32,999 bases of DNA from positions 1 to 32,999 of the forward strand of contig JAFWVC010000011.1 in assembly GCA_017518415.1 (NCBI GenBank). The letters are read 5' to 3'. Below the pieces are notes generated by a model. The model had not been told where the DNA came from, searched no databases, and saw nothing but the letters and a program-made list of their open reading frames with translations. Positions 1 to 32,999 of this stretch are shown here, in pieces. The first letter of the stretch is position 1. Every line of letters starts with the position of its first letter. A program made the position numbers and the translations under genes. The DNA comes from Clostridia bacterium. GTDB lineage: Bacteria; Bacillota; Clostridia; Oscillospirales; Acutalibacteraceae.

Positions 1-31
1 ATGGGCGTTGCGTTATTTTGGCTGCGGAATA

Positions 32-117
32 GGGATTCGGTCTCGCCTGCGGGCTCGGTCAGGGGCGGCTCTGACGGTCCCCCGGACCGTCATTCACTCC
101 CGCCCCGTTCGAATCCC
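32..117. repeat. Nested palindromic element beside tRNA-Gln
   Basis: Three nested inverted repeats are visible: 32-39 with 110-117 (8 bp, the T-arm-like motif gggattcg and its complement), 62-68 with 100-106 (7 bp, GC only) and 72-80 with 84-92 (9 bp around a 3-base loop). A weak small hairpin may lie at 45-54. The fold would be a compact branched structure of about 86 bases with no coding potential. It looks like a REP- or MITE-type structured repeat, but whether it recurs elsewhere in the genome cannot be seen from this window. Confidence 0.6.
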
Positions 118-130
118 TTTTATCAAAAGG

Positions 131-166
131 AAATAACGCAACAACCAATTGGGTGTTGCGTTATTT
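131..166 (-). terminator. Terminator of tRNA-Gln
   Basis: A perfect 13-bp inverted repeat (131-143 with 154-166) with a 10-base loop lies directly 3' of the encoded CCA of tRNA-Gln. On the minus strand it is followed by a short T-containing stretch (CCTTTT), consistent with an intrinsic terminator for the tRNA transcript. Confidence 0.6.
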
Positions 167-240
167 TGGCTGCGGAATAGGGATTCGAACCCCAACAAAC
201 AGAGTCAGAGTCTGTCGTGCTACCGTTACACCATTCCGCA
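167..240 (-). tRNA. tRNA-Gln (anticodon CTG)
   Basis: The reverse complement folds as a cloverleaf. The 7-bp acceptor stem is formed by 234-240 with 171-177. The D-arm contains GGTAGCAC. The anticodon stem ACAGA/TCTGT encloses the loop CTCTGAC, giving anticodon CUG, which reads CAG (Gln). The T-loop is the canonical GTTCGAATC. The discriminator is G, as usual for bacterial tRNA-Gln, and CCA is encoded (167-169). A consensus promoter lies just upstream and a hairpin terminator just downstream, so the gene looks functional and monocistronic. Confidence 0.95.
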
Positions 241-257
241 ATATCGCTGACTTTCTC

Positions 258-285
258 ATTATATCCGTTTTCCGGGGATTGTCAA
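258..285 (-). promoter_or_regulatory. Sigma-A promoter of tRNA-Gln
   Basis: On the minus strand a perfect -35 TTGACA (280-285) and a perfect -10 TATAAT (258-263) are separated by 16 bases. Transcription would start about 10 bases upstream of the mature tRNA 5' end. The double consensus match is typical of strong stable-RNA promoters. Confidence 0.85.
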
Positions 286-320
286 GAGCTTTTTCGGAAA
301 AACCGCAAAAATTAAAAATA

Positions 321-359
321 CGCCCAAGAAAAACGCCGGAGGGCTTCAGCCCTCCGGCG
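321..359 (-). terminator. Terminator downstream of the SASP gene
   Basis: A 10-bp GC-rich stem (334-343 with 350-359) closes a 6-base loop. On the minus strand it is followed by GTTTTTCTT. It lies 18 bases beyond the SASP stop codon and separates that gene from tRNA-Gln. Confidence 0.85.
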
Positions 360-376
360 CAGCGGAGCAAAAAGGC

Positions 377-562
377 TTATTTCAGGCCGTTTTCGTACTG
401 CTGGATCATCTTTTTGACCATCTGGCCGCCGACAGAGCCGGCCTGCTTCGCGGTCAGATCCCCGTTGTACCCCTGCTTGAGGTTGACGCCCACCTCGTTG
501 GCGGCTTCCATCTTGAAGCGGTCGAGCGCGTCGCGAGCATTCGGAACCATGGATTTTTTCAT
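377..562 (-). CDS. Alpha/beta-type small acid-soluble spore protein (SASP)
   Basis: This 61-residue protein matches the alpha/beta SASP family, which coats and protects DNA in dormant spores and supplies amino acids on germination. The family signatures are visible: an N-terminal segment containing the EVGVNLKQGYNGDLT motif, where germination protease normally cleaves near the conserved Glu, and the second helix motif AGSVGGQMVKKMI. Length is normal for the family. The ATG at 562 has AAGGAG 10 bases upstream (573-578). A probable sigma-G promoter lies further upstream and a strong terminator follows, so it is likely a single-gene forespore transcript. It is the clearest evidence in the window that the organism sporulates. 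Which member of the ssp paralogue family it is cannot be told. Confidence 0.95.
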   Translation of the reverse strand: MKKSMVPNARDALDRFKMEAANEVGVNLKQGYNGDLTAKQAGSVGGQMVKKMIQQYENGLK

Positions 563-623
563 AATCGTTACACTCCTTGTCTGCGGCGGGCAAGCCGCCG
601 CCTGATGATTGCGTTCGCAGTAG

Positions 624-652
624 TATTTTGGTCTCCCGGCCGGCGGATATGC
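624..652 (-). promoter_or_regulatory. Probable sigma-G (forespore) promoter of the SASP gene
   Basis: On the minus strand GCATA (648-652) fits the sigma-G -35 pattern GHATR, and CAAAATA (624-630) fits the -10 pattern CATnnTA with one mismatch; the spacer is 17 bases. The position is correct for driving the SASP gene, a class normally transcribed by sigma-G. Assignment is by pattern only. Confidence 0.5.
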
Positions 653-678
653 CCGCCAATTTTTGCTATGTCCGGCGC

Positions 679-709
679 AAAAAAACGCCTGCCGCGGTGC
701 GGCAGGCGT
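679..709 (-). terminator. Terminator of the CPBP-tadA-GT2 operon
   Basis: A 10-bp stem (685-694 with 700-709) with a 5-base loop is followed on the minus strand by a run of seven T (685-679). It lies about 20 bases after the glycosyltransferase stop and insulates the SASP gene from the operon. Confidence 0.9.
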
Positions 710-727
710 GCAGGCTTTTTCAGCCGT

Positions 728-1672
728 TTACTCGATATATTCTTCGATCAGATAGCGCGGCCGGGCTTTGACTTCGCTGAATATTTTGCCGATATATTGT
801 CCCACCACGCCCAGACACAGCAACTGGATCCCGCCCAGCAGCCAGATGGAGCATACAATGGCGGTCCAGCCGGGCACCGCCGCGCCGGCCCAGAAGGAAA
901 TGAGCGCATATAACAGGCCGAACACGCTCAGCACCGAGATCAGCAGCCCCAGGTTGGAGATCAGTTTGAGCGGCCGCACGCTGAACGAGGTGACGCCGTC
1001 GGCCGCAAAAGAAAGCATACGGCGCAGCGGGTATTTGGTGCGTCCGGCGGTGCGTGCCCGACGGTCGTACAGCACGCTGGTGCTGCGCAGCCCGATGGTG
1101 GGGATAATGCCCCGCAAAAACAGGTTGACTTCCCGGTATTGTTCCAGCGCCTGCAGGGCCCGCCGGGACATCAGGCGGAAGTCGGCGTGGTCGTAGACCA
1201 CTTCCGCGCCGAGCAGCCGCATGAACCGGTAAAAACACCGGGCGGTAAAACGTTTGAAAAAGGAGTCAGTCCGGCGGCTGTTGCGCACACCGTATACGAT
1301 ATCGTACCCCTCGGCGTATTTTTGCAGAAAGGCGTCGGTCGCATCCGGGTCGTCCTGCAAATCGGCGTCGATGGAAATGGTGCAGTCCGCCCCTTTGTCG
1401 AGCGCGGTCATCAGGCCGGCCAGCAGGGCGTTCTGGTGGCCGCGGTTATGGGCCAGTTTGAGCCCGCAGCAAAGCGGCTCTGCCAGGCAGGTCTCCCGTA
1501 TCAGGGCCCAGGTGCCGTCTTTGCTGCCGTCATCCACGAACAACAACCGGCTCGACGGGGCAGCCAGCCCCGCCAGGATCTGCTGCCGCAGCTTTTCCAA
1601 CAACTGCCGCACGGTGTCGGGCAGTGCTTCCTGTTCATTGTAGCAGGGGATAACGTAGTATACCGTTTTCAT
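728..1672 (-). CDS. GT2-family membrane glycosyltransferase (GtrB/DPM1-like)
   Basis: The 314-residue protein is a family-2 glycosyltransferase of the polyprenyl-phosphate sugar transferase type, which moves a sugar from a nucleotide donor to undecaprenyl phosphate at the inner membrane face. Visible signatures are the N-terminal VIPCYNEQEALP, VDDGSKDGT, the DxD-containing motif SIDADLQDDP, and a later region with RRTDSFFKRFTARCFYRFMR. Two hydrophobic segments near the C-terminus (about residues 233-257 and 270-295) fit the usual pair of membrane helices in GtrB/CsbB/YkcC-like proteins. It starts one base after the tadA stop, so the two are probably co-translated. A GtrA-family protein, the usual partner, is encoded at 22306-23190 rather than next to it. 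The sugar and acceptor are not determinable. Confidence 0.9.
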   Translation of the reverse strand: MKTVYYVIPCYNEQEALPDTVRQLLEKLRQQILAGLAAPSSRLLFVDDGSKDGTWALIRETCLAEPLCCGLKLAHNRGHQNALLAGLMTALDKGADCTISIDADLQDDPDATDAFLQKYAEGYDIVYGVRNSRRTDSFFKRFTARCFYRFMRLLGAEVVYDHADFRLMSRRALQALEQYREVNLFLRGIIPTIGLRSTSVLYDRRARTAGRTKYPLRRMLSFAADGVTSFSVRPLKLISNLGLLISVLSVFGLLYALISFWAGAAVPGWTAIVCSIWLLGGIQLLCLGVVGQYIGKIFSEVKARPRYLIEEYIE

Positions 1673-1673
1673 G

Positions 1674-2141
1674 TCAGTCAGCTCCTTTTCGGCGCAGAGA
1701 GCGGAAGAAATCGGTCAGCAGCTGCGCGCACTCGTCCTGCATCACGCCGGCGACGTACAGCGGCTTGTGGTTATACGGCAGGGCGAACAGATCGGTCACC
1801 GACCCGCAGGAGCCCGCTTTGGGATCGGCCGCGCCGCAGAAGACCCGGTCAATCCGGGCGTTGATAACGGCGCCGGCGCACATCGGGCACGGCTCGAGCG
1901 TCACGTAGAGGTCGCATCCGCACAGCCGCCAGCCGCCCAGCGCCGCACAGGCGGCGCGGATGGCTTCCAGCTCGGCGTGGGCCAGAGCATTTTTATCACT
2001 TTCCCGGCGGTTGCGGCCGGTACCGACGACCCGCCCGTCTTTCACGACGACGGCGCCTACCGGCACCTCGCCCTCGGCGGCCGCCTGACCGGCCAACGCA
2101 ATGGCCAGCCGCATATAATTCAGATCCGGCGCCGTCAGCAT
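1674..2141 (-). CDS. tadA: tRNA-specific adenosine deaminase TadA
   Basis: The 155-residue protein is the zinc-dependent deaminase that converts A34 to inosine in tRNA-Arg(ACG), an essential wobble modification. The cytidine/deoxycytidylate-deaminase zinc signature is intact: H55-A56-E57, with E57 the proton-shuttling Glu, and P84-C85-P86-M87-C88. The N-terminal segment MRLAIALAGQAAAEGEVPVGAVVV is typical of TadA rather than of cytidine deaminase. Length is normal. Its start overlaps the end of the upstream CPBP gene by 7 bases, indicating translational coupling, and the glycosyltransferase follows at once. Confidence 0.95.
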   Translation of the reverse strand: MLTAPDLNYMRLAIALAGQAAAEGEVPVGAVVVKDGRVVGTGRNRRESDKNALAHAELEAIRAACAALGGWRLCGCDLYVTLEPCPMCAGAVINARIDRVFCGAADPKAGSCGSVTDLFALPYNHKPLYVAGVMQDECAQLLTDFFRSLRRKGAD

Positions 2142-3181
2142 AGCCCGTATCCCCGCAAAAGGCCGGCCAGCGGCAGCAGATTGAGTTGTGCGGGTTCCCA
2201 GGTGGAGGCCGCCACGTATATGGCGTACAGCGTCAGCATAGCCAGCGTGACGATCACCATCGGCGCCGACCAGACCGCCTTGGTCCGCTCACCGGCCGAC
2301 AGGACCGGCCCGCTGTTGTTGGAAAGGCCGTTGAAAAAGTCGGTACGGGAGTACAGATACCAAACCGAAACGCAGCCCGCCAGCAGCATGAGCACATACA
2401 AAACAGTCGAATATCCGTTTTGCAGGTTCTCATCCCGGAAAAACAGCGGTCCGTAGTCGGACAGCGTGGCGTAAGCGTTGTTCAGGGCGTGCAGCAATAC
2501 GCCGGCCCAGATATTGCCGGTGCGCAGCGTCAGGTAGCCGAAGGCCAGCCCCGACACGAAGGCAAACGGGATCTGGATGACGTTGCCGTGCAGCAGCCCG
2601 AACAGCAGCGAAGAGAGCAACAGCGCGTTCAGTTCACCGTGCGGGCGCAGCACCTGCAGCACGTACCCGCGGAAGAGCAGTTCTTCCAGCAGGGCGGGGA
2701 GAACGACAACCGAGAGCAGGGCGATCAGCAGCCCGGGCCACGTGAGGGTGGCGGGTTCCGGCGAATAGGGGTTGATCCCTATATTGGTAAAAAAACTATA
2801 GACGGCGTTGGCCAGCAAATTAGCGGTCATGCATACGCCCATACCCGCCAGGATGGCCGGCAGCAGCACCCGCCGCGGCATCGGCCGGTTCTGCGAACGC
2901 AGCAGGGGGAACGGACGGCGCAGCAGCAGCCCGAGCAGGATCGACGGCGACAGGAAAAAGATATACAGCGCCATATTCAGCAGGTCATAGCCCGTCTGGC
3001 TCAAGCCGAACCGGTCCGCGTTCAGATCGATCTTGCCGAAAAAGCTCAGCAGCAGAGGAATAAAAAGGCCGCAGAGAAAAGACAGCACCAATGCGGTCAG
3101 CACGAACAGGCCGGCGATGTTGCCGCTGCGCCGGGCCGCGCGCCGGGCCGCCGTACGGTCATATACGGGAAAAGGTTCCAC
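2135..3181 (-). CDS. CPBP-family intramembrane protease (CAAX-protease/ABI type)
   Basis: This 348-residue polytopic membrane protein carries the CPBP (Abi) glutamic-type protease motifs: E166-E167 with F170-R171 (EELLFRG), H198 within LLFGLLHGN, and H231 with an Asn nearby (LLHALNNA). About eight hydrophobic segments are visible, the first at residues 21-47, plus a C-terminal segment near 313-332. The start is GTG at 3181, with AGGAG eight bases upstream. It is the first gene of a minus-strand operon with tadA and the GT2 gene. Bacterial CPBP proteins act in protein processing or bacteriocin self-immunity; no bacteriocin gene is visible nearby, so the substrate is unknown. Confidence 0.9.
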   Translation of the reverse strand: MEPFPVYDRTAARRAARRSGNIAGLFVLTALVLSFLCGLFIPLLLSFFGKIDLNADRFGLSQTGYDLLNMALYIFFLSPSILLGLLLRRPFPLLRSQNRPMPRRVLLPAILAGMGVCMTANLLANAVYSFFTNIGINPYSPEPATLTWPGLLIALLSVVVLPALLEELLFRGYVLQVLRPHGELNALLLSSLLFGLLHGNVIQIPFAFVSGLAFGYLTLRTGNIWAGVLLHALNNAYATLSDYGPLFFRDENLQNGYSTVLYVLMLLAGCVSVWYLYSRTDFFNGLSNNSGPVLSAGERTKAVWSAPMVIVTLAMLTLYAIYVAASTWEPAQLNLLPLAGLLRGYGLC

Positions 3182-3218
3182 GCGTCAAGCTCCTTCCGAA
3201 TAAAAAATACACCTATAT

Positions 3219-3245
3219 ATTATATCATTTTCCGCCGTAAAGCAA
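3219..3245 (-). promoter_or_regulatory. Probable promoter of the CPBP-tadA-GT2 operon
   Basis: On the minus strand a perfect -10 TATAAT (3219-3224) is preceded by TTGCTT (3240-3245) at a short 15-base spacing. The -10 is convincing and the -35 less so. It faces away from the promoter at 3284-3312. Confidence 0.55.
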
Positions 3246-3283
3246 GAGGCGGCCGCGAAATAGTTGCACCGCAAAAGAAACAC

Positions 3284-3312
3284 TTGCACAAACGCCGCCG
3301 ACGCGGTACAAT
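3284..3312 (+). promoter_or_regulatory. Sigma-A promoter of the hexapeptide/SBP/era operon
   Basis: TTGCAC (3284-3289) and TACAAT (3307-3312) are separated by 17 bases, close to consensus. Transcription would start near 3319, about 25 bases before the chosen start codon. Confidence 0.75.
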
Positions 3313-3343
3313 AAAATAGATGATATCGGACAGGAGCGGTTGT

Positions 3344-4021
3344 ATGGAACGGCAAATACGCACATCGGAACTGTTGGACCTGCGCCATACGCTGGCGGCA
3401 GACTATCTGGCCGGGTTTGAATATCCGTGGCAGGCGCTGCCCGGCATCGGGGAGGCGATCCGCCGGATCGGGGAGACCCTGCCTGCGGAAGAATACGACC
3501 ATCCCCGCCCCGGGGTATGGATCCACAAGACCGCCGAGGTCGCGCCGAGCGCCTGGATCGGCGAGTCGGTCATCATCGGCGCCGGTACTCAGGTGCGCCA
3601 CGGAGCCTATATCCGCAGCGCGGCACTGGTGGGCGACGGCGCGGTGGTGGGCAATTCGGCCGAGCTGAAAAACGTCATCCTGTTCGACGGGGTGCAGACG
3701 CCGCATTACAATTACGTGGGGGATTCTATCCTCGGGTATAAGGCGCATATGGGGGCCGGCTCCATTACCTCCAACGTCAAGGGGGACAAAAGCCCGGTCA
3801 CGGTGCGCTGCGGGCAGACGCTGCTGCCCACGGGGCTGAAAAAGTTTGGCGCCATCCTCGGCGATTTTGCCGAGATCGGCTGCAACAGCGTGCTCAACCC
3901 CGGCACGGTGATCGGCCGGCATACGCAGGTATATCCGCTGTCGATGGTGCGCGGCGTGGTGCCGCCCGGCAGCATTTACAAACAGGCCGGCGAGGTCGTG
4001 CTGCGGAGGGAGACCCCGTGA
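3344..4021 (+). CDS. Hexapeptide-repeat (left-handed beta-helix) transferase, GlmU C-terminal-like
   Basis: The 225-residue protein has a short N-terminal helical region and then imperfect hexapeptide repeats (for example IHKTAEVAPSAWIGESVIIG and LGDFAEIGCNSVLNPGTVIG), the hallmark of left-handed beta-helix acyl/nucleotidyl transferases. It resembles the acetyltransferase half of GlmU and the group annotated as UDP-GlcNAc-pyrophosphorylase-related proteins, but it lacks the N-terminal uridyltransferase domain and its GxGT motif. I choose the ATG at 3344 because AGGAG (3332-3336) is seven bases upstream; an in-frame ATG at 3320 has no such site and lies at the predicted transcription start. 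The stop overlaps the next gene's GTG. The actual substrate is unknown. Confidence 0.85.
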   Translation: MERQIRTSELLDLRHTLAADYLAGFEYPWQALPGIGEAIRRIGETLPAEEYDHPRPGVWIHKTAEVAPSAWIGESVIIGAGTQVRHGAYIRSAALVGDGAVVGNSAELKNVILFDGVQTPHYNYVGDSILGYKAHMGAGSITSNVKGDKSPVTVRCGQTLLPTGLKKFGAILGDFAEIGCNSVLNPGTVIGRHTQVYPLSMVRGVVPPGSIYKQAGEVVLRRETP

Positions 4022-5574
4022 AAAAGGCAGTCTGCCTTCTGCTCTGTCTGCTGCTGATCCTGCCGGGCTGCTCCGGCTTTCGCGGCAGCCGCACGGCGGT
4101 TCTGCATTTACCGCTGAGTGCTGCGGTGCAGCAGCTGGATCCGCAGGTGGCGCGGGACGAAGCCTCGATCGCGGTCATGGGGCTGCTGTTCGAGGGGCTC
4201 GTGCGGCTGGATGCGGACGGGGCCGTGGTGCCCGGTGCGGCGGAATGGACCGTGTCGGGCGACGGGCTTGTGTATACCTTTACCTTGCATGAATCCCGCT
4301 GGGGCGTCGGCCGGGATACCGGCCCGGCGGTGACCGCGGCGGATTTTGTCTATGGGATGACCCGTGTGCTGACCCCGGGCACGGGTTCTTCGCTGGCCTC
4401 CCGGCTGTACGATATCGAGGGGGCGCAGGCCTATTACGAGGGAAGAGCGTCCTCCTTCGGGGCGCTGGCGGTGGATGAGCGCACGCTGCGCATCACGCTG
4501 CACGCGCCGAACGGGGCTTTTCTGCAAAAACTGGCCGGCAGCGCCTTTTATCCGTGCCGTCGCGCTTTTTTTGACGGCACCGCCGGCCGCTACGGCATGA
4601 CGGCGCAGGACGTGTGCGGCAACGGGCCGTTTTCGCTGTTTTCCTGGAACGGGGACGTGCTGAAACTGACCCGCAACGAAGGATATCACGACAAGCAGGC
4701 ATACCCGCTGCAAACGGTGTATTTTTCTTGCGCGGCGGTAGCCGACGGGCCGGCCGCGCTGAAAAGCGGCACGCTGGACGTCGTGCCGCTGACGGCGGCG
4801 CAGGCCGTGCAGCGGCAACAGGCGGGGCAGCCGGTACAAACGCTGCGGGACAGCGTGCTGATGCTGTATTTCAACCACCGGGAAGAGGTGCTGGCGCAGC
4901 AGCCGGCCCGGCGCGCGCTGGCGGCCGGGATGGCCGGGCTGCTGTCCGGCGGCCGGCCGGCGGAAGGCTTTCTGCCGCCGGACACCGTGCTGACCGGCAG
5001 CGAACCGTACCGGCAGGGCGGGCACGCTGTTTCGTGGACCTTCCTCAACCGGACGGCCGACGCTCGTACCTGGTGGAAAAACGGCTTGCAGCAGGCCGGC
5101 CTGCTGCAGCCCGGGCCGATGACGCTGCTTTGTACCGAGGACCGACGGGAGTTAGCGGAAAATATCCTGCAAAGCTGGCAAAAAAATCTGTCTGTTTATT
5201 TTTCGCTGGAAACGGTGGCCACGCAGGCAGAATTGGATCGGCGCCTGCTCGCCGGCCGGTATCAGATCGCGTTGGCACTCTGCACGCCGCAGGAGGATAC
5301 GGCGGCGGACCAGCTGGTCCGGTACGCGTCGGCGGCCGACAACGTGTGCGGCTTTGCCGGCGACGTCTTTGCTTCTGCCGCCGGCCGGCCGGACGACCGG
5401 TCGCTGCTGCGCGCGCTGGAACAAACGCTGGCGGACGCCTGCGTTTGTGTACCGCTTGCGTTTGAGGAGCGGTATTTCGGCCTGTCGGAGCGGGTCGGCG
5501 GGTTGACGGTGCGGCCTTTCGGCGGCGCTGACCGACCGTTGTACGATCTGCGCGGCGCACGTATGGCCGCTTGA
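4018..5574 (+). CDS. Family-5 ABC solute-binding lipoprotein (OppA/DppA-like)
   Basis: The 518-residue protein has a lipoprotein signal peptide (KK, hydrophobic core, lipobox LPGC with Cys18), so it should be anchored outside the membrane. The mature part follows the family-5 extracellular binding-protein pattern: LDPQVARDEASIAVMGLLFEGL near the N-terminus, then YTFTL-x-W and TAADFVYGMTRV, the segment typical of oligopeptide/nickel binding proteins. Length is normal. Translation starts at GTG, overlapping the previous stop (GTGA) behind a GGAGGGAG site. No permease or ATPase gene is nearby, so it is an orphan binding protein whose ligand and partner transporter cannot be inferred. It shares an operon with the hexapeptide transferase and era. 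Confidence 0.9.
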   Translation: MKKAVCLLLCLLLILPGCSGFRGSRTAVLHLPLSAAVQQLDPQVARDEASIAVMGLLFEGLVRLDADGAVVPGAAEWTVSGDGLVYTFTLHESRWGVGRDTGPAVTAADFVYGMTRVLTPGTGSSLASRLYDIEGAQAYYEGRASSFGALAVDERTLRITLHAPNGAFLQKLAGSAFYPCRRAFFDGTAGRYGMTAQDVCGNGPFSLFSWNGDVLKLTRNEGYHDKQAYPLQTVYFSCAAVADGPAALKSGTLDVVPLTAAQAVQRQQAGQPVQTLRDSVLMLYFNHREEVLAQQPARRALAAGMAGLLSGGRPAEGFLPPDTVLTGSEPYRQGGHAVSWTFLNRTADARTWWKNGLQQAGLLQPGPMTLLCTEDRRELAENILQSWQKNLSVYFSLETVATQAELDRRLLAGRYQIALALCTPQEDTAADQLVRYASAADNVCGFAGDVFASAAGRPDDRSLLRALEQTLADACVCVPLAFEERYFGLSERVGGLTVRPFGGADRPLYDLRGARMAA

Positions 5575-5597
5575 TACAGAAAGGAAGGAAATCATCT

Positions 5598-6509
5598 GTG
5601 ACGACGCAAACATCCGCTTTTATCGGATTGATCGGGTGCCCGAACGTGGGCAAATCTTCTCTGCTCAACTGTCTGGTGGGAGAAAAGGTCGCCATCGTGT
5701 CGGACAAACCGCAAACCACGCGCAGCCGGGTTATCGGCGTGCGCACCGAGGGGGATTTTCAACTGGTGCTGCTCGACACGCCGGGAGCTCATCAGCCGCG
5801 TACCCAGCTGGGACGGCTGATGATGCGCGCCGTCGGCCGCACGCTGGACGATATTGACGCCGCCGTGCTGGTGGTCCAGCCCGGCGATCACATCCGGCCG
5901 GAGGAGCAGCGCCTGCTGCGTCGCCTGCGCGACAAACAAATCCCGGCGCTGCTCGCCGTCAATAAGATCGACACCCTGCCGGACAAGCGGGCGCTGCTGC
6001 CCTGCCTGGCCATGTGGCAGCAGGCCTTTCCGTTTGAAGAATTGTTCCCGCTGTCCGCCAAAACGGGCGACGGAACGCAGGATTTGCTGCAGGCGCTGCG
6101 GCGCTATGCCGCGCCGGCGCCGCACAGTTTTCCGGACGATGTGGCGACTGATCAGCCGGAGCGGGTGCTGGCCGCCGAACTGGTGCGGGAACAGATGCTG
6201 CGCCTGCTGGAGCAGGAGGTACCGCACGGCGCCGCCGTCAGCGTCGATCAGTTCACCGCCCGCACCGGGCCGGACGGCGCGGAGATCCTTGATATTCTGG
6301 TCACCATCCTGTGTGAACGGGAGGGGCATAAAGGCATCATCATCGGGCAGGGGGGCCGTACGCTGAAAAAAATCGCGACCGGCGCCCGCCTGGAAATGGA
6401 GCAGATGTTCGGCGCCAAAGTCAACCTGCAATGCTGGGTCAAGGTCAAGGAGGACTGGCGCAATCGTGAAGGTTTGCTGAAAGATCTGGGCTTTTCCGGC
6501 CGGGAGTAA
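5598..6509 (+). CDS. era: GTPase Era
   Basis: The 303-residue protein is the GTPase that binds the 16S rRNA 3' end and assists 30S assembly. The G domain shows G1 (G13-S20, GCPNVGKS), the switch-I segment TTRSRVIGV, G3 DTPG at 60-63, G4 NKID at 122-125 and G5 SAK at 153-155. The C-terminal KH domain carries GQGG at 250-253. I take GTG at 5598 as the start: an AAGGAAGG site lies about nine bases upstream, and the resulting length and N-terminus match known Era proteins. An upstream in-frame TTG at 5571 would overlap the previous gene's end. A strong terminator follows. Confidence 0.95.
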   Translation: MTTQTSAFIGLIGCPNVGKSSLLNCLVGEKVAIVSDKPQTTRSRVIGVRTEGDFQLVLLDTPGAHQPRTQLGRLMMRAVGRTLDDIDAAVLVVQPGDHIRPEEQRLLRRLRDKQIPALLAVNKIDTLPDKRALLPCLAMWQQAFPFEELFPLSAKTGDGTQDLLQALRRYAAPAPHSFPDDVATDQPERVLAAELVREQMLRLLEQEVPHGAAVSVDQFTARTGPDGAEILDILVTILCEREGHKGIIIGQGGRTLKKIATGARLEMEQMFGAKVNLQCWVKVKEDWRNREGLLKDLGFSGRE

Positions 6510-6536
6510 GCCGTTTTTATACCGTCGACCGTCGTC

Positions 6537-6580
6537 AGACACACGGTGCGTATGCAAAACGCACCGTGTGTCTTTTTATA
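6537..6580 (+). terminator. Terminator after era
   Basis: A 14-bp stem (6537-6550 with 6560-6573) with a 9-base loop is followed by a T-rich tract. It separates the era operon from the dcw promoter. Confidence 0.92.
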
Positions 6581-6616
6581 TTTTTGAAATTATTTGATGT
6601 TTTTTTGAAAAGCCTA

Positions 6617-6645
6617 TTGCTTTTTTTCTTTTTGTCCTCTATAAT
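6617..6645 (+). promoter_or_regulatory. Sigma-A promoter of the dcw (mra) operon
   Basis: TTGCTT (6617-6622) and a perfect TATAAT (6640-6645) are separated by 17 bases. The predicted start, near 6652, falls at the first of four MraZ-type boxes. The leader before mraZ would be about 110 bases. Confidence 0.85.
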
Positions 6646-6651
6646 ACAGGT

Positions 6652-6687
6652 AAGTGGAGCATTTTGGGGTAAAGTGGAGTCAAGTGG
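6652..6687 (+). promoter_or_regulatory. MraZ operator: four boxes at 10-bp spacing
   Basis: AAGTGG occurs at 6652-6657, 6672-6677 and 6682-6687, and a weaker TTTTGG sits at 6662-6667, so four boxes are exactly 10 bp apart. MraZ is known to bind arrays of short G-rich direct repeats with this helical periodicity upstream of its own gene. The array begins at the predicted transcription start, which suits repression of the whole cluster by MraZ. Confidence 0.75.
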
Positions 6688-6761
6688 TGGACTTTCAACT
6701 TTTCCACAAAGTTTTCCACAACGTTGTTCGCACAATTCAGACGAGGAAGGAGGCGGCGGCT

Positions 6762-7181
6762 TTGCTGTACGGAAAATACCGGCATACCATCGATGCCAAG
6801 GGGCGGTTGTTCGTCCCCGTCAAACTGCGTGAAAAATTGGGCGACGCCTTTATCGCCGCCGCCGTGATGGACCATTGCGTCTGTTTATATTCCGTTGAAG
6901 AATGGGATCATCTGATGCAGGGCCTGACGCAGATGCCCATGACCCGTTCACGCAAGCTGCTGCGCTATCTGTCCGCCAATGCAGAGGACGTGCAGCCGGA
7001 CGCGCAGGGGCGCATCCTGCTGCCCAGGCACCTGCTCGGTTACGCCAACCTGACGAAAGAGGCGCTGATCATCGGTGCCGGCAACCGGGCGGAGATCTGG
7101 GATCCGGCGGCCTACACGGCCGAGACGGACAGCATGACGCCCGAGGACGTCGAACAGGCGTTTATGGGCCTGGGCTTCTGA
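6762..7181 (+). CDS. mraZ: Transcriptional regulator MraZ
   Basis: The protein of about 139 residues is the AbrB/SpoVT-fold regulator that opens the division and cell-wall cluster and represses it by binding repeats in its own promoter. Two related halves are visible, one beginning YGKYRHTIDAKGRLFVPVK and one containing VQPDAQGRILLPRHL. The start is best placed at TTG 6762: GGAGG (6749-6753) is eight bases upstream, and the resulting N-terminus aligns with Bacillus MraZ. An in-frame ATG at 6654 would add 36 residues translated from the operator region, which is unlikely. The operator boxes are at 6652-6687. rsmH follows 16 bases later. Confidence 0.93.
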   Translation: MLYGKYRHTIDAKGRLFVPVKLREKLGDAFIAAAVMDHCVCLYSVEEWDHLMQGLTQMPMTRSRKLLRYLSANAEDVQPDAQGRILLPRHLLGYANLTKEALIIGAGNRAEIWDPAAYTAETDSMTPEDVEQAFMGLGF

Positions 7182-7197
7182 CCGAGAGGGGAACGCT

Positions 7198-8151
7198 ATG
7201 GGCACCTATGACAGCGCCTATCATCGGCCGGTGTTGTTGGAACAGACGTTGGATATGCTGTGCGTGCGGCCGGACGGCGTGTATGTGGACGGGACGGCCG
7301 GCGGCGGCGGGCATTCGCTGGCGATCGCCTCCCGGCTGCAGGGCGGGCGGCTGCTGGCACTGGACCGGGACCCCGACGCTGTGCGCGAGGCGGGCAACCG
7401 GCTGCAGGGTTACCCGGCCGAGGTCGTGCAGGCCAATTTTGTTGATATGGCCGCCGTGCTGCGCGCACGCGGCATAAACGGGGCGGACGGTATCCTGCTG
7501 GATATCGGCGTGTCGTCCCACCAGTTGGACGATGCGGCGCGCGGGTTCTCTTTTCATCAGGACGCGCCGCTGGATATGCGCATGAGCCGGGAAGGGCTGA
7601 CGGCGGCGGACCTGCTCAACACGGCCGATGAAGCGCAGCTGGCCCGCTGGTTTTTTACCTATGGAGAAGAAAAGTTTTCGCGGCGCATCGCCGCCGCCGT
7701 GGTACGGCAGCGGCAGACGGCGCCGATCCGCACAACGGGAGAACTGGCGGAGTTGATCTGTGCGGCGGTGCCTGCGGCGGCCCGCCGGGACGGGCATCCG
7801 GCCCGCCGGGTGTTTCAGGCGCTGCGCATTGCCGTCAACGACGAGCTCGGGTGTCTGGATAAAGCGCTCGACGCCGCCTTCGATTGCCTGCGCGTCGGCG
7901 GGCGGCTGTGCGTGATCACCTTCCACTCGTTGGAGGACCGGATGGTCAAGCAGCGGTTTGCCGCTTTTTGTACCGGCTGTACCTGCCCGAAGGATTTTCC
8001 CGTCTGCGTATGCGGCAAGACCCCTGCCGGTGAACCGATCACCCGCAAGGCGGTTACGGCCGACGAGGCGGAGCTGGAGGCCAATCCGCGCGCGCGCAGC
8101 GCCAAGCTGCGCGGCGTGATCAAACGCAAAGACCGGGAGAAAGGAGAATAA
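7198..8151 (+). CDS. rsmH: 16S rRNA m4C1402 methyltransferase RsmH (MraW)
   Basis: The 317-residue SAM-dependent enzyme N4-methylates C1402 of 16S rRNA in the decoding centre. Visible features are the N-terminal YHRPVLLEQTLDML, the SAM-binding DGTAGGGGHS, DIGVSSHQLDDAARGFSF and the C-terminal ITFHSLEDRMVKQRF, all diagnostic of the MraW family. Length is normal. Position directly after mraZ is standard in bacterial dcw clusters. The ATG has GAGAGGGG upstream, and ftsL begins two bases after the stop. Confidence 0.97.
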   Translation: MGTYDSAYHRPVLLEQTLDMLCVRPDGVYVDGTAGGGGHSLAIASRLQGGRLLALDRDPDAVREAGNRLQGYPAEVVQANFVDMAAVLRARGINGADGILLDIGVSSHQLDDAARGFSFHQDAPLDMRMSREGLTAADLLNTADEAQLARWFFTYGEEKFSRRIAAAVVRQRQTAPIRTTGELAELICAAVPAAARRDGHPARRVFQALRIAVNDELGCLDKALDAAFDCLRVGGRLCVITFHSLEDRMVKQRFAAFCTGCTCPKDFPVCVCGKTPAGEPITRKAVTADEAELEANPRARSAKLRGVIKRKDREKGE

Positions 8152-8153
8152 AC

Positions 8154-8630
8154 ATGGCGACACAATCCTCGCAAGCGTATGACCTGAGTTTGTTTGAGAA
8201 GCAGCCTGCCAAGGTTATTCCTCTGAAAACGGATCCCGGGCAGGCAAAGCGCAGCCGGATGCGCCGGCGCATCCAGACGCTGATCGACGTCGTGGTGACG
8301 GCGGCCGCCGCACTGGGCGTCGCGGCGATCGTGGCGATGATCATCGTCAGTAAGATCGAGCTGACCGAGATGAACAATGAGATCACTCAGCGGCAGAACC
8401 AGATCGTCGCGCTGCAGGCGGAGACCGAGCGCCTGAAAGGCAAGCTTGCCGCGCAGACCTCGGCGCAGAGCATTGAGGAGTACGCACAGCAGCACGGCCT
8501 GCAGAAGGTCGACGCCGGGCAGAAGTTGTATCTTTCGGTCGACACGGAGGATCACATCGAAGCGGCCGAAACCGGGGAAGACAACATCCTCAAGCAGATC
8601 TTTATGAAAATTACCACGCTGTTCGGATAA
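8154..8630 (+). CDS. ftsL: Cell-division protein FtsL-like (small bitopic coiled-coil protein)
   Basis: The 158-residue protein has a basic cytoplasmic N-terminus (KRSRMRRRIQ), one membrane segment (about residues 46-66), and an extracytoplasmic coiled coil (about 67-98, LTEMNNEITQRQNQIVALQ). This is the FtsL/DivIC architecture, and its place between rsmH and the division transpeptidase is the standard ftsL position. FtsL works with DivIC and FtsQ/DivIB to recruit and activate FtsW-FtsI. Sequence similarity in this family is weak, so the call rests on topology and synteny. It has a good GGAG site. Confidence 0.85.
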   Translation: MATQSSQAYDLSLFEKQPAKVIPLKTDPGQAKRSRMRRRIQTLIDVVVTAAAALGVAAIVAMIIVSKIELTEMNNEITQRQNQIVALQAETERLKGKLAAQTSAQSIEEYAQQHGLQKVDAGQKLYLSVDTEDHIEAAETGEDNILKQIFMKITTLFG

Positions 8631-8632
8631 AA

Positions 8633-8742
8633 CGGCAGCCACCCCATCGGTGACTGCCGGATCCGGCACGGCCCCGCGGGGCCGGGGATATCGAAACGGG
8701 GGCCGGGACGAAATCCTGCGGCTCTCGTCTTTTGTATTTTTT
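8633..8742 (+). promoter_or_regulatory. Structured leader between ftsL and the first PBP gene
   Basis: This is the only gap above about 100 bases inside the cluster. It holds a hairpin at 8633-8659 (stem 8633-8638/8654-8659 plus 8640-8643/8649-8652), a 16-base GC palindrome at 8669-8684, and a weak 5-bp stem (8707-8711/8725-8729) followed by a T-rich tract just before the AGGAGG site of the PBP gene. It could be an attenuator or an mRNA processing/stability element; no clear promoter is seen in it. Confidence 0.4.
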
Positions 8743-8758
8743 AGGAGGGAGAAGCGTC

Positions 8759-11038
8759 ATGGCGTCGACGGAACAGAAAACGGTCGAAACCAGCTGCGCG
8801 CCGACCAGGCAGATGCTTTGGCGCGTGCGCGGCCTGCGGTTCGTGCTGGTCGTGATCTGCTTTGCCCTCATCGTCGGCCAGCTGATCAATCTGCAGCTGG
8901 TGCAGGGGGAACAGCTGCGGCAGGCAGCCGTGGCGCAGCAGTTGAGCGATATCACCATTTCGCCCAACCGCGGACAGATCTACGACTGCCACATGAATCT
9001 GCTGGCACAGACCATCGAGGTCTGTACCGTGATCATGAGCCCCCGGAACATCAAGGACGAGCAGACGCGGGTGCGCATTGCCGACGAGGTGTCGGCCGTG
9101 CTGGAGATCGACCGCGACAAGCTGTATCAGCAAACGCAGGACAGCCACTCCCAGTATAAAGAGATCGCCCGCCGCATCGACAAGGAAAAGGGCGACGCGT
9201 TTATTCAATGGGCCAATGAGAACGGCCTTGCTTCCGTCTTTTACGTGATCACCGATTACAAGCGCAACTATCCGATGAATACGCTGCTGTCGAGCGTGAT
9301 GGGCTTCGTCAATACCGAGGTGGGTACCAGCGGCCGCGGTGCGGAGGGCATCGAGTATTATTACAACGACGTGCTGTCCGGTACGGCCGGGCGGCTGATC
9401 ACGGCCTTGAACGCGCAGGGGGACGAGCTGCCCAACAGCCTGACCTATAAAAGCGCTGTTGACGCCAAGAACGGCAACAGCCTTGTGTTGACAATAGACC
9501 AGTATATCCAGCAGGTTACCGAGAAGTATCTGGACGAGGCGGTCGCTTCCTGTGCGGCCAAAAACCGCGGCTGCGCCATCGTTATGGACGTGGATACCTG
9601 CGCTATTCTGGCTATGGCCACCTCCGGAGATTACGACCTGAATCATCCGCGCACCATCGCCGACGCAACGGCTGCCGAGCGGGCGGCCCTGCTGGCCGGG
9701 GACGAGCAGAGCGAAGCGGTCTGGGCGGCGCTGAAACTGCAATGGCGCAACAAAGCGGTGGCAGATTACTACGAACCCGGCTCGGTGTTCAAGACCTTTA
9801 CCGCCTCCGCCGCGCTGGATGAGAACATTGCCAGTGAAAAAAGCATTTTCGATTGCAACGGGTATTTTTCGCTGCCGGGTGCGAATAAAATGAAATGCCA
9901 CGTGTATCCCCGTTCCCACGGCAAGCAGACGCTGGAAGAGGCCATCTCCAATTCCTGCAACCCGGCGTTTATGCAGCTCGGCCTGCAGATCGGGGCGGAC
10001 CTGTTTTTCAAGTATTACACGGGTTTCGGCTTTACCGAAAAAACCGGCGTGGATCTGCCGGGTGAAAGCGACGTGTCCGCTTCGCTGTATCACAACCGTG
10101 CCGGCCTGACCGACGTTAGCCTGGCCACGTCGGCCATCGGGCAGACGTTCAAGGTCACGCCGCTGCAGATCATCAACGCCATGTGCGCGGTGGCCGGTGA
10201 CGGTTATCTGCGGCAGCCTTATATCGTGGCTGAAATACGGGACGCCGACGGCAGCGTGGTCTCTGAGACCAAAAGCACCGTGCGCCGGCAGGTAATCTCG
10301 GAGCAAACGTCGGAGCGTATGGCCGCCATCCTGGCCAAAGCGGTTGACGGCGGCGGCTCCAAAAACGCCTACGTGGCCGGGTACCGGGTCGCAGCCAAGA
10401 CCGGTACCGGCGTCAATACCGATCAGCAGGTGGAAGAGGAAGACAAGGACGTATGGGCATCCTGTGCGGCGTTCGCCCCGGCGGATCATCCGCAGGTGGC
10501 GGTGCTGGTGATGGTCGATTCGCCGACCATCGGCCAGTACGACGGCACGATCTGTGCGCCCGTGGTTAAAAAGATTTATGAACAGATCCTGCCTTATCTG
10601 GGCGTGGAACCGGAATATACCGAAGCCGAGATCAGTAAACTGAACACCACCGCCCCCAACGTGGAGGGCAAGACGGTGCAGCAGGCTGAAAAGAGCGCGC
10701 AGAGCAAATCGCTGCGGGTGCAGGTCCTCGGCAAGGGCGGCACGGTTTTGCAGCAGGTGCCCGCCGCCGGTTCATCCATCGCCAAGGACGGCACGCTGGT
10801 GCTTTATACCGACAGCGACAGCCTGGAACAAACGGTGGCGGTTCCGGACCTGAACGGAAAAAGTCTGGCGCAGGTCAAAAAGCGCGCGGCCGAGTTGGGG
10901 CTGAACCTGATCGTACAGGGTATCAGCACCGAGCAGGGCAAGGCGCAGGCGGCGGTCCAATCGATTGAGGCGGGGAGCACCGTGCTCAAAGGCACGGTCA
11001 TCACGGTGGAGTTCGTGTATCAGGATACCACCGGCTGA
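8759..11038 (+). CDS. pbpB: Division transpeptidase, class B PBP with two PASTA domains (FtsI/PbpB)
   Basis: The 759-residue class B penicillin-binding protein cross-links septal peptidoglycan together with the SEDS polymerase. It has one N-terminal membrane anchor (about residues 22-48), a dimerisation/pedestal domain starting at SPNRGQIYDCHMN, and a transpeptidase domain with S342-x-x-K345 (nucleophile in EPGSVFK), S399-C400-N401 and K547-T548-G549. Two PASTA repeats follow (about residues 632-760). I use ATG 8759, which has AGGAGG upstream. Two Cys, C380 and C400, lie 20 residues apart near the active site. It is followed 12 bases later by a close paralogue. By Bacillus synteny it is pbpB. 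Confidence 0.93.
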   Translation: MASTEQKTVETSCAPTRQMLWRVRGLRFVLVVICFALIVGQLINLQLVQGEQLRQAAVAQQLSDITISPNRGQIYDCHMNLLAQTIEVCTVIMSPRNIKDEQTRVRIADEVSAVLEIDRDKLYQQTQDSHSQYKEIARRIDKEKGDAFIQWANENGLASVFYVITDYKRNYPMNTLLSSVMGFVNTEVGTSGRGAEGIEYYYNDVLSGTAGRLITALNAQGDELPNSLTYKSAVDAKNGNSLVLTIDQYIQQVTEKYLDEAVASCAAKNRGCAIVMDVDTCAILAMATSGDYDLNHPRTIADATAAERAALLAGDEQSEAVWAALKLQWRNKAVADYYEPGSVFKTFTASAALDENIASEKSIFDCNGYFSLPGANKMKCHVYPRSHGKQTLEEAISNSCNPAFMQLGLQIGADLFFKYYTGFGFTEKTGVDLPGESDVSASLYHNRAGLTDVSLATSAIGQTFKVTPLQIINAMCAVAGDGYLRQPYIVAEIRDADGSVVSETKSTVRRQVISEQTSERMAAILAKAVDGGGSKNAYVAGYRVAAKTGTGVNTDQQVEEEDKDVWASCAAFAPADHPQVAVLVMVDSPTIGQYDGTICAPVVKKIYEQILPYLGVEPEYTEAEISKLNTTAPNVEGKTVQQAEKSAQSKSLRVQVLGKGGTVLQQVPAAGSSIAKDGTLVLYTDSDSLEQTVAVPDLNGKSLAQVKKRAAELGLNLIVQGISTEQGKAQAAVQSIEAGSTVLKGTVITVEFVYQDTTG

Positions 11039-11050
11039 CAAGGAGAAACA

Positions 11051-13309
11051 ATGACACACGGCCGTCAACAGGACGTGTCATTTCAGGCGCCGGCCCGCCA
11101 CATGTGGCGGCGAACGCTGGCGGTGATTCTGCTGTTTGCGCTGGGGTTTACCGGCGTATCGGCCCAGCTGTTGCGCGTACAGGTATTCGAAGGCGCCGTC
11201 TGGCGCCGTCGGGCACAGGAGCAGCAGCTCAGCGGGCAGCCGGTTGCCGCCAAACGCGGCGCCGTGTACGACCGCAACGGCGAGGTGCTGGCCCGCAGTG
11301 TGGAAACGGCGACGGTGCTCATGCGCCCGGCGGCCATTCCGGACGAGGAGTCCCGGCGCCTGATCGCCTGCCAGGCCGCGCAGCTGCTCGGCGTGGACGA
11401 GGCCAAAGTATATGCCCGTACCGGCAAAACCTATTCCAACTGCGAAACGGTGGCTGCCCGGGTCGATTTTGACAAGGCCGACGCCTTCATCCGGTGGCTG
11501 CAGACGTGTTCGCTGCCGGGTGTGTTCCGCATCGTGCGGGATTATCGGCGGGAATATCCGGGCGGGTCGCTGCTCTCGTGCGTGCTGGGTTTTGCCGGCA
11601 GCGACGGCAGCGGTCTGGAAGGGTTGGAGGCCCGGTATGAAAGCACGCTGGCCGGCAAACCCGGCCGGGTGGTGCTCACGCAGAACGGGTGGGGGGATGC
11701 CCTGCCGCAGCATCTGCAATATGAAGATACCATTGATGCGCAGGAGGGCAACAGCCTGACGCTGACGATAGACGCCAACATCCAGAGGATGACCGAGATG
11801 TATCTGGATACCGCCGTGCGGGAGTGCGGCGCTACCGGCCGCGGCTGCGCCATCGTGATGGACGCCGGTACCGGCGCCGTTCTGGCCATGGCTGTCAAGC
11901 CGGATTACGACCTGAATCAGCCGCGCGAGCTCAACGACTACGGCCGCCGGCTGCTGAACGCGGCCGCCGGCGGGCAGGACGAACGACTGCTCGCCGCGCT
12001 GCAGAGCCAATGGAAAAACAAGGCTGTTTCGGAGTTCTACGAACCGGGGTCGGTCTTCAAATCTTTCACTGCGTCGATGGGGCTGGAACTCGGTCTTGTG
12101 ACCGAAACGACGCCGTTTTACTGCCGGGGGTATTACTCCATGCCCGGGGCGCCCCTGATGAAGTGCCACGTGTACCCCCGTTCCCACGGTTCACAGACCT
12201 TTGCCGAGGCCATCTCCCACTCCTGCAACCCGGCGTTCATGACGCTCGGCGGGATGGTCGGCGGAGAAAACTTTTCCCGCTTTTTCGAGGCGTTCGGTTT
12301 TACCGAACGCACCGGGATCGATCTGCTCGGGGAGGCCCGCGTCACGCCGTCTTTGTATCATACGGCGGAGCGGATCACGCCGCTGGACGTGGCGACCTCA
12401 TCCATCGGGCAGACCTTCAAGGTCACCCCGATCCAGATGATCACCGCCATGTGCGCCCTGACCGACGGGGGTGAGCTGCTGCAGCCGTACGTGGTGCAGC
12501 GCGTCACCGCGCCGGACGGCTCCGTGGTCGCCGAACAGGGGCGCACCGTGCGCCGCCGCGTGGTGTCACAACAGACGGCGCAGCGTATGTGTGCCCTGCT
12601 GGAAGGCGTGGTCGACGGCGGCGGCGTCAAGAACGCATACGTCGCGGGGTACCGCGTAGGCGGCAAAACGGGCACCTCGGTCAAGACCGACAGCGCCGTC
12701 CAAGCCGACGGCCGCAAAAACGTCGTTGCCTCCTTTATGGGCATCGCTCCGGCGGACGATCCGCAGGCCATCGTGCTCGTGCTGATCGACGAACCGCAGA
12801 CCGCTATCCGTTACGGCGGCACGCTGGCGGCGCCGGTGGCGCAGCAGATTTTTTCGCAGCTGCTGCCGTATCTGGGCGTCGAGCCCCGCTATACGGAAAA
12901 GGAACAAAAGCAACTGGCCCGCATCGTGCCTGATATCACGGGCCTGACCGCCGCCAAGGCGCAGCAGGCGCTGGAAAAGCAGGGCTTGAAACTGTATCTG
13001 TCCGGCGACGGAACCTCGGTGCTGCGGCAAAATCCGCCGGCCGGCGAACCGATCCGGACCGGCGGGCGGGTGGTGGCCTATACGTCGGCTGAACCGGCGC
13101 GGACGGTCACGGTTCCCGCCCTGATCGGCGGTACGCTGGCGGCGGCCTTGAGCAAGGCCGCGGACGCCGGGCTGAACCTGCTGATCGATGGCTTTGAGCA
13201 GGACGCCGGCACGGCGTTCATCGCGGCGCAATCCGTTCCGGCGGGCGAAACGGTGCCGCTCGGCACCGCGCTGACGGTGCGGCTGCTGTATAAGGACAGT
13301 ATAGAATAA
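11051..13309 (+). CDS. spoVD: Second class B PBP with two PASTA domains (SpoVD position)
   Basis: The 752-residue protein is a tandem paralogue of the preceding PBP. It has a membrane anchor (about residues 17-37), pedestal domain (KRGAVYDRNGEVLARS), a transpeptidase domain with S334-x-x-K337 (EPGSVFK), S391-C392-N393 and K539-T540-G541, and two C-terminal PASTA repeats. In Bacillus the second of these genes is spoVD, needed for spore cortex synthesis with SpoVE, and the sporulation gene in this window agrees with that. Which paralogue serves division and which the cortex cannot be proven from sequence. C372 and C392, 20 residues apart, resemble the Cys pair that forms a regulatory disulfide in B. 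subtilis SpoVD. AAGGAG precedes the ATG. Confidence 0.85.
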   Translation: MTHGRQQDVSFQAPARHMWRRTLAVILLFALGFTGVSAQLLRVQVFEGAVWRRRAQEQQLSGQPVAAKRGAVYDRNGEVLARSVETATVLMRPAAIPDEESRRLIACQAAQLLGVDEAKVYARTGKTYSNCETVAARVDFDKADAFIRWLQTCSLPGVFRIVRDYRREYPGGSLLSCVLGFAGSDGSGLEGLEARYESTLAGKPGRVVLTQNGWGDALPQHLQYEDTIDAQEGNSLTLTIDANIQRMTEMYLDTAVRECGATGRGCAIVMDAGTGAVLAMAVKPDYDLNQPRELNDYGRRLLNAAAGGQDERLLAALQSQWKNKAVSEFYEPGSVFKSFTASMGLELGLVTETTPFYCRGYYSMPGAPLMKCHVYPRSHGSQTFAEAISHSCNPAFMTLGGMVGGENFSRFFEAFGFTERTGIDLLGEARVTPSLYHTAERITPLDVATSSIGQTFKVTPIQMITAMCALTDGGELLQPYVVQRVTAPDGSVVAEQGRTVRRRVVSQQTAQRMCALLEGVVDGGGVKNAYVAGYRVGGKTGTSVKTDSAVQADGRKNVVASFMGIAPADDPQAIVLVLIDEPQTAIRYGGTLAAPVAQQIFSQLLPYLGVEPRYTEKEQKQLARIVPDITGLTAAKAQQALEKQGLKLYLSGDGTSVLRQNPPAGEPIRTGGRVVAYTSAEPARTVTVPALIGGTLAAALSKAADAGLNLLIDGFEQDAGTAFIAAQSVPAGETVPLGTALTVRLLYKDSIE

Positions 13310-13332
13310 AGGACCGGAAAGGGGTCTTTCTT

Positions 13333-14775
13333 ATGACGATCAAAAGTTTATTCAGCCGTGTGCAGACGGTGCGGCCGATCCCGGAAACGCTGGCGGATGC
13401 GCCGGTGCGCGATCTGACGGCCGATTCCCGCGCGGTGCAGCCCGGCACGGTGTTTTTCTGCCTGGCCGGCACCAAGGCGGACGGCCACGATTTTGCCGCC
13501 GCCGCATTGCAGCAGGGCGCCGCTGCCGTGGTGACGGAGCGCCCGCTGGGGCTGGACAAAGAGATCACGGTGCCCGCTACCCGCCGGGCGTTTGCCCTGT
13601 GCTGTGCCCGTTGGTTCGGCGACCCGTCGGAACGTATGAAGATGATTGCCGTGACCGGTACCAACGGCAAGACCACCACAACGTATCTGCTCAAACAGAT
13701 GCTGGAAAAAACCGGCTATAAAGTCGGGCTGATCGGCACCATCCAGAACATGATCGGCGACACCGTGCTGGAATCCGGCTATTCTACCCCGGAGCCGTAC
13801 AGTTTTCAGCGGCTGCTGCGGCAGATGGCGGACGCCGGGTGCGACTACGTCGTGATGGAGGCTTCCTCCCACGCGCTGGATCAGGACCGGGTGGCCGGTT
13901 GCACCTTTGAGGCCGGCATCTTTACCAACCTGACGCAGGACCATCTGGATTACCACAAAACGATGGAAAATTACCTGCAGGCCAAAAAGAAACTGTTTGC
14001 TCAATCCCGTCTGGCTGTGATCAATGCCGATGATCCCTACGCCGCGCAGATGCGGGACGGGCTGACCATTCCGGTGTTTACCTTTTCCACGCAGGATAAC
14101 AGCGCCGATTTTGTGGCGCACAATATCCAGAGCCGGCCGGACGGCGTGGACTTTGAACTGGTCGGTACCGGACTGATCGGCCGGGTACGGCTGTGCACGC
14201 CGGGCCGCTTTTCGGTGTATAACGCCATGGGGGCGGCCGTGTGCGCGATGGCGCTGGGTATCCCCTTCGATACCGTGATTGCCGCCCTGCCGGAGGTGCA
14301 CGGCGTCAAGGGCCGCGCCGAAGTCGTGCCGTGCGGGCAGCCCTATACCGTGGTGATCGACTACGCCCACACGCCGGACGGTATCATCAACATCTGCCGT
14401 ACGATGCGGGAGTGCTGCCGCGGCCACCTGATTACCCTGTTCGGCTGCGGCGGGGACCGGGACAAGACCAAACGGCCCAAAATGGCCGCGGCCGCGGCCG
14501 AATGGTCGGATTACCTGATCATCACCTCCGACAATCCGCGCAGCGAGGATCCGTCCGCCATCATTGCCGATATTCTGCCCGGTCTGCAAGGCAGAAAGAC
14601 GCCGTACACGGTGATTGAAAACCGGGTCGAAGCCATTCGCTGGGGGTTGGCGCACGCCCAGCCGGGCGACACGCTGCTGCTGGCCGGCAAAGGACACGAA
14701 ACGTATCAGATCCTCAAAACCGGCACCATCCATCTGGATGAGCGGGAAGTCATTGCCGAGGCTCTGCGGGGCTGA
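13333..14775 (+). CDS. murE: UDP-MurNAc-tripeptide synthetase MurE (meso-DAP type)
   Basis: The 480-residue cytoplasmic Mur ligase adds the third amino acid to UDP-MurNAc-L-Ala-D-Glu using ATP. The ATP-binding loop GTNGKTTT is at 109-116, followed by the central-domain segments EASSHALDQDRV and FTNLTQDHLDYH. D400-N401-P402-R403 is the DNPR motif that marks meso-diaminopimelate specificity, so the peptidoglycan should be of DAP type, not lysine type. Length is normal. It precedes mraY as in other Firmicutes, and GGAAAGGGG serves as the ribosome site. Confidence 0.97.
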   Translation: MTIKSLFSRVQTVRPIPETLADAPVRDLTADSRAVQPGTVFFCLAGTKADGHDFAAAALQQGAAAVVTERPLGLDKEITVPATRRAFALCCARWFGDPSERMKMIAVTGTNGKTTTTYLLKQMLEKTGYKVGLIGTIQNMIGDTVLESGYSTPEPYSFQRLLRQMADAGCDYVVMEASSHALDQDRVAGCTFEAGIFTNLTQDHLDYHKTMENYLQAKKKLFAQSRLAVINADDPYAAQMRDGLTIPVFTFSTQDNSADFVAHNIQSRPDGVDFELVGTGLIGRVRLCTPGRFSVYNAMGAAVCAMALGIPFDTVIAALPEVHGVKGRAEVVPCGQPYTVVIDYAHTPDGIINICRTMRECCRGHLITLFGCGGDRDKTKRPKMAAAAAEWSDYLIITSDNPRSEDPSAIIADILPGLQGRKTPYTVIENRVEAIRWGLAHAQPGDTLLLAGKGHETYQILKTGTIHLDEREVIAEALRG

Positions 14776-14796
14776 GGGAAGAAGGAGGAACAGGAT

Positions 14797-15795
14797 ATGG
14801 TCAAAAGTATCCTTTTGACGGCCTGCGGACTGCTGGCCTTTCTGGGTGCGGCGCTGGCCGGGTACAAAGTGGTCCCTTTTCTGCATAAACTGAAGTTCGG
14901 CCAGACCATCCGGGAAGTCGGGCCGGTCTGGCATCAGAAAAAGCAGGGCACGCCCACGATGGGCGGCATCCTGTTCATCGCCGCCTGCATCATCGCGGCC
15001 GCGGCGATGATCGCGGTGTACGATCTCGGCTTTGACGGCGACGCTTTCTCCGCCAACCCCGCCTCCCGTTACGCGCTGATTGCCGGCGCGCTGATGGCGC
15101 TTTGCTGCGGGGGGATCGGTTTTCTGGATGATTATATCAAGGTGGTCAAAAAACGCAACCTCGGGCTGACGGTCGTACAGAAACTGCTGCTGCAGTTCGC
15201 GGTCGGCGGCGGCTACGGGCTGTCGCTGTATCTGGGCGGCGGGTCGCTGCTGTACGTACCTTTTTTCGGCTGGGTGGAGTTCGGCTGGTGGATCATCCCG
15301 TTTTGTCTGTTTGCAGTTACGGCTATGATCAACGCCACCAACCTGACCGACGGAATCGACGGGTTGTGCGCCGGTATCGCGCTGCCCATTCTGCTGCTGT
15401 TTATCACCGTATCCGCCGGGTACAGCGGGCAGACCTTTGCGGCGGCGGCTTTTTTCGGCGCGCTGGTGGGTTTTCTGGTCTGGAACGCTCCGCCGGCCAA
15501 GGTGTTCATGGGGGACACCGGGTCGTTGTTCATCGGCGGGATGCTGACGGCGGTGGCCTTCGGTATCCGGCAGCCGTTTTTGCTGATTCCGGCCTGCATC
15601 GTGTATATTCTGGATATGCTCTCCGTGGTGCTGCAAGTGGCGTATTTCAAGCTGACCCACGGCAAGCGCCTGTTCAAAATGAGCCCGGTTCACCATCATT
15701 TTGAAATGTGCGGCTGGAAGGAACGGACCATCGACGGCGTGTTTATCGGCGTGACGCTGCTGGGCTGTATCTCAGCCTGGTTCCTGCGCGCATAA
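14797..15795 (+). CDS. mraY: Phospho-MurNAc-pentapeptide transferase MraY
   Basis: The 332-residue polytopic membrane enzyme makes lipid I by transferring phospho-MurNAc-pentapeptide to undecaprenyl phosphate. Diagnostic motifs are FLDDYIKVVKKRN (the catalytic Asp-Asp region), NATNLTDGIDGL, MGDTGSLFIGG and the cytoplasmic PVHHHFEMCGWKE. About ten hydrophobic segments fit the known topology. AAGGAGG lies eight bases before the ATG. murD, which often follows mraY, is not present; the next gene is the SEDS protein. Confidence 0.97.
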   Translation: MVKSILLTACGLLAFLGAALAGYKVVPFLHKLKFGQTIREVGPVWHQKKQGTPTMGGILFIAACIIAAAAMIAVYDLGFDGDAFSANPASRYALIAGALMALCCGGIGFLDDYIKVVKKRNLGLTVVQKLLLQFAVGGGYGLSLYLGGGSLLYVPFFGWVEFGWWIIPFCLFAVTAMINATNLTDGIDGLCAGIALPILLLFITVSAGYSGQTFAAAAFFGALVGFLVWNAPPAKVFMGDTGSLFIGGMLTAVAFGIRQPFLLIPACIVYILDMLSVVLQVAYFKLTHGKRLFKMSPVHHHFEMCGWKERTIDGVFIGVTLLGCISAWFLRA

Positions 15796-15825
15796 CGTTC
15801 GAAACGGGAGAAGGGAGGCGACGGT

Positions 15826-17022
15826 ATGAAACAGGCGGAAACGGCGCCGGCCAGGCGGCCGGATGAAAAGCCCGGTACGGCCGGCCGCAAAAGAGGCTGG
15901 CATTTGTTCAAGGCCGAAAACGGCTTCGACATGGTTTTTTTTGCTCTGACGATGCTGATCCTGGTCATCGGCCTTGTCTGTCTGCTTTCTGCCAGTCACG
16001 CCTATTCTTTTTATAAAAACGACGGAGACAGTTACCATTACATCAAACGGCAGCTGATTTTTGCGCTGATGGGGATAGCGGCCATGGTGGCGGTTTCTTT
16101 TGTGGATTATCACATCCTGCACCGGTTTGCCATTCCGCTGATGGTGGTGTCGTGGGGGATGCTGGTCGTCGTGCGGATGATGCCGCCCATCGCCAACGTG
16201 CACCGCTGGATCGTCCTTGGGCCGGTCCGGTTTCAGCCGTCGGAGGTAGCCAAGTTCGCACTGGTGCTGCTGTTCGCCCATCTGATCTCCATCAATCACA
16301 AGCGGATGAAATCCTTCACGCGGGGATATCTGCCGTTTGTCGCCGTGTTGGGCTTTACCTGCGCGTTGGTGGTGATCGAGCCGCATCTGTCCGGTACGAT
16401 CCTGCTGCTGGGTATCGGGCTGGTGATGATGTTCGTCGGCGGCACCCGGGTGCTGTACCTGGCTTTGTCGGTGCTGCTCGGCGGCGGGCTGGCAAGCTAC
16501 GTGATTTTTGTCATGGGGTATGAAATCGAGCGGGTGGAGGTGTGGCTGGACCCGTTTGCGGTGTATACCTCCAGTGCGGCCGGTAAGGACCTTGCCTGGC
16601 AGACGGTGCAGTCGCTGTACGCGATCGGTTCCGGCGGCCTGCTCGGGCAGGGGTTGGGCAACTCGCGGCAAAAGCATCTGTTTTTGCCCGAGCCGCAGAA
16701 CGATTTTATCTTTTCCATCGTCTGCGAAGAGATGGGCTTTATCGGTGCGCTGCTGATCATTTTGCTCTTTATCCTGCTGATCTGGCGGGGATTCAGCATT
16801 GGCATCAAGGCGCCGGATAAGTTCGGCTCGATGTTGGCCATCGGGCTGACGGCGCAGGTGGGGCTGCAGGTACTGTTCAACCTGGCGGTGATCACCAACG
16901 CGCTGCCCAACACCGGCATCAGCCTTCCGTTTTTCAGTTACGGCGGCACTTCGCTGCTGATGCTGCTGGCCCAGATAGGCGTGATCCTCTCCATATCCAG
17001 ACAGACGCACAGGAGGGTATAA
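15826..17022 (+). CDS. ftsW: SEDS-family peptidoglycan polymerase FtsW/SpoVE
   Basis: The 398-residue multi-span protein belongs to the FtsW/RodA/SpoVE family, glycosyltransferases that polymerise lipid II with a cognate class B PBP. It has a charged cytoplasmic N-terminus of about 40 residues and then ten hydrophobic segments. Family signatures include HRWIVLGPVRFQPSEVAKF, GLGNSRQKHLFLPEPQNDFIFS and the C-terminal LPFFSYGGTSLL. In Bacillus the gene at this place is spoVE; whether this protein serves division, cortex synthesis or both cannot be decided. Its partners are probably the two PBPs encoded upstream. murG begins two bases after the stop. Confidence 0.93.
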   Translation: MKQAETAPARRPDEKPGTAGRKRGWHLFKAENGFDMVFFALTMLILVIGLVCLLSASHAYSFYKNDGDSYHYIKRQLIFALMGIAAMVAVSFVDYHILHRFAIPLMVVSWGMLVVVRMMPPIANVHRWIVLGPVRFQPSEVAKFALVLLFAHLISINHKRMKSFTRGYLPFVAVLGFTCALVVIEPHLSGTILLLGIGLVMMFVGGTRVLYLALSVLLGGGLASYVIFVMGYEIERVEVWLDPFAVYTSSAAGKDLAWQTVQSLYAIGSGGLLGQGLGNSRQKHLFLPEPQNDFIFSIVCEEMGFIGALLIILLFILLIWRGFSIGIKAPDKFGSMLAIGLTAQVGLQVLFNLAVITNALPNTGISLPFFSYGGTSLLMLLAQIGVILSISRQTHRRV

Positions 17023-17024
17023 CG

Positions 17025-18146
17025 ATGAGAATACTGCTTGCCGGCGGAGGGACCGCCGGCCACATTCAGCCGGCGCTGGCGATCGCCGCCTGCATCCGGC
17101 AGCATCATCCGCAGGCGGAGTTCCTCTTCGTCGGCGTGAAGGGAAAGATGGAAGCCTCCATCGTACCGAAGGCCGGCTACGATATCCGGCTGTTGGACGT
17201 GCAGGGCTTCGAGCATAAACGCACGCTGCACGCGCTGCGGCACAATATCAAGGCGCTGTTTCAGGCCGGCCGGTCCGGCAGCACCTGCCGCCGGATTCTC
17301 AAGGAGTTCCGGCCGGACGTGGCCATCGGCACCGGCGGTTACGTCTGCGGCCCGATTCTGCGGGCGGCCGGCAAGGCCGGCATACCGGTCATCCTGCATG
17401 AATCCAATGCTTTTCCGGGTGTGACGGTCAAGATGCTGGTGCGGTACGCGACCCTGATCCTCGTCGGGGATGAAAGCGCCGTCAAGCGGCTGCCGGCCGG
17501 CGCGCCGGTGCAGGTGACCGGCAACCCGATCCGCCCGCAATTTTTAACGCTCGACAAAAACGGCGCCCGGCAGCAGCTGGAGCTGGACAGCCGGCCGGTG
17601 ATCCTATCGGTGGGCGGCAGCCTGGGCGCACGCGCCATCAACAACGCCATGGCCGAGGTGATCTGCCGCAATCAGCAGGAGGGCTTCCCGGTGCAGATCA
17701 TCCACTCGGCCGGGCACGGCGGATATGAGAATATGTGCCGCCTGCTGGAAGAAAAGGGCGTGCGCACGGACGATCCGGCCGTACGCGTACGCGGATATAT
17801 CGACGATATGCCGCGCTGCATGGCGGCGGCAGACGTGGTAGTCAGCCGCTGCGGCGCCATGACGCTCAGTGAGCTGCCGGCGGCCGGCAAGCCCGCAGTG
17901 CTTATTCCGTCGCCCTATGTGGCGGAAAACCACCAATATTACAACGCGATGGCCCTGGTCGACAAAGGGGCCGCCGTGTGCATCGAAGAAAAAGACCTGA
18001 CCGGGGAAAAATTGTGGGAGACCCTTTGGAACATCGTTTCCTCCCCGGAGAAGATGCGGCAGATGGCCGCCAGCGCCAAAGCGGCGTCGGTGCCCGATGC
18101 GGCGGAACGGATTTACGACGCCGTTCGCCCCTATCTGCCCGGATAA
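17025..18146 (+). CDS. murG: Lipid II synthase MurG
   Basis: The 373-residue GT28-family enzyme transfers GlcNAc from UDP-GlcNAc to lipid I at the inner membrane face, producing lipid II. The N-terminal loop GGGTAGHIQPALA, the IGTGGYVCGPILRAA segment and the C-domain motifs SVGGSLGARAIN and SRCGAMTLSELPAAGKPAVLIPSP are characteristic. Length is normal. GGAGGG precedes the ATG, within the end of ftsW, implying tight co-translation with the SEDS gene. Confidence 0.97.
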   Translation: MRILLAGGGTAGHIQPALAIAACIRQHHPQAEFLFVGVKGKMEASIVPKAGYDIRLLDVQGFEHKRTLHALRHNIKALFQAGRSGSTCRRILKEFRPDVAIGTGGYVCGPILRAAGKAGIPVILHESNAFPGVTVKMLVRYATLILVGDESAVKRLPAGAPVQVTGNPIRPQFLTLDKNGARQQLELDSRPVILSVGGSLGARAINNAMAEVICRNQQEGFPVQIIHSAGHGGYENMCRLLEEKGVRTDDPAVRVRGYIDDMPRCMAAADVVVSRCGAMTLSELPAAGKPAVLIPSPYVAENHQYYNAMALVDKGAAVCIEEKDLTGEKLWETLWNIVSSPEKMRQMAASAKAASVPDAAERIYDAVRPYLPG

Positions 18147-18230
18147 CGTCGAAGCACCGTTTCTCGTCCCGCGCCATACAATGCTGGCAGAAGCCGTTTT
18201 TACAGGCGGCGCGGGAAAGGGTGATGGGCT

Positions 18231-19490
18231 GTGGCCGAAATGGTCATCGAGGGCGGCCGACCGCTGCGGGGAGAGATCCCGCTGCAGGGGGCCAAAAACA
18301 GTGTACTGCCGATTCTGGCGGCCGCGGTGCTGACCGGCAGCCGCTGCCGGCTGCGCAACTGTCCGCAGCTGCGGGACGTGGATATCATGCTCGAAACGCT
18401 GCGGTATCTGGGCTGCCGGGCCGAGCAGCAGGGCAACACCGTGGAAGTGGATACGGCGGCGATCAGCCGCTGCGATATCCCGGAGGAATATATGCGCCAG
18501 CTGCGCTCTTCCGTCATCTTTTTGGGCGCGCTGGTCAGCCGCTGCGGGCAGGCGGACGTGGCATACCCCGGCGGATGCGACCTGGGCGCCCGGCCGGTGG
18601 ATTATCACGTGGCCATTCTGCGGCAGATGGGCGTGCAGGTCGAGGAATCCGGCGGACGCATCGTCTGCCGCAGCCCGGGCAGGATCACGGGGGTGCCGCT
18701 GTCACTGTTGTTCCCCAGCGTGGGTGCGACGGAGACGGCTATTCTTGCGGCGGTACTTGCCGAAGGGACGACGACGGTCGTCCACGCGGCCCGCGAGCCG
18801 GAAATACGGGATTTGTGCCGGTTCCTGCGGTGCTGCGGCGCGCGGATCCGTACCGGCCGGGACGGAAGCCTGGAGATCGAAGGGGTCGCCGCGCTGCATG
18901 GGTGTACCTTCTCCGTCATGCCGGACCGGATCGCGGCGGTCACCTATCTGGCGGCGGCGGCCGTCACCGGCGGGGAGGTCCGCCTCAAGGGCGCCCGGCC
19001 GGCTCATCTGACGGCGGTGCTGCCGCTGCTGGAACAAACCGGTTGCCGGCTGCTGCTCACGCCGGACAGCATCACGCTGACGGCACCGGCGCGCCTGCGC
19101 GCACCGGGCACGGTCTGTACCATGCCGTATCCCGGCATACCGACCGACGCCGGGCCGCTGCTCATGGCGATGGCCAGCGTAGCCGACGGGACGACCGTCT
19201 TTGTGGAAAACATATTTGAAAACCGGTTCCGCTGTGCGGCGGAGCTGTGCCGGTTAGGCGCCCGCATCCGGGTGGAAAACCGTGTGGCAGTGGTACAGGG
19301 CGTGGAGCAGCTGTATGCGGCGCACGTGGCCTGCACCGATCTGCGCGGCGGTGCGGCGCTGCTGACGGCAGGCCTGTGCGCGCAGGGTACCACGGTGCTC
19401 ACCGGCCTGCGGCATCTGGACCGGGGCTATCAGGTACCGGAGATCTATTTGCAGAAATTAGGAGCCTGTGTGCGGCGGAGAGACGTATGA
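18231..19490 (+). CDS. murA: UDP-GlcNAc 1-carboxyvinyltransferase MurA
   Basis: The 419-residue enzyme catalyses the first committed step of peptidoglycan synthesis, adding enolpyruvate from PEP to UDP-GlcNAc. The substrate-binding K22-N23 lies in the early GAKNSVLPILAAA segment. The catalytic Cys is C116 in GGCDLGARPVD, the residue alkylated by fosfomycin, so a fosfomycin-sensitive type is expected. PTDAGPLL carries the catalytic Asp, and the C-terminal DLRGGAALL motif is conserved. The start is GTG 18231 behind GGAAAGG; the resulting N-terminus matches the family. The 84-base gap before it has no clear promoter. In Bacillus this position holds murB. Confidence 0.95.
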   Translation: MAEMVIEGGRPLRGEIPLQGAKNSVLPILAAAVLTGSRCRLRNCPQLRDVDIMLETLRYLGCRAEQQGNTVEVDTAAISRCDIPEEYMRQLRSSVIFLGALVSRCGQADVAYPGGCDLGARPVDYHVAILRQMGVQVEESGGRIVCRSPGRITGVPLSLLFPSVGATETAILAAVLAEGTTTVVHAAREPEIRDLCRFLRCCGARIRTGRDGSLEIEGVAALHGCTFSVMPDRIAAVTYLAAAAVTGGEVRLKGARPAHLTAVLPLLEQTGCRLLLTPDSITLTAPARLRAPGTVCTMPYPGIPTDAGPLLMAMASVADGTTVFVENIFENRFRCAAELCRLGARIRVENRVAVVQGVEQLYAAHVACTDLRGGAALLTAGLCAQGTTVLTGLRHLDRGYQVPEIYLQKLGACVRRRDV

Positions 19491-20329
19491 ACAAGGAAAC
19501 GCAAATCAAAAAGAATACCGCCGCCGGTGCGAAAAAACGCCGGCGGTACAGCCTTGCGCGGCTGGCGCTGATCCTGTTTGTCGCTCTGCTGCTGGTCACG
19601 GGCGGTATCGTCTGGCTGCTGCTCGGCACGCCGGAGCAGCAGGATACGTCCCTCGGCCTGTTCCGGATCAAGGAGGTGACAGTCAGCGGCGACACCCGGT
19701 ACGACCCGCAGGAGCTGATCGCCACCAGCCAGATCGCGGTGGGGCAAAGCGTGTTCGGCGTCCGGGAACAGCGCGCCGTGGAAAATCTGTTGGCGCGCTA
19801 CCCGTATATTGACCGGGTCAGCATCGACAAGCCCGCGTATGACCGGGTGCAGATCACCGTGACCGAAACGCAGGAGCTCGCCGCCGTCGCTTTGGGGGAC
19901 GAGTGGCTGGTTGTGGGCAGCAACGGCCGCGGTCTGCTGTGTCTCCCGCGGGAGGGAGTTTATCCGCTGCGGCATCTGTACCTGTGCGGGGTCACTCTCG
20001 CACCGGACGCTGACGTCGGCCGTCCGGCCCTGCTGCCGGAGGACCTGAAGGCGGTGCTTACGTTGCGGGACGCCTGCCTGCAAAACGGGTTGGAGGACGT
20101 CGGAGAGATGGATCTGACGCCGGGCGCCGTCCGCTTGATGTGGCGCGGCCAGATCACGCTGCTGCTGGGCAGCCTGTCCAAGGCGGAGTATCAGATCCGT
20201 CTGGCCGCCTCGTCGCTGCCGCCGCTGTTGGAGAAGTACGGCGCCCACGTGCGCGCCGTGTACGATCTGCGCGCTTTTGCCGACCCGGAAAACCTTTCTC
20301 CGCAGGCGTATTTTACTCCCGAGCCCTGA
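19487..20329 (+). CDS. ftsQ: Division protein FtsQ/DivIB (POTRA domain)
   Basis: The 280-residue bitopic protein has a basic cytoplasmic N-terminus (KKRRRYS), one membrane segment (about residues 24-46) and an extracytoplasmic POTRA domain beginning FRIKEVTVSGDTRYDPQEL, followed by the LARYPYIDRVSIDKPAYDRVQITVTE segment typical of FtsQ/DivIB. It bridges FtsL/DivIC and the FtsW-FtsI synthase. The ATG overlaps the murA stop (ATGA at 19487-19490), which decides the start. It is the last gene before ftsZ, which has its own promoter; no strong terminator separates them. Confidence 0.92.
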   Translation: MNKETQIKKNTAAGAKKRRRYSLARLALILFVALLLVTGGIVWLLLGTPEQQDTSLGLFRIKEVTVSGDTRYDPQELIATSQIAVGQSVFGVREQRAVENLLARYPYIDRVSIDKPAYDRVQITVTETQELAAVALGDEWLVVGSNGRGLLCLPREGVYPLRHLYLCGVTLAPDADVGRPALLPEDLKAVLTLRDACLQNGLEDVGEMDLTPGAVRLMWRGQITLLLGSLSKAEYQIRLAASSLPPLLEKYGAHVRAVYDLRAFADPENLSPQAYFTPEP

Positions 20330-20399
20330 TCATCCACAACATTTAGGGGATGTAAGGATTTATACAAACAATTTATTTGATTTTCAGTAAAAAAAGCAG

Positions 20400-20428
20400 T
20401 TGCAATTTATCCCATGGCATGATACAAT
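20400..20428 (+). promoter_or_regulatory. Sigma-A promoter of ftsZ
   Basis: TTGCAA (20400-20405) and TACAAT (20423-20428) are separated by 17 bases in an AT-rich stretch that contrasts with the surrounding GC-rich genes. The start would be near 20435, giving a leader of about 68 bases before the ftsZ ATG. Confidence 0.8.
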
Positions 20429-20502
20429 ATGCTTGTATCTAACTTGGTGGATTTTTGGGGTTCTGTCCGGCAAAGGACGGTACCCGGAGAGGATGTTGTT
20501 TC

Positions 20503-21588
20503 ATGTCTTTTACGTATGACAACGAAACGATGGATGTCGTACAGATCAAAGTCGTCGGCGTGGGCGGCGGCGGCGGGAACGCCGTGAACCGTATGGTCAG
20601 CTCCGGTCTGCAGGGCGTAGAGTTTTTGTCCATCAATACCGACCGGCAGGCACTGAACCGTTCGATGGCCACCCAAAAGATCCAGATCGGTGAAAAACTG
20701 ACCCGCGGCATGGGTGCCGGCTCCAATCCGGAGCGGGGGCAGCGCGCCGCGGAAGAGAGTAAAGACGAGATTACGGCGGCCCTGAAAGGGACCGATATGG
20801 TTTTTATCACAGCCGGCATGGGCGGCGGTACCGGTACCGGTGCGGCCCCCGTCGTAGCGGAGATCGCCCGCGACCTGAACATCCTGACGGTCGCGATCGT
20901 GACCAAACCCTTTGCGTTTGAAGGGCGCCGCCGCATGGAGCAGGCGGAAAACGGCATTGCCACCCTGCGGGAGCATGTGGACAGTCTGGTCATCATCCCC
21001 AACGAGCGGCTGCAGAACTTCAAAGAGCAAAAACTGCCGATGTCCGAGGCCTTTGCCAAGGTGGATGACGTGTTGCGTCAGGGCGTGCAGTCGATTTCTC
21101 AGTTGATCACGATGGATGCTTTCGTCAACCTTGACTTTGCGGACGTTACCGCCATTATGAAGGACGCCGGCTATGCGCACATGGGCATCGGGTACGGCGA
21201 GGGCAAGGACAAGGCGGAGGTGGCCGCGCAGGCCGCCATCGACAGTCCGCTGCTCGAAACCACCATCAACGGTGCGCGCGGTGTGATCATCAACATCACC
21301 TCTTCGCCCGACGTGGATATGGACGACGTGCAGAAGGCTTCCGAACTGATTGCCAACGCGGCCCATCCGGATGCGAATATCATCTGGGGTCTTGCGTTTG
21401 ACGAGAAACTGGCGGACGAGCTGTACGTGACCGTTATCGCCACCGGCTTTGATGAGGAAAGCGCCAACGCCACCACCGCGAAAGACGTCAAAGAAGAAAA
21501 AGGGCCCGAGATCCCCGGCTTCTTCGGCAATAAGGACGACGATCTGGACGACGGCGATCTGCTGAAGATCTTCAACCGGAACCGCTGA
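20503..21588 (+). CDS. ftsZ: Cell-division GTPase FtsZ
   Basis: The 361-residue tubulin homologue polymerises into the Z ring. Visible features are the N-terminal [15 protein letters not shown], the tubulin signature [18 protein letters not shown], and [22 protein letters not shown] with the T7-loop residues that complete GTP hydrolysis. The C-terminal linker is short and acidic and ends in KIFNRNR after the segment [10 protein letters not shown] use ATG 20503, with AGAGGA about 10 bases upstream; the frame stays open further upstream but that part is leader. It has its own promoter and terminator, and no ftsA lies upstream. Confidence 0.97.
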
Positions 21589-21611
21589 TCCGCACCTTTT
21601 TTTCAAAAACA

Positions 21612-21646
21612 ACGCCTGCCGTCATGGAACGGCAGGCGTATTTTTT
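21612..21646. terminator. Bidirectional terminator between ftsZ and folE
   Basis: An 11-bp stem (21612-21622 with 21629-21639) with a 6-base loop is followed by a T run on the plus strand. On the minus strand it is followed by a T-rich stretch read from 21610 down to 21598. It can end both ftsZ and the converging rnf-folE operon. Confidence 0.88.
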
Positions 21647-21706
21647 CTGTCACGGTATATCCTGCAAAATATCCTGCAAACGCCCCGGAATCCGGGGCGT
21701 TTGTCA

Positions 21707-22276
21707 TCATCCGTCGCGGCGGGTCAGCAGGGCCATCGTTTCGGCCCGGGTGCGCGCGTCCGCCTTCATCCGGCCGCGCAGCGCGGAGGTCTGCGTGATG
21801 GCACCGGCCGCCCGGATGCCGCGCATCGTCATGCACAGGTGTTCCGCTTCAATCACGACGGCGACGCCCTTCGCCTGCAGCTTTTCGTACAGGAAATCGG
21901 CGATCTGCGCCGTCAGCCGCTCCTGCACCTGCGGCCGCCGTGCAAAGGTGTTGATGATGCGCGCCAGTTTGGACAGCCCGATCACCTTGCCCTGGCCGGG
22001 CAGGTAGGCGATATGAGCCACCCCGGTGAAGGGGAGCAGGTGGTGCTCGCACAGCGAGTACAGCGGAATGTTGCGTACCGTGACCATCTCGTCGGAATCG
22101 CCCTCGTCAAACATCTTCAGATGCACGCAGGGATCCTATTCCATACCGGAAAAGACTTCCCGGCACATCCGGGAGACGCGCTGCGGCGTTTCCCGCAGGC
22201 CTTCCCGGTCGGGATCTTCGCCGATCGCCTCCAACAGTTGGCGAACGGCCTGTTCGATTTTTTCGGTATCCATCAT
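21707..22276 (-). pseudogene. folE: GTP cyclohydrolase I (FolE) gene with an in-frame TAG at codon 47
   Basis: Read through, this is a normal-length FolE (about 189 residues), which converts GTP to dihydroneopterin triphosphate at the start of folate synthesis. The N-terminal half reads [15 protein letters not shown] and [19 protein letters not shown]. After the stop the frame resumes at the conserved Asp-Pro, with zinc and active-site motifs [15 protein letters not shown] and HLCMTMRG intact. Codon 47 is TAG (22136-22138), at a site where relatives often have Glu or Gln. The true start is ATG 22276 or 22273, with AAGGAG at 22283-22288. A 139-residue product could only start internally at GTG 22126, without a ribosome site I can recognise. 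A point nonsense mutation, a sequencing error or readthrough are all possible. It ends the rnf operon. Confidence 0.85.
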
Positions 22277-22305
22277 ATGGCACTCCTTTACGGTTTTGTG
22301 TCGTT

Positions 22306-23190
22306 TTATTCAAGGTCCCGGCGCCCGTTCTGTGACGGAGGACGGAAAATGACCTTTTTACTGAAAATATAATTCAGGATCAGCACAATAATATTCATGG
22401 CGATTTTGGCAAATCCGTACGGGCAGCCGATCCCGTCTACCAGCAGTACCATGCCGGCCGCGTCGATCGCAAAAGAGAACAGCCGGGCGGCCATAAACAG
22501 CCCGCACTCCCGCAGGGCCTGCCGGCCGCGGGTATGGCTGCGGAACACAAAGATGCGGTTGACAAAAAAGGCAAAGATGACCGCTCCCGTCCATGCCAGG
22601 ACGTTGGAGGCAAGGTTGGCGGCGACCGGCGACATCACCGTCAGAAAAGCCTGATAGCTGAGGTTGGCCAGCACCACGTTGATCAGCGTGGTCAATGCGC
22701 CGAAAACGACGTAGGTCACGGTTTCCCGGTTGAGCCATTGCGGAAACCGCCGCCATGCCGCGCACCACAGCAGGATCGCCAGCAGGACGCATCCGCTGCA
22801 GCCGAGGCAGAGCAGCGCGTCGATCCATGCCGCCGGCCCGCCGCGCAGCAGCGCCCCGATGCACGGCACCGGGGCAAGAACCGCACACAGCCCCGCGCAC
22901 AAAAGGATGCTGCGCCGGGCCGGAACACCGTGCCTCCATGTGCTCAGCCGGCACAGCAGGCAGGTCCCGCCGCACGCCGCGGTATGCAGTGCCACCCGGC
23001 CGATCCAGAGCGGGATCTGCGCGTCCTGCACGCCGATGACGGCGCGTAGCGCGACCGAGAGCCAGTCACAGACGACGGCTGCGGCAGCCGCCGGGTCGAC
23101 AAGCAGATACAGCAGAATCACGGCCGCCGTATACAACAGAAAACCGCATCGCAGCCAGCATGCGCTCTCCGCAAAAATCGATCGTTTCAT
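22306..23190 (-). CDS. GtrA-family membrane protein with a long N-terminal membrane extension
   Basis: The C-terminal part of this 294-residue protein (from about residue 156) is a GtrA domain: four hydrophobic segments with [42 protein letters not shown] and the C-terminal [10 protein letters not shown]. GtrA proteins are thought to help move lipid-linked sugars across the membrane and often pair with a GtrB-type GT2 enzyme. The first 150 residues add about four hydrophobic, Cys-rich segments not found in the usual 120-150-residue GtrA; I do not recognise them. It lies nine bases after the NlpC/P60-like gene and 29 bases before folE, in the same operon as rnf. A GT2 candidate partner is at 728-1672. 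Confidence 0.8.
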
Positions 23191-23199
23191 CTTATTCCC

Positions 23200-23868
23200 T
23201 CAGGCAAAGCGCCGGGCGGCAACGTAACGCTGCGCAAAATAGGGGTTGCTCATCTTATACGAACAGGATGGTACGCCGGGCCTGTTGGAGGCTATAAAAA
23301 GCCCGTCTCCCACGTAGATGCCCATGTAGTCGGCGTTGCCGTCCATATTGTTGGAGAAAAATACGACGTCGCCGGGCTGCCAGGCGCCGGCAGCCACCTC
23401 GGCCCCGTCCCGGAGCAGCCGGGTGATCCGGCGGGAGGCCTGCTCCACGCCGCAGGTTTTCAGGCAATAATAGACCAACCCGTAGTTGTCGAATACATCC
23501 GGCCCGTTGCCCATGGAAACATATTCCTTATCTACCAGTGTGCGGGCCAGCGCCGCAATGGCTTCGCCCGATATGCCGGTCGTCGGCGAAGAGGTGGGCG
23601 CGGTTGTCGGCACAGTCGTCGGCGAAGAGGTGGGCGCGGTCGTCGGCGCAGAAGTGGGCGCGGTCGTCGGCTGTGTCTGTGTCGGTGCCGTCGGCGCTGA
23701 GGAGGAGGGGCCGTCCGCACGCCCGGTGCGCAGCATAGTCACCACAGCCCATGCAAGGGCGGCCGCCAGCAGCAGGAACAGTACCAGCGTCAGCAGCACG
23801 AGCGGCCAGCGCCGGCGGGTGCGGGCGAACAAATTGCCTTTATAGCGGCGTATCTTCTTTTGTTTCAC
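23200..23868 (-). CDS. Membrane-anchored NlpC/P60-like protein lacking catalytic residues
   Basis: The 222-residue protein has a basic N-terminus, one membrane segment (about 21-46), a low-complexity Thr/Ser/Pro/Ala linker of TTAPTS-like repeats (about 55-98), and a C-terminal domain (about 100-222) resembling NlpC/P60 peptidoglycan hydrolases: GPDVFDNYGLVYYCLKTCGV, WQPGDVVFFS and MGIYVGDGLFIAS. The catalytic residues are replaced: the FDCSG Cys is N128 and the following Ser Y129, the His before VGIY is Y181, and the usual FIHA His is absent. It is therefore probably a non-catalytic binding or structural protein outside the membrane. GTG is the start, with AAGGG upstream. It follows rnfA by 14 bases, where rnfB would stand in a canonical rnfCDGEAB operon. 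Confidence 0.8.
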   Translation of the reverse strand: MKQKKIRRYKGNLFARTRRRWPLVLLTLVLFLLLAAALAWAVVTMLRTGRADGPSSSAPTAPTQTQPTTAPTSAPTTAPTSSPTTVPTTAPTSSPTTGISGEAIAALARTLVDKEYVSMGNGPDVFDNYGLVYYCLKTCGVEQASRRITRLLRDGAEVAAGAWQPGDVVFFSNNMDGNADYMGIYVGDGLFIASNRPGVPSCSYKMSNPYFAQRYVAARRFA

Positions 23869-23882
23869 GGCGCACCCTTCTT

Positions 23883-24473
23883 TCAGATAGAGTAGGAGGA
23901 GGCAAAACCCATAAACCCGAGCGCCAGGATCCCCAGATACAGCAGGGAGACCGGCATACCGCGGAAGGCGTACGGCATATCAGGGTGATCGGTGCGGTCC
24001 ACACATTCCCGCGTGCAGAGCGACAGGAACAGAAAGCCCGCGCACGCGCCGAGCGCAATGCCCACGGCGGGCAGCAGGGTGACTGCCGCCCGGTGGTTGA
24101 TGATCAGCGCCACCGCGATGACCAGGTTGTTGAATGCAGCCAATGGGAAAAACCGGCCGTACCGGGTGTAAAACCGGGGCAGCAGGTGCCGGAAAAGCAG
24201 AGAAAACAGCCCGTACAAAACGGCGGTAATCGCCACGACGATGCCCGGCCGCAGCAGCTTGATGTTCCAGCTCGTGCCCAGCGCCATATCTATCGGATAG
24301 GCAAGCAACACGGTGCTGACGGCAAACAGCATCAACAGTAAAGAGAAGACGAGAGTGTCCCGGCTGCGGTGCAGCGTGCGCAGCAGCATCGAGGCGCCGA
24401 ACCCGGTGGAAAGTACGATGTTTTGCAGCAGGGCGGCCGTCAGAAAACAGAGCAGCGTTTCACGCCAGATCAT
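23883..24473 (-). CDS. rnfA: RnfA-like membrane subunit without the usual cluster cysteines
   Basis: The 196-residue six-span protein matches RnfA/RsxA in length, hydrophobic pattern, the NIVL segment near the N-terminus, FFPL in the middle and the C-terminal PYAFRGMPVSLLYLGILALGFMGF. In canonical RnfA, a Cys in GLCPFM and a Cys in TTNC bind an intramembrane [2Fe-2S] cluster with two Cys of RnfE. Here those positions are S28 and N116. The gene overlaps rnfE by four bases (ATGA). It should still form the paired membrane core with RnfE, but cluster binding is doubtful. The assignment to RnfA rests on order (after rnfE) and the C-terminal motif. Confidence 0.85.
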   Translation of the reverse strand: MIWRETLLCFLTAALLQNIVLSTGFGASMLLRTLHRSRDTLVFSLLLMLFAVSTVLLAYPIDMALGTSWNIKLLRPGIVVAITAVLYGLFSLLFRHLLPRFYTRYGRFFPLAAFNNLVIAVALIINHRAAVTLLPAVGIALGACAGFLFLSLCTRECVDRTDHPDMPYAFRGMPVSLLYLGILALGFMGFASSYSI

Positions 24474-25105
24474 TTGGCGGCACCCCCTTCCTCGCCCGGG
24501 GCCGCGTTAAACGGCCGACCGGTCAGCCGCTGCAGCAGGCCGCCCATCAAACCCAGCAGCAAAAAGCCGGCGAAGGGCAGTGCCGCCTGCGAGAAGGTAA
24601 ACGGAACGGACAGCGGCACGTCCCAAAGGGTGCCGTACGCCAGCAGCTCGCGCAGGCAGGAGATCAGGCAGATAACCAGCCCGAACCCGCAGGAGGCGGC
24701 CAGCGCATCCAGCAGTGCGTGGCCCGGTCGCCCGTGGACTTCGTACCGGCCGGCATAAAATGAAAAGATGGTGTTGACTGCCATCAGCGGCAGGTACAGA
24801 TACAGCGCTGCGTACAGTTCGTGAGAAATGCAGCGGTTGATCAGCCATCCGGCGCCCAGCAGCAGGACCGTTGCGCCCAGCGTGTACAGCGGCGGGCGCA
24901 GGCGGGAGGGCAGATGCCGCCCCGCCAGCGACATGACAAGGCTGGTCGGCAGCAGGACGGCCGCGGTGCACAGCGTGAGCGCTACGCCGTATTTGAGGTT
25001 GGTGGACACGGCGATGATAGGGCACAGGCCCAGCCCCTGCATCAGCACGATGTTGCGCAAAAAGACCGTTTCCGCAAAGCGGGGCAGAAAAGAGGTGCGT
25101 TTCAT
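24470..25105 (-). CDS. rnfE: RnfE-like membrane subunit with one of two cluster cysteines
   Basis: The 211-residue polytopic protein matches RnfE/RsxE: FLRNIVLMQGLGLCPIIAVS at the N-terminus retains the first conserved Cys (C28), and GFGLVICLISCLRELLAYGTLW matches the family's LREIIGNGTLF-like segment. The second cluster Cys, in the motif normally reading PLIVTNC, is T112 (PLMAVNT). Six hydrophobic segments are visible. Its ATG overlaps the rnfD stop by four bases and its stop overlaps the rnfA start. In canonical clostridial operons rnfG lies between rnfD and rnfE; here there is no space for it. Confidence 0.87.
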   Translation of the reverse strand: MKRTSFLPRFAETVFLRNIVLMQGLGLCPIIAVSTNLKYGVALTLCTAAVLLPTSLVMSLAGRHLPSRLRPPLYTLGATVLLLGAGWLINRCISHELYAALYLYLPLMAVNTIFSFYAGRYEVHGRPGHALLDALAASCGFGLVICLISCLRELLAYGTLWDVPLSVPFTFSQAALPFAGFLLLGLMGGLLQRLTGRPFNAAPGEEGGAAK

Positions 25106-26073
25106 CCTTCCACCTCCCGGTGCCGCCGGCTATCGAGCCGGCGCAGCAGCAAACCGCCCAGCCGGTCAAACAGCGGCGCCGTAGCGTTGGCCAGCAGCAA
25201 AGCGAAGCATACCGTTTCCTCATACGCGCAGTAGCGGCGCATGAGTAGTACGATGCCGGCGGCCGCCATGCCATACAGGATCCGCCCGGGTGTGTTATGC
25301 GGCGACGTGACCGGGTCCGTCAGCAAAAAGACCGATGCGAAGAAAATCGGCGTCGCCCCGATGAGCAGCAGCGCCTGCTGCCAGTCCTGACAAAGCAGCC
25401 GCGCGCCGGCGGTGCAGGTAAGCAGAAAAGACAGCGTCAGCGACGGGGCGGCGGTGCGCCGTACAAACAGATAAATGGCGCACGCGGCGATTACAATGCC
25501 GGCCGCCGCGCCGATCGGGCCGGAAAACTCGCCCAACAGCCAGTCGCCCCACGTCAGGGACAGTGTGCCGCTGCTGAGCCATTGGCCGGCCGGCGAGGTG
25601 ACCGTTTGCAGCTCGGCCGTACCGGTCAGCGGCAGCGCCTGCATGTTCAGCGAGGCAGCCGGAAAAGAGGTCATATATGCGGGGAAAAGCACCGTTACAA
25701 AGGCGACGCCGGCCGCCGCGGGGTTGAACAGGTTGCGCCCGGTGCCGCCGAAAGGCAATTTGACCAGCAAAACGGCAAAGGCGGCAGCCACCGCCGGCAG
25801 CCAATACGGCGCCGTCGGGGACATCATCATGGCGACCAGCGCGCCGGTGACGGCGCAGGACAGATCCGACGGGTCGATCCGGCGGCGCCGCAGCAGGCAG
25901 CCCAGCAGCTCGCACAGCGTGGCGCAGGCCATTCCGCACAGGATCAGCAGCACCGGCCGCCAACCATAGAACACGTAGGAAATCAGCGTCAGAACAGCCA
26001 GCATCAGCAGCACGTCCAGTTGAAACAGGACGGACCGCTCGCCGGTATGTATAAAGGGGGCGTGCTTAGTCAT
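25102..26073 (-). CDS. rnfD: RnfD-like membrane subunit without the flavinylation motif
   Basis: The 323-residue membrane protein matches RnfD/NqrB: SCAVTGALVAMMMSPTAPYW, GGTGRNLFNPAAAGVAF, FFASVFLLTDPVTSPHNTPGRILYG and LLANATAPLFDRL are clear family segments. Canonical RnfD binds FMN covalently through Thr in an S/T-x-A-T motif in the middle region. The matching region here is TVTSPAGQ (157-164), where the acceptor Thr appears to be A162, so covalent flavin is unlikely. ATG 26073 is chosen because GGAGG lies seven bases upstream; it overlaps the rnfC end by eight bases. About nine hydrophobic segments are visible. Confidence 0.88.
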   Translation of the reverse strand: MTKHAPFIHTGERSVLFQLDVLLMLAVLTLISYVFYGWRPVLLILCGMACATLCELLGCLLRRRRIDPSDLSCAVTGALVAMMMSPTAPYWLPAVAAAFAVLLVKLPFGGTGRNLFNPAAAGVAFVTVLFPAYMTSFPAASLNMQALPLTGTAELQTVTSPAGQWLSSGTLSLTWGDWLLGEFSGPIGAAAGIVIAACAIYLFVRRTAAPSLTLSFLLTCTAGARLLCQDWQQALLLIGATPIFFASVFLLTDPVTSPHNTPGRILYGMAAAGIVLLMRRYCAYEETVCFALLLANATAPLFDRLGGLLLRRLDSRRHREVEG

Positions 26074-27316
26074 CGCTTTGCCTCCATTCCAATACCACAT
26101 CGCCGCTTCCGGCTGCCTGCAGAACCATTGCGGTCAGCGGCCGCCGGGCCGGACATACGGCGGCGCAGGCGCCGCATCCGTCACACCGGTCCGGCTGCAG
26201 GGCCGGCAGGCGCGCATATTGCATGTTTTCGTACCGGCGGGCGATCTCATAGGGCAGCAGCCCCGTGTGGCAGGCGTGGGCGCACCGGCCGCAGCCGATG
26301 CATACGCCGGCCGCCGCCGGTTGTTCCTTCATCAGCAGCAGGCAGGTCATCCCCGGCAAAACCGGCAGATCCGGCGTGCCGGGCACGCCGGTAAAGGCGT
26401 CGCCGAAAATCAGCAGACCTTTTCCGGCATCCGCCCCGCAGGCTGCCAGCAGATCGCCGGCGGGCGTGCCGTAGGGCACCAGCAGGTTCTGCGGCCGCTC
26501 GACGGCATCGCCGGTCACGGTGACTACGCCGGTGCAGGCCGGTTCGCACAGATACAGCGCGCGGTACAAGGCAAGGCACGCCTGCAGGCCCACGACGCAG
26601 ACCGCCGTATCGTCACGCACCGGCGCAAAACGCCGTACAGGGTACACGGGCGGGATCTGATACAGAACTTTGGGGCCGAGCCGCCGTTTCAGCTGCCGGC
26701 GCAGCCGCCCCGGCAGATAGACGGATATATACGTTTCCGCGGCGCCGACCGCCCGTGCAGCTGCCTGCAGCCCGGTCAGACACGGTTCCGGATGCTGTGT
26801 GAGCAACGCCGGCGCGGCACAGTCGAACGGTTCCGGTGCGGCGGCATCGGCCGCCAGGACCGTGCAGCCGCTGTCGGCCGCTTCTTTCAGTTTTTCGAAC
26901 AGAGGGATGCCGTCGTGCTCATCGATGATGCCGGCCAGCCGCGCCGCCTCGATGATCTGTGCGGCGGTGAAAGGCGGATCCGGCTGCGTCGGCGCGTCCC
27001 AGGCAGGCACCGGCGCGTCTGTTACGTCCAGCACCGCGCAGGAAAGTACGCCGTACAGCGGATGGGTCAGCGGCCGGATATCGGTCAGCACGCCGGTGAC
27101 GCTGCAGGGCAGCACCGGTTCGCCGGTTTGTTCCGGTACGCTGATCGGCCGGCCGCGCATCACGGTATCGCCGATCTCGCAGGCGGGTGAACGCGCCGCA
27201 TCGGTGCCGTAGGCCAACGGCAGCCAGACCTGACGCGGTACGGCCAGCGGCACGACGGGGCGGAAAAGAGCCTGCCCTTTTTGAAAAGCCGGGGCAATGC
27301 CTCCGTGCAGCGGCAT
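26066..27316 (-). CDS. rnfC: RnfC-like peripheral subunit: two [4Fe-4S] sites kept, nucleotide/flavin motifs lost
   Basis: The 416-residue protein has the RnfC layout: N-terminal barrel-like domain (HGGIAPAFQKG, then EIGDTVMRGRPI), a central domain, a segment TGVVTVTGDAVERPQN typical of RnfC, and a C-terminal ferredoxin domain with two CxxCxxCxxxC clusters (C339-C349 and C378-C388). The motifs that bind FMN and NADH in canonical RnfC are not recognisable: G-x-GGA-x-FPT is replaced by IIDEHDGIPLF (130-140), the AECEP motif by AAAPEPF (158-164), and YP-x-GG-x-KQ by YPVRRFA. It is the first gene of the operon, with AGGAGG eight bases before its ATG. The 120-base gap to mecA shows no convincing promoter. 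Confidence 0.85.
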   Translation of the reverse strand: MPLHGGIAPAFQKGQALFRPVVPLAVPRQVWLPLAYGTDAARSPACEIGDTVMRGRPISVPEQTGEPVLPCSVTGVLTDIRPLTHPLYGVLSCAVLDVTDAPVPAWDAPTQPDPPFTAAQIIEAARLAGIIDEHDGIPLFEKLKEAADSGCTVLAADAAAPEPFDCAAPALLTQHPEPCLTGLQAAARAVGAAETYISVYLPGRLRRQLKRRLGPKVLYQIPPVYPVRRFAPVRDDTAVCVVGLQACLALYRALYLCEPACTGVVTVTGDAVERPQNLLVPYGTPAGDLLAACGADAGKGLLIFGDAFTGVPGTPDLPVLPGMTCLLLMKEQPAAAGVCIGCGRCAHACHTGLLPYEIARRYENMQYARLPALQPDRCDGCGACAAVCPARRPLTAMVLQAAGSGDVVLEWRQSDD

Positions 27317-27436
27317 AGACGGATCCTCCTTTCGAAAAAAGTCGAACGGTTCGGACGCGGATGCCGTATAACGGGCAGCCTGTCCGGTTAATATGATGAT
27401 ACTGAAACAAAAAACGACGGAAAGGGGAAGATCGCC

Positions 27437-27979
27437 GTGCGGATGGAATACAGCCCGTGCGGGGCGTTATACGTGTGGCTCACCGCGCAGGACACCGTGC
27501 GTATGGGCCTTGGGGAAGCGCCGGTCTGGACCGACGGATCGGCCCGCGGGGCACTGCGGCAGATCCTGCACAGCGCACGGGAAAAGACAGACTTCCGGGC
27601 CACCGGCGGCCTGACGCTGGAAGTGCTCGGCACCGGCAACGGGTATTTGCTGATTTTTACGGCCGCGCCTGCCGACGCCGGCAAGCCGCCCCGTACCGAG
27701 GGCCCGGCGGCTTATTGGCTGCCGGACAGCGACAGTCTGCTGCAGCTGGCCGGCGGTTTGCCGGGGTTGACCGGCCTGCCCTACGCCTCCTTATACCGGG
27801 CGGAGCGGGGCTTTTTTCTGTTGATTTACGGCCGCGCGCCGGTCCTGCAGCAGCTGCTGTGCGAAACGGCGGTAGCCGCCGGCACCGGGGACACGGTAGC
27901 CGCGCATATAGAGGAGTATGGCCGGGCCTGCTGCATCGGCGATGCACTGACCCGGCTGCAAAAATGTTACAGTTTCTGA
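27437..27979 (+). CDS. MecA-like adaptor protein
   Basis: The 180-residue protein resembles the MecA/YpbH adaptors that deliver substrates to the ClpC ATPase. The N-terminal half reads like clostridial MecA (ALYVWLTAQDTVRMGLG, then ARGALRQILHSAREKTDF). The C-terminal half has the pattern SLLQLAGGL, ASLYRAERGFFLLIYG and HIEEYGRACCIGDALTRL seen in the MecA ClpC-binding domain. The acidic linker common in Bacillus MecA is short or absent. GTG 27437 is preceded by AAAGGGGAAG. It is monocistronic, and its last 13 bases overlap the end of the converging rpe gene. The partner Clp protein and substrates are not visible here. Confidence 0.7.
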   Translation: MRMEYSPCGALYVWLTAQDTVRMGLGEAPVWTDGSARGALRQILHSAREKTDFRATGGLTLEVLGTGNGYLLIFTAAPADAGKPPRTEGPAAYWLPDSDSLLQLAGGLPGLTGLPYASLYRAERGFFLLIYGRAPVLQQLLCETAVAAGTGDTVAAHIEEYGRACCIGDALTRLQKCYSF

Positions 27980-28611
27980 ATGGCGGCCACCAGAGCCTTG
28001 GGATCCGCCGCGTTGAACAGCGCGCTGCCGACCACGGCGATATCCGCCCCGGCCGCCGCGGCGACGGGCGCCGTTTCAGCGTTGATGCCGCCGTCCACTT
28101 CCACCTTGGTTTTCAGGCCCCTGCGGTCGATCTCAGCGCGCAGCGCGGCCACCTTGGGCATCATATCGGCCATGAACTTCTGCCCGCCGAAGCCCGGTTC
28201 GACCGTCATGACCAATACCAGGTCCAACTTGTCCAGATACGGGAAAGCGGCTTCGGCCGGGGTAGCCGGCTTGATGGTCAGGCCCGTCTTGACGCCGGCG
28301 TTGCGGATGGTGTCAAGTGTTTCATCAATGGGGGAGGAGCATTCCAGGTGAATGTTCAGCAAATCCGCCCCGGCTTTAATAAAGGCCGGGATCATGCGGT
28401 CCGGATATTGCATCATCAGATGCACGTCCAGAAACATGTCGGTCACTTTGCGCATGCAGGCCAGCACCGGCGGGCCGAAACTCATGTTCGGCACGAAGAC
28501 GCTGTCCATCACGTCAACGTGGATCATGTCGGCGCCGGTGTCTTCGACAAACTGGAACTCTTTGGCCACGTAGGCAAAGTCACAGGTCAGGATCGAAGGG
28601 GAAACTTTCAT
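27967..28611 (-). CDS. rpe: Ribulose-phosphate 3-epimerase
   Basis: The 214-residue TIM-barrel enzyme interconverts ribulose 5-phosphate and xylulose 5-phosphate in the pentose phosphate pathway. Motifs include SPSILTCDFAYV, HVDVMDSVFVPNMSFGPPV (metal-binding His and Asp), DVHLMMQYP, the VEPGFGGQKF phosphate-binding loop and EVDGGINAETAP near the C-terminus. Length is normal. It has its own near-consensus promoter 41 bases upstream of the ATG and is transcribed alone, converging on and overlapping the MecA-like gene by 13 bases. Confidence 0.97.
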   Translation of the reverse strand: MKVSPSILTCDFAYVAKEFQFVEDTGADMIHVDVMDSVFVPNMSFGPPVLACMRKVTDMFLDVHLMMQYPDRMIPAFIKAGADLLNIHLECSSPIDETLDTIRNAGVKTGLTIKPATPAEAAFPYLDKLDLVLVMTVEPGFGGQKFMADMMPKVAALRAEIDRRGLKTKVEVDGGINAETAPVAAAAGADIAVVGSALFNAADPKALVAAIQKL

Positions 28612-28651
28612 GATGATATGACCTCACTTTTATATTGATCTCTAAAAAAAT

Positions 28652-28680
28652 ATTATACCGCCGATCCCCGGCAAAGTCAA
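28652..28680 (-). promoter_or_regulatory. Sigma-A promoter of rpe
   Basis: On the minus strand TTGACT (28675-28680) and a perfect TATAAT (28652-28657) are separated by 17 bases. Transcription would begin about 34 bases before the rpe start codon. Confidence 0.88.
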
Positions 28681-28749
28681 CAAACTCTTTTTTTATATAA
28701 TGATCCATGCGGCGGGCATCCGGCCCGTCACAAAAAAAACACCGCCCGT

Positions 28750-28787
28750 CGGGACGCCTGCGATAAAGCAGGCGTCCCGAGTTTTTT
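28750..28787. terminator. Strong hairpin terminator in the rpe-regulator gap
   Basis: A 12-bp stem (28750-28761 with 28768-28779) with a 6-base loop is followed on the plus strand by AGTTTTTT. On the minus strand a run of eight T (28736-28729) follows after about 13 bases. No plus-strand gene ends nearby, so its likely job is to stop minus-strand transcription from the regulator before rpe. Confidence 0.65.
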
Positions 28788-28837
28788 CACTTGTTTTAGA
28801 AAATGGTTTAATATGTGTTGTTTTCCACGAAACCAAC

Positions 28838-28912
28838 GCAAAAGCCCTTTTGACAACCGCGGTCATCAAAAGGGCTTTGCGCTCTGCGAGGCGGGGATCA
28901 CTCCCCGCCTCG
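28838..28912 (-). terminator. Two hairpins directly downstream of the XRE regulator gene
   Basis: Hairpin one pairs 28887-28896 with 28903-28912 (10 bp, GC-rich). Hairpin two pairs 28841-28853 with 28866-28878 (13 bp around a loop holding CCGCGG) and on the minus strand runs into TTTTGCGTTGG. They begin 12 bases after the regulator's stop codon and, with the hairpin at 28750-28787, make three consecutive stem-loops in about 165 bases. Apart from these and the rpe promoter I see nothing else in the 28612-28924 gap. Confidence 0.6.
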
Positions 28913-28924
28913 TGCTTTTGCCGG

Positions 28925-30082
28925 CTATTCCTTTGTTCGTTTTACCCATTCGTCCCAGCGCGGATCGGATTTTATCTCGTTTTCGATATCCCCGGGATCG
29001 GGGGCAGACCACCACGGCCAGTCCTCTGCGAGCGTCAGCGGATCGCGGCTGATGCCTGCGGTCTTGATAGCAACGAAACGCAGCAGCGGCGTTGTGTAGT
29101 ATGCGTCCCGTTTGTCGGCAAGCGCTTGAAATCTTTTTGCGTGATCGAGCGCAATATCGAGCGACGCGAAGGCGTCGTCGTCCAGTCCCGCGCGCCATTG
29201 CAGAGAAGAAAGGTAGAGATAAAGCGTGACAAGCGTTCCGTGAAAGTCTCCGAAATTGCCGTCCGTAAAGAACATTTTTGACAGTTCGATCGCATTTTGC
29301 ACGGCGTCCAGCGCCGTGTGGTCATCGAAGTTCTTTTTGCAGAGCTGCGCAGTGGAGACCATCTGCCCGATCAGTTCCTCAAAGAGCGAAAGCAGGCGCT
29401 TCCCGGCGTATTCTACTCGCTTTTGTCCGTCGGCGGCAAAGGTGAGTGCCGCTGCGCGGTTCATATTTCCCTCGGGAAAGGTCAGAGCCAGCGCTTCAGC
29501 TTTATCGTATTCACCGGTGAGGTCATACAGCATAAGAAGCTCACAACGCACGTTATGAAGCAATTTCTCAGACGCGGTGACGTTCAGCTTTTCAAGCAGC
29601 TTTGTCGCTTCTTTCCAGTATTCGTTTTTTCTGTGCAGTTCAACATCCTCGGCAAAATAACCGTTTTCATCCCAGATAGGGTGCTGACCGTATCGTACGA
29701 AACCCGCGTCACGCAGAACCACCGCAAGCCGCATCATTATCTGCTCGTTTCCCGGGAATTCGATCAGAGCGTCGCGTAGATATGCGATGCATTCATCCGT
29801 CCCTACGTCTTTGCCTTGATCCACTTGATGAAGTTTCTCTGACTGTTCAATGATCGCGTCGATTTTTCGCTCGCGGTCGTTTTCATATCCAAACAGCTCG
29901 TCGATTGAAACGCCGAAATAGTTGGCTATCGACGGAATCATTTCCATATCAGGATAACCGCCGTTCGCCTCCCAGCGCGAGATTGCTTGTGAAGTTACGC
30001 CTAAAGCGTCTGCAAGCATTTCCTGTGTACGTCCGTCGCGATGACGGAGTTCACGAATCTTTTGTCCTAATTCAAGTTGCAT
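28925..30082 (-). CDS. XRE-family transcriptional regulator with a TPR-like C-terminal domain
   Basis: The 385-residue protein starts with a Cro/C1-type helix-turn-helix (about residues 4-60: LGQKIRELRHRDGRTQEMLADALGVTSQAISRWE pattern, split here as LGQKIRELR and VTSQAISRWE). The remainder is a long helical region of repeated two-helix units, for example EYWKEATKLLEKL and GEYDKAEALAL, resembling TPR-containing regulators that may sense peptides or partner proteins. ATG 30082 is chosen because GAGGTG lies just upstream; an in-frame GTG at 30091 overlaps that site. The gene is visibly more AT-rich than its neighbours and is the only confidently called one in the window ending in TAG. It has its own promoter. 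Its target is unknown. Confidence 0.88.
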   Translation of the reverse strand: MQLELGQKIRELRHRDGRTQEMLADALGVTSQAISRWEANGGYPDMEMIPSIANYFGVSIDELFGYENDRERKIDAIIEQSEKLHQVDQGKDVGTDECIAYLRDALIEFPGNEQIMMRLAVVLRDAGFVRYGQHPIWDENGYFAEDVELHRKNEYWKEATKLLEKLNVTASEKLLHNVRCELLMLYDLTGEYDKAEALALTFPEGNMNRAAALTFAADGQKRVEYAGKRLLSLFEELIGQMVSTAQLCKKNFDDHTALDAVQNAIELSKMFFTDGNFGDFHGTLVTLYLYLSSLQWRAGLDDDAFASLDIALDHAKRFQALADKRDAYYTTPLLRFVAIKTAGISRDPLTLAEDWPWWSAPDPGDIENEIKSDPRWDEWVKRTKE

Positions 30083-30126
30083 ACAATTCACCTCTATGTT
30101 TTTTCATTTTTCACCGGTGCAACTCA

Positions 30127-30154
30127 ATTATAACGCTTTTTTGCGAAAAAACAA
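30127..30154 (-). promoter_or_regulatory. Promoter of the XRE regulator
   Basis: On the minus strand TTGTTT (30149-30154) and a perfect TATAAT (30127-30132) are separated by 16 bases, with transcription starting near 30120. The surrounding 30092-30200 stretch is markedly AT-rich. No operator repeat for autoregulation is obvious. Confidence 0.65.
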
Positions 30155-30209
30155 TTATCAATTCATTGTTTATAATACAAGCAATCATTGATATTGTGCT
30201 GAATATGAA

Positions 30210-30235
30210 GGACACCTGCTATACGGCAAGTGTCC
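30210..30235 (-). terminator. Hairpin downstream of trxB
   Basis: A 10-position stem (30210-30219 with 30226-30235, one G-T pair on the minus strand) with a 6-base loop lies about 30 bases after the trxB stop. The following minus-strand stretch is only moderately T-rich (TTCATATTC), so it is a weak terminator candidate. Confidence 0.4.
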
Positions 30236-30266
30236 CTCGGGCGGTGTTTTTCTGCCGGGAGGCACG

Positions 30267-31190
30267 TTACAGCATATCAATATAGCGGCAGGCGGCCAGT
30301 GCGGCGGTCGCGCCGTCCGCAATCGCGGTGGCAACCTGGCGGATGCGCTTGGAGCGGCAGTCGCCGGCGACGAAGACGCCGGGCGTTCTGGTCAGGCAAT
30401 TTTCGTCAGAGGCAAAATAGCCGTACTCGTTCAGGTCGGCCAGCGCGGCGAACGGTCCGTTTTCCGGGATCAGCCCGATGGCGACGAACAGCCCGTCGCA
30501 GGCCAGCACGCGGCGGCTTTCTCCGGTGCTGCGGGTCTCAAACTCCACGCCGCACAGCTTGCCGTCCTCGGTGACAAGGCGCAGGATGCGCGTGTCGGTG
30601 ATGCCTTCCACGTTGGTTTTGGCAAACAGTACCTTTTGCAGCTGCGTTTCCCCGGTAAATGCGGGCAAGTCCTGCAGCAAAATGACTTTTTTGCATTTTT
30701 CGGCCAGCAGGATGGCCTCCTGCAAGGCGGAATTGCCGCCCCCCGCGACGATAACGGTCTTGCCGGCATAAAAATCGCCGTCGCATACGGCGCAGAACGA
30801 GATACCCTCGCCGACCAGGTCTTCCTCGCCTTCCAGACCGAGCATCCGGTGTTTGACGCCGGTGGCGATGACCACCGTTTTGCCCGCAAACTCCGCCCCG
30901 TCCTCGGTGACGACGACTTTTTGGCCGCCCTCGTCACGGATGGCGGTCACCTCGGCGATCTCGATCTCGGCGCCCTGCCGCAGGATCTGGTCCAGCGTGC
31001 GGTCGGCAAACTCGTTGCCGCTCATGGAATAGGTGCCCGGGTAGTTCTCCACCTTCGGGGAATGGGTGATCTGGCCGCCGAAGCCGCCTTTTTCGATCAC
31101 CAGCGCGCTTTTGCCGTTGCGCTGCGCGTACAGCGCGGCGGTCATACCGGCGGGTCCGCCGCCGATCACGATGACGTCATACATAAGCAT
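30267..31190 (-). CDS. trxB: Thioredoxin reductase
   Basis: The 307-residue flavoprotein transfers electrons from NAD(P)H to thioredoxin. The FAD-binding loop IGGGPAGMTAALYA is at the N-terminus. The redox-active pair is CAVCDG (canonical CATCDG, with Val for Thr), followed by the nucleotide-binding segment VAGGGNSALQEAILLA and the C-terminal FAD motif GVFVAGDCRSKRIRQVATAIADGA. Length is normal. Start could be ATG 31190 or ATG 31184; GGAG and AGAGG sites fit either. It lies just downstream of the nrdD-thioredoxin-domain fusion gene, on the same strand, with a terminator-like hairpin between them, so its likely electron acceptor includes that fused domain. Confidence 0.95.
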   Translation of the reverse strand: MLMYDVIVIGGGPAGMTAALYAQRNGKSALVIEKGGFGGQITHSPKVENYPGTYSMSGNEFADRTLDQILRQGAEIEIAEVTAIRDEGGQKVVVTEDGAEFAGKTVVIATGVKHRMLGLEGEEDLVGEGISFCAVCDGDFYAGKTVIVAGGGNSALQEAILLAEKCKKVILLQDLPAFTGETQLQKVLFAKTNVEGITDTRILRLVTEDGKLCGVEFETRSTGESRRVLACDGLFVAIGLIPENGPFAALADLNEYGYFASDENCLTRTPGVFVAGDCRSKRIRQVATAIADGATAALAACRYIDML

Positions 31191-31202
31191 CCTCTTTCTC
31201 CG

Positions 31203-31245
31203 GAATAAAACCGGGCGGAAACCCTTTTATGATCTCCGCCCGGTT
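31203..31245 (-). terminator. Terminator or attenuator between nrdD and trxB
   Basis: An 11-bp stem (31209-31219 with 31235-31245) with a 15-base loop is followed on the minus strand by TTTTATT. It ends immediately before the trxB ribosome site. No promoter for trxB is visible after it, so partial readthrough is likely if the two genes are co-transcribed. Confidence 0.65.
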
Positions 31246-31257
31246 GCCGGTCTTTTT

Positions 31258-32999
31258 TCAGCGGTTATTGAGATACGCCTTGATGTCGGACACGCCGCGG
31301 AACTTTTCGACCCCGGCGGCGCCGGTGACCACCAGCGTAGGCGCCTGCTTGACGCCGTATTGTTCCACCAGCTCGCGCTCCTCATTGGCGTTGAGCGCGG
31401 TGTAGACGATGCCCGCCTTGTCCAGCAGGGCGGCGGCTACTTTACAGTTGGGGCAGGTGGGCGTTTTGAACAGCAGGACGGTGCTGCCTTCGGCGGCCGG
31501 CTGCGGCGCGGCGGGTTCCGCCTTTGCGCCGTCCGCGGGGGCGTCGGCCGGGCAGCCGTTGCGGCGCAGTTTAGAGTTGGGGATATCGTACAGCTTGCGG
31601 TTGCGGAACTCTTCCGCCTTGCCGTCGTTCCAGTTCTGTACCGGACGGTAATAACCGGTGATACGGCTGTACACTTCGGTCTTCGAGCCGCAGTGCGGGC
31701 ACTCGTATACTTCGCCGGTCAGGTAGCCGTGCTCCCGGCACACCGAGTAGGTGGGGGACAGCGTATAATACGGCAGCTTGTAGTTTTCGGCGATCTTGCG
31801 TACCAGCTCGGCCGCGGCCTTCCAGCTGGGCATCTTCTCGCCCAAAAAGGCGTGGAACACGGTGCCGGAGGTGTACAGCGTCTGCAAATCGTCCTGAATA
31901 TCCAGCGCCTCGAAGATGTCGGCGGTGTAGCCGACCGGCAGGTGGGAGGAGTTGGTATAATACGGCGTATGCCCTTTGTCCGACGCGGTGATAATGTCCG
32001 GGAAGCGCTTGACGTCGTGCTTGGCCAGCCGGTAGGTGGTGGATTCGGCCGGGGTGGCTTCCAGATTATACAGGTCGCCGTACTGCTCCTGATAGTCCGA
32101 CAGCCGCTCGCGCATGTGGTTGAGCACGTCCTTGGTAAACTCCTGGGCCTCGGGCTCGACCAGGCTCTTGCCGATCCACTTGGCGTTCAGGCACGCTTCG
32201 TTCATGCCGACCAGACCGATGGTGGAAAAGTGGTTGTTGAAGGTGCCGAGATACCGGCGGGTATAGGGGTATAACCCTTCGTCCAGCAGGCGGGTGATGA
32301 CGGTGCGTTTGGTTTTGAGAGAGCGCGCGGCGATGTCCATCATCTTGTCCAGCCGGCGGTAGAACTCCGTCTCGTTCTCGGACAGGTAGGCGATGCGCGG
32401 CATGTTGATGGTTACCACGCCGATCGAGCCGGTACTTTCACCGCTGCCGAAGAAGCCGCCGGATTTTTTACGCAGCTCCCGCAGGTCAAGCCGCAGGCGG
32501 CAGCACATGCTGCGCACGTCGCTCGGTTCCATATCGGAGTTGATATAGTTGGAAAAATACGGCGTGCCGTACTTGGCCGTCATCTCAAACAGCAGCTTGT
32601 TGTTCTCCGTTTCGGACCAATCGAAATTGCGGGTGATGGAATAGGTGGGGATCGGGTACTGGAAACCGCGGCCGTTGGCGTCGCCTTCGATCATGATCTC
32701 GATGAAGGCCTTGTTGACCATATCCATCTCTTTCTGGCAGTCTTTATACTTGAACGGCATCTCCTTGCCGCCGACGATGGCCTGCAACTCTGCCAGATCG
32801 GCCGGGACCACCCAGTCGAGCGTGATGTTGGAGAAGGGTGCCTGCGTGCCCCAGCGGCTGGGCGTGTTGACGCCGAAGATGAAGGATTCGATGCACTTTT
32901 TGGTGTCGTGGAAGGAAAGGTTGTCCACCTTGACGAAGGGGGCCAGATAGGTGTCGAAGGAGGAGAAGGCCTGCGCGCCGGCCCATTCATTCTGCATGA
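31258..32999 (-). CDS. nrdD: Anaerobic ribonucleoside-triphosphate reductase NrdD with fused thioredoxin/glutaredoxin-like domain (5' end outside window)
   Basis: The visible 579 residues are the C-terminal part of the class III ribonucleotide reductase, the glycyl-radical enzyme that makes deoxynucleotides without oxygen. The fragment begins at the internal motif QNEWAGAQAFSSFDTYLAPF, so the N-terminus (ATP-cone and first barrel strands) lies beyond the right edge; the first Met here is internal. A Cys-rich metal-binding region (CREHGYLTGEVYECPHCG) precedes the glycyl-radical loop SRITGYYRP. After an Ala/Pro-rich linker (about residues 478-500) comes an extra domain of about 75 residues with the redox motif C515-P-N-C518 and a conserved APT, a thioredoxin/glutaredoxin fold. 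Such a domain probably re-reduces the active site and is served by the adjacent TrxB. Confidence 0.95.
   Translation of the reverse strand, partial: MQNEWAGAQAFSSFDTYLAPFVKVDNLSFHDTKKCIESFIFGVNTPSRWGTQAPFSNITLDWVVPADLAELQAIVGGKEMPFKYKDCQKEMDMVNKAFIEIMIEGDANGRGFQYPIPTYSITRNFDWSETENNKLLFEMTAKYGTPYFSNYINSDMEPSDVRSMCCRLRLDLRELRKKSGGFFGSGESTGSIGVVTINMPRIAYLSENETEFYRRLDKMMDIAARSLKTKRTVITRLLDEGLYPYTRRYLGTFNNHFSTIGLVGMNEACLNAKWIGKSLVEPEAQEFTKDVLNHMRERLSDYQEQYGDLYNLEATPAESTTYRLAKHDVKRFPDIITASDKGHTPYYTNSSHLPVGYTADIFEALDIQDDLQTLYTSGTVFHAFLGEKMPSWKAAAELVRKIAENYKLPYYTLSPTYSVCREHGYLTGEVYECPHCGSKTEVYSRITGYYRPVQNWNDGKAEEFRNRKLYDIPNSKLRRNGCPADAPADGAKAEPAAPQPAAEGSTVLLFKTPTCPNCKVAAALLDKAGIVYTALNANEERELVEQYGVKQAPTLVVTGAAGVEKFRGVSDIKAYLNNR

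Follow-up and report, generated by a model that had tools for sequence, protein, structure and literature searches.

A Four-Gene rnf Operon Without rnfG and rnfB

The locus described here raises the question of what an operon of rnf-type genes can still accomplish when rnfG and rnfB are missing from it. The analysed stretch of DNA (32,999 nucleotides of contig JAFWVC010000011.1 from a Clostridia bacterium of the Acutalibacteraceae, hereafter the window) carries a reduced set, rnfC'-rnfD'-rnfE'-rnfA', of four intact ORFs running on the minus strand from 27316 to 23883. The features of this region are:

22306..23190, minus strand: GtrA-family membrane protein, separated by 9 bp from the NlpC/P60 gene
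23200..23868, minus strand: NlpC/P60-domain protein, single-pass, extracytoplasmic, 14 bp after rnfA'
23883..24473, minus strand: rnfA', RnfA-like membrane subunit, 196 aa (NCBIfam score 66.2, cut-off 229.3 bits)
24470..25105, minus strand: rnfE', RnfE-like membrane subunit, 211 aa (75.5, cut-off 213.4 bits)
25102..26100, minus strand: rnfD', RnfD/NqrB-like membrane subunit, 332 aa (153.7, cut-off 207.05 bits)
26066..27316, minus strand: rnfC', RnfC-like subunit, 416 aa (138.8, cut-off 245.95 bits)
27437..27979, plus strand: probable MecA-like gene between rpe and rnfC' (PRK02899 E=0.008, weak here)
27967..28611, minus strand: rpe, ribulose-phosphate 3-epimerase, flanks the reduced operon upstream in 80/83 loci

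The genes overlap by 35 bp (C'/D'), 4 bp (D'/E') and 4 bp (E'/A'). All four subunit types, RnfC, RnfD, RnfE and RnfA, were recognised by Pfam and NCBIfam (PF03116 with E=1.9e-65, PF02508 with 5.5e-30 and 1.6e-14, RnfC_N and 4Fe-4S in C'), and all four proteins missed the curated NCBIfam cut-offs. No rnfG is found between rnfD' and rnfE' and no rnfB 3' of rnfA', where the NlpC/P60-domain gene and then the GtrA-family gene follow. In Rnf, RnfG bears a covalent FMN and RnfB the clusters that face ferredoxin. A sequence-only reading had proposed exactly this gene content, which the ORFs, both family databases and 80 of 80 named loci (see below) bear out; the interval given for it, 24470-27316, covers C', D' and E' and leaves rnfA' (23883-24473) outside.

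Canonical Rnf in the Same Genome and Distribution of the Reduced Form

The search for a complete rnfCDGEAB and apbE elsewhere in the genome, suggested by the same reading, was successful: a canonical set that includes rnfG and rnfB lies on another contig, and ApbE is encoded as well. The only FMN_bind protein of the genome belongs to this canonical set, as does its RnfB. The window set is a divergent paralogue of the canonical Rnf.

All 80 named loci fetched with the RnfD of the window have the gene content C-D-E-A or D-E-A, and none of them contains G or B. As these loci were fetched independently, the arrangement lies far beyond chance. The distance between D and E is bimodal, with 150 loci below 200 bp and canonical operons at 296 bp or more. 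Broad alignments of A' and D' offered too little conserved sequence for scanning the collection, and a closer D' set served for this purpose. Many gut Clostridia possess a four-gene relative of Rnf, usually accompanying a normal one, in which nearly all of the parts for transmembrane electron transfer are lost. Among cultured bacteria, Anaerotruncus colihominis DSM 17241 and Caproiciproducens have the reduced set. The reduced form spans many genera and represents a separate, widely conserved lineage, which settles the question whether it is confined to one decaying genome. Outside the order, the A' profile gave no match above 105 bits in the genomes sampled from the rest of the class.

Canonical rnfG, rnfB and apbE co-occur in most genomes bearing the reduced set. 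Genomes that lack RnfG or RnfB nevertheless carry the conserved four-gene operon as well: the near-complete genome G194 has a reduced set and neither RnfB nor an FMN_bind protein nor a second RnfD. Four genomes of another family (G042, G065, G079, G117) have a reduced set, a single RnfD and no FMN_bind protein, and G042 additionally lacks RnfB and ApbE. In several other lineages RnfC was lost as well, leaving D'E'A' forms; in 11 such genomes of the window's family the canonical RnfC is the sole RnfC.

Within a genus of another family (g43), one chromosomal site holds a six-gene operon in one species and a four-gene operon in others. In the RnfD tree the reduced form of g43 is nested inside canonical Rnf (SH-aLRT 97); a single clade of reduced forms was not rejected by the AU test (p 0.33), and two origins are not required by the trees built from C, E and A. 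Two separate origins are favoured on the basis of the shared chromosomal site, without being proven. No description of a four-gene Rnf-derived set was found in the papers searched; the string rnfCDEA occurred merely within mentions of rnfCDEAB in unrelated Firmicutes.

Cofactor Sites

Cofactor positions were mapped onto solved Rnf structures (PMC11889175). In the window only one of the four cysteines of the intramembrane [2Fe-2S] cluster of RnfA/RnfE is kept: RnfE' retains the first cluster Cys and has Thr at the second (C108 of A. woodii), and in RnfA' both are replaced, by Ser and Asn. Among the reduced sequences Cys occurs at the C108 position of RnfE in 0/105 and at the C25 position of RnfA in at most 1/98; the lost cysteines became mostly polar Ser, Thr or Asn. 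Since the second RnfE cysteine is never kept, a four-Cys intramembrane cluster is impossible in any reduced set. Asn112 of RnfA, which contributes to Na+ binding in Rnf (PMC11889175), is kept in 94/98 reduced sequences including that of the window, and most reduced sequences no longer have the R67-E115 ion pair of RnfE that is linked to Na+.

In RnfC' of the window the glycine-rich FMN/NADH loop GLGGAGFP is changed to D-E-x-D-G, and about 80 of 89 reduced sequences have Asp or Glu in place of the loop Gly. Both [4Fe-4S] motifs are kept, with eight cluster cysteines invariant in 88 aligned sequences, although cluster binding itself has not been shown. The AlphaFold model of RnfC' (pLDDT 89) matches RnfC 8ahx_C with a TM of 0.85.

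The model of RnfD' (pLDDT 91) matches RnfD 7zc6_D and 8ahx_D (TM 0.75-0.85). Its fold also resembles those of AmtB and the urea transporter, though only weakly (TM about 0.46, E about 0.04); resemblance to the urea transporter is a property of the entire NqrB/RnfD fold and is not known to be peculiar to D'. The riboflavin ligands Asn and Asp are kept in the window, a statement from sequence without binding data, and mostly kept wherever C' is present. For the 80 named loci the tally of Asn123 is biased, because the search pattern included that residue. In an unbiased set Asn123 was kept in 6/9 C'-bearing and 0/8 C'-less loci, the latter all from one clade. His occupies this position in three C'-bearing loci (L047, L050, L056), and a C'-less group (L154, L159, L161, L166) keeps both ligands. 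In the RnfD flavinylation motif of the reduced sets the Thr has given way to another residue, in most cases Ser, and the Asp at -6, kept in 21/22 canonical RnfD, is lost. Given the Ser in most reduced RnfD, flavinylation of this residue cannot be excluded.

In summary, the reduced set retains the folds of RnfC and RnfD, the two [4Fe-4S] motifs of the former, the riboflavin ligands of the latter and a membrane core of D, E and A. Lost are RnfG, RnfB, the [2Fe-2S] sites, the FMN/NADH pocket of RnfC and, as far as the motif shows, RnfD's covalent FMN. The retained RnfC clusters and riboflavin ligands, like the loss of RnfC in several lineages, had not been addressed by the sequence-only reading.

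Selection on the Reduced Operon

Most close pairs gave a dN/dS of about 0.04-0.2, whichever of C, D, E and A was compared, and the ratio stayed far below 1 for each gene. The reduced operon is under purifying selection, and maintenance without decay, previously deduced from tight coupling and open frames, is supported by these values and the wide conservation. Strong selection combined with the loss of the electron-carrying parts implies a role other than the textbook task of Rnf. The earlier proposal of a reduced and repurposed Rnf-family complex is supported by the canonical set elsewhere, the conserved lineage and the dN/dS values, even though the purpose itself is not known. What could not be seen before strengthens the case: most cofactor sites are gone from the remaining subunits as well.

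Gene Neighbourhood

The NlpC/P60 gene of the window occupies the slot held in about half of the relatives by a DUF4015 protein, which adjoins rnfA' in 40/79 reduced loci and is found nowhere in the window's genome. Its product is probably a pseudo-hydrolase, as the catalytic Cys/His/His positions are occupied by Asn/Tyr/Ala. The GtrA-family gene probably belongs to the same transcription unit. On the other side of the operon, the MecA-like neighbour is firmly recognised in relatives (53/83 loci). Neither rpe nor MecA-like nor DUF4015 genes adjoin rnfC or rnfA in 11 canonical loci; adjacency of rpe and the MecA-like gene may be mere inherited synteny. In Caproicibacterium lactatifermentans rpe is upregulated on lactate and has a predicted Rex site (PMC9600882). 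Control by Rex via rpe was rejected for the reduced loci, where Rex-like sites upstream of rpe score like random windows.

Comparison with Known Systems

Like the Rnf complexes of Clostridium tetanomorphum (7zc6) and Acetobacterium woodii (9eri), the reduced set has C, D, E and A subunits, homologous to theirs and encoded in the order usual for clostridia. It also shares the folds of C and D, the two [4Fe-4S] motifs of RnfC and the RnfD riboflavin ligands. It differs from RnfCDGEAB in having no RnfG, no RnfB and no [2Fe-2S] ligand set, and neither the FMN/NADH loop of RnfC nor the flavinylation motif of RnfD. Na+-NQR (NqrABCDEF) has been proposed to derive from a duplicated rnf operon after loss of rnfB (PMC4014512), an origin that resembles the one considered here, and NqrA is a relative of RnfC without redox cofactors (PMC12174285). 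However, Na+-NQR recruited NqrF and still has NqrC (the RnfG counterpart), the cluster and its FMNs, none of which applies to the reduced set: neither NqrF nor NqrC is encoded in the reduced operon, and Rnf models give the reduced subunits better scores than Nqr models do. Two-subunit Nqr/Rnf-like systems (PMC8238504, PMC11334425) likewise have an RnfD-like subunit without the flavinylation Thr; they consist of an RnfD-NqrF fusion and an FMN-bind protein without RnfA or RnfE, whereas in the reduced set A' and E' are present, C' usually so, and an FMN-bind protein is missing. Accordingly, PF00175 and PF04205 are absent from the window operon proteins.

Possible Function and Alternative Explanations

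From the published Rnf mechanism and the lost sites we infer, without biochemical evidence, that the reduced set is unable to perform ferredoxin:NAD+ oxidoreduction or to drive a cluster-dependent Na+ pump. No known mechanism would make it a working Rnf, and it is very likely an independent, non-pumping complex. The missing active-site residues could also be expected of a functionless, decaying rnf duplicate, but open frames, the dN/dS values and conservation in many genera already contradict this scarcely credible explanation. Hardly better, and contradicted as well, is a hybrid in which C'D'E'A' borrows the canonical RnfG and RnfB to form a second pump. Most reduced-set genomes do contain these partners and apbE; the cluster, FMN and NADH sites are, however, lost within the reduced subunits themselves, and there are the genomes listed above with a reduced set but without any FMN_bind protein (G194 and the four of another family) or RnfB (G194, G042).

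Our best guess, tentative and unsupported by experiment, is a membrane module with a cytosolic Fe-S/flavin redox input that works with cell-envelope proteins encoded next to it. C' and the riboflavin of D' would together act as a short cytosolic redox relay, which takes up electrons or senses them, and for the C'-bearing forms we regard this as evenly balanced. The D'E'A' core would carry the selected function; some lineages would have dropped the redox input and retained the core. Its role would most likely be conformational or ion-conducting and coupled to a single-pass extracytoplasmic envelope protein encoded directly after rnfA', DUF4015 or, in the window, the inactive NlpC/P60 domain; that the core acts on envelope or ion flow remains doubtful. 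The envelope link is based on gene neighbourhood only, and other genes follow rnfA' in half of the loci.

The same remnants could serve a one-way electron exporter, in which an unknown cytosolic donor feeds the [4Fe-4S] clusters of C' and the riboflavin of D' passes electrons to a free flavin, a quinone or another extracytoplasmic acceptor, with A' and E' being structural. The invariance of both C' clusters and the retention of riboflavin ligands alongside C' would fit, and the two-subunit systems without an RnfD flavinylation site, proposed electron exporters (PMC8238504, PMC11334425), provide a precedent. We consider it unlikely: the genes nearby encode wall-type domains and no extracytoplasmic redox protein, the FMN that connects riboflavin with the exterior has probably been lost, and D'E'A' persists in lineages without C' and the riboflavin Asn. 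This persistence would suit a cofactor-free channel or transporter, in which D'E'A' conducts an ion or small solute, C' regulates and the envelope neighbours are incidental. The retained Asn112 (role in PMC11889175), the polar replacements of the cluster cysteines and the similarity of the D' model to the urea transporter and AmtB agree with a channel; the urea-transporter likeness is general to the fold, though, and the RnfE ion pair is mostly lost, so that this explanation also appears improbable.

Returning to the redox-input module, its furthest extension, rather speculative and not probable, would be a third Rnf/Nqr branch without transmembrane electron transport. Here the D-E-A core would be a moving or ion-conducting device acting on an extracytoplasmic, wall-associated protein in the place of RnfG, and the RnfC clusters a dispensable redox switch.

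Automatic annotation would designate the second set as Rnf and read it as energy conservation in many genomes of these gut families. As the reduced set is no working Rnf by any known mechanism, metabolic models counting it would be wrong. Whether Na+ is carried by RnfA/E or by RnfD is a matter of live dispute. For this dispute, and for the role of the membrane core once the cluster is gone, the reduced sets represent natural mutants, and the occurrence of six- and four-gene operons at one site within one genus makes the loss traceable.

Gene Content of the Reduced rnf Operon

The sequence-only reading had described an rnfC-rnfD-rnfE-rnfA set without rnfG and rnfB, and this gene content was borne out by the ORFs and family matches of the window. 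The coordinates given with it ended at the end of rnfE' and thereby omitted rnfA', so that the region is listed here in full:

27316-26066, minus strand, rnfC', intact ORF
26100-25102, minus strand, rnfD', intact ORF
25105-24470, minus strand, rnfE', intact ORF
24473-23883, minus strand, rnfA', intact ORF
23200-23868, minus strand, single-pass protein with an NlpC/P60 domain, starting 14 bp past rnfA'
next gene past the NlpC/P60 gene, minus strand, GtrA-family protein (family match)

The four rnf genes overlap one another with all frames intact, and neither rnfG nor rnfB was found in the operon. All four subunits can be clearly assigned to their families, each scoring under the curated NCBIfam cut-off of its own rnf family. 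In an alignment of the NlpC/P60 protein to solved relatives the catalytic Cys, His and His are Asn, Tyr and Ala; because all three catalytic positions are replaced, it is probably a wall domain that binds and does not cut. Convergent with the reduced operon, the plus strand carries at 7198-21588 a dcw-type cluster (mraW, two PASTA penicillin-binding proteins, a mur ligase, mraY, ftsW, murG, ftsQ, ftsZ).

The genome (1.70 Mb, 121 contigs, 99.4% complete, 3.3% contamination) was checked for a full rnfCDGEAB set and apbE, and both were found. The family search yielded four Rnf-Nqr membrane subunits, a single FMN_bind protein and a single RnfB that passes the cut-off. Another contig, C112, carries a complete rnfCDGEAB with every canonical motif, and ApbE is encoded as well. 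The set in the window is therefore a second, divergent one and not the organism's sole Rnf.

Distribution and Selection

Searching with the RnfD of the window revealed divergent RnfD genes in many Acutalibacteraceae genomes, in the order D-E-A without G. With a profile built on the divergent RnfA, reduced forms score ~110-240 bits and are set apart from canonical RnfA, which reaches at most ~105 bits. By hand count of the profile-search table, the divergent form is present in 17 of at least 39 genomes of this family and in 30 of 36 genomes of a second one; in a sample of the class outside the order nothing scored above 105 bits. Scanning named genomes brought up 80 reduced loci, among them those of Caproiciproducens, Caproicibacter, Anaerotruncus colihominis DSM 17241, Negativibacillus, Angelakisella, Merdimmobilis, Faecalispora and Anaeromassilibacillus. 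All 80 are C-D-E-A or D-E-A, a few interrupted by contig ends, and none contains G or B, which supports the four-gene form as a widely conserved lineage. The D-E spacing has a bimodal distribution, with 150 reduced loci below 200 bp versus at least 296 bp in canonical ones. The sole exception is a reduced operon (locus L052, genome G018) with a CAP-domain gene at 5418-6188 between rnfD' and rnfE', the exact place of rnfG in canonical operons.

Maintenance by selection, likewise proposed beforehand, is supported by dN/dS, which in most close pairs lies at 0.04-0.2 for all four genes; values of 0.2-0.44 were obtained for one more diverged pair and for the E gene of genus g43, a genus of another family, with its long disordered extension.

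Cofactor Sites

Cofactor positions were mapped on the solved Rnf from the residues listed for Acetobacterium woodii (PMC11889175) and counted in aligned sequences, up to 105 of them reduced and 22 canonical. Among the [2Fe-2S] ligands, RnfE C108 is Cys in none of 105 reduced sequences and RnfE C25 in 41; RnfA C113 is Cys in 18 of 98 and RnfA C25, mostly Ser, in at most one. Judged from these alignments, a full four-Cys ligand set is impossible in any reduced set. The flavinylated Thr of RnfD is present in 8 of 105, with Ser mostly in its stead, and the Asp six residues ahead of it (21/22 canonical) is lost. In RnfC' a conserved D-E-x-D-G stands in place of the FMN/NADH-site glycine loop in ~80 of 89 sequences, and all eight [4Fe-4S] Cys are invariant (88 aligned). 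Both folds are retained, since AlphaFold predicts C' and D' with high confidence and the models agree with the solved structures of RnfC and RnfD.

The riboflavin ligands Asn123 and Asp249 of RnfD are mostly retained. The search pattern for the 80 named loci includes Asn123 and biases its count, so that only the window and 16 main-lineage loci found without the pattern (L043-L053, L055-L057, L059, L060) form a fair sample; here Asn123 is kept in 6 of 9 loci with C' and in none of 8 without. The RnfC' of the Anaerotruncus group (L128, L130, L143, L165) lacks the N-terminal barrel domain and has a long, coiled-coil-like C-terminal tail rich in Ala, Glu and Gln. RnfE' of the group without C' (L048-L060, L190) often bears a long charged C-terminal tail, probably disordered.

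rnfC' is absent from one clade of Acutalibacteraceae and from some genomes of the second family, whose sole RnfC is the canonical one. D'E'A' persists there without RnfC' and, in the Acutalibacteraceae clade, also without the riboflavin Asn. The D-E-A membrane core is the part retained in every reduced set.

Independence from Canonical Rnf

Of 45 reduced-form genomes, 40 encode an RnfB that passes the cut-off and another three one that falls narrowly short of it, and most have FMN_bind and ApbE. Genome G194 (two contigs, 99% complete) carries C'D'E'A', and a search by family found no RnfB, FMN_bind or second RnfD in it. Four genomes of genus g43 (G042, G065, G079, G117) likewise have a reduced CDEA with a single RnfD each and no FMN_bind; in G042 RnfB and ApbE were not found either. 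At the same site, G093 of this genus has prmA-rnfCDGEAB-DUF4015 (L182) whereas G042 and G065 have prmA-rnfCDEA-DUF4015 (L054, L183), RnfG and RnfB being gone from the same place and the cofactor sites being lost and kept as in the other reduced sets. In the tree of RnfD this case falls inside canonical Rnf; neither the AU test nor the trees of the other subunits exclude one origin of the reduced form. In L054 and L183 the reduced-form RnfE is extended N-terminally by ~300 disordered residues.

Neighboring Genes

Where the contig leaves room, rpe lies upstream of the reduced operon in 80 of 83 loci, and in 53 of the 83 the opposite strand bears a MecA-like gene. A single-pass DUF4015 protein (putative glycosyl hydrolase) directly follows rnfA' in 40 of 79 loci, and none is encoded anywhere in the window's genome. 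In 11 canonical loci none of the three was a direct neighbor, except that DUF4015 follows rnfB in G093. Other reduced sets are accompanied by CAP or LytR-CpsA-Psr domains, and the one in the window by the probably inactive NlpC/P60 domain. A membrane-anchored extracytoplasmic envelope protein is thus a recurring theme, with DUF4015 missing at half of the loci and some lacking any such protein. In Caproicibacterium lactatifermentans rpe (GJQ69_09515) is strongly up on lactate and canonical rnf down (PMC9600882); this would be an expression datum for the reduced operon if it sits behind rpe there.

Possible Function

The precedent is Na+-NQR, for which loss of rnfB after duplication of an rnf operon has been proposed (PMC4014512) and which kept the full electron path; Nqr/Rnf-like two-subunit systems, in contrast to the present form, have neither RnfA nor RnfE (PMC8238504, PMC11334425). 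No description of the four-gene form was found in the literature searched, which is no proof of novelty since most subscription journals were outside its scope.

We infer that C', D', E' and A' form one complex, given their homology to Rnf subunits, the constant order of their genes and the overlaps between them. The conserved reduced set is incapable of ferredoxin:NAD+ oxidoreduction and cluster-driven Na+ pumping as understood in PMC11889175. Based on the parts kept, the parts dispensable and the genes next door, we propose that the C' clusters and the riboflavin of D' would form a short cytosolic redox relay, and that the D'E'A' core would carry the function under selection, perhaps by letting ions flow or by acting conformationally on an envelope partner.
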